NCBI RefSeq assembly: GCF_003053565.1
Contig: NZ_QAXS01000022.1
Span: forward strand, 1 to 54,288
Origin: Halanaerobium saccharolyticum
GTDB lineage: Bacteria; Bacillota; Halanaerobiia; Halanaerobiales; Halanaerobiaceae
Reading direction: 5' to 3'
DNA: 54,288 bases
Under the pieces are notes generated by a model that searched no databases, had not been told where the DNA came from, and saw only the letters and a list, made by a program, of their open reading frames with translations. The translations under genes and the position numbers were made by a program. Shown here one piece after another: positions 1-54,288 of this stretch; positions within the stretch are counted from its first letter, which is position 1, and the number at the start of each line of letters is the position of its first letter.

Positions 1-82
1 ATCATTGCTAAGTATTTAAGAGCAATTCAAAAAATTAAAGAGATAACTTGATTCAAACGGTGCTATTTAGATTTCACAACAT

Positions 83-1894
83 TTGTCAAAGAGCCAAACT
101 GAAAAAGTTTATTTCAAAAAATATAATGAACTAAAGAATAAAGAAAAAGAATATGCAAAAAAATACTTTAATGAAATTATTTTGCCTGTCTTAACTCCTG
201 TAGCAATTGATCCCAGCCATCCTTTTCCACTAATTTCAAATAAGAGTTTAAACCTGGGTATACTCCTGCAAAAAAATGAAGATGAAAACGTCTTTTCCAA
301 TATTAAAGAAAAACAGATATTTTCAGTTGTTGAAGTCCCATCAAATCTACAGAGGTTCATAAAGTTACCTTCTTCAGGCAAGAAAAATGTCTTTATTTAT
401 CTAGAAGATATTATTAAGGCGAACCTTGACCAGCTATTTAGTGGTAATCAGATTGTAGCAGTTGATACCTTTCGCATTACAAGAAATGCAGAAGTAATTC
501 TTGATGAAGAAAGCAAAAATCTTCTCTCAGAAATGAAAAGATATGTCAAAAGAAGACGCTGGGGATTTGTTGTAAGGCTTGAAATCAACTCAAATTATAA
601 TAATTATATTTTAAATTTTCTTAAAGATAAACTAAATCTTGAGCAAGATGACATCTATAAAGTCAATGGACCTGTCAACCCTGGTTCTTTTATGGACTTT
701 GCTTCAAAACTTGACAATCATGAGCACTTGAAGTTTAAAAAAATCATACCTCAGCCCAATCCTAAAATTTATAACGCTGATGATATATTTGAATTATTAA
801 AAGAAGAAGATGTTATTCTACACCACCCTTTTGAAAGTTTTGATCCTGTAATTGAAATTGTAAAAAAAGCTGCGGTAGATCCAAAAGTGCTTGCTATCAA
901 ACAGAGCTTATATCGGGTAAGTGGTAATTCTCCCCTGATTAAACATCTAACAACAGCTGCTGAAAATGGTAAACAGGTAACTGTCCTGGTAGAGTTAAAA
1001 GCCAGATTTGATGAAGAACAGAATATTGCCTGGGCCAAGAAACTTGAAGAGGCCGGCTGTCATGTTATTTATGGAATCAAGGGTTTAAAAGTACATGCCA
1101 AAGCTCTTTTAATTGTCAGAGCGGAAAAAGAAGGTATCAAACGTTATGTTCATATGAGTTCAGGTAATTACAATGATAAAACAGCTGAATTATATACAGA
1201 TATGGCACTAATGACCTCTAAAGACAATTTTGCCAGTGATATTGCAGGACTTTTTAATCTGCTGACAGGTTATTCTAAACCACCTGAGTGGAAGCTTCTC
1301 TCTGTTGCACCTCTTGATTTACGAGATGATTTTCTTAAATTAATTGAGGGTGAAATTAATAATGCTAAAAATAGTTTGGAAGCAAAGATTATTGCCAAAA
1401 TGAATTCCCTTGTGGACAGTAAAATAATAAAAAAACTATATCAAGCATCTCAGGCCGGTGTAAAAATTGAGCTTATTGTCAGAGGCATCTGCTGTCTTGT
1501 TCCTGGAATAAAAGGTGTTAGTGAAAATATTACTGTGAGAAGTATAATTGGTAAACTGCTCGAACACAGCCGAATTTTTTATTTTTATAATAACAATCAG
1601 CCACTTGTATTTTTATCAAGTGCTGACTGGCGCCCTAGAAATCTTGACCGCCGGGTAGAAATTTCTTTTCCGATTGAAGACCCAGAGAAAAAAGAAAAGG
1701 TAATTAATGTGCTTAAAACAGTTTTAAATGACAGTCAAAAAGCACATCTGCTCCAGAGTAACGGGGAATACAAAAAGATTGATGATGGTAATAATTATGA
1801 ATCACAGCTTGAATTATTTGAAATGGCCAAAACTTCTTTTCAAAAAGAGGTTTTAAACAAACAGTTTAAAGTTCCACAGGATTATATATTTTAA
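83..1894 (+). CDS. ppk1: polyphosphate kinase 1, N-terminally truncated
   Basis: This encodes most of a Ppk1, which makes inorganic polyphosphate from ATP through a phosphohistidine. The family hallmarks are visible: LPVLTPVAIDPSHPFP near the start, KQSLYRVSG, the active-site histidine in GLKVHAKALLIV (about residue 340), a second conserved histidine in LLEHSRIFYF (about residue 495), and RRVEISFPIEDP near the end. The reading frame is intact for 603 residues, but Ppk1 is usually about 690-700 residues long. Roughly the first 100, the N domain, are missing. An in-frame TAG lies at 68-70, and the only usable start is a TTG at 83 without a clear ribosome-binding site. I therefore read it as a 5'-truncated, probably inactive gene next to the rearranged left edge of the island. 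Bases 1-51 hold a short unrelated open frame ending in TGA. Confidence 0.85.
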   Translation: MSKSQTEKVYFKKYNELKNKEKEYAKKYFNEIILPVLTPVAIDPSHPFPLISNKSLNLGILLQKNEDENVFSNIKEKQIFSVVEVPSNLQRFIKLPSSGKKNVFIYLEDIIKANLDQLFSGNQIVAVDTFRITRNAEVILDEESKNLLSEMKRYVKRRRWGFVVRLEINSNYNNYILNFLKDKLNLEQDDIYKVNGPVNPGSFMDFASKLDNHEHLKFKKIIPQPNPKIYNADDIFELLKEEDVILHHPFESFDPVIEIVKKAAVDPKVLAIKQSLYRVSGNSPLIKHLTTAAENGKQVTVLVELKARFDEEQNIAWAKKLEEAGCHVIYGIKGLKVHAKALLIVRAEKEGIKRYVHMSSGNYNDKTAELYTDMALMTSKDNFASDIAGLFNLLTGYSKPPEWKLLSVAPLDLRDDFLKLIEGEINNAKNSLEAKIIAKMNSLVDSKIIKKLYQASQAGVKIELIVRGICCLVPGIKGVSENITVRSIIGKLLEHSRIFYFYNNNQPLVFLSSADWRPRNLDRRVEISFPIEDPEKKEKVINVLKTVLNDSQKAHLLQSNGEYKKIDDGNNYESQLELFEMAKTSFQKEVLNKQFKVPQDYIF

Positions 1895-1914
1895 TAATTT
1901 TTCCAATCAGTTTT

Positions 1915-2058
1915 CCCCCTAAAAAGGATACTGAACAAAATTTTCACCTTTGGAATCAATAATCTCCGCCTGCTCCAGTTCTACTTCATCCAGAATAGCC
2001 ATACTATTATCAGGATCAACTATTAGACTGAAATCTTCAATTTTTTTGCTATTGTTAA
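1915..2058 (-). pseudogene. 3' fragment of a pRiA4b ORF-3 family gene copy
   Basis: The first 80 or so bases of this stretch closely match the 3' end of the intact pRiA4b ORF-3 gene at 4567-5730. Both encode a tail reading DEVELEQAEII and ending QYPF. Upstream, the minus-strand frame stays open to about 2058 with residues not found in the intact copy (KIEDFSLIVDPDN). It is either a tail from a different allele or a chimera. It abuts the truncated chemotaxis receptor directly, so it marks a recombination junction. Confidence 0.6.
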
Positions 2059-2166
2059 CACGAAATCAATCTTTTAGAAACACTGACCAATATCAACAGT
2101 GTTCAGGGGTTAAACTGGAATTCTGCCCAGCTTATTTTACGAAGAACTCAGGAAAAAACAAATTTT

Positions 2167-3858
2167 ATGGATATAATGTTAGTTGAAGAGAATGGTAGAT
2201 TTAAAGCCACTTCAGGTAGTTTTGGTGATATTTCTGAAAAGGAATATTTTAAACAGGCTCTGGAGCAGCAAAAAAGTGTTTTTTCAAAAATTTATGTTGA
2301 TTTCTTTACTGAAGAAAGTGTTTTTGCAGTTGCAGCTCCAATTACAGATGACTATGATAAGTTACAGGGATTTTTAGTGGGAATGCTTAAATTAAGTGAT
2401 ATCCAGAATCTAATAACCGATTTAAATTTAAACGGCAGCGGTTATGGCATGATTTTAAATCAGAAGTCAGAACTTTTAGCTCATCCAGAAAGAGAACTAA
2501 TTAGAGCCCAGGATTATTATCAAAACTCCAGCTCAGAATTAAAAAAAGTTTTAGATCTAATCAGAGAAAATGATAGATACACAGGCAGTTTCAAGCTTAA
2601 TAATCAAAATAACATAATTACTGCTGCCAGAATAAACACAACTAAGTGGTCCCTGGCACTAACTGCAGCAGAATCAGCTATACTCTCTGAGCTTCAAATC
2701 TTTAAACAATACACCTCTTACATTGGCCTGGCCGCCTTTATTTTTGCCTTAATAGTAATTTACATAATCAGCAGAGAAATTACAGCACCAATTATTAATT
2801 TAGTTGAGGTTATCAAAAAAACATCAGATGGTAAATTAAATCTAACAGTTAAAGAAAAATATCTAAATAGAACTGATGAGATTGGCATCCTCTCTCGTTC
2901 AATCGAAAACTTAATTAGCAGTCTTGATAAAATTGTCCGCAGTATTTCTCATGTCTCAAAACAATTATCAGCAGCCAGTCATGAACTCCAAGATAATAGT
3001 GAAGAAATATCAACTTCAGCCAGAGAGGTTGGAAATTCCACCCATGAGATGGCAGCAGCAATGGAAGAACAGTCAGCTCAGGTAGATGAAACTAAAGCTA
3101 ATATAATAGAACTCAGCCAGGAAATAAAAAATATAGATAATAAGAGTGTTAATATGGAACAGCAGTCCAGAATTGTGATAAATAACATTGAAAACGGAAA
3201 TAACTCAATTAAGAATTCAATTAAAGAAATAAAAAATGTTAGAGAAAAATCCCATCGGGTTGAAAACACAGTCAGTGAACTGGGAAAATCTTCAGATAAG
3301 ATTGGAGATATAATCCAATTAATCAGCAGTATTTCTTCCCAGACTAATCTGCTTGCTTTAAATGCAGCTATCGAAGCTGCCAGAGCCGGAGAGGCTGGAA
3401 GAGGTTTTTCAGTAGTTGCTGATGAAATAAGAAATTTAGCTGAGGAAAGTTCCCAGGCTACAGAGGAAATTTCTAAATTAATTACTGACATTCAGGGTGG
3501 TGTTAAACATACAGTCGAAAATATGAATGCTACCAGAGAAGCTGTAGAAAATAGCGTGCAGGCTATCCAGAACAGTGAAAATTCATTTGCAGAAATTGAT
3601 AGAGCAGCTGTTGAATTGAAAAAATTAATTAATGAAATTTCTGAGGCCGCCCTCAATATGAGTCAGAACAGTGAGGAAGTGCAGCTTTCAATTAAAGATA
3701 TTGCTGAGGTTAGCGAAAAAACCGCCAGTTCTGCTGAAGAAATCGCAGCCAGCAGCCAGGAACAGAGCTCTGCCACCCATGAAATAACAGAATCAACCCG
3801 CAGTTTAGCTGCAATGTCCAGAAAATTACTTCAAAGCATTAAACACTTTGAAATTTAA
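2167..3858 (+). CDS. methyl-accepting chemotaxis protein, N-terminally truncated
   Basis: This is a chemoreceptor that would signal to CheA/CheW. Visible parts in order are the rest of a dCache-type sensor domain (about 1-165), one membrane helix (about 180-200), a HAMP domain beginning [12 protein letters not shown] (about 203-255), and a long coiled-coil signalling domain. Its hairpin tip reads [20 protein letters not shown] (about 398-417). Homologous codons continue upstream of the ATG at 2167 back to about 2059, then hit TAA at 2056-2058, where sequence similar to another gene begins. The first membrane helix and the start of the sensor domain are missing, so ligand sensing across the membrane is probably lost. 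It is best viewed as a 5'-truncated receptor or pseudogene. Scraps of the same gene type recur at 5974-6035. Confidence 0.88.
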
Positions 3859-3892
3859 TTTTTTTCCTCGGCAGTTGTGCTATGAGAAGAAC

Positions 3893-4204
3893 AAATATAT
3901 TTTTTACAACCAGTAAGAAGTAAAACCATCTTCTTCAAAGCGCCGCAGCATATATGCTGTTTTTTCTGCTGACTCCGGATACTTAAAGCTTTCCTGATTT
4001 GCCTGATAATAGTTCCAGACTCCTGCAGACAGCTGGCCGTTTTCTTGACTAAAGCTGCTTCCACTAAAGAAATCAAATAGTTCCAGCAGTATTTCTTTAA
4101 TGATGGCTGAACTACCCTGGATCCTGGGTAATACTTTTTGCAGAATTTCTTTATCAAAGGCAGTATTTTCAGCAAGCAGTTCTTTATCCAGAGCTTCAAC
4201 TATG
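3893..4204 (-). pseudogene. duplicated 3' fragment of mcrB
   Basis: About 312 bases match the 3' end of the mcrB-like gene (15058-15370) at roughly 93% by eye. The McrB frame is open throughout, encoding about 100 C-terminal residues that end FTSYWL. Many differences from the intact gene are silent, which suggests a remnant of another functional allele rather than a copy decaying from the resident gene. It starts about 35 bases after the receptor's stop codon and ends abruptly against an IS3-family transposase tail. Confidence 0.85.
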
Positions 4205-4242
4205 ATGTTGTTGTCAGTAATCTAACCTATGTTATAATGTAA

Positions 4243-4503
4243 GGTGATATTTTAGACAGCTTCGATATTGAGCGTTCCTTAAGCAATAAAGGTTGTCCTT
4301 ATGATAATGCAGTGGCAGAAGCAGCCTTTAAAGTAGTTAAGACTGAATTCGCTTATGATAGAATCTTCAACAGCTTTGAAGAACTGGAATATGAGCTATT
4401 TGACTATGTTAACTGGTATAATAACCACAGAATTCATGGGTCGTTAGATTATCTAACACCTATTGAATATAGATATTTAATGTTCGATAAAAAATTGTTT
4501 TAA
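4243..4503 (+). pseudogene. IS3-family transposase, C-terminal fragment
   Basis: The frame is open from 4243, just after a TAA, to the stop at 4501-4503. It encodes the end of an IS3/IS150-type DDE transposase (OrfB). Typical signatures are GCPYDNAVAEAAFKVVK, which carries the last catalytic Glu, VNWYNNHRIHGSLDYLTP and PIEYRYL. The upstream two thirds of OrfB and all of OrfA are missing. No intact left end is visible, because the fragment abuts the copied mcrB tail. The sequence just after the stop (about 4504-4520) may be the remaining element end. Confidence 0.85.
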
Positions 4504-4566
4504 AAAGGGTTGACAATCCAAATTAAATTATATCACTCTATTATTACAGAATTGTAAATTTTCCCC

Positions 4567-5730
4567 TTAAAAAGGATACTGCACAGGATTTTCACCTTTG
4601 GAAGCAATAATCTCCGCCTGCTCCAGTTCTACTTCATCCAGATAAGATTCAGTTTTAATTTTAAATCTCCATTCTGTTCCATAATCAAAAATGTACAAAA
4701 ATTCCTGACCTACTTCCAGTCCCAACTCAGAAAGCTTTTTTTCTACTGCATTAAACCCTGTACCCTCTTCGATTCGACCATATCCCGGACCATCCCAGGG
4801 CTTATTTGACATAAAAAATGAATAAAGATGATCATCATCAAAATCAAAAGCAGTTTGAATTGCCTGATGTAAATCGGCAAGCGCAGCGGAAGCAGCAATT
4901 TTCACCTTGCGCCAGACTTTCCCCAGCTTAATTTTAAAAATATAATTACCTTGCACCTTTTTACCTGCAGCTCTTGAAATAGTACCGCTAATTTCTGGAA
5001 AAATATCAGCAAAATCGATCCAAAATGGATTTTGATAGGCCATTCTGGCACCATAAATTCCAAATTCATAACCCATCTTCCTTAAAAAAGGCAAATTATA
5101 ATCTCTAAAGGACCAATTATTTATCAGGATTGGAATTATTGATTTTCCAGCTTCAGTTAACCTGAGTTTCATAAAATCTATCCGCCAAAGCGCCAAATAA
5201 TTTAAATATTTGAGAAAAGCTCCCAGATAAAATTTAAGCTGATCATTGACATTTAAATCTTCATTAGCCATTAACTTATTTAAATATCTTTCTAGATTAA
5301 TTTCAATATTATTATCATTTTTAGGAGTCTGCATTTTTTCAAGATCACAGTCAAGCCAGAATGTTTCCAGTAGAAATAAATATTTTTCTGCTTCTGATAA
5401 TTGTTTATAAGCATCAAAGTTTTTACCCTTAATTAGGTACTTAGTGCTGCGGCTGTAATCAATTTTTAAAACTTTACCGGCAAGTGCAAGATAATAAAAG
5501 AAATTTAAAAGTAAATATTTATATTGAGGAATTCTATTATGACATTCAGAAAGCTGATCTGTCTCCATCAGTTCATTTAACTCCAGTAATGTGCCCCCAT
5601 TAATAAATTCCTGAGTTTTGCTGATTTTAATTTTTTCTTTATTAATTTTATCCAGAAAATTATCAAAGTCACTTATTATTTTAGTCTCAAATTTAATTTT
5701 ATTTATAATAGTTTTCGCCTTCCTTTCCAA
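4567..5730 (-). CDS. plasmid pRiA4b ORF-3 family protein
   Basis: The C-terminal half, about residues 260-387, is a pRiA4b ORF-3 (IS1096 passenger TnpR-like) domain. It is recognised from YIFKIKLGKVWRKVKI, the LADLHQAIQTAFDFDDDHLY segment and the KLGLEVGQEF/YIFDYGTEW-like core. The N-terminal 260 residues are not recognised. Family members are common in Firmicutes, sit near mobile elements and have no proven biochemical role. The frame is intact, and it is the likely source type for the tail fragment at 1915-2058. It stands alone, with a putative promoter region upstream (5731-5800), between transposon remnants and the defence block. The name is confident; the function is unknown. Confidence 0.75.
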   Translation of the reverse strand: MERKAKTIINKIKFETKIISDFDNFLDKINKEKIKISKTQEFINGGTLLELNELMETDQLSECHNRIPQYKYLLLNFFYYLALAGKVLKIDYSRSTKYLIKGKNFDAYKQLSEAEKYLFLLETFWLDCDLEKMQTPKNDNNIEINLERYLNKLMANEDLNVNDQLKFYLGAFLKYLNYLALWRIDFMKLRLTEAGKSIIPILINNWSFRDYNLPFLRKMGYEFGIYGARMAYQNPFWIDFADIFPEISGTISRAAGKKVQGNYIFKIKLGKVWRKVKIAASAALADLHQAIQTAFDFDDDHLYSFFMSNKPWDGPGYGRIEEGTGFNAVEKKLSELGLEVGQEFLYIFDYGTEWRFKIKTESYLDEVELEQAEIIASKGENPVQYPF

Positions 5731-5970
5731 TTTTATCGGGATTAAAAATTAACCCAACTGTTTTTACAGTATTATAACACAAAGTCTTAAAAAAGAACAT
5801 TTATAAAAAAATAAAATCCCAGAACCTGAAAATTTCCAGACCTAATACTTTTTATAAAAGTATTCTTTTTAACCAGATTTACACTGGCAATAATTTCAGT
5901 CTCTTTTGTCCTGCGCTGCTCAACTGCTGCCCGATCTTTACTCATCATAAATCACTAGTTTTTTCGCCTG

Positions 5971-6065
5971 CTAGGTGATGAAATAAGAGAATTCGCTGAG
6001 GAAATCGCAGCCAGCAGCCAGGAACAGAGCTCTGCGGCGCAGCATATATGCTATTTTTCTGCTGA
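5971..6065 (+). repeat. mosaic of chemoreceptor and mcrB scraps
   Basis: Bases 5974-6035 join two pieces of a chemoreceptor gene: one like 3418-3440 (GDEIRE frame) and one like 3734-3770 ([12 protein letters not shown]). They are fused by an internal deletion. This runs directly into about 25 bases (6038-6065) matching the mcrB 3' region near 15108-15135, with one T missing. The receptor-then-mcrB order is the same as at 3858-3900. The rest of the gap 5731-5970 shows only a short minus-strand open frame from about 5951 with no recognisable product. Confidence 0.6.
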
Positions 6066-6085
6066 TTAATTTTTTGACTTTTAAT

Positions 6086-9000
6086 TTAATCTATCAACTT
6101 CAAATTATCAATAAATTCTATGACATATTTTCTCTTTAAAATATCGTGACAGTATTCATTACTATAATTCCTTAAACAACCATAACAACTAGTATCTCCT
6201 TCATCCCCACCGCATTTACATCTGCTTACTATTTCTCTGGTTTTCTTTAATACTTTTTCAAAATTATTCTTTTTAATAATTCTTTCTACATGTCCGGCAC
6301 CTCCTGGAACAGTATCATAGAAAACTAAAGCAGGATTTAAAGGATCTCCAGTATAAGGATATAAGCAACCATCAATATCTCTTCTTTCAATACCTAGAGC
6401 TTGACTAATACCTTCCAACATTCCATATAAAACTGATTCCCAATATCCATCTTTTTCCTGACCAAAATATGAGTTTTTAAATTTCAATTGAAAAATATCA
6501 GTATTATATTCATATCCTAAAGAAAAAACTCTTCTTTTACCTGTACAATCTTGTCCCCAGGGTGTTTTATGTTTGCTAATAGATTTATTAGTATTAATTT
6601 CGGTATAACCACAATTTTGACAAACTGAAAATTTATTAAATCCGGCATGATTAATTACTGCTAATTTTCCTCTTTTAGCTGAAATGAGCTGTGCCTCAAT
6701 TCCATTAAAATTATACTCTTTTATTAACTCAGAATCTTGATTATATTCTCCAGTAAAATATTGTCTGCTTGTATAAGTTTTCTCTGGTCTACTCAATTTG
6801 GGTTCTTCGGGTTTATCAGATATAAATCCAAGTTCAGGCGTGATATAAGTACCCTTCATTTTCCCTATTTTTTCACCACAGGCTTGACATCTATCTAATT
6901 CATTTTCAGTTTCTGCTATTTCACTCTGATAATGACCACAATGTTCACATATTGCATATTTACGTCTAATTAAATCTTTATTTGGTAAAGTTTTTAAATA
7001 ACGACTTGTCCATAACTTCCCCCCAGCAACTACTTGACTGCCTGGAGCATATTCTGATAGAGCTATTTTAAGATCTCTAGTTAACTCTAGGTTTTTAGCC
7101 TGATCTCCATGATGAGCAATTTTTAGTTCAACTACATCAACTGGAAAACCATACTTAGGAATTATATTGTTTTGTGACATATAATTTATCAAATATTTAG
7201 TTTTTAAAGTTCTAATAACTCTATTGATAACATTTGCTTTACCAAACTTCTTTTGCTCTACTAAATTAGCTTGAACCTTTTCTAACTGTTCAATATTATT
7301 TTCTAATTCTAAACGAGCTAAATTCATAACTCCTTTTTCGCCTATTAATTTATTGATCCATTTCCAATTATCTAAATTAATCTCTGAAGCATCAGGCATA
7401 ATTTTTTCTAATATTATTTTCAATTCAATCGGTTTTTCTTTTAAATATCTGTAGAATTTATCAATGCCATTAGAAAAAAAGAAATCTTCTACAGCACCAA
7501 AATATTCAGGAGACTTTCTCCAAAAATTAGCTAAGGCTGCAGCATAAATATGTCTTCTAATTATTTTATCATTTTTAATTTTAAAATGTGGAGGCTCAAT
7601 ATTCCCGCTAATAATATCTAAAGGATTTTGAAAATAAGTTAAATCATGTGATCTTCTACGAGCAAAAGTCAGAGAAAACGCTGTAGAATCAGTCCTTCTT
7701 CCAGCCCGGCCTGCACGTTGGATATAATTTGCTGGTGTTGGAGGAACATTTCGCATAAAAACTGATTCTAATTCCCCAACATCTACTCCTAATTCAAATG
7801 TAGTAGAACAGCTTAAAACATTTACATCTCCATCATTAAATTGACTTTGTATATCTGCTGCAGCCTCAGTTGTTAACTGAGCTGTATGCTCTTTACTTTT
7901 CATTTTAACTGGCAGCTTATCTAAATATAAATTCCGGTAATGATTATTTTTATATAATTTTTCTGGACTGCATTTTTCTAATCGACCAGAACATTGATAA
8001 GTTGGACAGGTGCCCTTAACATTATGAAGAGTAATTCGATTACAGGTAGGACAATAAAACCAATCAATTGAAGAATCAACAATTGCAGGTTTTAGCTGCC
8101 AATAATCCAGTTTCAAACGGTACATTTGACCTAGATTTTGGCTATGAATAGTGGAAAAATAATCATTAAACATGCTTGATTCACTATCAATATTTAAACC
8201 TGAATCCCAAATTTGCCTCAAAATATCCAAACATTCTTTTCTTGATAATTTATTGTCTAATCCCTTTTCTGATAAACGCTGTAAGAAATCTAATCTTGAG
8301 TTTAATATCCCCTTGCGGGTAGGGAGCCAGCTATAAATATTATATTCTGAAGATTGTTTTTTAAAATAATATTCTCTATTACGGGGTTCAAAAAAAGAAT
8401 CTTCTGGAGAAATATTATCAGGAAATAGTATTGCTCCATATTTTCTAAAACTGTGTAATAAAATTTGAAAAAGTTCCCAGGCTTCATATTCATTTAAACC
8501 ATATTTCTTCAGTGGTCCTGCAGAAAAAGATGAAGGTTTTTGTAGAGAAAAACCCAATAACCCGAGTGCTTCTAGACTATTTTTTCTATCTAAAACTAAA
8601 AATTCATATAATATCCATTTCCAGGCTAAATCCTCAATCTCTTGAAGACTTTTCGCTGGATAAATTTGTTTTCGATTTAAATAAATTTTTAATCCATTTA
8701 CCAAGTCTTTAACTCTCCATTTATTAGTTAAAACTTTTTCTTTATTTTTTTGGATAGTTCTTAGAATTAATTGTCTTCTAACAATCTGCTGATAAGTACT
8801 CTCAAGATAAGTAGGGAAAAATGCTGCCTCCTGTCTGCTATCTGAAAAAACTAATAATTGGCTTTTGTTGTTATTAGATTGTATTTTCTTTCTGGCTTCA
8901 GTTTCATTGGTTTTAGATCCCCAGCCAACTTTGTTTTCATTTACCTCTTTTTGTTCTATTTTTAATTCAGAAGCTAACTGTTGGTAGAGAGAAGTTGTTA

Positions 9001-10939
9001 ATACACTTGTAACTGCATCTCCTCCTAAAAGAAATCTCCAGACTATAGAGCCGATACTTCTAACTGATCTACATGCTGAACATTTATGAACTTTTCCTTT
9101 TTTAGCAGCAGCTTTTATAACTTTAATTGGATTAAGATTACAATCACAACCAGAAAACAAACTTCCATTAGCCCTTATATTACCACACTTTGGACAAAGT
9201 AAATATTCTTCTTCATAATTTTTATTTTTATTTATTGCTTTAATTTCATCTTCATTATCTATAGTTTTAAAAGCTTGATCATCAACAACTAAATAATATG
9301 ATAAACTGTTGTTATCTTTATAATATTTCTGGCTGGGTTGGCTTAAATAATTTTCATTATTTATAGTATCCATATTTCCAATTAAATAGAGAGCATTACA
9401 CTGTCTACAACTACCAATTTCAAATACAGGAAACTCCTGATCTTGATATCTATGTTTTTCTTTTCTTTCCAAAAACAACTGCTTTTCAGGAAGAAAAGTT
9501 ATATATGCTCCTTCAACTGCTCTAATAAATAAATGATATCTAGCAGGTAATAAAGAAACCGATTCTTCCATAGATTTTGCCTTATTTGCTAAATAAACTA
9601 ATGCTGTCAAATAATCATTAGATTTCTTTGTCTCAGGAAAAATAATTGACGCTGTTTTTACAAAATATTGTGCTTTTTCTTCTAATAATTGCTGTAAGTG
9701 GATTAAATTTTTATCACTTTTTAAAATAAAATACAGATATCTTTGCCATTTCTCATCAGAAGAATCAACTGCAGTGTCAATAAAACGTTGTGGAATATTG
9801 CTTTTTTCTGCAATTTTAGTAATTTTATCAAAAATTATTTCATTATCACTTTCACTTTCAATTATATTTTCCCATTTTAAATAAATAGATGGATCTATAC
9901 CGCCCCAGGAGTTGTTCATCTCACTAATTTCAACATTTTTTCTGCTTGCTTTGATAACATCTTGCTGCTTAGGCTCATCTTCTTTATACTCAAAAGGCTC
10001 ATTAAATAATTTTTGACCAAAATTAGCTACCTCGTTAAAATCATTTTCACTACTACCGATAGTAGCACTGGTAGCAATACATTTAATTTTAGTCTTTGGG
10101 TTTGAAACTCTAGCCTTTAAACGTCTAAGTAACATAGACATTTCAATTGCTTTTGCTCCAGTGTAAGTATGTGCTTCATCAAGCACAATATACTGCCAGC
10201 TTTTAGAATGCTTACCATCAAAAAATGTATGGTCTTTTGGCCGCAGCATTAAGTACTCTAGCATTGCATAATTAGTTATGAGGATATTAGGGGGTGTTTT
10301 CTTCATCTGCTCTCTAGAAATTAATTCATTTTCAAGTAAGGGAGCATCTTTATACATTTTATGATAGCGTTCTCTAGCTTTTTCGTATTTTTCTTCTGTT
10401 TCACCTGTATAACTGCCAAAAGTAGTCTGAGGATAATTTTTTAATAAATCCCTCAATCTTTTTAATTGATCATTTGCTAAAGCATTCATCGGGTAAAGCA
10501 ATAAAGACCTGACTCCAGGATTTAAGGTGTTATTTTCTTTTTCTTTAAATAAACTATTTAAGATTGGAATTAAAAAAGTTTCAGTTTTTCCACTACCAGT
10601 TCCTGTTGCTACAATAACATTTCTATCTTGATCAATAATTTTTCTAACTGCTTGCTCCTGATGTAAATATAAAGCCCTATCAAGTGGTAATTCTTCCACT
10701 TTCAAATCATAAAATTCTTCAGACAAAATATTTTCTTTTATTAAATCTCTTATTGAGCATCCTTTTATAAAAGGTGGTGTTGCTTCTAAAATTGGTCCCT
10801 TACTAAATTTATTGCTCTTATTAAATTCATCTATCAACTGTGTTTGTAGTTCTGAATCTTTTAGAGAAAAAGTAGTTGCTAAATAATCAATATATTTACC
10901 TACTATTTCGTTAGTGCTTTTTATAGGATCAAGACTCAT
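6086..10939 (-). CDS. large DEAD/DEAH helicase with DUF1998 domain (DruE/MrfA/DrmAB-like)
   Basis: This 1617-residue protein is a predicted superfamily 2 helicase of the phage-defence type. Visible elements are a Walker A motif ATGTGSGKTE (about 110), DEAH box VLDEAHTYTG (about 253), motif III SATIGS (about 292), the C-terminal helicase lobe with CSTTFELGVDVGEL and QRAGRAGRR (about 1075), several CxxC zinc sites, and a DUF1998 domain at the end. That domain has VFYDTVPGGAGHVERI (about 1545) and a Cys cluster CKCGGDEGDTSCYGC (about 1575). Length and domain order fit Druantia DruE or the MrfA family. Its ATG follows directly after the TAA of the upstream coiled-coil gene, so the two are translationally coupled. 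With that partner it could be Druantia type III (DruH plus DruE), or the effector arm of an mcrB-led operon. The helicase fold is certain; the system assignment is tentative. Confidence 0.85.
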   Translation of the reverse strand: MSLDPIKSTNEIVGKYIDYLATTFSLKDSELQTQLIDEFNKSNKFSKGPILEATPPFIKGCSIRDLIKENILSEEFYDLKVEELPLDRALYLHQEQAVRKIIDQDRNVIVATGTGSGKTETFLIPILNSLFKEKENNTLNPGVRSLLLYPMNALANDQLKRLRDLLKNYPQTTFGSYTGETEEKYEKARERYHKMYKDAPLLENELISREQMKKTPPNILITNYAMLEYLMLRPKDHTFFDGKHSKSWQYIVLDEAHTYTGAKAIEMSMLLRRLKARVSNPKTKIKCIATSATIGSSENDFNEVANFGQKLFNEPFEYKEDEPKQQDVIKASRKNVEISEMNNSWGGIDPSIYLKWENIIESESDNEIIFDKITKIAEKSNIPQRFIDTAVDSSDEKWQRYLYFILKSDKNLIHLQQLLEEKAQYFVKTASIIFPETKKSNDYLTALVYLANKAKSMEESVSLLPARYHLFIRAVEGAYITFLPEKQLFLERKEKHRYQDQEFPVFEIGSCRQCNALYLIGNMDTINNENYLSQPSQKYYKDNNSLSYYLVVDDQAFKTIDNEDEIKAINKNKNYEEEYLLCPKCGNIRANGSLFSGCDCNLNPIKVIKAAAKKGKVHKCSACRSVRSIGSIVWRFLLGGDAVTSVLTTSLYQQLASELKIEQKEVNENKVGWGSKTNETEARKKIQSNNNKSQLLVFSDSRQEAAFFPTYLESTYQQIVRRQLILRTIQKNKEKVLTNKWRVKDLVNGLKIYLNRKQIYPAKSLQEIEDLAWKWILYEFLVLDRKNSLEALGLLGFSLQKPSSFSAGPLKKYGLNEYEAWELFQILLHSFRKYGAILFPDNISPEDSFFEPRNREYYFKKQSSEYNIYSWLPTRKGILNSRLDFLQRLSEKGLDNKLSRKECLDILRQIWDSGLNIDSESSMFNDYFSTIHSQNLGQMYRLKLDYWQLKPAIVDSSIDWFYCPTCNRITLHNVKGTCPTYQCSGRLEKCSPEKLYKNNHYRNLYLDKLPVKMKSKEHTAQLTTEAAADIQSQFNDGDVNVLSCSTTFELGVDVGELESVFMRNVPPTPANYIQRAGRAGRRTDSTAFSLTFARRRSHDLTYFQNPLDIISGNIEPPHFKIKNDKIIRRHIYAAALANFWRKSPEYFGAVEDFFFSNGIDKFYRYLKEKPIELKIILEKIMPDASEINLDNWKWINKLIGEKGVMNLARLELENNIEQLEKVQANLVEQKKFGKANVINRVIRTLKTKYLINYMSQNNIIPKYGFPVDVVELKIAHHGDQAKNLELTRDLKIALSEYAPGSQVVAGGKLWTSRYLKTLPNKDLIRRKYAICEHCGHYQSEIAETENELDRCQACGEKIGKMKGTYITPELGFISDKPEEPKLSRPEKTYTSRQYFTGEYNQDSELIKEYNFNGIEAQLISAKRGKLAVINHAGFNKFSVCQNCGYTEINTNKSISKHKTPWGQDCTGKRRVFSLGYEYNTDIFQLKFKNSYFGQEKDGYWESVLYGMLEGISQALGIERRDIDGCLYPYTGDPLNPALVFYDTVPGGAGHVERIIKKNNFEKVLKKTREIVSRCKCGGDEGDTSCYGCLRNYSNEYCHDILKRKYVIEFIDNLKLID

Positions 10940-13900
10940 TTATTTCAACTCCTCACTAATTTTATTATAGTCAACATAGTATCTAACAGCTAATATATGA
11001 TATTTGCTGTGCTTATATTCAAAATGATTTTTATCAATAGTATCCCAAAATAATTTTTGGCATTTTTTACAATAAGTAAAACCATCTTTTTCTCGATCAA
11101 CAAAAAGAGATAATACAGAATTTTCGAATTTATAATAAAAACTTACAGGGTTATATTCTAATTTTTCAGGCTGTAAATTGTTTTCTTTTTTATTACAAAT
11201 TATTAAATTCCCCTCATATCTTTCCTCATTTTCAAATTCTAATTTAGAAGCATCTCTAATTTCTGTTATTTTATAATCATAGTTTAAAGGAAATTTATCT
11301 CCATTTTCGTCTTCTACTTTGGTTATAACAAGTCCTTTATCTTTAATAACTGCAATAAAATCCTTTTTATTTCCAATAGTTAAATCAAAAACATTCAAGG
11401 TATTATCTGCTGGATATTTAGCCTTTCCTGAATTCCAGGTATCTTTTTCTTTAAATTGAAGCCGGTATTGATTGGGAAGTATTTTTTCTTTTAAATTGAC
11501 TATTAATTCATTATTGTTATTGCTTTCTTCAGAAAAAATCTTTGCTTTGCTCTTCTTATTCCACAATATTATATTTTTACCATAATCTCTTCCCAACTGC
11601 TGCCATTCTAATTTAACTATATTTTTCTCTTTTTTATAATTTACAGAAGGATTTATTATTTCCCATTTTGTTCTAATCTTTAATAAATTATAAACATTAT
11701 CATTTCCTGTTTTTAAAGATATCTCCTGTACTGAATTATTGCTATTTTTTATATCATCAGCTAATCTCATTAAATCAAAGATGAGTTTATTTCCTAATTT
11801 TTTAGATCTAATTTTTTGTTGATCATTATTTAAAATCAAATCTGCATTATCAAAGTCAAATCTATCAATATTATTAATAACAAGTTGAGCTTCTTCCTGA
11901 TTATATAGATCCTCATGCCAAATTTCTTTAACTCTGCTTTGATCTGTTAAATTTAATTGTGGACTCTTTATTTCCCATTTAATAATAGGAATAATCAGGG
12001 ATAAGGAAACTTTAAATTCATTATTTTTGATTTCAGAAATAAAATAACCATTCAATAATTTAATTCCAGGATTAAATTGTATTTTTAGCAGCTGATTTTT
12101 GCTGACTACTTCTCCATCTTCATAATCAAAATAACAATTCTCAGGTAACTTTAATTTTACCTCAGCATAATCTTCTCCGTTAATAACTGGAGGATAAACA
12201 TCTTTATCATATTTAATAATGAATTTAGGAAGAACTAAAAAAGAAAAATCAATATTTTTTATCATACTGTGCTTTGAACTTCTTTTTCTTAATCTTATTT
12301 CATATAAGCCATATTTGTAATTGAAGAAATTATTTAAATAAATATATACCATCTTATTTTTAATTTTAATCTGATTTTCTAATTCTCTTAAATTAATATT
12401 AACAATTTTTTTACCTTTATTTATTGATATCCTTAGCTGCCATAGTCTTAAGTTTGTTAATTCTTTAATAGTAAACAATAAAATTGGTGCTTTTTCTAAA
12501 TATACTTTTTTATTTTTGCTTTTTAAATTGCTGCTGATCTCTCCTGCTATTAATTGAGGCTCTAAATAGTTGGTCTTCTTAAAGGTTTCAATAACTAAAC
12601 CATTTTCATTTAGTATATTTAAAATTTCAATATCATCCATATATAATTGATAATAGGAATATTCTGAAAAATTACCAGATAAGTCTTCTTTCTGCATAAC
12701 AATATTTTGAGGCTCAATTTTAAAGTTATTTTTTAAAATTAAACCTAATTCCTGATAAGCCAAAGGATTTAACGAGAGTACTCTATTTGATTGTAAAAAA
12801 TAAAAGTTTTCTCGTTCAAATTCAGTTTCTAATATCACTTCTTCCTTAAAAATAATTTCTAAAGAAATCATTTTCTGATTCTGAGGAAAGTTTATACTTT
12901 TAGATTCAGTTTTCAATAAATCTTTTTTATGAACCCGTAAATCAAGTTTTATTTTTTTAATAACTTCATTATCTTTATCTTTGATAACTAAAATTGGCTG
13001 TTTTATTTTATTAGATTGGGGATATTCTATTATTTGCTCTGGTACTAAAATTAATAATTCATTTATTTCGCTGATATATTCTAAATATGGATTCTTATTA
13101 TAAATTCCATTATCACTATTTGGGAGGTTTGCTTTATCAAAGTCATTCCACCATTTTTTTAATCTTTCGTTAATTCTATTTGTCAGAACTGAAGGGCTTT
13201 TATTATCTTTTTCTTTTTCTAAGGTGATTAAAGATTTATATACAAAATCTACAGCTATATCTTCAGCTTGAAAAAGAAAAATACGGCTGGGTTCAATTAA
13301 AGAATATAGTCGCTCAGGATAGGCTTCTAATTTTTTTTGATCAGTTTTCAATTTTTTCTTTTTGCTTTTATAATTAGATTTTAAATGAATTAATAAATTT
13401 TTTATTTCGCTTTTATTTTTAGAACTAACAATATCTAGCAAATTATTTAATTTATGTTCTTGATAATCTAATTCTTTTTTTAATTTATTCAACTTCTTTC
13501 GCTGTTTTCTTTCTTCTTCTAAAATACTCTTCCCGATTTCAATACCTTTATCTCCTGAAATAATATTTAATTTCATTTTATAATTTTTAATTTCTTCTAA
13601 CAGTGAACGTTTTCGATAGGTTAACGCTGAAATCTCTTCTTCTATAATTTTTGTTTTTTTATCTATTTCTGATTTAATAAAAGAATAATTCATTTTTATT
13701 TCTGACTCTAAAAAAGAAAGCTTCTCTTTTAATTCCTCTTGATAAGTTGAATTAGTTTCTTTTGATTTTTTTATTTCATTTTCTATATTTTCTTTTTTTA
13801 ATATTAAATCATTTATTGACTTTAATTTAGGAAAAAATACTGATGGTAGTTCATCATACATATGATTTTTTAACGGTAAATCTTTAAGTATTTCCTGGAT

Positions 13901-15040
13901 ATCACTTTTTATTTTTTTCTTTTCGCCTTTTAAAATAAAATATTGATTTTTAAACCAAAAGATAATTTTACTGAAAATATTTTTAAGAGTCTCAGCATCA
14001 ATTTTAAAATTATTATACTTCTTATACTTAGACAGTTTTATTGTAAGTTCATCAAAATTAATATTTTTTATTACCTTGACAACTGTTAAATCTAATTCTT
14101 GATCAAATATTCCACTACTTTCTTCTCTTATTTTAGCCTGTATTTTTTCTTTTTTATTTTTTAGATTTTTAATTTTTTGCTGCTCTTCTTTCTGTAATTT
14201 AAGTAATTCATTACTCTTTTCCTTTATTGATTCAATTTCCATTATTTTAGCTTCATAATTACTCATTTCACCTTCGACAGCAGTAAGGTTGTTAGTTTTT
14301 TGTTCTAAAAAATCAGATGGTAATTCCAATAATTGATCAATTTCTGTTATATTATTTCTATTTTTAATAAGTTTATTTATTTTTATTAATTGTTGATGAT
14401 TCTCTAAAGCAAGCTGATAATCATTAATTTTTGCTCTGAGATTTTTTGTTTTATTTTTAAGAGTAGAGATATTTTCACATAAATTTTTATGTCCTTTATG
14501 ATCCTTACGAATATTAACAATTCTTTTTTCTACATCTTCTATAGTGAAAGAAAAATCCAGGAAATCTCCACATTCTTTATATAAAAACTCCTCAAAATAC
14601 TCCTGTAAATAATTATTAACTATTAAAGCATGGGCCAGTATTTGATTGACATATTTATTTCTACCTGGGTCAAATTTAATTAAATTATATTTTTCAAGGG
14701 TATAATAAAATACTTCTCCTAGTTTTTCATGCAACCGTGTATTGTCCTCTTCTAATTCAAGTTCCTTATATACAGGTCCCCAGAAGTTGCCCTCTTGATA
14801 ATCTTTAATTCCGGTATATAACAAAAAGAGTGCAGTAGTAATAGGAGCTTTTCGTTTAAGATAAGAAGGATTTGTATTTAAAATTTTTATTTTATCTTTC
14901 ATAATCTCACTAATATTATTTATTTGATTTTCATTTAAATCTATTTGCCCCAATAATGATATTTTAGGAATTAATTTGATAAAAGTTTCTTCATATTCTC
15001 TTATATTATTAGATTTATCAATATTAGCTTTATAAAACAT
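10940..15040 (-). CDS. large coiled-coil protein of unknown function (DruH-like candidate)
   Basis: I do not recognise a known enzyme in this 1366-residue protein. Residues about 1-180 are mixed. About 185-545 are Lys/Glu-rich and predicted to form long coiled coils, with a short interruption near 330-375. The rest is beta-rich with many short repeating strands, perhaps immunoglobulin-like. The extreme C-terminus carries a CxxC...H...H cluster (FTYCKKC at about 1320, then HFEYKHSKYH), which could bind one zinc. No Walker A, nuclease or methylase motif is visible. The ATG at 15040 has a GAGGGG site. It lies 29 bases after mcrB and its stop touches the helicase start, which argues for a three-gene operon. 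A DruH-like role next to a DruE-like helicase is an inference from position and size only. Confidence 0.6.
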   Translation of the reverse strand: MFYKANIDKSNNIREYEETFIKLIPKISLLGQIDLNENQINNISEIMKDKIKILNTNPSYLKRKAPITTALFLLYTGIKDYQEGNFWGPVYKELELEEDNTRLHEKLGEVFYYTLEKYNLIKFDPGRNKYVNQILAHALIVNNYLQEYFEEFLYKECGDFLDFSFTIEDVEKRIVNIRKDHKGHKNLCENISTLKNKTKNLRAKINDYQLALENHQQLIKINKLIKNRNNITEIDQLLELPSDFLEQKTNNLTAVEGEMSNYEAKIMEIESIKEKSNELLKLQKEEQQKIKNLKNKKEKIQAKIREESSGIFDQELDLTVVKVIKNINFDELTIKLSKYKKYNNFKIDAETLKNIFSKIIFWFKNQYFILKGEKKKIKSDIQEILKDLPLKNHMYDELPSVFFPKLKSINDLILKKENIENEIKKSKETNSTYQEELKEKLSFLESEIKMNYSFIKSEIDKKTKIIEEEISALTYRKRSLLEEIKNYKMKLNIISGDKGIEIGKSILEEERKQRKKLNKLKKELDYQEHKLNNLLDIVSSKNKSEIKNLLIHLKSNYKSKKKKLKTDQKKLEAYPERLYSLIEPSRIFLFQAEDIAVDFVYKSLITLEKEKDNKSPSVLTNRINERLKKWWNDFDKANLPNSDNGIYNKNPYLEYISEINELLILVPEQIIEYPQSNKIKQPILVIKDKDNEVIKKIKLDLRVHKKDLLKTESKSINFPQNQKMISLEIIFKEEVILETEFERENFYFLQSNRVLSLNPLAYQELGLILKNNFKIEPQNIVMQKEDLSGNFSEYSYYQLYMDDIEILNILNENGLVIETFKKTNYLEPQLIAGEISSNLKSKNKKVYLEKAPILLFTIKELTNLRLWQLRISINKGKKIVNINLRELENQIKIKNKMVYIYLNNFFNYKYGLYEIRLRKRSSKHSMIKNIDFSFLVLPKFIIKYDKDVYPPVINGEDYAEVKLKLPENCYFDYEDGEVVSKNQLLKIQFNPGIKLLNGYFISEIKNNEFKVSLSLIIPIIKWEIKSPQLNLTDQSRVKEIWHEDLYNQEEAQLVINNIDRFDFDNADLILNNDQQKIRSKKLGNKLIFDLMRLADDIKNSNNSVQEISLKTGNDNVYNLLKIRTKWEIINPSVNYKKEKNIVKLEWQQLGRDYGKNIILWNKKSKAKIFSEESNNNNELIVNLKEKILPNQYRLQFKEKDTWNSGKAKYPADNTLNVFDLTIGNKKDFIAVIKDKGLVITKVEDENGDKFPLNYDYKITEIRDASKLEFENEERYEGNLIICNKKENNLQPEKLEYNPVSFYYKFENSVLSLFVDREKDGFTYCKKCQKLFWDTIDKNHFEYKHSKYHILAVRYYVDYNKISEELK

Positions 15041-15069
15041 AATAACCCCTCTTTTAAAAAATATATTTT

Positions 15070-16857
15070 TTACAGCCAGTAAGAAGTAAAACCATCTTCT
15101 TCAAAGCGCCGCAGCATATATGCTATTTTTTCTGCTGACTCCGGATACTTAAAGCTTTCCTGATTTGCCTGATAATAGTTCCAGACTCTATTAGACAGCT
15201 GACCGTTTTCTTGACTGAAGCTGCTTCCACTAAAAAAATCAAATAATTCCAGCAGTATTTCTTTAATGATGGCTGAACTACCCTGGATCCTGGGTAATAC
15301 CTTTTGCAGAATTTCCTTATCAAAGGCAGTATTCTTATCTAATAATTCTTTATCCAAAGCCTCGACTATGTAAAAATTAATCTCATCTCTGATTCTGTAG
15401 CCTACCTGTAAGTTTGCTTTTTTAAGAATCTTATTTAATCTTTCCAGTTCTTCAGTTGTTCTTTGGACTTCATCTTTTTTAGCAGGCAGCAGATCTTTTA
15501 GATTTAAATACTCTGTTTTTAGAAATTGATTATTTACCTTTAAGCTCTGAGCCTGCACTGAATAATCTTCCTCTAAAAAGGCTGTTAAATCAATCTGATT
15601 GAATTCAATTGTGTTTGCTCTATCTAATACCTTTTTACTGAAAGGATGGGTTGTTTCGTCCATATTAACCGTTCCAATGAGATATAGGTTGTCCGGAATA
15701 TGTAGATTTGAGTATTTGGCCTGAGAATCATTGCTGTCATTTTGATCAAAATCATTTTCATTTAATAATCTATCTGTTTTTATCTGATCACCATCATAGT
15801 GACGGGTTTCCATCTTTGATAAAAAGTCACTGAAATAATATTCTACTCGAGCCAGGTTCATTTCATCAAGACAGACCAAATAGGGATTAGCAGGATCTTC
15901 AGAAGCTTTTTTGATTGTTTCTAAGATCGGGCCAGGCTGAAAGTCTCCTCTGATATTGCTGTAACCTAAAAGATCTGCACTGTCATTCCAGTCTGGTTTA
16001 ACTGAAATCAACTTAAAGAGGTCATTATCTGAACTGCAGCCAATAGCTTTTGCAAATAGTTCTACCAGTTTTGTTTTTCCTGTACCTGAGATACCAGCAA
16101 GCAGGACAAAGGGTTTTGTTTTTAGAGAAAGATAAAAGTTTTCGATTAAATTGTCAGGATAGGTATAGCCCTGAGCTTTGATGTAGTTTTTGATTTGAGT
16201 TAGTTTTTCTTTTGTTGTTAAGTCATCCATATTTTCAGAAACTCCTTCTCCTGTTTCAATTTCAGCTTCATCTAATTCTAAATAATATTGTTCATAATAT
16301 CTTTGGTAAATTTTCATCATTTGAATTAAATCATCTATTAATTCTGATTCTGGAATTTGATTATTAATTAATTGTTCAGCTTCATATTTATTATAACATA
16401 TATTTGATAACTCATAAGCCTTACCTTTACCAGATTCAGCAAGATCAATTTCATTATCAGTTTTAAAATCACCTAAATCCATCTTAGATCTTAATTTATC
16501 ACGGTTATTTGTAAATTCTTCTTTGGTGCTGCGAGTTACTCCCTGATTAAAGGTTAAGTAGACTCTCTCCATATCTTGAGAAAAAAGATAAACTACATAG
16601 ACTCCTTCTTGAGTTGTAGTTGTTATATCTTTATTCATTATTGCAAGCCAGGGAACTTTAGCCCAATTACCCATTCCAATTGAACCTTTGATTATATAAT
16701 TATCTATTTTATAATTTGAAGAAAGCTTTTCTTCTAGAAATTCTGGCAACTGATGTCGCATTAAGTCTCCTAGGTGATGGCCGGCAAATTCTTCATGTAA
16801 TCTTGCTTCTTTATATTCTGAAACTATTTTGGCTAAGTAATCTTTAATTGATGACAT
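15070..16857 (-). CDS. McrB-like AAA+ ATPase/GTPase with DUF3578 N-domain, no mcrC
   Basis: Residues 1-190 match the MrcB N-terminal (DUF3578) DNA- or modification-recognition domain, including GNWAKVPWLAIMNKDITT and VYLTFNQGVT. Residues about 245-480 form an McrB-type AAA+ module: Walker A LAGISGTGKTKL (about 253), Walker B VCLDEMNLARVEYYF (about 328) and the GTVNMDETTHPF signature (about 396). In McrBC this motor drives the McrC nuclease subunit. No mcrC follows; the next genes are a coiled-coil protein and a DUF1998 helicase. The start ATG at 16857 has a GAGGTAG site, and the upstream region faces a divergent MazF/PemK-like gene. The 3' 300 bases have a diverged copy at 3893-4204. It may be an orphan McrB, or a motor repurposed for the downstream pair. 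Confidence 0.85.
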   Translation of the reverse strand: MSSIKDYLAKIVSEYKEARLHEEFAGHHLGDLMRHQLPEFLEEKLSSNYKIDNYIIKGSIGMGNWAKVPWLAIMNKDITTTTQEGVYVVYLFSQDMERVYLTFNQGVTRSTKEEFTNNRDKLRSKMDLGDFKTDNEIDLAESGKGKAYELSNICYNKYEAEQLINNQIPESELIDDLIQMMKIYQRYYEQYYLELDEAEIETGEGVSENMDDLTTKEKLTQIKNYIKAQGYTYPDNLIENFYLSLKTKPFVLLAGISGTGKTKLVELFAKAIGCSSDNDLFKLISVKPDWNDSADLLGYSNIRGDFQPGPILETIKKASEDPANPYLVCLDEMNLARVEYYFSDFLSKMETRHYDGDQIKTDRLLNENDFDQNDSNDSQAKYSNLHIPDNLYLIGTVNMDETTHPFSKKVLDRANTIEFNQIDLTAFLEEDYSVQAQSLKVNNQFLKTEYLNLKDLLPAKKDEVQRTTEELERLNKILKKANLQVGYRIRDEINFYIVEALDKELLDKNTAFDKEILQKVLPRIQGSSAIIKEILLELFDFFSGSSFSQENGQLSNRVWNYYQANQESFKYPESAEKIAYMLRRFEEDGFTSYWL

Positions 16858-16970
16858 TGTATCTACCTCTTTTTATTTTTCCGTATAATATTCTGAAATT
16901 TACAGAAATTTATTTCCTTTTTATAGAAATTATGTTATAATTAATATAATTTAATGGAGGTGAACCAAAT
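16858..16970. promoter_or_regulatory. divergent promoter region with repeats
   Basis: This 113-base gap serves two divergent genes. On the plus strand a TATAAT lies near 16935 and a strong GGAGGTGA site at about 16954. On the minus strand a TATTAT lies near 16887. Between them sit three spaced copies of a GAAATT-type repeat (16895-16930) and an inverted repeat TTCTG-N7-CAGAA (16891-16907), which could be an operator. The promoter reading is by eye. Confidence 0.4.
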
Positions 16971-17498
16971 ATGAGTTTTTCTGATGATGTGAAGGAAGCT
17001 AAAGCTACGCTCAAAAAAATTAAAAACTATGATATTAACGGTTTTGCTAGAGAATTAAAATATTGGATTAGAGAACTACACTTTTTTTACAATATAATTG
17101 TTCCAAACGAAACGAATGATCCATCAACCTCTTTTTATAAAATAAAACCAGCAACTAGGCCAACCACAGGACAAATTGCATATTTTAATTTAAGAAGAGG
17201 ATATCCAAAAGAAATTTATGGTGGTCATTACTGCTATATATTAAAAGATTTTGGATCAAAATATTTGGTTATTCCTACAACATCAGTAAAAGAAAATTCT
17301 AATCCTCCTAATTCTAAAATTGAAATTGATATTAAAATTAAAGATTTTAAAAATGATAAAACTTCTCGACTTCATTTAAGTGATATGAGAGCAATTGATA
17401 TCCAGCGAATTAATGAACAAAAATCTATATATGACATCAAAGAAAAACCAGCAGATCTTAACCAAAAAATAAGTGAATTTTTGTTTGAAACTACTTGA
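16971..17498 (+). CDS. MazF/PemK-fold protein, possible toxin
   Basis: The central region, about residues 62-105, has the layout of the PemK/MazF SH3-like fold: RPTTGQIAYFNLRRGYPKEI, then GGHYCYIL, then YLVIPTTS. An additional Ser/Asp stretch LSDMRAIDIQRI matches the later conserved strand in larger family members. At 175 residues it is longer than classical MazF (about 110), as in the extended Firmicute PemK/MazF-like family, so endoribonuclease activity is only a possibility. It has a strong GGAGGTGA site and reads against all surrounding defence genes. No protein antitoxin is adjacent. A promoter-like sequence and terminator directly downstream suggest a short RNA instead. Confidence 0.6.
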   Translation: MSFSDDVKEAKATLKKIKNYDINGFARELKYWIRELHFFYNIIVPNETNDPSTSFYKIKPATRPTTGQIAYFNLRRGYPKEIYGGHYCYILKDFGSKYLVIPTTSVKENSNPPNSKIEIDIKIKDFKNDKTSRLHLSDMRAIDIQRINEQKSIYDIKEKPADLNQKISEFLFETT

Positions 17499-17523
17499 CA
17501 ATTGACTGATAAAATAGTATTAT
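17495..17523 (+). promoter_or_regulatory. strong sigma-70-type promoter
   Basis: A perfect TTGACA (17495-17500) and TATTAT (17518-17523) are separated by 17 bases. The -35 box overlaps the stop codon of the MazF/PemK-like gene. The expected start is near 17530. Only the short terminator-ended segment lies downstream on this strand. Confidence 0.55.
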
Positions 17524-17529
17524 TAATTT

Positions 17530-17609
17530 AGAAAATAAAATTATAAAGAGCTCTTAAATGGGCAAAATTAAAATTATGAAGGCACCTGATATTTTATCAG
17601 GTGTTTTTT
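17530..17609 (+). ncRNA. candidate short RNA of about 80 nt
   Basis: The segment begins where transcription from the promoter at 17495-17523 should start and ends in a strong intrinsic terminator. It contains a 10-base palindrome AAGAGCTCTT (17546-17555). It lacks a convincing open frame: a 20-codon frame from 17558 runs through the terminator with no good ribosome-binding site. Alternatively, this is just the 3' untranslated tail of the upstream gene. The RNA itself is inferred, not matched to a known family. Confidence 0.35.
17583..17609 (+). terminator. intrinsic terminator
   Basis: A perfect 9-bp stem, CACCTGATA with TATCAGGTG, closes a 3-base loop and is followed by six Ts, then CTTTTTT. 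It ends plus-strand transcription before the converging minus-strand genes. Confidence 0.85.
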
Positions 17610-17627
17610 CTTTTTTATAATTAAAAT

Positions 17628-18002
17628 TTATTCTTCATTAGGCTGTTCAAATTCTTTTAAGGTCATTCCATTTTTTAATTTCCATTCTCTTAAACCATTA
17701 GCATTTCTACCCATAACTACTGCAGCTGCAGTAGAAGAACTAGAAAACAAATAGTCTTTTTTGAAAATATAATTTTCATCATTTTCAACTACAATTTCTT
17801 TTTCTAATAGCTCTTTTCTCTTTTTAATTACCCAATTTTGAGCTGAATCAACAGTATTATTAGACATTCTAGATCCTTTTAGTACTACAAAACCTTCACT
17901 AGTAATTTGCCCTTTACCCTTTGCCCCTCTAACAGAATCTATATAAAAATAATTTTCATCTTTATTTTGTTTATCTTTCTTATTTCCACTATCTAAAAAA
18001 TA
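17628..18002 (-). pseudogene. DUF4357 domain fragment
   Basis: The ATG-initiated part (17628-17867, 79 codons) holds the second half of a DUF4357 domain: YLFSSSSTAAAVVMGRNANG, then REWKLKNGMTLKEF. Homology clearly continues upstream in the same frame through GAKGKGQITSEGFVVLKGSR to a TGA at 18003-18005, so the true protein began further upstream. DUF4357 usually forms the C-terminal part of larger proteins, often GIY-YIG nuclease family members. The catalytic part is gone here. It sits between the PLD-helicase module and the convergent MazF/PemK-like gene, inside what looks like an insertion hotspot. Confidence 0.6.
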
Positions 18003-18034
18003 TCAAACTTTAATTCTAATCAAAACACAACAGT

Positions 18035-18424
18035 TTAAGGCTGAATTATTTTTAATCGATTATTTCCCTTTAAGTCATTAATATAATTAATAGTTTTATT
18101 TTTGAATCTTTCCGCTTTTTCCTCTTCAGCATACCAGATATTAGATTGACCAAAACCATAGCCTAAATCTTTTTGACGTGGCACTTTGAAATCTCTAAAT
18201 TTTTCTTTAATTAAATATGCATTTTCTGCAGCGACAAATATATTATAATCTTTTGGTATTGATTTAGAATTCATTGTTGTTTCTATAGCATCTAGATATT
18301 CTTGTGGGTGAGATCCACCACCTGTTTCTGGGCTGATTTCATCTTTTTCACTTAGTCCTCTATAATATTTCATCCAGACTATATTAACATAAACTAATTT
18401 AGATTTATCAATATTATTACTCAT
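18035..18424 (-). CDS. hypothetical protein, 129 aa
   Basis: I cannot assign a family with confidence. The N-terminal YVNIVWMKYYRGL and a Gly-rich GGGS segment resemble the opening of a domain often seen in uncharacterised restriction-associated proteins, which begins with a similar WM.YY.G pattern. The rest is charged, with a FGQSNIWYAEEEKAERF segment near the end. It begins with the same MSNN residues as the DUF4357 fragment downstream, but the two are otherwise different. No convincing Shine-Dalgarno sequence precedes the ATG at 18424. It could be a shortened relative of a larger protein, and it lies directly after the PLD-helicase gene. Confidence 0.4.
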   Translation of the reverse strand: MSNNIDKSKLVYVNIVWMKYYRGLSEKDEISPETGGGSHPQEYLDAIETTMNSKSIPKDYNIFVAAENAYLIKEKFRDFKVPRQKDLGYGFGQSNIWYAEEEKAERFKNKTINYINDLKGNNRLKIIQP

Positions 18425-18476
18425 TTACAATCCCCCGATTTTAAAATTTAAACAAAAAGATAAAAACTAATTTTCA

Positions 18477-21158
18477 TCACCATGAACTCCTCAGCTTCTT
18501 CAGCTTACTCTCTTCACTTAAAATTTTAGTACAGTTCTCCCAATCAGAGGCTTCAACCTTCTCATTATATTTAACCTCAAACGGATGTTTCTCAGGCACT
18601 TTATCAATTATCTTTTTAGCTTCTTCTTTCTGGTCTAAAGCAACATTAATCCAGGCGTCTTCCAGTACATCTGGCAGCTGGCCGAAGATAGCAGTAATAT
18701 TTTTAAATCTTTTAGAAAGCAGTTTGTGAACTCTATCTTCAACAGAATTCTTATATTTCATATTATATAAATAAATTCTATCAAATCTCTGTCCCCCTCT
18801 TTGAATACGTCCTTTTCTCTGCTCCAGCCTTGTTGGATTCCACGGCATATCAATATTAACTAACCTTCTTAAAGCCTGAAGATTTAAGCCCTCTGACGCT
18901 GCATCAGTTCCTAATAAGATCTTCAGCTGATAGCTCATTACCATGTCTTTTATATCATCTTTAGTTTTTTTATAAAATTTATTATTAATATAATATCCTG
19001 CTTTACCGCTGCCTGCATAGATACCAATTTTTTGATCAGTAAATATTTCCGATAACTCAGATGCTATCCATTCAACAGTATCATAATATTGAGAAAAAAT
19101 AATAACCCCTTCATCAATCCAATTATCCCTTTTTAAGAGTTTAACTAACTTCTCAAATTTAGGGTCTTCAGCTTCATTAGATAAAAGAGCATTAACATAT
19201 TTATCAAGCATTTTCTGCTCTTCGGCTGTTAAATCTTTAATTCCACTGCTTCCTTCCTCCTCTTCCTCTTCACTAATTTCATTCAAATTTTCGCCCCAAT
19301 TGTTTTTGAGCTTTAACCCAGTCTTTTTACCTGCTTCAATAGAACTTCCTATTCTTTTTAAAAGCAGGGTCTTAAGAAAACCTCCACCTTTTACACGGTT
19401 AGAAATTAGCTGGCAAAATTCTTCTGCATAATCATAAGCATCTTTCATATACCCTGTTAATTTTAAAGGGGGCTCATCTATTATCTCCACTTCAATCGTA
19501 TCTAAATATGGTTCTCCGGTTTTAGGATTAATTTTATTTTCTAAATACTCCCTTTCCCGCCTTACTACATGCCGTATGTATGGATTGTGCAGTTCAAAAA
19601 AATCATTCATTAAAAATCCAGCAGCTGCTTTGTTTTGATATTTTAATTCATTATACTGTTTTGGATATACAACAGCTTCTTCATCCATATCTGCTGATGA
19701 TCTTAATATTGAATAATTAGGTCCTTCATCAGAAGGAGGAAAAGGATTTTTAATCCAGCGCCACTTTTCAGTTGAGGATAAATTTTTACCACGATTTTTA
19801 ATTAACTCTAACCCCTGGTTGATAGATCCTTTTTTTCTCCATAATGAACTTTTAGTCCCTAAAACTCTATCTGAGCCTTGAGATAGTACATTTAAAAGAT
19901 CCCAGAGTTCTACTGGGTGTAACTGGATTGGAGTAGCTGTTGCCAGCAGCAAGCTCTTTGTTCTTGTAGCTATTCTCAGTAAGTATTCATATAAATTTGT
20001 CTTTTGAAAAGAATAAAAGTTGTTGTTTTGATCAATTGATTTTCTTCTAGCATGGTGAGCTTCATCAACTATTACACACTCATAATTTTTTGAAAGCAGA
20101 TAATCAACTGATTCAGATTTTGCTGTTACTAAGCCCTGTGATATAATTCCAATTTTCCTTGGGCATTTAACAATATCTTCTCGACCCCTATTGGGATACT
20201 TTATGCCGTTTTCATCAACCCAGTTTGTACCGTCCCAGACTGCTGAAGGCAGATTGAGCATGTCATTTAATTCATCCTGCCACTGCTTCATTAGAGTTTT
20301 GGGCACTATTATTAAGACAGGTTTATCTCCATATAGAGCCATTAACTGAGCACTGACAGCTAATTGAAGTGTTTTACCTAAACCAACAGGATCAGCTAAA
20401 ACATATCTAGCTCCCCCAAATTTTTTGTGATCATTATAAACTTTTTCAATAAAATATTTCTGATGTTCCCACAGCCCTAAATTCTCTCTATAAATGGGAG
20501 ATTCAATGTTTGCAGCTGCCGGTACATTATCTTCTTCCTCAAAATCATCAACTTCCTCAATAACTTCTCTATTTGCTATTCTTTTAATATCTTTGATAAT
20601 AAAATCGGGTAAGGGAATAGCTGCCGAACTATTCCATAAAGCATCAAATTCTTCCTGCACCCACTCAACTGCTTCTTTAGAATCATCTTCCCAGACTAAC
20701 TCATAGTTTATATTCCAGCCGCTTTTAGATTCATTTACACTGCCTAAAAATGATGTTTGGCCTCCATCTTTAAAAGTTATTACACCAGCTTTACCGTGAA
20801 CTAATCCAAATTTTTTATTAGGAAGCACCCGGACTTCTAATTTATCGGAGACTAAATATTCGTATAATTTTTTGAAACGAAAATTTTTATTATCCATTTT
20901 TTCTGGTTCACTTTGACACCATTCTTTTCTGATAGCTTTTTGTGCTCTCTTAGCAGTCTTTATATCTTCCGGCAGCAGATCAGAATTACAGACGATTCTA
21001 ATTTTTCCTTCAATATTGTCTAAAGCTTCACCTGCAATTTCAAAGATAGAACTGCTGAAATATCCTGCAATTCTATCATATGATTTTGCTTTTTTTAGTT
21101 TTTTATTGAGAAGAGAATCTGAAATAGACTCTCTTCTGGAAGAATATCTTTTTATCAT
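18477..21158 (-). CDS. PLD-domain SNF2-type helicase of the DUF1156/DUF499 module
   Basis: This 893-residue fusion starts with a phospholipase D-like domain: RIAGYFSSSIFEIAGEAL near the start, HGKAGVITF at about 120 and FLGSVNESKSG at about 137. This is the single HxK...N/E pattern of PLD nucleases. A SNF2-family helicase follows, with Walker A ADPVGLGKTLQL (about 255), DEAH box VIVDEAHHARR (about 366) and a C-terminal lobe with QRKGRIQRGGQRFDRIY (about 781). An acidic run EEEEEE lies near 633. The ATG is 10 bases after the DUF1156 methylase stop. In the predicted defence module of DUF499, DUF3780 and DUF1156 this helicase is the usual fourth member. I infer that it cleaves or remodels unmodified invading DNA. 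Confidence 0.85.
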   Translation of the reverse strand: MIKRYSSRRESISDSLLNKKLKKAKSYDRIAGYFSSSIFEIAGEALDNIEGKIRIVCNSDLLPEDIKTAKRAQKAIRKEWCQSEPEKMDNKNFRFKKLYEYLVSDKLEVRVLPNKKFGLVHGKAGVITFKDGGQTSFLGSVNESKSGWNINYELVWEDDSKEAVEWVQEEFDALWNSSAAIPLPDFIIKDIKRIANREVIEEVDDFEEEDNVPAAANIESPIYRENLGLWEHQKYFIEKVYNDHKKFGGARYVLADPVGLGKTLQLAVSAQLMALYGDKPVLIIVPKTLMKQWQDELNDMLNLPSAVWDGTNWVDENGIKYPNRGREDIVKCPRKIGIISQGLVTAKSESVDYLLSKNYECVIVDEAHHARRKSIDQNNNFYSFQKTNLYEYLLRIATRTKSLLLATATPIQLHPVELWDLLNVLSQGSDRVLGTKSSLWRKKGSINQGLELIKNRGKNLSSTEKWRWIKNPFPPSDEGPNYSILRSSADMDEEAVVYPKQYNELKYQNKAAAGFLMNDFFELHNPYIRHVVRREREYLENKINPKTGEPYLDTIEVEIIDEPPLKLTGYMKDAYDYAEEFCQLISNRVKGGGFLKTLLLKRIGSSIEAGKKTGLKLKNNWGENLNEISEEEEEEGSSGIKDLTAEEQKMLDKYVNALLSNEAEDPKFEKLVKLLKRDNWIDEGVIIFSQYYDTVEWIASELSEIFTDQKIGIYAGSGKAGYYINNKFYKKTKDDIKDMVMSYQLKILLGTDAASEGLNLQALRRLVNIDMPWNPTRLEQRKGRIQRGGQRFDRIYLYNMKYKNSVEDRVHKLLSKRFKNITAIFGQLPDVLEDAWINVALDQKEEAKKIIDKVPEKHPFEVKYNEKVEASDWENCTKILSEESKLKKLRSSW

Positions 21159-21168
21159 ATATATTCAC

Positions 21169-24084
21169 CTATACACCTTCATTTTTTAATGCTTCTCTTA
21201 ATAACTTGGCATATTTAGCTTCTTCATGCCAGTGTTCCATATGATCTACCATTTCTATTTTAGAAATAAACGTTAGTATTTCCCGCATTAAAGGTTTTTT
21301 ATACCAGTAATCCTGGCTTTGATTAAATACTCCTTTAAGATAGGTTCTACCGGAGTTTGTAGAATCATTTTTAGCTGATTCTAAAATTGCAACCAGCAAG
21401 TGTCTTAACAATGAGCCGTTAAAGTCTTTTTCATTAAATTCATTCTCAAGATAACTTGTTTTATATTCTGAAGGAGTTTTAAGTCTGACATTATTGGCTT
21501 CAAAGTTGTGAAACATTGTTTTATATTCTTTAACTCCAAATCCTTTTGCCAACTCCTGATAAGCTCCTATTGTATGCTCATTATTCATCTCAAGTTCTAA
21601 ACCTCTAATAAAGAATCGTTCAGCATTAGATAACTCAAACCAGTGATTTTTTTCAAATTCTTCTGGAATAAGGTAGCTGTTAGCTACATCACGAGCTTTT
21701 TTAATTAATTTTTCAACTGGACTTTCCTCATTTCTATCACCGGAAAGCCAATAATCAATATCTATACCATCAATTTCTCCATAACCCGTTAATACCTTCA
21801 GTGCGGCTGCATAAGATGCTAACAGATAATCAGCATCAGTAAAATCAGGAATATCTTTATAGTCAATACCTTTCATTGAATCAATCATTTTTTTAACTTC
21901 CATCTGGATTTCATCATATACTTCATCCTGAAAAGCAAAATCATCAGAACTTTGTTTTTGAAGAACTAATAATACAGTTCCTTTAACATAATTGCCTTCT
22001 TTTAATCCCCCAGAGTTAGTTTCAGTCGATATATTCCAAGCTGAAGCAACTTTTAATCCAGCTGACCATAAAATCATAGTAAGTTCTGACCAAACTTTTA
22101 CATCTTGATGAGTAAACATTACAATCTGATAGCCATTATCAGGCATGTTATCAGCTAAATTTTTGTAAATTTCAACCATGCTCTCATTAAAAGATTGGCC
22201 TGTCCCTTTTACAGCTAATACTCTTTTTGAATCTGTATACCATTCTGGGAATATATCTTTTAAAAAGTTTTGATCTAAAGACAAAAAGAACTCTGATAAT
22301 TCATGATAATTAACAGCATCTGCATAAGGGGGATCTGTAAACCAAACATCTTGGTTTTTATTAATTTGTCTAGCATCAATTGGACAAACTTTACTTTTGT
22401 TTTTAAAATCATAATTGTTAATATTATAAAACCAACTATTACTTAAAAGAAATAAGCTTCTAGTTCCATAATTAAATAATGTATTTAAAGATTGGTTTGA
22501 AAAAGTATTTTTTACTATTTCACACCCCTTATAACTATCCCACATACTTAATTTAGAATTCCAGTCTAAACATTTGTTTCCACCAAGTAATTGAATTACT
22601 TTTTCTTTTTTTGTTTGAGAAAATTTATCAGAATACTTCATTAGCAAACCATTTGTTAATAACTGCCTAGGATTAAATAATTGATGCCAGTACTCCCAAC
22701 CTTTTTCTCTCATAATTTGATCAGTGTTATAACCTTTTTCTATTCTGCCAGAAGGTATATATCCGTTTTTTTGCCATTCATTAAATCTTTCTGATAATAA
22801 ATCAATAACTTTTTCTTCTTGTTTTAACTCATGTTGAGTTGGGGAAGAATAATATCTATTTCCATTCCCATCTATATATTTTATTGCATATAATCTCTCT
22901 TTGTAAACATCTTCATCTCCATATTGAAACTTATTTTTCCCCCAGGTGTTCAAACCAAAAATAGTACCATCTTTTGTTTTTTTATCATTTCTAATGCTTG
23001 TAATAGGGGTCTTAGTTTCACAATGAGGACAATAAATTTTATTATTGTCAATGGTAGATGATTTTTTAGATTTTTCTCTTTGATTTTTGTTAGCATTTTG
23101 AATAATATTTATAAAAAATCTTTCATTTATATTGTCTTCCCTTAATATAGCAACAGTTTTTGTGCCTTTTCCTATAATCCAAGATGGAGCTAATGGAACT
23201 GTATAACCACACTCTGGACATTCTACTTCATTGCAATAAAGATAAGAATCAGCACGATGTCCTTTTTCATTGTGCTCAATTCCCCATTCACTTATTTGTT
23301 TATTAGCTTCTTTATAGACTTTTTCTTGAAATTCTTTTAATTCATTAATTTGTTCATCAGAAGCACCAGCAACATTTAACGAAGCCCATGTTAAAAGTGC
23401 AGCAATTGGATTTAAATCAGACCCAAAAGCTTCAGCCCCCATTCTTGCTGCTTCAAATGGAATTGAACCCCCACCAGAAAAGCAGTCACCAACTTTAGGA
23501 ATATGATTAAACTTTTTCTTCCCTAACTCTTGAATTAACTCTTGTAAATCTGTTGCATTAGTTTTTAAATGTTCATTAATAATTTCCCATTCTTTTTCAT
23601 CAGTCAATTCGACTTCTTCAGGTCTTTTACAGTATCTTAATTTATCATCATAAGATAATCTATTAAAAGCTATTTTCTGTAGTTCTTCTTTCATCTCCTT
23701 CTTGTTCTCTCTTGACATACCTTTAGGATATTTAGGCTTTTTAGCAGTTGAACCCTCTCGAAAATATTGTTCTTTTTCTTCTTCAGTAGTAAGCTGCCAT
23801 AATTTCTTTTTAGAAATATTTTTATACTTTCTTAACCACAAACCTTCTTCATCCATAGTCATAATTTTAAGGAATATTTCTCTATCTTTATTGTAATTAT
23901 TTGAAACTGGTAATAAGGTCCCTAATAAAGCTGCCCTAACCATAACCAGTGGTTTTCGACCCCACCATTTACCTAACCCAGTAAGTGTTTGCCCTAGATT
24001 AGCTTTTCTTTCTTTATAACTTTCCTTAGATATTCTTGAAACTGGAAATTGAACTTCAATAAATGATTTATTATAATCTAACAA
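21169..24084 (-). CDS. DUF1156 domain DNA methyltransferase
   Basis: This 971-residue predicted adenine-specific DNA methyltransferase carries an N-terminal DUF1156 segment (about 5-55, with KWWGRKPLVMVRAALLG). The SAM-binding loop is CFSGGGSIPFEAARMGAE (about 202), and the catalytic motif is FTDPPYADAVNYHEL (about 585). Two CxxC pairs, ECPECGY (about 288) and YCPHC (about 354), form the family's zinc ribbon. In the defence module it would mark self DNA. It lies just downstream of DUF3780, with a 42-base gap. Length and motifs are complete, with no damage seen. Confidence 0.9.
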   Translation of the reverse strand: MLDYNKSFIEVQFPVSRISKESYKERKANLGQTLTGLGKWWGRKPLVMVRAALLGTLLPVSNNYNKDREIFLKIMTMDEEGLWLRKYKNISKKKLWQLTTEEEKEQYFREGSTAKKPKYPKGMSRENKKEMKEELQKIAFNRLSYDDKLRYCKRPEEVELTDEKEWEIINEHLKTNATDLQELIQELGKKKFNHIPKVGDCFSGGGSIPFEAARMGAEAFGSDLNPIAALLTWASLNVAGASDEQINELKEFQEKVYKEANKQISEWGIEHNEKGHRADSYLYCNEVECPECGYTVPLAPSWIIGKGTKTVAILREDNINERFFINIIQNANKNQREKSKKSSTIDNNKIYCPHCETKTPITSIRNDKKTKDGTIFGLNTWGKNKFQYGDEDVYKERLYAIKYIDGNGNRYYSSPTQHELKQEEKVIDLLSERFNEWQKNGYIPSGRIEKGYNTDQIMREKGWEYWHQLFNPRQLLTNGLLMKYSDKFSQTKKEKVIQLLGGNKCLDWNSKLSMWDSYKGCEIVKNTFSNQSLNTLFNYGTRSLFLLSNSWFYNINNYDFKNKSKVCPIDARQINKNQDVWFTDPPYADAVNYHELSEFFLSLDQNFLKDIFPEWYTDSKRVLAVKGTGQSFNESMVEIYKNLADNMPDNGYQIVMFTHQDVKVWSELTMILWSAGLKVASAWNISTETNSGGLKEGNYVKGTVLLVLQKQSSDDFAFQDEVYDEIQMEVKKMIDSMKGIDYKDIPDFTDADYLLASYAAALKVLTGYGEIDGIDIDYWLSGDRNEESPVEKLIKKARDVANSYLIPEEFEKNHWFELSNAERFFIRGLELEMNNEHTIGAYQELAKGFGVKEYKTMFHNFEANNVRLKTPSEYKTSYLENEFNEKDFNGSLLRHLLVAILESAKNDSTNSGRTYLKGVFNQSQDYWYKKPLMREILTFISKIEMVDHMEHWHEEAKYAKLLREALKNEGV

Positions 24085-24126
24085 AATAATCCTCCTCTAA
24101 ATTTCTTGAGATTTATCTAGTTTATC

Positions 24127-24663
24127 TTAAAATAATCGCTGTACAAAGCTGCCTGCTAATTTATTATCTACAGGGTTTTCTGTTAGTGCATATCTTAAAG
24201 CTATTCTCCAGCCACGGTTGTCACTGTAATGACCCGTTGAAGCATTAGTCATTGTAAAAAGCCACCATCTCTCTTCAGGTGATAAACCCAGCCAGTTTTT
24301 GATGGCTAAATCAATAACCCCTACTTCAGCATTTTCTATAGCCCAAAGCAGAAGCATTAATTCTTTACCATATAAACGCTCTAAAGGTACATAATAACTG
24401 TCAAAATCTCCTGCTGGAAGTCCTTCATCTTTTAAACGCCTATTAAATTCTTTTTTGATTACATTTTTAACTTTATTCCATTTGGTCTTACTTAAAATCA
24501 CTTTTTTATCTTTATCATTTAAATCACTAACCTGCTCATCTTGATCCCAGTTAAATCTCTCATATACTGTTATTTTAGCATTTCCAGTTGGTATTTCTAA
24601 GAGGAAATGATGATTGGTTTCTTTTGGATTAAAACCAAATCCATAGGTTTTTACTTGGCTCAA
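24127..24663 (-). CDS. DUF3780 family protein
   Basis: This 178-residue protein of the DUF3780 family is a small partner found almost exclusively beside DUF499 and DUF1156 genes. Recognisable stretches are YGFGFNPKETNHHFLLEIP near the start, VPLERLYGKELMLLLWAIE in the middle and LSPEERWWLFTMTNASTG near the end. Biochemical function is unknown. It lies 12 bases after the DUF499 gene and is clearly in the same operon. The start ATG at 24663 has a GGAGATGA-type site. Confidence 0.8.
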   Translation of the reverse strand: MSQVKTYGFGFNPKETNHHFLLEIPTGNAKITVYERFNWDQDEQVSDLNDKDKKVILSKTKWNKVKNVIKKEFNRRLKDEGLPAGDFDSYYVPLERLYGKELMLLLWAIENAEVGVIDLAIKNWLGLSPEERWWLFTMTNASTGHYSDNRGWRIALRYALTENPVDNKLAGSFVQRLF

Positions 24664-24675
24664 AAGATCATCTCC

Positions 24676-27600
24676 TTAATATTGACTAAATCTATTTTTA
24701 TACATTTCTAGGTTGAATTCATTTTTTTCAAGCCATCTTAAAAAATCTCTGCCGCTTTTGAATTTTATCCCTGTAATATTAGCAGTTAAATCATGGGGCT
24801 TTTCTCCAACAAAATTATCTTTAATATTTTTTAGTTGTTCTTCTAACATATTCATATCATCTATTTCTACTTTATCTATCATAAAAGTCAAAGAAAAATC
24901 AGCTTTACCTCTACCTGTGATAATAAATTGTGCCTGTTTAAAAGTCGCATTTGTTTCATTTAAAAATTCAAGCTCCTCATATGTCGCTTTTGTTCCTTTT
25001 GGAGTTTGAGCTTCTGTTAATTTGACAGGCTTATCGCTATCAACTGTAACTTCATTTTCTTTAACTTCATACTGCAGCACATCAGATACTATATCATGTT
25101 CTTCATTTACTGCAACTGCCTGAATGTATTTTGCATTTTCAGGTATAATAATTGGTTCCTGATAAACGCCTCCATTTTCTTTTGGAGAAGAACCATCCGT
25201 AGTATATCTGATTTCACAATTACTTGGTGTTGCCTGCAGTTTTAGTGCATCTTTCCCTTTAATTGTTAACTCTTTATACTGCAGATTTATATCATTCTCC
25301 CATTTTACAGGATCTCCAGTTTCATTAACACCTTCTGAATCAACTGCTAAAAAGTAGTAGACTAAATCAGTTGCTTCAAACGAGTTATAGTTTTCTACTT
25401 TTTTGGAAGCCGTAGTCGGCTCTTGACCTATCTCATAATAAACTTCATCTGCATTAACTGGAGTAATGCGCAGTGTAGAAATACCACTTTCACTTACAGT
25501 GCTCATTTTTGTAACATTAACATTAGTTTCTTTTTTTGGAGGAGTTTTATCAATATAATTACCGTCTTTAAACCAGATTTCTTTCTGCAGTGAATCTTCC
25601 TTTAGTTCCCCAAGAGCATCCGGTTTATGCCACAGCCACCTTGTTTCAGTAGCAGTTCTTTCAATTAATTCATTCCAAGTCATTCTATCTCTTGTGAAGA
25701 TAATTTTATCAAATCGTTTCCGTAATTTCTTTGGTTCAATATCTGTAGTAAACTTCATTTCACTGATTAAAGTGTTTTTAATTTCTTTTTCAGCATTAAA
25801 GTTGTTTTGAGAAAACTTCATAATTAAATTAGTATTTTTTAATACATTATTTCTGGGATAATACAAAGTCGTAAAAGTCTCTCTTAAACTGGAATTCAAC
25901 CTGTTGCCAGTTTTATCTTTTAAATCCATAGCCTGCTGCATTTCACTGTCTCTGTCGCTGACATTATCGGCCTGCATTCTAAAAATTATATTATTAATTG
26001 CTCTAACTTTTTTGGCGGTTTCTAAAAGCTTATTCATAACATTTTTTTGACCTGTTAAAAACATAACTCGATTTTTATATTCTACTTCTTCAAAAAACTG
26101 CTTTAATTCACTTTTTAGGCCATCACTGCCCTCACTAGGTTCAGAAATTATTAAAGAAACTTTTTCTTTAGAGAGTTCAATTTCTTCAATTGAAGGGAAG
26201 ACCATTAAGTTTTGATAGCAATCTTTATCATTAGGTTCAAACTCCTCTTCGAGTAAGTCTTTAATATATAATTTAGCCTGACTGCGGCTTAGATTTTTTA
26301 TTTCATCCTGCATTTCTGCAACTACATTTTTAGTCTGTCTAAAGAGCAGTTTGTTATGATGTTTATATAAATACCAGGCTTTTTCCTGCAGTTCTTCAAT
26401 ACCGCTTCTGATTTTTGTGATATCTCTATTTGGAGCAACAAGATAAGTAAAGATCTCACTCACTGATAGACCCACTATTGCCTCTGTAGCTTTTGATAAA
26501 GAAGACATTAAGATAAGTTTTGAAACATCCTGAACATCCTGAGAATCTGTAGATTTATCGATTCTCTCTGCAACAGAGTGGCCGTTATTGGCAATATCAT
26601 GGCTTATGGCATTTGTAAACTCTGGTTTAATTGATTTAATTTCATTAGCCATTTCAGCATTATTTAAATCAATATCATAAGGATTAATTAGATATAGATT
26701 ATCAGCTTTGTCTGACTCTCTAAAAATACCTTTAAGCATCTTCTTAGTCAACCTGATAACACCACGAGTTTTTTGGAAACCCTGGTTTTCCTTAAATCTT
26801 TCGACTAAATCTTTAAAAGAAGGGTGGAAGGGATATGTATCTCTAACTGCTGAAGCAATTTCACTAGGCGCCTCATCTGTATAACCCATTTCTACAGCTT
26901 CTTTGACGCTGTTTTTAAAGCCATTAGCTACTTTATTGATTTCAGATTCATCTGGTAATCCTTCAAACATTCTAGTTTTCAAAATATCATAAAGATCATT
27001 ACTGTTGCTTGATACAGGTTCTAGATTTAAAGAAAAACGATTTATTTCTCCATCGAGTTCTTTAAACATACCCTGAATTATTTCTGATTCTTCCTCATAT
27101 GTAGCTTCAAGATCAGATATAACTAAGCAGACATTAGATAATTCTTTTTTATTTATAGCATTTAATAAATTTGCGATTGCTGTTGTTTCAATATCTAAAA
27201 GTGTACCCTGACCATAAGTTCTAGTCTTAGCATTATTTAAATATGGCGGCAGCTCATCTAATAATATAAGAGTAGGTGTAGAACTTTCCAGCAGGTTAAT
27301 CCAGGCAGTTTGACCCGGCGCCTGAAGTGGAGAATAATATTCACTAAACTGTTCTTTTTTTCCCAGCTGTTTGGCAATTTCTCCCCAGGTGCCATAATTC
27401 ATATCAGATTCTCTACCTGTAACAGATATTGTTCTAATCTCACCTTCTACATCATTATATTTGCCTTCAAGAATTTCTTTTCTCAATTTAGGATATTTAG
27501 CTAATAATCCCAGAGCAATCATGTTGTGAGTTTTACCTCCACCCATGGCCTGGGTTAGTTTAATAATGCTGTTTCCTGATCTGTTTCTAAATTTATTCAT

Positions 27601-27768
27601 TGCGGTATCAAAAACTGTTTCCATGTTGTCGGTGATAAATGTTTCTTTAAAAAATCTTTCAGGATCAATGTTACCATTTTTCAAGTCTGAAAGATCTAAG
27701 ACCTCATCTTTCATTGTTCTATCGAAGACACTTTTTCTAACCTTAACTGAATTAGCAAGAGTTTTCAT
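24676..27768 (-). CDS. DUF499 family AAA ATPase
   Basis: This 1030-residue ATPase of the DUF499 type is related to the large P-loop proteins of BREX/Pgl systems. Visible are Walker A TQAMGGGKTHNMIALG (about 73), Walker B TLILLDELPPYL (about 166), and two C-terminal beta-rich segments (about 735-880) that look like a chitobiase-type or fibronectin-like fold (EIRYTTDGSSPKENGG). The last 100 residues are helical. It heads the DUF499-DUF3780-DUF1156-helicase operon. The gap to Gabija upstream is 95 bases, so it may have its own promoter there. Confidence 0.85.
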   Translation of the reverse strand: MKTLANSVKVRKSVFDRTMKDEVLDLSDLKNGNIDPERFFKETFITDNMETVFDTAMNKFRNRSGNSIIKLTQAMGGGKTHNMIALGLLAKYPKLRKEILEGKYNDVEGEIRTISVTGRESDMNYGTWGEIAKQLGKKEQFSEYYSPLQAPGQTAWINLLESSTPTLILLDELPPYLNNAKTRTYGQGTLLDIETTAIANLLNAINKKELSNVCLVISDLEATYEEESEIIQGMFKELDGEINRFSLNLEPVSSNSNDLYDILKTRMFEGLPDESEINKVANGFKNSVKEAVEMGYTDEAPSEIASAVRDTYPFHPSFKDLVERFKENQGFQKTRGVIRLTKKMLKGIFRESDKADNLYLINPYDIDLNNAEMANEIKSIKPEFTNAISHDIANNGHSVAERIDKSTDSQDVQDVSKLILMSSLSKATEAIVGLSVSEIFTYLVAPNRDITKIRSGIEELQEKAWYLYKHHNKLLFRQTKNVVAEMQDEIKNLSRSQAKLYIKDLLEEEFEPNDKDCYQNLMVFPSIEEIELSKEKVSLIISEPSEGSDGLKSELKQFFEEVEYKNRVMFLTGQKNVMNKLLETAKKVRAINNIIFRMQADNVSDRDSEMQQAMDLKDKTGNRLNSSLRETFTTLYYPRNNVLKNTNLIMKFSQNNFNAEKEIKNTLISEMKFTTDIEPKKLRKRFDKIIFTRDRMTWNELIERTATETRWLWHKPDALGELKEDSLQKEIWFKDGNYIDKTPPKKETNVNVTKMSTVSESGISTLRITPVNADEVYYEIGQEPTTASKKVENYNSFEATDLVYYFLAVDSEGVNETGDPVKWENDINLQYKELTIKGKDALKLQATPSNCEIRYTTDGSSPKENGGVYQEPIIIPENAKYIQAVAVNEEHDIVSDVLQYEVKENEVTVDSDKPVKLTEAQTPKGTKATYEELEFLNETNATFKQAQFIITGRGKADFSLTFMIDKVEIDDMNMLEEQLKNIKDNFVGEKPHDLTANITGIKFKSGRDFLRWLEKNEFNLEMYKNRFSQY

Positions 27769-27863
27769 AATTTATCTGTTCCCCCTCTTAATAATATATA
27801 ATATCAATTTCTTTTCTATTTTCAAAACAAATTTTAAATTTGAGCGCGATTTAATTGAAATAA

Positions 27864-29825
27864 TTATACCTCAATTACCTCCCAGACATCTTTATTAATA
27901 TCAAATAGATATTTTTCATATCTATCTTGATGAACTGCAAATGCTAATAAATGTGTCGGTCTACTAAAACCAACATAAGCTATTCGAGCAGACTTTTTAG
28001 TTCTTTTATTATCTGAATCTGTAATTTTCTCATTCTTGAATTGCTTATTCAACCTCTGAGATTCATAAGATTTTGCATTCTCACCACTTCCATCTTTTTG
28101 ATAAAAAGATTCTAAATATAATGTAGCAGTGTGAGTTTCTCCTTTAACCGAATGGACTGAACCTAATTCAATTTTTTTATTATTAATCTTGCACAAATGA
28201 CAATCAAAATTATTTTTTTCTTCAACTATAATTTTTTTAGGAACCCTATTAATAAATTCAATAGATTTATTTTTCTCAATTCCAAAAACACCAAGGAAAC
28301 CGTCCAAATAATCTTTAATATCTTCACAAACCTCAGAATTTTTCCCTTTAATTATTTTAGTGCTCCAATCATACAATTTTAACTTCAATTTTTCATATTG
28401 CTCTTTATTATTCTTTTTTAAATACCAAAAGAGACTCCTTTTTGTGTAATATCTATCATTATCTATATTAATTACATTTTCTATCCTAAGTATTTTTAAA
28501 AGTAAATTTAATAAATTATTATAAATTTCTTTGTAATTATTCTTAGAATTGATTAGATAGCTCTCTAATGAAGTATATTCTGTTTTAGAAGTAGATTTAT
28601 TTTTATTAAATTTAGGGCAATAATCTGGAAGAGTATTTTTATTATCTTCTTTCTTTTTAGTAATCCAAGATACTGCTTTTATTGGATATTTGTAATCAGC
28701 AGGAATTTTATCATCAAGTTTTAGTTCATTAATTATTTTAATGAATCTCTGAACTACCTGACATTGATAATTATCGTCATTATAAATTAATAAATGTGGT
28801 TTTATTTCAGTATTTTCTAATTTTATACTCTTAATATCTGTAGAATTTAATGCAAAGTTCTGTAAAACATCAGCTATGTTTTTTGAAAACCTATAACTTC
28901 CAGTTATTTTAAGAGTATTTTCTCTAGATTTCCAGATTTCTTCTAACTTAAAGTTAGTTCCCCCACTATATATTGCCTGATTTCTATCTCCAATTCTTTG
29001 ATAAATAGATTTACTATTACCATTATTATAAAATATTTTTTCCAATATATTATGTTGATGAATATCCATATCCTGCATTTCATCAACAAAAACATAAGAA
29101 AACCTTTTTTGTATTAAGTTTTTGATTTGAGGATATTTAATTAAATATCTATTAGCCAAATAATAAGCATCATCATAACATAAAATTCCTTGATTGAGTA
29201 AAATATTTTTCATTTTTGATAGTTTTCTATATGTTTTTCCAGAAGTATTTTTTAATGCAAAATCATCAGTTTTACTATTAATTCCAGAAATCAACATATT
29301 ATTTTCATCAAATCTTATGTTTTGCAAAAAATCTAAAGTATTTGCTCTTTTATTTAGCCAAAAATTATCTCTTAAAACATTATTATAATAATTTTCTACT
29401 CTTTCATTATAAAAATCATCATTAATTTTTGAAATTTTCTCTTTAGTAACCTGGTTAAAAAACGGTTTAGCCAGATATTGATTAACAAAACTTTGAATAG
29501 TTCCAATAAAATTGGGATAAGAAAATAATTTAGCACAATATTCTCCTATTTCATTTTTTATTTCATCAACTGCATTATTGGTATGAGAAATCACCAGTAT
29601 CCCTGAACCATCTTCAAATGGCAATTTTCTTTCTAAAATCAATAATTTAGCCAATAATGCTGTTGTTTTACCACTTCCTGGAACAGCATGCAAATCTATT
29701 GTTTCAAGATTTCTTATAAAATCAATTCTCTCATTTTTATCATCCTTAAACGATTCATCCTCATTTAATAATATTGATTCAGCATATTTAATATCTTTAT
29801 CAGTTATATTAGTCTCCGCAGGCAT
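27864..29825 (-). CDS. gajB: Gabija protein GajB, UvrD-like helicase
   Basis: This UvrD/PcrA-type superfamily 1 helicase of 653 residues has Walker A LHAVPGSGKTTALLAKLLIL (about 45), Walker B FVDEMQDMDIHQ (about 246), the Q-R motif RIGDRNQAIYSGG (about 280) and a late motif ARIAYVGFSRPTHLLAFAV (about 620). In Gabija, GajB works with the OLD-family nuclease GajA. The start overlaps gajA by 17 bases, the typical gajA-gajB order. It is longer than the best-known GajB (about 490 residues). A cysteine pair CHLC with nearby charged residues (about 540) may be an inserted zinc site. The alternative is a generic OLD/UvrD pair. Confidence 0.8.
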   Translation of the reverse strand: MPAETNITDKDIKYAESILLNEDESFKDDKNERIDFIRNLETIDLHAVPGSGKTTALLAKLLILERKLPFEDGSGILVISHTNNAVDEIKNEIGEYCAKLFSYPNFIGTIQSFVNQYLAKPFFNQVTKEKISKINDDFYNERVENYYNNVLRDNFWLNKRANTLDFLQNIRFDENNMLISGINSKTDDFALKNTSGKTYRKLSKMKNILLNQGILCYDDAYYLANRYLIKYPQIKNLIQKRFSYVFVDEMQDMDIHQHNILEKIFYNNGNSKSIYQRIGDRNQAIYSGGTNFKLEEIWKSRENTLKITGSYRFSKNIADVLQNFALNSTDIKSIKLENTEIKPHLLIYNDDNYQCQVVQRFIKIINELKLDDKIPADYKYPIKAVSWITKKKEDNKNTLPDYCPKFNKNKSTSKTEYTSLESYLINSKNNYKEIYNNLLNLLLKILRIENVINIDNDRYYTKRSLFWYLKKNNKEQYEKLKLKLYDWSTKIIKGKNSEVCEDIKDYLDGFLGVFGIEKNKSIEFINRVPKKIIVEEKNNFDCHLCKINNKKIELGSVHSVKGETHTATLYLESFYQKDGSGENAKSYESQRLNKQFKNEKITDSDNKRTKKSARIAYVGFSRPTHLLAFAVHQDRYEKYLFDINKDVWEVIEV

Positions 29826-31590
29826 ATTTTATCGCCTCAATTAAGTATGATATTGGATCATCCTGGTATGTCTCTTCTTCATTTAGATTAATTCCTTTTA
29901 AAACACTTTCATTTCTAAGTGACTCTTCTATTTGGTAAGCAATTTTTGTTTTATTAAAACTTAAATTAGAATCTAACAATCTAATTGCTAATTCCTCTTC
30001 ATAATTTTCAGTATCAAAAATCTGAGGATGAACTTGCTTTGTTGATTTTATAAAAATTTTGTTCAAAAAATCAGATTTATAAAAACACCATTCCAAAGTC
30101 CATCCAGATGAAATGAATGGTTTTACAATTGTTTGTGGTTTTTCCAGACTACTTTTGCCAAGATATTTAATTTTATTTTTCTTTTTAGTGATTTCTTCTT
30201 TACATTTTCTTTGATAAAATTCTTCATCCTTTTTCTCTATATTATCTTTTGTATATGCTGTAACATCAACATCATTTACAACCGATACTTTAACATTCAT
30301 GGCATCAGGATTATATTTTCGCAAAAATATTTTGTAATAATGATTAAAACCCACATTCCCAACATTGATAACAGAAACTTCATTTTCAGTCAAATCATAT
30401 CCAATTTCCTTAGCTAAGGTGGGAATAAGTATTTCTTCGGACCAACCTTCTACTAAAATAACACCTTTAGCAAAAAACAAATTTGATTTTGTAACATCAA
30501 GAAATTTCTCTAAGAATATGTAATCTTTTTCATTTAGTTCAGTATAATCACTCCCCATAGGGAAAGCATTATCATTAGTACAAATTATTAAATTTTCAAG
30601 TTTTATTTTTGAAGCTAAATTTGGACTGTGAGTTGTTAGAATTAATTGGATATCATTATTATCCTGTAATTTTTCTATTACTTTCATCTGCACTTGAGGA
30701 TGAAGATGTGCTTCTAATTCCTCAATTAACCCCAGTTTTAAACCAGGCCAACTATCTCTTTTTAAATGTAATAATTCAACAGCCATAAATAAACGATTTA
30801 AAGTTCCTAAACCAGGATTATCAACATCTGAGATCGTCAATTCTAAAGTTTCCAAAACACTTCTTAAATTTGCTTCAGAAGTTCTAAACTCACTTTCCTT
30901 ATTTTTATCATAAAAACCTTGAATAAAATCATCAATTACTTCTTTAACTTGGTAACCTTCATTCTCTGATTCTTTAAAATAACTAGAAATATCTTCATTG
31001 AACTCTTTGAATTTCTTGTATAAATCATTTTCTTCTTCATCTTTAAATATATCATGGCCTTTTAGGATTTGGGATAAGCGAGAATATCTTTTAGGAATTA
31101 ACTCACTTTCAGCATCTCTTAATGGTTTTAGATAAGTTGTTTTTAAATAATGCCTTGCTTCAGCATTTAAAGGATAACCTTCTTTATCACTCCCAGCTCT
31201 AATATCTGCTGGAAGAATTCTTTCCTCATTTTTACTCACATCATAATTAACTTTTAAAAAGGGGTCAGCTTCTTCTTTTTCGCCTTCCCAACTTAACCAT
31301 TCTGTAAAATATTTTGCTTCTTCAGGTTGTAAATCTTTAAATTCTAATTCTATTCTAAATCTATCAGAATTATAAAAAAAATCATCTTCAGTTACCCTAA
31401 TCCATTCATAACTATGAGTTTTTAATACCATCTTAATTGCATCAATTATTGCTGTTTTACCTGAATCATTTTCTCCAATAAGAACATTTAAATTTTTGTT
31501 AAAATCTAAATTAAGATCTGGAGATTCAATATCTAATTCTTTTGAACCAAATTTTCTGAAGTTCCAGAGTTTTAAATTTGATAAATACAT
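29809..31590 (-). CDS. gajA: Gabija protein GajA, OLD-family ATPase-TOPRIM nuclease
   Basis: The ATPase head has Walker A LIGENDSGKTAIIDAIKMVL (about 37), a signature region near 260-280, and Walker B LGLIEELEAHLHPQ (about 287) followed by a switch histidine region LTTHSPNLASK. The C-terminal TOPRIM domain begins GVILVEGWSEEILIP (about 374) and includes VVNDVDVTAYT near 450. This is the layout of GajA, the DNA-nicking subunit of Gabija. At 593 residues it fits the usual length (about 580). The ATG at 31590 follows a 76-base gap after zorD. Confidence 0.85.
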   Translation of the reverse strand: MYLSNLKLWNFRKFGSKELDIESPDLNLDFNKNLNVLIGENDSGKTAIIDAIKMVLKTHSYEWIRVTEDDFFYNSDRFRIELEFKDLQPEEAKYFTEWLSWEGEKEEADPFLKVNYDVSKNEERILPADIRAGSDKEGYPLNAEARHYLKTTYLKPLRDAESELIPKRYSRLSQILKGHDIFKDEEENDLYKKFKEFNEDISSYFKESENEGYQVKEVIDDFIQGFYDKNKESEFRTSEANLRSVLETLELTISDVDNPGLGTLNRLFMAVELLHLKRDSWPGLKLGLIEELEAHLHPQVQMKVIEKLQDNNDIQLILTTHSPNLASKIKLENLIICTNDNAFPMGSDYTELNEKDYIFLEKFLDVTKSNLFFAKGVILVEGWSEEILIPTLAKEIGYDLTENEVSVINVGNVGFNHYYKIFLRKYNPDAMNVKVSVVNDVDVTAYTKDNIEKKDEEFYQRKCKEEITKKKNKIKYLGKSSLEKPQTIVKPFISSGWTLEWCFYKSDFLNKIFIKSTKQVHPQIFDTENYEEELAIRLLDSNLSFNKTKIAYQIEESLRNESVLKGINLNEEETYQDDPISYLIEAIKYACGD

Positions 31591-31666
31591 TAATTATCAT
31601 TCCTAATTTTAGTAATTGCTTACTTAATAATAATTCTCTAATCATATTATAATACCTTTTAATTAT

Positions 31667-34486
31667 TTATCCCATTTCTTGATCCATTTCTTTCATCAAT
31701 TCTCCCTGAATAGGGTTATTAGGTACAATAATGTTTTTGGCTAATCTTTTCTTTTCCTCTAAAAGACGGTGCAGCTTTTCTTCAACTGTTTCTCTATCTG
31801 CAGTCATAATCGGATAATAGACATTAACTTCCTTTTCTTGGCCGATTCTATAGACACGATCAGTGGCCTGCTGTTCTACAGCTGGGTTCCACCAGCGGGT
31901 ATAATGAATAACATGATTTGCTCCGGTAATATTTAAGCCGGTTCCAGCCGCTCTTGGAGATAATATCATACAGCCAAAGCCTTCACTTTCATTAAACCTA
32001 TCCACTGAAGCTAAACGCTGTTTTGAATCACCATTAATTATTGGAATCTCCTGCAGTCCAAATTTTTCCCGAATTACTCTCTGCAAGATAAGCTGCATAA
32101 TTTTAAAAGTAGTAAAAATTAGAGCTTTTTCGTTATTTTTTTCTACTTCTCTTAATATATTAATAACAGATTTCAGCTTTGGACCCTCATTTAATAATTC
32201 TTCTGCGCTTTTTAGATTCCAATCCTTATCCAAAAGAGCTGGATGAGAAGATAACTGTAGTAAAGACTGCAGTGTCCCTAAATGAGTTCTACCCTTAGAA
32301 TTTTTTTCTTTTTCTATTATTTCTTTATATCTTTCTTTTTGTCTCTGGCTCATTTCAATTGTTTTGGTAATATCTTTTTTCTCAGGCAGTTCATCTTTAA
32401 GCTCACCCTCTTTTGTCCTTCTCAAAAATACAGGTTGAATTTTTTCCTTCAGCATAGCTTCATATTTTTCATATTCTTCTGGAGTATTTGAATTCTCAAT
32501 TGGTTTCACAAAATTATTTTTAAATTCTTTAAAACTGTCTAAAAGACCAGGTTGGGCAAAATCATAAATAGACCAGAGATCTGCAACAGTATTTTGAACA
32601 GGTGTGCCGGATAAACCCAACCTCAGCTTTGCCTTTTGAGCTTTAACAGCATGAGCTTTTAAAGTGCTTTGATTCCTAATAGCCTGAACTTCATCACAGA
32701 CTAATATGGTCCAATCTATTTCTCCCAACAGAACCTGATCACTAACTAAAGTGCTGTAGGTAGTTAAAACTACATCAGACTGCTTAATAACTCTGCTATT
32801 TTTATTACGAGAACCACCTAAGTGGATATATACTTTGTTGATTTCTGGTGAAAATTTCTTTATTTCATGCTGCCAGTTTTCTAATAGAGATTTAGGGGCA
32901 GCTATTAAGGAGGGAGACAATTTATTGTCTGCTTTTAAGCTGGCCATCAAAGCAATAACCTGTATTGTTTTTCCTAAACCCATGTCATCAGCTAATAAAC
33001 CACCTAATTTTGAATCTTTTAATTTATGCAACCAAACATATCCTCTTTTTTGGTAGGGTCTTAATTCACCCTTAAATAAGCTTGGTGATTGATAAATAAC
33101 ACCATCTTCCTGCAGCTTACTTCTAAAATCTATCATCTGCTCATTATATTCAAGCAGATCAATATTTTCATAAATGTCAAAAATATAATTAAGATTTTCT
33201 TTATTTACTTTACCATTGGTCTTGATTTTATCTACTTCTTTTGCTCCTTCTATAAAATCTTCACTTTCTTTAGGAATTTTAACCCAGTTATCATTATAAA
33301 GCACATAGTCTTCACCCTTTTCTCTAGCTTCTTTTACCAGCCTTTCAAATTCACTGAGCTCAATTTGTTCCTCATCAGCTTCATCACTTTCATTTTTAAT
33401 ATTAACTCCAACATCGATATCAAACCAGTCAATCTGATCAGTTTTGGAAGAACTAACATATGGCTGAGCTTTGTAAACTCTTTCTTTAAGTCCTTTTACT
33501 CTTTCACTAAACTTTTCTAAATCTATGTTATCTGGTAGATACTTCATAGGATTTTCAATAAAGTCAGGCACCTGGGATCCTGTTAATTCTCTATTTGCTG
33601 ATGCCTGTTTATAACTTTCTTTACTTTCAGGCCCAATAAAGACTCTTTGGTTTTTGCCGCCAGTTTTATTAACTGTATAATTATCATTATTATTTATTGC
33701 TTTTTCAGCATCTTGATTTAACTGATCATCCAAATCATTAAATTTAGGGTTGAGTTTTAAATAATCAATAGATTCTAATTCAATATCTATATCTAAATCT
33801 TCAGGAAAGAAATATTCTTCTCCCTCTAAATATGGGTTGAATTTAATATTTAATTTTTTTGCTTTAGATTTAACCTTAGCAAAATATTCAAATTGCTCTT
33901 CTCTTTCCTCTGGAGGATTATCTATTAAATCAAGGACTTCAGTTAGTTTTTTATTTAAAACATAAGCCTGATTATCATTTAAAGGAAAAAATGGGCCAGC
34001 TCTTTGATAAAACTTACTTATATACCCTTCCTGCTCAGCTTTGATTATATATTTTAATTTGAAATTACTGCTGCCGATAACACCACTGTTATCTATAGTA
34101 ATTTCTAAGTCTTCATCAGGTTTAAGTCCGAGCAGTTCATTTAATTTTCTGTTACCTTCTCCCAAACTCTCTTCATCTTCGGCAGAATTTTGATACTGAT
34201 ATATTGTATCAATATGCAGAAAATAACTTCCATCACCTTTTTCTATTAATTCCTCACTGTGCCAGGTACCTTCAAGAATCTGCAGAGAAAGATAAAAATC
34301 TTTATTGATTAAATTTCTTAAATCAAAATATTTGCCATAAGTAATTGGAAAACTTAGCTTCTCTCTTTGCCCATTATCAATTTTGTTAATTTCAAACTCA
34401 ATTCCATTTTCTAAAAGAGTCCGCTTTATTTCTATCTCAGGCTCTGATTTATTTGTTTTGAAGTTATTTTTAAAGAAGTTGAACAT
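31667..34486 (-). CDS. zorD: Zorya protein ZorD, SNF2-type helicase
   Basis: The N-terminal 450 residues are family-specific and unassigned. They are followed by a SNF2 core: LRPYQKRGYVWLHKL (about 470), Walker A LADDMGLGKTIQV (about 498), motif II as CDEVQ rather than DEAH (about 596), LGLSGTPVQNTVADLWSIY (about 620), and motif VI VEQQATDRVYRIGQ (about 870). In type I Zorya, ZorD is the helicase that acts with ZorC on invading DNA after the ZorAB motor senses infection. The gene lies 2 bases after zorC. Length is 939 residues, within range. Confidence 0.9.
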   Translation of the reverse strand: MFNFFKNNFKTNKSEPEIEIKRTLLENGIEFEINKIDNGQREKLSFPITYGKYFDLRNLINKDFYLSLQILEGTWHSEELIEKGDGSYFLHIDTIYQYQNSAEDEESLGEGNRKLNELLGLKPDEDLEITIDNSGVIGSSNFKLKYIIKAEQEGYISKFYQRAGPFFPLNDNQAYVLNKKLTEVLDLIDNPPEEREEQFEYFAKVKSKAKKLNIKFNPYLEGEEYFFPEDLDIDIELESIDYLKLNPKFNDLDDQLNQDAEKAINNNDNYTVNKTGGKNQRVFIGPESKESYKQASANRELTGSQVPDFIENPMKYLPDNIDLEKFSERVKGLKERVYKAQPYVSSSKTDQIDWFDIDVGVNIKNESDEADEEQIELSEFERLVKEAREKGEDYVLYNDNWVKIPKESEDFIEGAKEVDKIKTNGKVNKENLNYIFDIYENIDLLEYNEQMIDFRSKLQEDGVIYQSPSLFKGELRPYQKRGYVWLHKLKDSKLGGLLADDMGLGKTIQVIALMASLKADNKLSPSLIAAPKSLLENWQHEIKKFSPEINKVYIHLGGSRNKNSRVIKQSDVVLTTYSTLVSDQVLLGEIDWTILVCDEVQAIRNQSTLKAHAVKAQKAKLRLGLSGTPVQNTVADLWSIYDFAQPGLLDSFKEFKNNFVKPIENSNTPEEYEKYEAMLKEKIQPVFLRRTKEGELKDELPEKKDITKTIEMSQRQKERYKEIIEKEKNSKGRTHLGTLQSLLQLSSHPALLDKDWNLKSAEELLNEGPKLKSVINILREVEKNNEKALIFTTFKIMQLILQRVIREKFGLQEIPIINGDSKQRLASVDRFNESEGFGCMILSPRAAGTGLNITGANHVIHYTRWWNPAVEQQATDRVYRIGQEKEVNVYYPIMTADRETVEEKLHRLLEEKKRLAKNIIVPNNPIQGELMKEMDQEMG

Positions 34487-34488
34487 AT

Positions 34489-35685
34489 TTATCTCCTTCC
34501 AGCTCTAAGTTCTTTAATCATTTTATCTGCTTTATGCTGCCAGCTGCTCATATGATTAACTTTATATACATTTTTATTTCCCATATTTCTTGCTTCATAG
34601 GTATATTTTAATGAATTATTATTTACAGCATTGTGTTTATTCATATATTGTGCCAAATTTTGTTCAAAGAAATCTTTTTTATAAAAATAAACTGCATTAC
34701 CTAAATCACCAAATTCAACAACCACAAAATTATCAAAAGTTAAAAATAACTGCAGATATTTTTTAACATAATCTACCTTTTCCATAATATCAACCTGTTT
34801 TTCCCAATAAGAAAATCTTTTCTGAGCTTCTTCTTGGTCAGTAGTTATGCTGTCAAAAAACTCTTTTAGTTTTTTATAGTTAAACCAAGCTGCAGCCTTT
34901 TCTTTAGCCTTTTTATCAATCTCATTCCAAGCAGTGCTGTAATCTTCTCTTGGATCACCCAAACGATCTTTAATTATATACATCAGCTCTTCTTCATATT
35001 CCTTATCTTTAAAAACAAATAGATAATTTTCAACCACTGCTTTTAGATTTTTGATTTCTAATTCTTTAAAAACTTTGATTAAATTGTTCTTATCTTCTCT
35101 AAGAAAGACCGGCTTAGTACCTTTACTAAGTAAATCTGCTGCTAATCTTTTAGAAATTTTATTCTCAAATATTAAATCTAGCTTGTCTAAAAAATAAAAT
35201 AAAGTAATTTTATTGTTTTCAATATACTTTCTCATATTAATTAGAGGTGAAGAATCTTTAAATATAGTATCTAAAACTTTTTCCTGATCATTTAATTTAG
35301 AAAATGAAGCTAATAAATTACCAAGCAAACTGCTTAAATCTTTATTTGTATAATCCTCAGCAAAATTATTCCACAAAATCTTAATTATAAATTTATCTTT
35401 TTTATGTAATATGATATTATTTATTTTTTTATACAACTCATGAGGAATATTGCTATATTTAATTGCTAAGGCAATTATTTCTTCAGTTTTTAATGAATCT
35501 GCTAAATATATTATTTTATCTAGACTAAATTCTCTTATTTTCTTTAATAACTCCTCTAAGTCTACTTCTTTTGCTTTTTGAGATTTAATTTTATAAATGT
35601 CTGCTTTGGTGGGGAATGTTTTTTTGATTTTATTTTTCACTGCAATTAATTTAGATGGCTGAAAAGAAAAGCTATTAAATTTCAT
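34489..35685 (-). CDS. zorC: Zorya protein ZorC (EH_signature domain)
   Basis: The C-terminal part carries the EH_signature pattern: VVVEFGDLGNAVYFYKKDFF near 312, then VYKVNHMSSWQHKADKMIKE near the end. The rest is helical. I chose the ATG at 35685, encoding MKFNSFSFQ. It lies just after the zorB stop with GGGAG nine bases before it. The longer reading from 35718 would overlap zorB by 29 bases. The product is then 398 residues. ZorC is a type I Zorya DNA-binding component; the gene is followed by zorD after 2 bases. Confidence 0.88.
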   Translation of the reverse strand: MKFNSFSFQPSKLIAVKNKIKKTFPTKADIYKIKSQKAKEVDLEELLKKIREFSLDKIIYLADSLKTEEIIALAIKYSNIPHELYKKINNIILHKKDKFIIKILWNNFAEDYTNKDLSSLLGNLLASFSKLNDQEKVLDTIFKDSSPLINMRKYIENNKITLFYFLDKLDLIFENKISKRLAADLLSKGTKPVFLREDKNNLIKVFKELEIKNLKAVVENYLFVFKDKEYEEELMYIIKDRLGDPREDYSTAWNEIDKKAKEKAAAWFNYKKLKEFFDSITTDQEEAQKRFSYWEKQVDIMEKVDYVKKYLQLFLTFDNFVVVEFGDLGNAVYFYKKDFFEQNLAQYMNKHNAVNNNSLKYTYEARNMGNKNVYKVNHMSSWQHKADKMIKELRAGRR

Positions 35686-35689
35686 ACGA

Positions 35690-36457
35690 TCATTCTCCCA
35701 ATGTATTTTTAATATCATTTATCATTTCAGTATCTTTAAGTCTAAATTTAAATTCTACCCTGCGAGATTTTTCTCTATTAATTTCTCCATTTTTATTTTT
35801 AATTGGCTGACTATATGAACGACCATTAGCAGTTAGATAATCTCTTAATCTATTCTTATATTTAAAATCAGTAAAACTTTCATCATAAATTTGAGTAACA
35901 ACTTCAAACGCTCTATTTTGTGATAATTCTAAATTATACATATAGCTGCCCACATCGTCAGTGTGACCCTCAATAATAATCTGAGCTACATATTCTTTAA
36001 AATCAGGACCCAATAATATTTCAACATATTGAGGAATAAAGCTTTCTAAAAATTTAATACCCTCGTCTGTTATCTCAGTGCTGTCTGTATTAAAAAACAC
36101 TCCGCCCGGCAGGCGAATAGCTCCTGTTTGAGAATCAATCTCTAAACTTAAATCTGTATCAGCAAATTTCTGCTGTAAAGCAATAATTATTTCTTCTCTA
36201 ACTCCTAACAATTTATCTATCTCTTTTGTTTTTGTTTCTATTTCATTTTTTTGCTTTTCAATTTTCTCTTCTTGTGCAGTAGCCTTAATTTCAGCTTCTA
36301 CTGCTGCCTGTTCTGCACTTCTTGCATCTAACATAATTACAGATAACAGCAGAATAAACATTAATAAAAGAGCAGCCATAATATCAGCATAAGAAATCCA
36401 AAAATTGGCCTTTTCTTCTTGACTATCAATCTTACTTTCACGAAAAAAATTAAACAC
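35690..36457 (-). CDS. zorB: Zorya protein ZorB, MotB/OmpA-like stator subunit
   Basis: A single membrane helix FWISYADIMAALLLMFILLL (about 19-38) holds the conserved aspartate (Asp25) that takes the proton in MotB-type stators. A coiled coil follows (about 50-90). The OmpA-like peptidoglycan-binding domain comes next, with IIEGHTDDVGSYMYNLELSQ (about 161) and REKSRRVEFKFRL near the end. At 255 residues the length fits ZorB. The start codon overlaps the last base of zorA, so the two are translationally coupled as expected for an A5B2-type complex. Confidence 0.92.
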   Translation of the reverse strand: MFNFFRESKIDSQEEKANFWISYADIMAALLLMFILLLSVIMLDARSAEQAAVEAEIKATAQEEKIEKQKNEIETKTKEIDKLLGVREEIIIALQQKFADTDLSLEIDSQTGAIRLPGGVFFNTDSTEITDEGIKFLESFIPQYVEILLGPDFKEYVAQIIIEGHTDDVGSYMYNLELSQNRAFEVVTQIYDESFTDFKYKNRLRDYLTANGRSYSQPIKNKNGEINREKSRRVEFKFRLKDTEMINDIKNTLGE

Positions 36458-38394
36458 TAATTATCCCCCCTCAGCCGAGAGAAAAAACTAGATTTATCTT
36501 CGTTCTCTTCCATTTTATCTCTTATATAATTTAATTGATCAATAATTTCTTTTTGTTTTTCTCTTTCTTCTTTTAATTCAGCACTAATTGGTGTAATATT
36601 ATTTTCAACTTCTTTTTTAACATCATTTTTTAAATTTTTATTATTTTCTTCTAAAATTGTTTCAATTTTTTTATTTTCTTCCTGGACAGCCTTAGATATA
36701 TCTGTCAGTTTATCACCTAAAAGCGATTCTTGTTTATCTAAAACATCCAATATTTCCTTTCGATCAATTTTAAATTCATCTAAAAGATTTTTTAATTGAT
36801 TAAATGAGTTTGGAATATCTTCTAAAGAATTATTAACCTCAGTAATTGTAACTGCTAATCTATCGGATATTTCACTTAAATTTTCATCAAAGCTGGTAAA
36901 GGTTCTTTCAAGACTTTCATGAGTACTATCTGCAAATTGTTCAATCGCTCCATTAAAGTTATTATTAAGTTCTGTAAAACTGGACTGCACATTATCCCAG
37001 TATTTCTCTATATTATCTAACTGTATTTCCATTTCGTCAATATGTGAATTTTTCTTCTGATCAAATTTCTCCTGCTGCTCAATTAAGATTTCTAATTTAT
37101 CATTAGTTTTTTCTTCTAAGCCGCTAAGTTTCTCCCCCAGTGTATTTAACTGTTTTATATTATGATTTAAATTAGCATTTAAATCATCAAACTGCTTCAC
37201 ATACTGCTGAACATTATTTAATAACTTCTCGGTATAATCAAGCATATCATTTTGCTTAACTGCTCCCTGCTCTAAAGTAGAGATCAAACTTTCCATTTCT
37301 TTTTTACTTTCTTTCTGCCAGCGGATCATATCTTCTAAAGTAACTCTTAAGGCAGTAAATTGATTATCAAAACTCTCATTAAATGTTTTCATAAATTTAT
37401 CAACCATTTTATCTATACTTTCACTCTGTTTATCAATTGATAAATCAGCTAAATTATCCATAATATTATGCATTTCTTCAATTTGAGGTGCAATACTTTC
37501 AGAAACAATTTTTTCTACACCTTCAATCATATCCTTTTGGTTTTCTTTAGAAGCTTCAACAAAATTATTTAGATTATTATCAATACTGTTCATAGAAGGT
37601 TTTAAACTTTGATCAACTGCTTCTTTAACTCCGTTAACTAATTCTGGAATAAGAGTATCAGTATAAAATTCTTGAGTAGCCCTCAGCTGTTTTTCCTGGT
37701 TTTCTACAATATTATCTATGAGATTACTCTCAATTCTAATTGGCAAATATTTTCTCAATGTATTGTTTAATCTATTAATTTCTTTTTCAGTAATATTATT
37801 ATATTTTTTATTCCAATAGTTATAAATTATAGAACAAAAAATTGCAACTAAGGAAGAAATAAATGAAATCTGCATTGAACTTATTAATGGTGGAATGCTA
37901 TTTCTAATATTCTCAGCATTTGCAATATTTAAATTCCATAAACCAATAATTAAACCAAAAAAAGTACCCAAAATACCTATTGCAGTTAATGTACTTGGTA
38001 TATTATCAGACACTTTTTTATTAAGAAAATTTGAAAATATACTATTTTGATTTATGTAATGTTCTGGATCAATAATGTTCTTATTATTGTTATTTTTAAT
38101 CATAATAATATAATCTTCTAATATATCGTTTATGATAAAATTATTTTTTCCAATTAAGGACTCAATTTCTAAAATATTATTTAAAGAATTATTATCTAAT
38201 TTCTTATCCAGCGTAGTTCTTAATTTAAAAATATTATTTTTTAAGTTTTTAGTTGGAAGTATATTTTTATACCACTGATAAATTGTAAATCCAATTGTAA
38301 ATAAAACAAAAATAATAACTATTAGCCAATTAATAGATAATCCAATTGTTATTGATATTTCATTAATTAGTTGATTTAAATTAATTATAACCAC
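36457..38394 (-). CDS. zorA: Zorya protein ZorA, MotA/TolQ-like channel with long tail
   Basis: Three membrane helices are visible: about residues 19-38 (NWLIVIIFVLFTIGFTIYQW), 136-152 with the TolQ-like GILGTFFGLIIGL, and 173-192. The remaining 440 residues are a long coiled-coil tail, typical of ZorA. The start is doubtful. The GTG at 38394 lies inside the AGGTGG sequence that looks like the ribosome-binding site, so a non-standard ATA or ATT a few codons downstream may be used instead. A promoter lies just upstream at 38407-38436. It heads the whole minus-strand defence block. Confidence 0.9.
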   Translation of the reverse strand: MVIINLNQLINEISITIGLSINWLIVIIFVLFTIGFTIYQWYKNILPTKNLKNNIFKLRTTLDKKLDNNSLNNILEIESLIGKNNFIINDILEDYIIMIKNNNNKNIIDPEHYINQNSIFSNFLNKKVSDNIPSTLTAIGILGTFFGLIIGLWNLNIANAENIRNSIPPLISSMQISFISSLVAIFCSIIYNYWNKKYNNITEKEINRLNNTLRKYLPIRIESNLIDNIVENQEKQLRATQEFYTDTLIPELVNGVKEAVDQSLKPSMNSIDNNLNNFVEASKENQKDMIEGVEKIVSESIAPQIEEMHNIMDNLADLSIDKQSESIDKMVDKFMKTFNESFDNQFTALRVTLEDMIRWQKESKKEMESLISTLEQGAVKQNDMLDYTEKLLNNVQQYVKQFDDLNANLNHNIKQLNTLGEKLSGLEEKTNDKLEILIEQQEKFDQKKNSHIDEMEIQLDNIEKYWDNVQSSFTELNNNFNGAIEQFADSTHESLERTFTSFDENLSEISDRLAVTITEVNNSLEDIPNSFNQLKNLLDEFKIDRKEILDVLDKQESLLGDKLTDISKAVQEENKKIETILEENNKNLKNDVKKEVENNITPISAELKEEREKQKEIIDQLNYIRDKMEENEDKSSFFSRLRGDN

Positions 38395-38406
38395 CTCATT
38401 CTAAAT

Positions 38407-38436
38407 ATTATGTCGATTAAAGTCGTAATTTGTCAC
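38407..38436 (-). promoter_or_regulatory. putative zorA promoter
   Basis: Read on the minus strand, GTGACA (38431-38436) and CATAAT (38407-38412) are separated by 18 bases. They sit a short distance before the AGGTGG site of zorA. A direct repeat of CGAC flanks the spacer. It is the only clear promoter seen before the block. Bases 38440-38570 show nothing else of note. Confidence 0.4.
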
Positions 38437-38574
38437 ATATATTTTTTATAATAACTTTTATTTCCTAATATTAAATATTCGTTAAATATTGGTGTTTTCC
38501 TGCTTTGAAGGTGTTTTTCTTTAGCCTAACATAAAAGTATGACAGCCTTATGTCGCGAACTGGTGTATAAATGC

Positions 38575-38600
38575 AAAAAACCCTCCTCAAACGAGAAGGG
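38575..38600 (-). terminator. intrinsic terminator
   Basis: The stem CCCTCCTC/GAGAAGGG (one wobble pair) is followed on the minus strand by a run of six Ts. It is nearly identical to the hairpin at 50055-50083. It ends transcripts coming from the pseudogene to its right. Confidence 0.7.
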
Positions 38601-38604
38601 ATAA

Positions 38605-38840
38605 TTATAAATTATTCAAAATTAATTCAAATGCTTTTTCTTCAAGTTTTTCACTTATCCAAATACCATTGTTTCTCATATTATTAATAGCCTTTTTAAG
38701 ACCAATATTCTCTCCATTATTTATTGCAGAAATAATTTAACAGCCATTGCCATTTTTGCTTCTCTTTCAAAAACTTCTGAACTTTCTTGAAGCAAATCAG
38801 GTAATGTGTCAGGATACTCTATTTCAATTTTTTTGTTCAT
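38605..38840 (-). pseudogene. fused antitoxin/PIN-toxin scrap
   Basis: From the ATG at 38840 the frame reads like a UPF0175-type antitoxin N-terminus (EIEYPDTLPDLLQES, then AKMAMAVKLF) and stops after 39 codons. In the next frame the sequence continues as KIISAINNGENIGLKKAINN and NNGIWISEKLEEKAFELI. This resembles the C-terminal end of DUF3368 PIN-domain toxins. The simplest reading is a deletion that joined the start of an antitoxin gene to the end of its partner toxin. Confidence 0.55.
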
Positions 38841-38939
38841 ATTAATTACCCCATCAATACTTTTGATTTCTTATATTTATACTATAGCATTATAGTTTAA
38901 ATGCAACAAGAAATTCTTAGCATTATTATTGATTTTAAA

Positions 38940-39360
38940 TTAGTAGATCAAACATAATATTAAAATTATTGAGCTAAATCTATCCTGTAATCCATCAGCT
39001 TTTTTTCTATAATAATCAGAAAGATTCTCTTCAATAAAATCAACTAAATCCTCCTGTCTGGCCTGCCCAAAAGCCATTCTGTAGACTGCCAGTGATTTTT
39101 TCAGCTGATCTAAGTGGCTGCTTGCCCTGCTCATCGGATAACAGGAGATATGTCTTTCTATAGCATAATTTTCTTCCTCTTCATTTTCAAAAATTCAGAA
39201 TGGTTCTAGATCATTCATCTCTTCTTTTCTGTCTTCAGCTGCCTAACTTCCATAGATGTCAGTACTTCGATAATAGGGGAAGAAGGGGGCATCCAGATTA
39301 TAATCCCCAACCCCTTTGATATTTTCGCTGTGTAGCTTTGTTATAGGATGAAATTTTAAT
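38940..39360 (-). pseudogene. C-terminal remnant of a large helicase-like protein
   Basis: The minus-strand codons read KFHPITKLHSENIKGVGDYN, then DAPFFPYYRST, a stop or frame break near 39240, an in-frame TGA near 39195, then YPMSRASSHLDQLKKSLAVY and MAFGQARQEDLVDFIEENLS. From memory this pattern is like the C-terminal end of large SNF2-related helicases, including DISARM DrmD-type proteins. That assignment is tentative. The rest of the gene is absent, and an IS21 remnant abuts its 5' side. Confidence 0.4.
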
Positions 39361-39369
39361 ATACACTTC

Positions 39370-40007
39370 CAGTATACATTATCAATTTATCCTGGTCATA
39401 GACCGCCTCCTCTAGTATTCCTTCAAAGTATTGAAAAACATTTTCATGAGCTGCTATTACATCAGCTGTGGTTAATGGTCTATCAAACCATCTACATATT
39501 TGTAGCGAAAATGGGAGAGAGCAAAAGCTATCAGATAGAGAGTTTATCCTGTTAATTCATCTGCTTTGTAGACCCATTTTCACCCATATCAGCCTGCATC
39601 TGCTGTCCCATTGCTGGATCTTCAACTGCCTCATAATCTCTAGTGTGCCTTGATCTGGGAATATCATGTTCTTTTCTTAAATATCTGATGTAGTTTCTGA
39701 GAGTACCTTCAGTAAATCCAGGATAACCCTGAGCTAGTTCTTCAATTCGATCATATATTACAGATGAGAGAATGTTAGGATGTTTTTTAAGCAAATCTAA
39801 GATTTCATCGTGATATTTATCTGCCTTTTTAGCTCTGGTATTCATTGATTCAAGTATTTCGTCAATTTCTTCCAGTGATAAATCATAGTACTTATTGAGT
39901 GTTGGCCGACTAATTTTAAGCTTTCTTGCAATATGGGATTTGCTGAACCCCATTTCTTTTAATTGCTGGAGTTGTATATACATTTTATATCCATTTACTT
40001 TACTCAA
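39370..40007 (-). pseudogene. IS21-family transposase IstA, degraded
   Basis: From the ATG at 40007 the frame gives an intact N-terminal part: a helix-turn-helix (FSKSHIARKLKISRPTLNKY) and the start of the integrase core (AMGQQMQADMGE), ending in a stop at 39552. Homology continues in other frames, with LYLIAFALSHFRYKYV, then RPLTTADVIAAHENVFQYFE and EEAVYDQDKL. Several stops and at least one frameshift break it. The C-terminal half of IstA and all of IstB are missing. It was probably an IS21 insertion next to the defence block. Confidence 0.75.
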
Positions 40008-40141
40008 TATTTCTGCCTCCTTTTAGGATTATTTAAAGAATATTATATCCTAAAAGAGCAGATTATGATACTGGATTAATTTAGTATATTTACCATCATA
40101 AAGTTTATTTTTTTACATTATCTAGCAATATCAGTAAAATC

Positions 40142-40933
40142 TTATTTATTGTCTACATCAATTTTACTGCTATACTTATATTTGTCCAAATCATCATTTT
40201 TTTTAGGCTTTCTAAAAACAAACAAATGCTCATGTTTAATTAAATAAAAATTATAATTTTTGATTTTGTTTTGCCAATAAGAACTTCTTTTACAGTTGTG
40301 CTGTAATTTAATTATTTCTTCTTTTAAAATAAATCCTTTCTTCAAAAATATATTCAATAAATAATAAGATAAAGGCACGTAGTGACTGTGTTTTCTGGTA
40401 TCACCAATTAAAATTGCACAATAGCAATTATTTTTTAAAACTCTATATAACTCAGCTGCAGCCTTAGAAATTTCTTTTAAAAATATTTCTAGTCTATTTA
40501 TTGTAGATAAATCATTTTTAATTTTACCTTGAGAATAGTTAATTATATTAAAATAGGGTGGATGAGTTATTATTAAATCAATACTCCTGGATTTAATAAC
40601 AGTTAAATCTCTAACATCACCTAGTATTATTTTAGGCTGATATTTGTAATCATCTTCAAATTTTAATTTATTTTCAGTTATTTTAACAGCTTCGGGATTG
40701 ATATCAATACCAATACTGCGCCTATTTAAAAGTTTAGATTCAATTAAAGTAGTGCCACCGCCCATCATAGGATCTAGTATAAGATCTCCTTTTTTAGAAT
40801 AATTCAAAATAATATTTCTAGGAACTTGAGGTGCAAAATTACCTCTATATTCAGAACTATGTGTTTTCCAACTTCCTCTTTTAGGAAATGACCAGACAGT
40901 TGTATTCTCTCTTTTGAAATTAGTATTAGTCAT
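40142..40933 (-). CDS. DNA methyltransferase (N4/N6 type) with HPPY motif
   Basis: The SAM-binding motif is DLILDPMMGGGTTLIE (about 50), and the catalytic motif reads LIITHPPYFNIIN, with His at the place of the more usual Asp, Ser or Asn. The N-terminal WSFPKRGSWKTHSSEYRGNF and NFAPQVPRN fit beta-group enzymes. I chose the ATG at 40933, which has GAGGGG before it and gives 263 residues. The longer reading adds a hydrophobic leader without support. It lies 86 bases after the second methylase and may be co-transcribed with it. Its target could differ from the GATC methylases. Confidence 0.75.
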   Translation of the reverse strand: MTNTNFKRENTTVWSFPKRGSWKTHSSEYRGNFAPQVPRNIILNYSKKGDLILDPMMGGGTTLIESKLLNRRSIGIDINPEAVKITENKLKFEDDYKYQPKIILGDVRDLTVIKSRSIDLIITHPPYFNIINYSQGKIKNDLSTINRLEIFLKEISKAAAELYRVLKNNCYCAILIGDTRKHSHYVPLSYYLLNIFLKKGFILKEEIIKLQHNCKRSSYWQNKIKNYNFYLIKHEHLFVFRKPKKNDDLDKYKYSSKIDVDNK

Positions 40934-41019
40934 ATTATCGCCCCTCTTAATATTTTTTACTATTATACCATTATTTGTAAAAAATAGCAAAAGAAAAAGA
41001 CACATTAAATTATGTGCCT

Positions 41020-41823
41020 TTAAAATAATTTTAATTTCCTACTAAATTCTTTATGTCTTTTTATTGTGAGATCAAGATACTCTTTTTCTAGATCAATACC
41101 AATATATTTTCTACCTAAATCTGCTGCAGCCATTCCAGTTGTTCCACTACCGTTAAATGGATCTAATATAACCATATCTCTTTCTGTTGAAGCTTGAACA
41201 ATTCTTTTTAATAAATTTATTGGTTTTTGAGTAGGATGTTTACCATGCTTTTTTTCTTTTTTTCTCAATGAACCAATCATCCAGACATCTTTCATCTGCT
41301 TATTATTATTCATTGATTTCATTAAATCATAATTGAAATAATGATTGCTATCTTCAGATCTTTTAGCCCAAATAATTGTTTCGTTAGAATGAGTAAAAGT
41401 TCTACATCCTAAATTAGGTGGTGGATTTTTCTTAAACCAGACCACATTATTTAAAATTTTGAAATCCATTTGTTGTAAAGCCATTCCTAAAGAATAAATA
41501 TTATGATAAGTTCCTGAAATCCAGATAGTTCCATCTTCAGTTAAAATTCTTCGTGCTTCTTTGATCCAAAGAGTGTTGAATTCATGAATTTCATTGATAT
41601 TATCTTTTTTATCCCACTCTCCTTTATTTACTGATACCATTTTACCTGATTTACAGGTTATGCCATCATTAGAAAGAAAATAGGGTGGATCAGCAAAAAT
41701 CATATCAATAGATTTTTCTTTTAAATTCTTCATTAACTCTATGCTATCACCTTTAAGCAAGGTGAAATTATTTTTATTATAATATATATTTTCTTTATCA
41801 ATTGATTTTAATATTTCTTTCAT
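41020..41823 (-). CDS. beta-class DNA methyltransferase (DpnA-like)
   Basis: At 267 residues, it has the catalytic motif MIFADPPYFLS (about 38) placed before the SAM-binding motif VILDPFNGSGTTGMAA (about 218), the order of beta-class adenine methylases. WFKKNPPPN and KHPTQKP are further family marks. In DpnII systems the companion methylase DpnA has this layout. Here it starts 87 bases from a divergent MutH-like nuclease gene, with a controller-type palindrome overlapping its likely -10 box. Likely target GATC, by context only. Confidence 0.82.
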   Translation of the reverse strand: MKEILKSIDKENIYYNKNNFTLLKGDSIELMKNLKEKSIDMIFADPPYFLSNDGITCKSGKMVSVNKGEWDKKDNINEIHEFNTLWIKEARRILTEDGTIWISGTYHNIYSLGMALQQMDFKILNNVVWFKKNPPPNLGCRTFTHSNETIIWAKRSEDSNHYFNYDLMKSMNNNKQMKDVWMIGSLRKKEKKHGKHPTQKPINLLKRIVQASTERDMVILDPFNGSGTTGMAAADLGRKYIGIDLEKEYLDLTIKRHKEFSRKLKLF

Positions 41824-41834
41824 AATAATCCTAC

Positions 41835-41851
41835 TTTCATTATAAGTGAAT
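41835..41851. promoter_or_regulatory. controller-protein box (C-box) at the methylase/nuclease divergence
   Basis: The near-palindrome TTTCATTATAAGTGAAT differs at only two positions from the perfect one at 43579-43595. On the minus strand it contains TATAAT, the likely -10 box of the beta-class methylase. For the nuclease gene it lies upstream of the promoter. Binding could therefore repress the methylase and help the nuclease. Confidence 0.6.
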
Positions 41852-41910
41852 TTTTATAATTATTATTTTGAGATACAATTATTGTAATAGCTTATAAAGG
41901 AGTTGAAAAT

Positions 41911-42591
41911 ATGAAATTAGAAAATGCAATACAAGTTTTAGAACCAATAACAAATAAACCATTTAAAGATTTTTTAACTGATGAACAAATGAAAGGTATA
42001 AGAATTAATAAAGGTTTAACAGGACAGTTATTGGAATTACAATTAGGTTTAGAAAATTCTTCGCGCAATCTTGATTTTGAAGATGGTGAATTAAAATCAA
42101 ATAAAGTAGATATTGATGGTAAACCACTTGAAACTATGTACATAAAACAAATATCAAGTATGATTGATGATTTGCTTTCCGAAAAAAATTTTTTTGAGAC
42201 TAAGCTATATAAAAAAATAAATAATATACTTCATGTTCCCGTGTATAAAGGTTCAAGAAAAAATAAAGTAAATAGAAAAGAATGGAGACTACTTCCATAT
42301 ATACATATAAAACTATCAGAACATCCTCAACTTAAAAAACAACTCGAAGAAGATTATTATAATATTTGTAAATTAATGAAAAAACAATTAGATAAAAGTC
42401 AAAACTCATATCTCCACACTTGTAATGGTAAGTATATTCAAATTAGAACAAAAGATAGTAAACCATATAATGCTATTTATTCAAATGTCTATAATAGGAT
42501 TGTATCTGATAAAAACAGGGCTTTTTATTTCAAAAAAGAATTTATCAAAAAAATTCAAGAGTTTTCTTCTAGTTATCCTATTCAGTTATAA
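41911..42591 (+). CDS. MutH/Sau3AI-family type II restriction endonuclease
   Basis: The N-terminal half matches the MutH fold: INKGLTGQLLELQLGLE, then NLDFEDGELKSN with the catalytic Asp...Glu-x-Lys, then DIDGKPLETMYIKQIS. At 226 residues it is like MutH and smaller than Sau3AI (about 490). Family members cut or nick at GATC. The start ATG has AAAGGAG before it. It is divergent from the beta-class methylase, and its 3' end overlaps the end of the Dam-like methylase gene by 10 bases. The nuclease call is good; the specificity is inferred. Confidence 0.75.
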   Translation: MKLENAIQVLEPITNKPFKDFLTDEQMKGIRINKGLTGQLLELQLGLENSSRNLDFEDGELKSNKVDIDGKPLETMYIKQISSMIDDLLSEKNFFETKLYKKINNILHVPVYKGSRKNKVNRKEWRLLPYIHIKLSEHPQLKKQLEEDYYNICKLMKKQLDKSQNSYLHTCNGKYIQIRTKDSKPYNAIYSNVYNRIVSDKNRAFYFKKEFIKKIQEFSSSYPIQL

Positions 42592-43502
42592 TTCTTAATA
42601 ACTAGTTCAGTAATTTCTCCTCTTTTAGCAGCATTAGAATTAATTGATCTCTTGGCTGATACTTCTGAAATATCAAATTCAGAATATAATTCTTCAAAAA
42701 AATCATCTTTGGAGTCTGTATTTTTGGGATTAGAATTGCTAAGCATTAAAAAGGCCTCTTCACTAATTTTTTCTGCCCAATCAGCTAATCTCTTTTGACT
42801 TTCTTCATTGAAGTCTGCTCTAGCATATTTAGTAAAGCTTTTAGTTCCTGGTAACGGTCTATATGGGGGATCAATATAAATAAATGTCTGATCCTCTATA
42901 TATTTTTCTGTTTTTTCAAAATCACCAGAAGTTAAAATAACGTTTTCTAATGCTTTACTAACTGCTATTAAGTTTTCTTCATTACAAATAGTCGGGTTTT
43001 TATAACGTCCAATTGGAACATTAAATTCTCCACTCTGATTTTGTCTATAAAGACCATTAAAACAAGTTCTATTTAAGAATATAAATTTAGCTGCATGCTC
43101 GATATGAGCTTTAGTAAATTGATTAAAATTAAGTTCTTTTTTTTCATCATTAAAATTATCTCTTCTTGCATAATAAATTTCTTTTCTATTTTCAGTCTCT
43201 AAAGGTAAGTATTCTTCTTCCATTTCCTTTAACCGTTCAATAACTGCATCTACTTCATTTTTTACAGATTTATAGGTATTTATCAATTCATGATTTGCAT
43301 CGTTTAATACTATCTTTTCAAAATTATAGTGTTTTGTTAATTCAAAAAATACTGCACCTCCACCTACAAAAGGCTCAATATATGTTTTAATCTCATTATT
43401 TTTTAAAGTCAATGGATACTCTAATTCAAACTGCCCAAGTAGTTGTCTTTTACCTCCAGCCCACTTTAAAAATGGTTTTGCTTCAATTTCAGTAGCTAAC
43501 AT
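42582..43502 (-). CDS. Dam-like (D12 class) DNA adenine methyltransferase
   Basis: This alpha-class adenine methylase of 306 residues begins KPFLKWAGGKRQLLGQ (motif X), has EPFVGGGAVFFEL (motif I, about 43) and the catalytic FIYIDPPYRPLPGT (about 207). Members of this branch mainly methylate GATC, as DpnM and Dam do. The gene is divergent from the Xre-type controller. A perfect palindrome lies over its likely -10 box (TATAGT on the minus strand). It is predicted to protect host DNA from the neighbouring nucleases. Confidence 0.9.
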   Translation of the reverse strand: MLATEIEAKPFLKWAGGKRQLLGQFELEYPLTLKNNEIKTYIEPFVGGGAVFFELTKHYNFEKIVLNDANHELINTYKSVKNEVDAVIERLKEMEEEYLPLETENRKEIYYARRDNFNDEKKELNFNQFTKAHIEHAAKFIFLNRTCFNGLYRQNQSGEFNVPIGRYKNPTICNEENLIAVSKALENVILTSGDFEKTEKYIEDQTFIYIDPPYRPLPGTKSFTKYARADFNEESQKRLADWAEKISEEAFLMLSNSNPKNTDSKDDFFEELYSEFDISEVSAKRSINSNAAKRGEITELVIKNYN

Positions 43503-43578
43503 AAATAATTCCTCCCATTCAAAACTTCCTTATTTATTCTAACATATTTTATACTTTCTGTCTGTTATTTTATCATAT

Positions 43579-43595
43579 TTTCACTATAAGTGAAA
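43579..43595. promoter_or_regulatory. controller-protein box (C-box) at the methylase/controller divergence
   Basis: This is a perfect 17-base palindrome, TTTCACTATAAGTGAAA. Its minus strand contains the probable -10 box (TATAGT) of the Dam-like gene. For the controller gene it lies about 20 bases upstream of the TATAAT at 43617-43622, where an activator would sit. A weaker related sequence, ATCATTGTAGGTGAT (43623-43637), overlaps the controller's ribosome-binding site and may be the second operator. Confidence 0.65.
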
Positions 43596-43641
43596 GATAA
43601 TTCTTCAAATTTATATTATAATATCATTGTAGGTGATAATA

Positions 43642-43863
43642 TTGGAAAAAAGAAATGAAATTTACAACCAGATTGGTCAAAAAATAAAAAAGTATAGAAA
43701 AGAAAAAAAGCTAACTCAAGTAGAGTTAGCTGAAAAACTAGATATAAGTATTAGTTATCTTTCAAAAATTGAAGCCAAAAACTGTAGAAAAAGCTTCTCT
43801 TTAGATCTTTTAGTTAACATTGCAGAAACTTTAGAAATAGATATAAAAGATTTTTTTGATTAA
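43642..43863 (+). CDS. Xre-family restriction-modification controller (C protein)
   Basis: The product is about 74 residues with one helix-turn-helix: KLTQVELAEKLDISISYLSK, then FSLDLLVNIAETLEI. Size and position between the methylase and nuclease genes fit a C protein, which times nuclease expression. I prefer the TTG at 43642, seven bases after AGGTGAT, over the GTG at 43633, which lies inside that site. The TATAAT at 43617 puts the transcript start close to the ribosome-binding site. Confidence 0.75.
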   Translation: MEKRNEIYNQIGQKIKKYRKEKKLTQVELAEKLDISISYLSKIEAKNCRKSFSLDLLVNIAETLEIDIKDFFD

Positions 43864-44781
43864 CTATCTTAATACCTCTTCTAAAGCTCCTTCTGCAATC
43901 AATTTTGTTGTAAACAGATAATCAATTTTATCAAAAGTTTCTCGTAATGGTCGTTTTGCTGTTTTCCAACCTTTACCATCAGTGATCCAAATAAAAGCTT
44001 CTACGTTATTCTTAGGTTTTAAGAGATTATTTAAAGAAATATATTCTCCAGCTACTGACTTCAATTTTGAACCACCAGAAGTATAAAAATTAGTTTCAAT
44101 TAAAACAACTTTATTTCCTTTTTTTATTGCAAAATCATATCTTCTAGAACTTTTATCAACTGGTGTTTCTATATTCCACTTTCTTAAAATTTTCTTTTTG
44201 CTGGCCTGCTCAAGATATTCTAATCCTAATTTATTACATTCTTTTTCTATTTACCATTTTGTGATTTTCTCCATTAAAAAACCACTTCTGTTTTTCCTGC
44301 CATTAGTACCAATTCCAACTTCTAAGCCTATCATATAATCTACAATATTTTTAATCTGCTTATTTTTTAATAATTTTAAAAGTCCAATACCATCACAAAA
44401 TTCTATTATATCTTCGATCTCTTTTTCTGTATAGCTACTCTTTTTTCTAAAACTATATTTTTTATATTTCCAGTCATCTCCACGATAATCAACCAAAACT
44501 TCTACACTTTTCTTTCTAATTGCAACAAGTATTGGGATTACATTTACTACTGATGGATGTTTTTTTATTAATTCTTTAAATTCTGTTTTAATATCTTCTT
44601 TCCCAATTAAATAATTTAACAAATTTAATTCCATTTCGATATTTTTAACTTTATGAAATATCTTTGACCAATCAATAAAATAGTCAAAAGTTCGATTTGA
44701 ATGCCGTAGATTTTTAATTATGTAATTAAATATTTGATCTTCATTAGCTCCTAACTCAGAATAGCAATTTAAATAGTTCAA
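43864..44781 (-). pseudogene. DpnII-family restriction endonuclease with one in-frame stop
   Basis: Two minus-strand frames belong to one gene. The N-terminal part from the TTG at 44781 (GAGGGAGG before it) runs through GLEVGIGTNGRKNRSGFLME, a DpnII hallmark. It ends at a TAA at 44251-44253. Reading on in the same frame gives YDFAIKKGNKVVLIETNFYT, then SGGSKLKSVAGEYISL and WITDGKGWKTA, the rest of the DpnII fold. No other lesion was seen. The full frame is 306 codons including the stop, close to DpnII (about 290 residues). It faces the controller gene tail to tail, with no gap. Confidence 0.8.
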
Positions 44782-44971
44782 TTTATTTCCTCCCTCACTA
44801 AATTTTAATAACTTATAGAAATAAAAAATACTCATTGGAATACATAAAAAATAATTGTTATTTACTAATATTAATATTCTTTGAAAACAACTTAAAACCT
44901 TCTTTTAAGGTAATTTTATATATTATAAATCAGGCCGCTGACACGATTATGTAGCAAACTAATGTATTTCG

Positions 44972-45000
44972 AAAAACTCCTCCTCAAAATAAGAAGGAGT
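44972..45000 (-). terminator. intrinsic terminator
   Basis: The stem ACTCCT..CT with AG..AGGAGT is followed on the minus strand by a short T run. It sits directly after the 122-aa gene and so ends the riboswitch-controlled unit. The 30 bases before it resemble those next to the terminator at 38575-38600. Confidence 0.6.
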
Positions 45001-45008
45001 CTTAATAA

Positions 45009-45377
45009 TTAGTATTTTATATTTCTATTAATTTCTTCTCTTTTCTTCTTGGCTGCCTCTCTCATATTTCTAAAATAAATACCTGCTCCACCGATTTCAG
45101 CCGTCATCTGCCCATCAATAATATAATCAATTTTATCTTTTATTTCTTTTATTGAATTATTAAGTTCCTCAGGTTTTAGATTATAGAGCTCATTCTTAAT
45201 ACTTTTTATATCAGACTTTAATTCCTCAACAGGCGGCTTAACTAAAAATTTCTTCCCATTTAATAATTTAACTACTGTCATTTCAAACTCAATTAATTTC
45301 ATTTCAATTTCAAAAGTATCCAGTTCCTTATATTTCTTTTCCAATTCAGCAATATCTTTCTGCAGTTCTAATAACAT
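45009..45377 (-). CDS. hypothetical protein with coiled coil, 122 aa
   Basis: I do not recognise the family. Residues 1-90 are charged and helical, probably coiled-coil. A short Gly-rich segment GQMTAEIGGAGIYF follows (about 92), and a basic tail comes last. The ATG at 45377 has GGGAGATGATT before it. It lies 55 bases after the small Cys-containing gene and before a terminator, so it may share the SAM-I riboswitch control. A small AT hairpin (about 45391-45410) lies in the gap. Confidence 0.5.
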   Translation of the reverse strand: MLLELQKDIAELEKKYKELDTFEIEMKLIEFEMTVVKLLNGKKFLVKPPVEELKSDIKSIKNELYNLKPEELNNSIKEIKDKIDYIIDGQMTAEIGGAGIYFRNMREAAKKKREEINRNIKY

Positions 45378-45432
45378 TTAATCATCTCCCAATATTATTT
45401 TTTAATATTAGAGAGATGGACCCGGCTGAAAG

Positions 45433-45735
45433 TTATCCTAGATGCTCAGTCTTAATTTCTTCAATCTCTTCCTGCAGCATTTGATCAATTTTTGTGCTGT
45501 AATTATCTCTTTTCTGTTTAACTATATTTTCAAGATTTTGGTGCCACTCTTCTTCTGCATGAGGACATTTAAAACGATCAAATCTTGTTTTCTTTTTGGC
45601 CATTGCTGAGCCAAAATCTTTATAGTCTAAAACATTTCTTTTTACCTCACATTTGCTGTCACAGACATTACAGTACATTTCTTCTTTTTCACCTGGAGCT
45701 TTATTAAAAACTGTCAGGCCAGTAGTATAAGTCAT
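45433..45735 (-). CDS. small Cys-containing protein under a SAM-I riboswitch
   Basis: This 100-residue protein has a MYCNVCDSKCEVKRNV cluster near residue 20 and a later FKCPHAEEEWH (about 56). The three to four cysteines and a histidine could bind zinc or another metal. The C-terminus is helical. I recall similar short proteins in Clostridia without a known function. The ATG has a strong AAAGGAGG. It lies directly behind a complete SAM-I riboswitch and terminator, so it should be made when SAM is low. That links it to sulphur or methionine metabolism by inference only. Confidence 0.6.
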   Translation of the reverse strand: MTYTTGLTVFNKAPGEKEEMYCNVCDSKCEVKRNVLDYKDFGSAMAKKKTRFDRFKCPHAEEEWHQNLENIVKQKRDNYSTKIDQMLQEEIEEIKTEHLG

Positions 45736-45761
45736 AGTAAAAACCTCCTTTTTTAGACATT

Positions 45762-45789
45762 AAAAAAACTCTTCTCAATAAGAGAAGAG
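45762..45789 (-). terminator. riboswitch expression-platform terminator
   Basis: A perfect 8-bp stem, CTCTTCTC/GAGAAGAG, with a 5-base loop is followed on the minus strand by seven Ts. It lies between the SAM-I aptamer and the Cys-containing gene. Confidence 0.85.
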
Positions 45790-45913
45790 CTTATAAATAA
45801 TCATCAGCTTCTTTCTTATCTTTCAGCACAACTGCTGCGGAAATTAGCACCTTCCCTGACGGGGGTTGCTGGGTTTCACCGGGTCCGTTCCCTCCACCAC
45901 TCTTAATAAGAGT
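45790..45913 (-). promoter_or_regulatory. SAM-I (S-box) riboswitch
   Basis: Read on the minus strand, the aptamer begins CTCTTATTAAGAGTGGTGG. It continues GGAGGGAACGGACCCGGTG, AAACCCAGCAACCCCC, then AAGGTGCTAATTTCCGC, and closes with GAAAGATAAG pairing back to CTTAT. These are the conserved S-box segments in order. With the downstream terminator it forms a transcriptional OFF switch when SAM is bound. Confidence 0.92.
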
Positions 45914-45971
45914 AGAATTATTAAATTGTGATTATATATTAACATAGAATTTGATTTATAGCAAAATATTT

Positions 45972-46295
45972 TTAACCAGCTTTATTATCAATTATTTTAT
46001 TAAATTCAATTTTTATTATACTTTCTTGATTAGGATTTAAATTGATATTAGCATCTAAAACCTTAGCTAATTTAAGGAGTGTACTTAATTTAGGCAGAAC
46101 TTCTTCTGACTCCAGCCTGGCAATCGCCGACTGCTTTAATCCAGATTTTTTAGCCAGATCTGTTTGAGTCATGTTTTGATCAAGTCTTAATCTTATTAAA
46201 TCAGCTGAAATTTTAGATATTAAAATATGACGCTCATACTCTTCTTCTGACATAGACGACTTTACTATTTGATCAAATTCATCCAAATTGTTCAT
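45972..46295 (-). CDS. Xre-family transcriptional regulator (HigA-like), solo
   Basis: At 107 residues, the helix-turn-helix is LDQNMTQTDLAKKSGLKQSA, followed by IARLESEEVLPKLSTLLKLA. The N-terminal extension (about 1-30) and the pattern resemble antitoxins of the HigA type. No RelE/HigB-like toxin gene lies on either side, so it is a solo regulator or an orphan antitoxin. The ATG has AGGGGG before it, and a long inverted repeat with TATAAT on both strands lies 40 bases upstream. Confidence 0.75.
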   Translation of the reverse strand: MNNLDEFDQIVKSSMSEEEYERHILISKISADLIRLRLDQNMTQTDLAKKSGLKQSAIARLESEEVLPKLSTLLKLAKVLDANINLNPNQESIIKIEFNKIIDNKAG

Positions 46296-46334
46296 TGTAT
46301 TAACCCCCTAATCAACTTTCACTCACTTCAATTG

Positions 46335-46356
46335 ATTATAACATTGATGTTATAAT
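46335..46356. promoter_or_regulatory. palindromic operator-promoter
   Basis: ATTATAACAT and ATGTTATAAT form a perfect inverted repeat around two central bases. Each arm ends in TATAAT or its complement. It lies upstream of the Xre gene and just beyond the end of the HIT gene, and is the probable autoregulatory site. Confidence 0.55.
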
Positions 46357-46423
46357 TAATAAAGAATGATTTTATATAATGATAATATTTTAATTGTAAA
46401 TTATGGCAGAATTTATTTATTAT

Positions 46424-46798
46424 TCACCCATCATAATAAACCAGCTGCTTTTTCAGCTTCCTGATTCCACCTCGTGGATTCTCTACATCTCCATCATAGC
46501 GGGGAATAATATGCTGATGCAGGTGCATAACAGTCTGACCTCCCGCATGGTTGACATTAAAGCCAATATTATAGCCGTCTGGAGCATATTCTGCTTCCAA
46601 TATTTTTTTACACTCTTTTGTCAGTTCAAAGATAGCCATTACTTCCTCTTCAGTCGCCTCAAAATAACTGGCAAAGTGCCGTTTTGGAATCACCAGCATG
46701 TGACCTTCATTGACAGGGGATTTATCGTATATCGCAAAAGCCAGTTCATTTTCTATAATATAATCTTTTTCTGGATACTCACAAAATACACAGCTCAT
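46424..46798 (-). CDS. HIT family hydrolase
   Basis: This 124-residue histidine-triad nucleotide-binding protein starts MSCVFCEYPEKDYIIENELA. It has GHMLVIPKRH in the middle and the active-site triad QTVMHLHQHIIPR (about 88-100). Members hydrolyse nucleoside phosphoramidates or dinucleoside polyphosphates in the cytoplasm. Length is typical. It stands alone, and a structured element lies about 160 bases upstream of its start. Confidence 0.92.
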   Translation of the reverse strand: MSCVFCEYPEKDYIIENELAFAIYDKSPVNEGHMLVIPKRHFASYFEATEEEVMAIFELTKECKKILEAEYAPDGYNIGFNVNHAGGQTVMHLHQHIIPRYDGDVENPRGGIRKLKKQLVYYDG

Positions 46799-46960
46799 TT
46801 ATTCAGCCTACTTTCTATTAATCAAAGCTTTTAGATTCATATAGAAGCTTAAGTAATTCCTGATTGAAAGATTATTAAATACTTTTATTTTTGAAGATCT
46901 TAACTTGACAATTTAATTTTAAAAAATTATGATTAACTTACAATAAAAGATTTTTAGAGA

Positions 46961-47044
46961 GGATTATTGAGGGTAGAACAGGCATCTACCGCACCTGAAT
47001 TCAGGTATAAAGAGATGTGGGTACGCCGTCCCAACAATAATTCC
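46961..47044. other. unclassified structured element
   Basis: The ends GGATTATTG and CAATAATTCC pair. Inside are a 6-bp hairpin GGTAGA/TCTACC (46972-46990), a 14-base perfect palindrome ACCTGAATTCAGGT (46993-47006) and a 3' GC-rich segment. On the minus strand it would lie in the leader of the HIT gene. Local GC is well above the surroundings. I cannot match it to a riboswitch or RNA family. The rest of the 46799-47088 gap holds nothing I recognise. Confidence 0.4.
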
Positions 47045-47088
47045 CTAGTATATTATTATCGACTACTATTGTTTCTCCTCTGTAGTTT

Positions 47089-48231
47089 TTAAGCCGTTCT
47101 GTATTCATAATTCTTCCATTTTTTTGCCAGTTTTCTCATTTCTAAAACTGGAATATTTAATACTTCTGCAGCCTTATTAATGGTTATTTCCTCTTTAATA
47201 ACTAATTTTCTAACCAGAGCGAATAGCTTTTCATTTTTTCTTATATAATCTCTCGGTTCTGGTTCTTTTTTATCATATCCAGCTTCTTTGAGTTTTTTGA
47301 ATAGAGCACCTAATATTTTAGCATCTATATAGCCATATTTATTTAAAGTCATGATCAGAGATTTTACACTAACACCAAATTCTTTCTTCTTCTCAATAAT
47401 CAGATCCAGGTCAATATAACCATCAAAATAATAATTATAATTTTTTAGAACTTTAGCAGGTACTAAAAATGCCATCGCGAAATGATCTGCTGCTTTTTCT
47501 CTTATATCTTTTATCCGAGTGTTAGCATATTTAAAGTCACTAATATCTTTACTGTATTGATCACGATGAAGTATTAAGTGACCTAATTCATGGACTGCAG
47601 AAAAGATTTTTCTTTCTTCGGGAATATCTCTGCTGTCATTGATAAAAATATAGGCTCCTTTATCTTCAGAGTAAGCAGAAACAGCATCTAAATTAGCATC
47701 TTTAATTTCCTGAGCAATTACATTAATATTATTTTCTTCAAAAAGAGTAAAGACATTGAAATTTAATGCATCATCTACCCCCATATATCTTCTCTGTTTT
47801 TCTGCAATTTTTTCTATAGCAGCTTTCTCCTTTTTATTTAATTTATTACCTTCAATTTTTATTTTATATTCTTCTGGTAAATAATCTTTTACAGGGTCAT
47901 CACTTAGTTCTATAATTTCATGATACAATTTAAATTTCTCTGCAATTTTATTTTTTAATTTGTCATCAAAATTATTTTCTGGATCATCAGCTCTAAACAT
48001 GAAAGATACTTTTTCTCTTCTTGATTTTTCGCTTAGAAAAAAATCAATCTCTTTATCAAAATATCTGGCTAATTTATATAATTTGCCGCTATCCATTACT
48101 CTTTCTCCATCTAAATACTTTGCAAAAGTCTGCCTAGTAACACCTATGATTTCTCCCATTTCAGTCTGGTTAAGGTTAAATTCATCCTGCAGCTCTTTTA
48201 AATTATTAGCTATTACTTCTGCCACTTTCAT
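47089..48231 (-). CDS. HTH-Xre and ImmA/IrrE metallopeptidase fusion protein
   Basis: Residues 1-60 form an Xre-type helix-turn-helix (NLNQTEMGEIIGVTRQTFAK). Residues about 150-260 form an ImmA/IrrE (DUF955) zinc protease with HELGHLILHRDQ (about 211) and a downstream Glu region REKAADHFAMAFLVP. A C-terminal part (about 310-380) may be a second helix-turn-helix. At 380 residues the length is normal. Such proteins cleave repressors in mobile elements or act in stress and toxin-antitoxin control. The ATG at 48231 has AGGAGGTGCC before it. Confidence 0.88.
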   Translation of the reverse strand: MKVAEVIANNLKELQDEFNLNQTEMGEIIGVTRQTFAKYLDGERVMDSGKLYKLARYFDKEIDFFLSEKSRREKVSFMFRADDPENNFDDKLKNKIAEKFKLYHEIIELSDDPVKDYLPEEYKIKIEGNKLNKKEKAAIEKIAEKQRRYMGVDDALNFNVFTLFEENNINVIAQEIKDANLDAVSAYSEDKGAYIFINDSRDIPEERKIFSAVHELGHLILHRDQYSKDISDFKYANTRIKDIREKAADHFAMAFLVPAKVLKNYNYYFDGYIDLDLIIEKKKEFGVSVKSLIMTLNKYGYIDAKILGALFKKLKEAGYDKKEPEPRDYIRKNEKLFALVRKLVIKEEITINKAAEVLNIPVLEMRKLAKKWKNYEYRTA

Positions 48232-48401
48232 AATGGCACCTCCTTATAATGTTAAATATATATAACTTATATATTATTCATAAATTAATTTTTGTTATAT
48301 TATATTAACATCATAACACTAATACCAGCTAATTAAAAGTCATTTTACAACATCTACCGACCAATAATCACCAACCAGCTGCTTCTCAAAAAGATTAACA
48401 A

Positions 48402-48911
48402 TTAAATAATTTTGTATTTTTTTAATTCTGCTTCTAAAAAATCAACATTCTCAGTTATATAGTCTCTGAACAAATTAAACAATCTGTCATCAACATGTCC
48501 ATAGTACATAAAAATAAAAAAATTAATCAGATCTACATTTTCAATCTGGTCAAGTTTAGACCAGGTCTCTTCAGTCAGTGCTTTTCCGGCTTCAGTAATA
48601 AAGGATATCAAAAGCTTATAATGCTCATCTAAAGTTTCAACGCCTGCATTTTTCAGTTTTTTTTCAACTTCTTCAATTTTCATTTTCAACTTATTCTGGG
48701 TCTCTTCACTAATGAAATTATTAAACTCTTTATTAAAATTAGTCTCTTCTTCACTCTCCACCTCTAACTCTTCTTTATCTAATTCTTCAAATTGCTCAAA
48801 TATTTCTTTTGTTTCTTCGGCCTTTTCACGATGAAATTCTATCAATTCGCTTTTTTCTTCAGGAAAATATTTTTCTAATATCTCAAATAATTCAGCTTCT
48901 TTAAAACCCAC
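48402..48911 (-). CDS. hypothetical acidic helical protein, 169 aa
   Basis: I do not recognise the family. The protein is very acidic (many Glu in about 25-75) and helical throughout. It begins with GTG preceded by AGGTAG. It lies 29 bases downstream of the 319-aa gene and is probably co-transcribed with it. No catalytic motif is seen. The gap 48232-48401 beyond it holds only AT-rich promoter-like sequence. Confidence 0.5.
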   Translation of the reverse strand: MGFKEAELFEILEKYFPEEKSELIEFHREKAEETKEIFEQFEELDKEELEVESEEETNFNKEFNNFISEETQNKLKMKIEEVEKKLKNAGVETLDEHYKLLISFITEAGKALTEETWSKLDQIENVDLINFFIFMYYGHVDDRLFNLFRDYITENVDFLEAELKKYKII

Positions 48912-48940
48912 TTTTGTTTTTCTACCTGAAATGTGAAGAT

Positions 48941-49900
48941 CTAAAACAATGAATAAATCTTTAAAAAGGGATCTTTATTAGACTTTTTCTCAAATTCCTC
49001 AAATCTGTCAAAATAGTCTCTGTACTCATCAAAAACAAATATCCAGATATCATTTAACACTTCAATAAAGTCTTTCATTTCATAGCAGGGACCATCCTCA
49101 TCAATACAGGCCATTTTAACTAATGATTCCAGGTCTTTACTTTCATTAAGCCAGAGTATAAATAAATCTATAGCACCTTTGCTGTGTACTGTATATTCGC
49201 GGGCCTTTAAATAGTCTTTAAGCCATTCTGAAACAGTTTCTTGACCCAGTTTTTTGAAAAAATAATGCATCATTTCATTCTGATCACCACGATAGAAATG
49301 ATAGAAATTTTTAATAACATCATGATCCGCAAATCTGCTTTTGAGTTTAGTAAATAATTTTTCCTTAGCTGCTAAAACTGGCCACTCAAATTTTTGCTCA
49401 AATATTTCTTCTAACCAGTTAACTGCCTCAGTTACTTCTTCACTATCAAAATCTCCCATGACAATTGTCTTATCAGGAAAACAATTTTCAATTAAAATTG
49501 AAATAGCCAGAATTAGTTTGTGGTAGTCTTCCCCCTGAGTTTTGCGTTTATAGATAAAGCGGAGATCTTTATCAAAATCAAGATAGCTGAATAAAATGTC
49601 GTCATTATCATAACTACTCCAGGTATCATAATAGTCCAGATTATAGTATAGAGAGAAAGTTTCAGCTCGGGAATTATTTTCGATGTTTCCACAGATACTC
49701 CAGTGTCTGCGTTTAAGATCATTAATATTTTTTTCCACATCAGAAGTGAGAACAAGTCTTTTTTCTCCCAGATGGCTTTCAGATTTTAACGCCATTGCCG
49801 GATAATCATCAATTATTTTAAGCGTCTTTAAATAACAATTCTGCCACTGCAAACTATCAATTTTCTCTGGATTTACTGCCAGACCAATCTCGATACCCAT
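48941..49900 (-). CDS. hypothetical protein, 319 aa
   Basis: The opening MGIEIGLAVNPEKIDSLQW and the later WSICGNIENNSRAETFSLYY fit a family I recall from Clostridia and Bacilli, annotated only as hypothetical. No enzyme motif is visible. The product is cytoplasmic by appearance and rich in aromatic and acidic residues. It pairs with the downstream 169-aa gene. The ATG at 49900 has GGGGAGATAA before it. Function is unknown. Confidence 0.55.
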   Translation of the reverse strand: MGIEIGLAVNPEKIDSLQWQNCYLKTLKIIDDYPAMALKSESHLGEKRLVLTSDVEKNINDLKRRHWSICGNIENNSRAETFSLYYNLDYYDTWSSYDNDDILFSYLDFDKDLRFIYKRKTQGEDYHKLILAISILIENCFPDKTIVMGDFDSEEVTEAVNWLEEIFEQKFEWPVLAAKEKLFTKLKSRFADHDVIKNFYHFYRGDQNEMMHYFFKKLGQETVSEWLKDYLKAREYTVHSKGAIDLFILWLNESKDLESLVKMACIDEDGPCYEMKDFIEVLNDIWIFVFDEYRDYFDRFEEFEKKSNKDPFLKIYSLF

Positions 49901-50054
49901 TTATTATCTCCCCTTCTTGTGAAAAGTATTATTAACTTAATTATAATACTTATAATACATATGTTCAAGGAAATAATGTCTATAGGTATCAATTTTTTGG
50001 TTATTTATTAACTTAACCAATTAAAAATCAAAGCAATTTAGGAAGAACAAAACG

Positions 50055-50083
50055 CAAAAAACCCTCCTCAAATGAGAAGGGTT
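50055..50083 (-). terminator. intrinsic terminator of the glycerol dehydrogenase gene
   Basis: The stem AACCCTCCTCA/TGAGAAGGGTT (one wobble) is followed on the minus strand by Ts. It lies about 55 bases after the gene's stop and is nearly the same as the hairpin at 38575-38600. Confidence 0.8.
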
Positions 50084-50136
50084 GATCACATCAGTTAAAA
50101 ATATTGGTTATTTTTATAGTTTTTGATAAAAGTTAT

Positions 50137-51207
50137 TTAAAGAACATCAACTGCTAAAATTGCATCTTTAACCATTTCTGCATCTACAGCAAAAGGCATG
50201 TTGTGGATTGTTTCACCTTCAGCACAGCTTGCTTCTGCTACTTTTAGTATTTTTTCATCACTCACATCTGTAATGCCTAAGTCAGCTAGAGTGGTTGGTA
50301 GTCCAACTTCTCTGCAGAAATTCATGACCTTTTCGATTTCTGCTGGATCTCTATCTTCTAATACCATCTGGACCAAAGTAGAATATGCAACCTTTTCTCC
50401 GTGGGTCTTAGTATGTGTCTCTTCTAACACTGTGAAACCATTGTGAACTGCATGGGCTGCAGCTAAGCCACCACTTTCAAAACCAAGTCCACTTAATAAA
50501 GTATTGGCTTCAACAATTTTTTCTAATGCTTCAGTTACCACACCAGCCTCAGCAGCTTTTTTAGCACTAACTCCATATTCTAATAATGTATTATAGCAGA
50601 GTTCAGCCAAATTTAGAGCTGTCATTGTTGGTGCTCCACCTGACATTGCTTTTTTTCTGGTCAAAGCAGAAGCAGCAGCTTCAAAATAAGTTGCCAGCGC
50701 ATCTCCCATTCCAGAAACTAAAAATCTAACAGGTGCATTTGCTACAATTTCAGTATCAATGATTACTGCATCTGGGTTTTTAGGTAAGAATAGATAGTCT
50801 TCAAAAACTCCCTCTTCAGTATAAATAACAGATAATGCACTGCAGGGAGCATCTGTTGCTGCTATAGTTGGTACAATAACTACTGGTAGTTCAGAATAAT
50901 GAGCAACAGCTTTGGCTGTATCTAAAGTCTTACCTCCACCCATTCCAATTATTAATTCTGCATTTTCTTGAGCAGCTTTTTCCTTTAGTCTTTCTATTTC
51001 TACTTTTGAGCATTCTCCATTGAAAAATTCAATTTCATAATCAAATTCCGTAAGTCCTGCCTCCAGATCAGATAAAAACAGTTCTTCAACAATAGTGTCA
51101 GCAATGATTAAAGCTTTTTCGCCAAGATCTTTAATATAGTCTTTCATTTCCTTAATTACATTTTTGCCCTGAACATATTTACCTGGTGATGTTAAAACTT
51201 TTATCAT
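50137..51207 (-). CDS. gldA: glycerol dehydrogenase
   Basis: This NAD-dependent iron- or zinc-type alcohol dehydrogenase oxidises glycerol to dihydroxyacetone. The nucleotide loop is IIGMGGGKTLDTAKAVA (about 92), followed by VVIVPTIAATDAPCSAL. The metal ligands are the Asp in SGMGDALATYFEA and the histidines in AAHAVHNGF and HTKTHGEKVAY. I chose the ATG at 51207, eight bases after AAAGGAG, which gives 356 residues. A longer start at 51237 would place that site inside the gene. It is monocistronic, with its own terminator. Confidence 0.92.
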   Translation of the reverse strand: MIKVLTSPGKYVQGKNVIKEMKDYIKDLGEKALIIADTIVEELFLSDLEAGLTEFDYEIEFFNGECSKVEIERLKEKAAQENAELIIGMGGGKTLDTAKAVAHYSELPVVIVPTIAATDAPCSALSVIYTEEGVFEDYLFLPKNPDAVIIDTEIVANAPVRFLVSGMGDALATYFEAAASALTRKKAMSGGAPTMTALNLAELCYNTLLEYGVSAKKAAEAGVVTEALEKIVEANTLLSGLGFESGGLAAAHAVHNGFTVLEETHTKTHGEKVAYSTLVQMVLEDRDPAEIEKVMNFCREVGLPTTLADLGITDVSDEKILKVAEASCAEGETIHNMPFAVDAEMVKDAILAVDVL

Positions 51208-51302
51208 TAAAACCACTCCTTTTAATATTTTTTTCACAATTTAATTATACTACAGTTATTTGAAGATATCAAATTAGAGTTTGATTGAAAATTTTAATAA
51301 AA

Positions 51303-51755
51303 TCAATCCACAATCTTTACAACTTTATCAAGAAATAAAATCCCATCCAAATGATCAATTTCATGCTGGATTGCTCTTGCTTCCAGACCTTCTGCTTTAA
51401 ACTCAATTTCATTTCCATCTCGATCTAAAGTTTTAACTTTAATTTTTTCAGCTCTAATAACATCACCGGTTTCTCCGGGAATACTCAGACATCCCTCTTC
51501 CATAACTGCTTTTCCCTCTTCTTCTATAATCTCAGGGTTAATTAAAACAATTTTATTATCTTCCTGAATATCAACTACTGCTATTCTTTTTAAAATACCT
51601 ACCTGGGGAGCAGCTAAACCAATCCCATCTTCTGAAGACATTGTCTCAAACATATTATCAATTAAATCATTAATTTTTTCAGTGATCTCATCTATTTTTT
51701 TAGCCTTAGTTCTTAAAACTGGGTCACCAATTTTTCTGATTTGCAAAGGGCTCAT
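51303..51755 (-). CDS. def: peptide deformylase
   Basis: It removes the formyl group from new proteins. All three motifs are present: GIGLAAPQVG (about 45), EEGCLSIPG with the metal-binding Cys (about 90), and QHEIDHLDG with the HExxH pattern (about 130). At 150 residues it is complete. The ATG has AGGAGGTAG before it. It stands alone between glycerol dehydrogenase and a divergent secreted protein. Confidence 0.95.
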   Translation of the reverse strand: MSPLQIRKIGDPVLRTKAKKIDEITEKINDLIDNMFETMSSEDGIGLAAPQVGILKRIAVVDIQEDNKIVLINPEIIEEEGKAVMEEGCLSIPGETGDVIRAEKIKVKTLDRDGNEIEFKAEGLEARAIQHEIDHLDGILFLDKVVKIVD

Positions 51756-51948
51756 AATATCTACCTCCTAAATCATATTATAAGTTTCTTTTGAACATAT
51801 GTCAATAAACTGTTTGAGATTTAACAGCAGATATTGAGGCTGCCCTTAAAGTTAAAAAAACTGCTCTTAAATCACATACTATTAATTATTCATATTTAGG
51901 AGTATAATTATATATAGAGGGGAATTGAAAATCAGGAGGGGAATAAAA

Positions 51949-52658
51949 ATGAGAATTATGATAAATTCATTTTCAGCAGTATTAATTATCCTGATTCTTA
52001 GCTTAATTATAAAATCAACTGCACTGGCTCATATACCATTAGATACTTCTGTTTCTGCAACTAAAGCAGAGCCGATATTTGTGAAGGATCATCAAATCTC
52101 CTGGGCAGCCTACAATCAATTAGATAATGCAGGTGATGTAGATTACTACAGTTTTCAGGTCGAGCAGGGTGAGGAAATTTATTTCAGTATGGTTATCCCT
52201 GAAATTGAAAGATATCAGAATTTTAGACCTGATGTTGCCCTAATTGGTCCGGGTTTAGAAAATAATTATGCCGGTTATGATAAAAATTATATTAATTCCT
52301 TCTTAAAACTTGATCCAGATGAAAAGATAATTATTGTTAGAGATGATCAGGCTGATCCCAAAATCTTTTTTGAACCCTTTACCAGGACATCTTACTGGAG
52401 GCGGCAGCAGTTTTCAACTGCAGCTCCAGCAGCAGGAACTTATTATCTGGAAGTATTTTTAGCAGAAAAAGCCCAGGGCAAATATACCCTTGCCATCGGC
52501 CGGAAAGAAGTCTGGAGTCTAAGGGATCTAATTAAAATGCCAAAATTTGGTGGGATACCAGAATCTTTGTCGAAAAAGAGAATTCTACCTATTTGATTTT
52601 GGCTTTTATAATATCAATAACTTCATTTTTGGTTTATAGATTTATCTTTAAACAATAA
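51949..52658 (+). CDS. secreted beta-sandwich protein, probable frameshift before a C-terminal anchor
   Basis: The preferred ATG at 51949 follows CAGGAGGGG and starts a signal peptide, MRIMINSFSAVLIILILSLI, with cleavage after about ALA. The mature part looks like a pre-peptidase C-type beta-sandwich: NAGDVDYYSFQVEQGEEIYF and APAAGTYYLEVFLAEKAQGK. The annotated frame stops at 52596 with RILPI. One frame over, after an A-run near 52570, the codons read KENSTYLILAFIISITSFLV and YRFIFKQ, a membrane helix plus basic tail, ending at 52658. The gene probably lost a C-terminal anchor through a 1-base slip, or a sequencing error sits here. Function is unknown. Confidence 0.6.
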
Positions 52659-52710
52659 ACTTTTTTGTGCTGCTTAGGGGAAAAAATAATTCTATAATGA
52701 AAAAAGATTG

Positions 52711-52764
52711 CAAAAAAAAACTAAACGGCTTAAGTCCTTTAGAGTTTAGGGACTTAGCCGCTTA
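52711..52764 (-). terminator. intrinsic terminator
   Basis: CGGCTTAAGTCC pairs with GGGACTTAGCCG with one bulge. On the minus strand a nine-base T run follows. It closes the Rpn-like remnant at 52839. Confidence 0.7.
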
Positions 52765-52838
52765 GATAATTTCATATTATTTTTACTGTCTACTTGACAG
52801 GGCATGTTCAATATGAGAAAGGGTTTTTAGTTTATATT

Positions 52839-53387
52839 CTAATGCTTTAAAAAATCAATTATTTCTTCCTTAGAATCTGCAGTTATAATTTTTTCGCTTA
52901 AGTCTTCAATTTTACTCAACTCAGCTTTATTAATTAAATCAATAATTTCATTATCTGAATTCTTAAATTTAGCCTTAACTTGCCTCATCAGGATTAATCT
53001 TGCCTCTTCCTGTTTTCCCTCAATCTTACCCTCAATCTTACCCTCAATTCTACCTTCTTCTTTTCCCTTTTTCTTACCCTGCTCTTCAACATATTTAAAA
53101 AATTTAACCATTTTGCGATCCCTCCATAATTCTATCATATTTTCACTGCTTAAAAATTTATCACACAACACAATAGTCAGAGCAGCCAAATTATTCTTAA
53201 ATTTTTGATCGGCATCCAGCTTATCTTCCAGTTCAATAGTTTCTTTAACCCGTTTAACCATATCCTGATCACTGTTCATCAGGGGAAGAAATATTGATTT
53301 TATATCTATTATACAACTTTAGGTCATAGGAAGCAAAACGAAGTAATAATTATGAGCCGTCACATCAAACTGCTGCATTAAATTTCC
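52839..53387 (-). pseudogene. Rpn/PD-(D/E)XK-type transposase-associated nuclease, remnant
   Basis: The open frame 52839-53279 encodes only the C-terminal part, with NNLAALTIVLCDKFLSSENM, WRDRKMVKFF and a KGKEEGRIEGKIEGKIEGK repeat, ending in a helical tail. This tail type is common in Rpn-family recombination-promoting nucleases. Upstream, 53387-53330 reads MQQFDVTAHNYYFVLLPMT and stops; its first residues match the typical start of the family. The nuclease core between them is deleted. Three near-perfect 12-base repeats (about 53018-53053) underlie the EGK repeat. Confidence 0.55.
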
Positions 53388-53469
53388 TCCAAATATTTGC
53401 TTAACTTATTTAGCTTATAATATAGTATATATGTGGGTAGAACCCACAAAAATTCAAGGTGGTGATAAA

Positions 53470-53724
53470 ATGAGGGATAAATTAGTAGTAAAAGTAGATT
53501 CTAGAGGCAGAATTACAATTCCTAAAGAAGCGCGCAAAAAAGCAGATATTGAATCAGGGGATATTCTGTTTATGAATTTAAGCCCGGGCAGGGTAGAATT
53601 AACCCGAGCTATTGAGGACCATCTGGTAGAATTAGCTGCCTATGCAGAAAAAGAATATAAAGATGGAAACACACAAAATCTAAGAGATTTTGCAGAAGAA
53701 GAAGGGATTATTCTAGATGAATAA
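53470..53724 (+). CDS. AbrB/MazE-family antitoxin-like regulator
   Basis: A swapped-hairpin AbrB DNA-binding domain is plain: KLVVKVDSRGRITIPKEARK, then ADIESGDILFMNLSPGRVEL. I chose the ATG at 53470, preceded by AAGGTGGTGA, which gives 84 residues. The C-terminal half (about 50-84) is the usual antitoxin tail. The next gene starts at 53717, overlapping by 8 bases, the classical toxin-antitoxin arrangement. Confidence 0.85.
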   Translation: MRDKLVVKVDSRGRITIPKEARKKADIESGDILFMNLSPGRVELTRAIEDHLVELAAYAEKEYKDGNTQNLRDFAEEEGIILDE

Positions 53725-53866
53725 TTATTCAATTGAGATTATTAAATCAATAAAAGATGACTTAAAAAGTCTTAAACATCAAAAAGAAGAGTTGAAATTC
53801 TTAAAAAACAGGGATTGCTCTAGTCTTTCCCCAGACAGCACTTCTTATACTTTTTACCTAATTTAG
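53717..53866 (+). pseudogene. truncated RelE-like toxin
   Basis: The frame gives MNNYSIEIIKSIKDDLKSLK and about 10 further fitting residues (HQKEELKFLK), like the start of RelE/ParE toxins, then unrelated residues and a stop after 49 codons. The remaining two thirds are missing. It overlaps the antitoxin gene, so the pair was a toxin-antitoxin module whose toxin was cut by the sequence that follows. Confidence 0.5.
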
Positions 53867-53912
53867 CCGAGAAAGCCTCGCTTATGTCAATGGGCGGGGA
53901 TGAATCGGCTAA
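53863..53912. other. nested hairpin next to a TnpB gene
   Basis: TTAGCCGA and TCGGCTAA form a perfect 8-bp outer stem. Inside, CCTCGC pairs with GCGGGG, with one wobble. It lies at the break in the toxin gene and 110 bases before tnpB. It may be the end hairpin of an IS200/IS605-type element, or a relic of one. Confidence 0.35.
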
Positions 53913-54024
53913 TTTATATGTTGAACACTTGTTCTTTTAGTGGTATAATATACTTAGTAATAAAGTTTTTTGCATGGGATTAAAATATCATTGATATTAA
54001 TAATTAATGAAAAAGGTGTTTGAT

Positions 54025-54288
54025 ATGCAATTAACATATGTGCTGGAGTTATTAAAACCAACCAAAAGAAAAGAAAATATATTCTTAAATAACATTGCTG
54101 AAGTAGTTAAAAATCGTCAGGCTGTCGCTGCCAAACTTAAAGCAGGAGAAATCAACTTGAGTTCTGCTGATTTTAAAGAGCTTAACCTTCCCTCTGCTGT
54201 TAAAAATCAGAATATTAGAGAAGTTAAAGCACTTTATAAACAGTTTTTAAAGTCTAACTCTAAAAAAGAAAATATAGAGTTCAAAGCT
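54025..54288 (+). CDS. tnpB: IS200/IS605-type TnpB, N-terminal part (runs off the window)
   Basis: The start MQLTYVLELLKPTKRKENIF, followed by NIAEVVKNRQAVAAKLKAGE and LPSAVKNQNIREVKALYKQF, is the N-terminal pattern of TnpB RNA-guided nucleases. The ATG at 54025 has AAAGGTG before it. An in-frame ATG at 54007 lacks such a site. Only 88 codons are in the window, so the RuvC motifs cannot be checked. Confidence 0.7.
   Translation, partial: MQLTYVLELLKPTKRKENIFLNNIAEVVKNRQAVAAKLKAGEINLSSADFKELNLPSAVKNQNIREVKALYKQFLKSNSKKENIEFKA

Follow-up and report, generated by a model that had tools for sequence, protein, structure and literature searches.

A SAM-I OFF switch that probably controls a two-gene accessory module on mobile elements, a prophage and defence islands

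SAM-I riboswitches (S-boxes) are textbook controls of methionine metabolism. The same clan includes the SAM-IV and SAM-I/IV variants, which have the same SAM-binding core and other peripheral pseudoknots, while the trans-acting SAM riboswitches SreA and SreB of Listeria provide a precedent for roles beyond methionine genes. Here we describe a SAM-I element on a contig of Halanaerobium saccharolyticum (NZ_QAXS01000022.1, positions 1 to 54,288, forward strand; the whole 54,288-nucleotide stretch is hereafter called the window). It departs from the methionine leaders in its pseudoknot and in the genes that it heads. A first-pass annotation had reported a complete aptamer and terminator in front of a small Cys-rich protein and proposed a possible new member of the sulphur or methionine regulon. 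We consider it probable that this SAM-I OFF switch controls a two-gene accessory module that is carried on mobile elements and in defence islands, with one copy on a prophage; this judgement covers the regulation and the mobile module, and a function in defence is graded separately below.

The riboswitch in the window and its parts

With cmscan, positions 45912-45813 (minus strand) matched SAM-I (RF00162) along the whole model (positions 1-108) at 81.0 bits, where the gathering score is 44.4 (E 1.4e-17). The match is far beyond chance expectation, and comparison across the riboswitch clan returned RF00162 as the best match. The Infernal search proposed in the first-pass annotation thus bore out its complete aptamer. 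The terminator, an 11-pair stem, lies at 45792-45766 (minus strand), and the order that it had described, a 100-aa Cys protein followed by a coiled-coil protein, holds in description and coordinates. Aptamer, terminator and a competing antiterminator span 45766-45912 (minus strand), directly 5' of the gene for a presumed zinc-binding protein (hereafter Zn protein). The parts of the locus are:

45972..46295, minus strand: XRE-family regulator gene, upstream context (HTH_3, 5.8e-14), syntenic in two relatives (G009 and G006)
45813..45912, minus strand: SAM-I (S-box) aptamer (RF00162, 81.0 bits, full length)
45884..45887, minus strand: pseudoknot half in the P2 loop, CGGA, pairing with UCCG at 45838-45841
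45838..45841, minus strand: pseudoknot half in J3/4, UCCG, pairing with CGGA at 45884-45887
45776..45821, minus strand: predicted antiterminator, P1 3' strand with the terminator 5' arm (-12.5 kcal/mol)
45766..45792, minus strand: intrinsic terminator, 11-pair stem and U-rich tail (-14.4 kcal/mol)
45744..45749, minus strand: Shine-Dalgarno AGGAGG of the Zn-protein gene, read from the sequence
45433..45735, minus strand: operon gene 1, ORF for the 100-aa CxxC...C...WH, presumed zinc-binding protein
45009..45377, minus strand: operon gene 2, ORF for a 122-aa coiled-coil protein with homologues in five other genomes

The GCAACC adenines, GGUGC and AAGAG, which we take to be the letters touching SAM in the solved aptamer, are all present in the window aptamer and occupy invariant or nearly invariant columns among 20 aptamers. 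Two mutually exclusive structures, P1 with the terminator and the antiterminator, are predicted in all nine members of the variant lineage described below, and this layout is the usual SAM-I OFF design. When SAM is ample, the aptamer would close P1, the terminator would form and transcription would stop; when SAM is low, the P1 3' strand would pair with the terminator 5' arm and RNA polymerase would read through, yielding the Zn protein and the coiled-coil protein. Because the aptamer belongs to the SAM-I family, we infer that SAM switches the operon off.

The H. saccharolyticum genome carries four SAM-I elements, the window copy included. By eye, the ORF translations place the other three at the heads of metY-metA (first gene O-acetylhomoserine sulfhydrylase-like, together with metA), metF-metH and metNIQ (transporter type). 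The classical met regulon is present in this genome and the fourth SAM-I target is its outlier.

The intergenic spacer at 45378-45432 (minus strand) carries TTTCAGCCGGGTCC, whose complement lies in the P2 region of the riboswitch (pairing energy -34.7 kcal/mol). The pairing is strong relative to shuffled sequences, but 69 of 8950 random windows equalled it and it is not claimed here.

The variant lineage and its linkage to two genes

An order-wide survey, with the metagenomic contig L032 added, sorted SAM-I elements into 9 of the variant type, 72 of the UGG type and 5 unclassified. The nine variant riboswitches are a lineage of their own. The window aptamer is 92-98% identical to the copies in G009, G022 and G021 and 65-73% identical to the three met riboswitches of its own genome; among the variant aptamers of the window genome (G000), G009, G022 and G021, pairwise identity is 90-98%. 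The pseudoknot between the P2 loop and J3/4 reads CGGA/UCCG in the variant lineage and CUGG/CCAG or CCUG in met riboswitches, with G010 (CAGA/UCUG) and G005 (CGGA/UUCG) as exceptions within the lineage. Across 20 aptamers, two of the four pairs are altered on both sides and 92% of pseudoknot cells are paired, a count given without formal probability since the rows are kin. In these alignments the variant pseudoknot is maintained through compensatory change, which argues that the tertiary fold is under selection.

The Zn protein was found in 5 of the 38 genomes of the order, SAM-I in 36. A homologue 83-85% identical lies directly behind a SAM-I element in a sister Halanaerobium (G009), as does one of 44% identity in a member of another Halanaerobiales family (G022). 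On L032, from IMG/VR, SAM-I is followed by a homologue of 32-35% identity, and we regard this contig as prophage because tail, endolysin-like and holin-like ORFs were read on it by eye. The riboswitch of G021 precedes a Zn gene missing its 5' half. In G006 the riboswitch heads the coiled-coil gene and a remnant of the deleted Zn gene is visible, while in G018 and G010 it heads the coiled-coil gene and the Zn gene is absent. In H. kushneri (G005) the riboswitch ends contig C50 pointing outward and the gene starts contig C16, with compatible orientations; an insertion or assembly gap likely lies between the two, and the reading that the riboswitch had been lost in this species was dropped.

A profile of the coiled-coil protein matched six genomes, namely the window genome, G009, G006, G018, G010 and G005. 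The gene lies behind a variant riboswitch in the first five, the G018 match covering only 35 residues before its contig ends; in G005 it directly follows the Zn gene, on the contig separated from its riboswitch. The riboswitch has a second target in the coiled-coil gene, which goes beyond what the first-pass annotation had claimed, and the module comprises the riboswitch with the Zn gene, the coiled-coil gene or both. Since either gene can be lost, the two proteins need not act as a pair. The Zn gene gave dN/dS values of about 0.32-0.41 in comparisons with its two closest homologues, the coiled-coil gene 0.14-0.33, and such purifying selection indicates that both genes are translated and kept. 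In G009 and H. kushneri (L007/L020 and L011) the gene after the coiled-coil gene is Rpn/PD-(D/E)XK transposase-like as read by eye; in the window a DpnII cluster takes its place.

Searches of 398 genomes of the phylum yielded no additional convincing Zn homologue, and a plasmid search gave no match. Three pattern matches (L027-L029) proved not to be riboswitches. Five virus records, between 12 and 595 kb long, carry Zn homologues. For four viral homologues (L012, L017, L018 and L033), whose records measure 219, 318 and 595 kb and, for a fragment, 12.6 kb, no riboswitch lay in the part of the sequence examined; SAM control is therefore no inherent property of the Zn protein. The 318-kb viral contig (L017) also bears a bacterial RNase P RNA (class A, 146 bits) at 2771-3040 (plus strand) and several tRNAs.

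The first-pass annotation had asked whether homologues elsewhere also follow S-boxes or lie near methionine genes, and would otherwise have regarded the riboswitch as displaced. They do follow S-boxes, in G009, G022 and L032 and as the truncated copy in G021; the Zn gene is therefore a SAM-I-regulated gene and the riboswitch is not displaced. It is very improbable that the switch is a passenger, functionally unlinked to the gene downstream: although it survives the deletion of the Zn gene in G006 and the truncation in G021, different families have conserved the pairing of switch and gene, which corresponds one-to-one to a distinct riboswitch lineage, and both pseudoknot and terminator are maintained. 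The proposed membership of methionine or sulphur metabolism, on the other hand, found no support for either protein. Neighbours were not met or cysteine genes in any locus seen, and the family libraries searched placed the Zn protein in no family of the methionine, cysteine or SAM pathways. The module probably lies outside methionine metabolism.

The Zn protein and the genomic surroundings of the module

In an alignment of eight members, F10, P14, C22, C25, R33, D53, F55, C57, W64, H65 and S80 of the Zn protein are invariant. Among these, C22, C25, C57 and H65 are candidate metal ligands, invariant in the aligned members but with C22F in H. kushneri, whose copy is 87% identical to that of the window. 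This residue pattern suggests that the protein may bind zinc. An AlphaFold model from six sequences (pLDDT 87, pTM 0.71) was used in place of a poor one from four (pLDDT 71). Pfam, NCBIfam, PHROGs and PDB sequences returned nothing significant on family identity, comparison of the model with PDB folds gave no significant match, and VIA-align reached Z scores of 6.4 and below that covered the C-terminal helices alone. Structurally, it came closest to uncharacterised proteins of giant viruses (E 4e-7 and 1.4e-5): Harvfovirus A0A3G5A110 and Edafosvirus A0A3G4ZVV5 have a similar predicted fold (query-normalised TM 0.77 and 0.73) at only about 20% identity. In PADLOC-DB 2.0 neither the Zn protein (L020 and L021 copies) nor the coiled-coil protein (L020 copy) had a match; only neighbours did. 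The module is real, conserved and unexplained by known families.

These data bear on two other accounts of the Zn protein. It could be an unrecognised factor of methionine or sulphur metabolism or of zinc economy, perhaps assisting zinc-dependent methionine synthesis or thiol metabolism, whose location in variable regions is incidental. SAM-I control is classically metabolic and the conserved Cys/His pattern suits a metal site, yet the protein is scattered through the order compared with SAM-I itself, is missing from most relatives bearing met S-boxes, lacks methionine or cysteine neighbours and has relatives on large virus contigs as well as on a prophage; we consider this account quite unlikely. 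Somewhat less doubtful is descent from a small phage or giant-virus protein, a host-takeover or virion factor, domesticated after prophage carriage and silenced in well-fed cells by a riboswitch captured from a met gene. The homologues on virus records, the giant-virus proteins as best structural matches and the prophage copy on L032 are what one would expect from such an origin, but three Halanaerobium species conserve the sequence at chromosomal loci, and the linked coiled-coil gene is left unexplained.

The reading that we prefer to either account is that of a probably SAM-controlled accessory module, whose neighbours are defence or mobile-element genes. In the window, 6086-44835 is a dense defence island by Pfam and PADLOC-DB 2.0 matches, and a DpnII R-M cluster adjoins the riboswitch module. 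Within the island we found:

6086-10939: DruE-like helicase
18477-27768: DUF1156 methylase/DUF499/DUF3780/PLD-helicase set
31667-38394: Zorya-like genes

Defence-type genes also occur near most other copies of the module. A BrxC/PglY-like gene (DUF6079) is found about 3.5 kb from the module in G009, a type IV-like helicase with BREX-like genes in G006, a defence-type helicase in G005, WYL regulators with AbiE in G022, a type IV-like enzyme directly upstream in G021, and a DNA methylase with an McrB-like ATPase directly upstream on L032. An McrB-McrC reading of the L032 genes was abandoned: Pfam backs the AAA_5 (McrB-like) ATPase only and leaves the 415-aa partner unnamed. In G010 and G018 the neighbours, read by eye, are resolvase, primase-like and integrase genes, with no clear defence genes. 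The loci of the window genome, G009, G005 and G006 are one by descent, leaving only about four independent defence contexts. For a baseline, eight regions of 12 kb were drawn at random from a single genome (G009) and the 77 ORFs taken from them were searched at a cut-off of 1e-30; these gave no R-M, BREX or Abi match, and the seven matching families were Cas12-like (probably TnpB), GlgB-like and dCTPase models. Counting the four Halanaerobium loci as one, defence context was seen at 4 of 4 Zn loci against 0 of 8 baseline regions, which is suggestive only, the criterion having been picked post hoc and the baseline drawn from one genome.

Several other features of the window were recorded in passing. 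The Pfam DpnII endonuclease match is split over ORFs 43864-44064 and 44251-44835 (profile 2-154 and 218-277); the restriction gene looks interrupted, while its D12 methylase at 42582-43502 is intact. Between the DruE-like helicase and an McrB-like ATPase, 10940-15040 encodes a 1366-aa protein with no PADLOC match. A Skipping-rope RNA (RF02924, 66 bits), of an orphan RNA class, sits at 46962-47042 (plus strand) between a HIT-family gene and an XRE/ImmA-IrrE gene.

Possible role and comparison with known systems

The distribution of the module suggests that a shortage of SAM may serve bacteria and a prophage as a signal for purposes other than methionine metabolism. The module would act on SAM depletion, whether the cell is starved of methionine or a phage SAM lyase is at work; a gene expressed only at low SAM should respond to both. 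Phage SAM lyases are a counter-defence against R-M systems; by degrading SAM they raise the methionine regulon of E. coli (PMC7877911). The BREX type I methyltransferase is reported to use SAM as cofactor and to be required for defence (PMC11842806). As the likeliest function we tentatively suggest, with more doubt than conviction, that the module may modulate or reinforce those defences in which DNA modification requires SAM. A more detailed version, which we hold rather unlikely as it stands, is a trip-wire placed in defence islands and a prophage: once starvation or a phage, perhaps one with a SAM lyase, has drained SAM, R-M and BREX-type modification would fail and the riboswitch would induce the two proteins, which would restrain self-restriction or serve as a second line of defence.

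The class of riboswitch is an established one; new, as far as checked, are its target module, the mobile lineage and the compensated pseudoknot. A literature search, within the papers open to it, turned up no work that links SAM riboswitches to phage defence. A distinct SAM-I lineage accompanies a gene pair on mobile and defence loci, a prophage included. If confirmed, riboswitch sensing would extend to the accessory genome, and the methyl donor of R-M and BREX would be tied to the expression of a nearby gene.

Set beside described systems, the window switch shares with the RF00162 met leaders the aptamer fold, the conserved core and a transcription-terminating OFF architecture, but differs in its CGGA/UCCG pseudoknot and in targets that are not methionine, cysteine or SAM genes. 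Unlike SAM-IV and SAM-I/IV, it keeps P4 and the SAM-I layout, with RF00162 as its best match in the clan. Unlike Listeria SreA and SreB, it has no convincing trans target, the complementarity found being merely in the top 1% of random windows. Phage SAM lyase of the T3 type (SAMase), together with SAM-dependent R-M and BREX, would supply a low-SAM signal in a defence context, a tie to these loci that is hypothetical.
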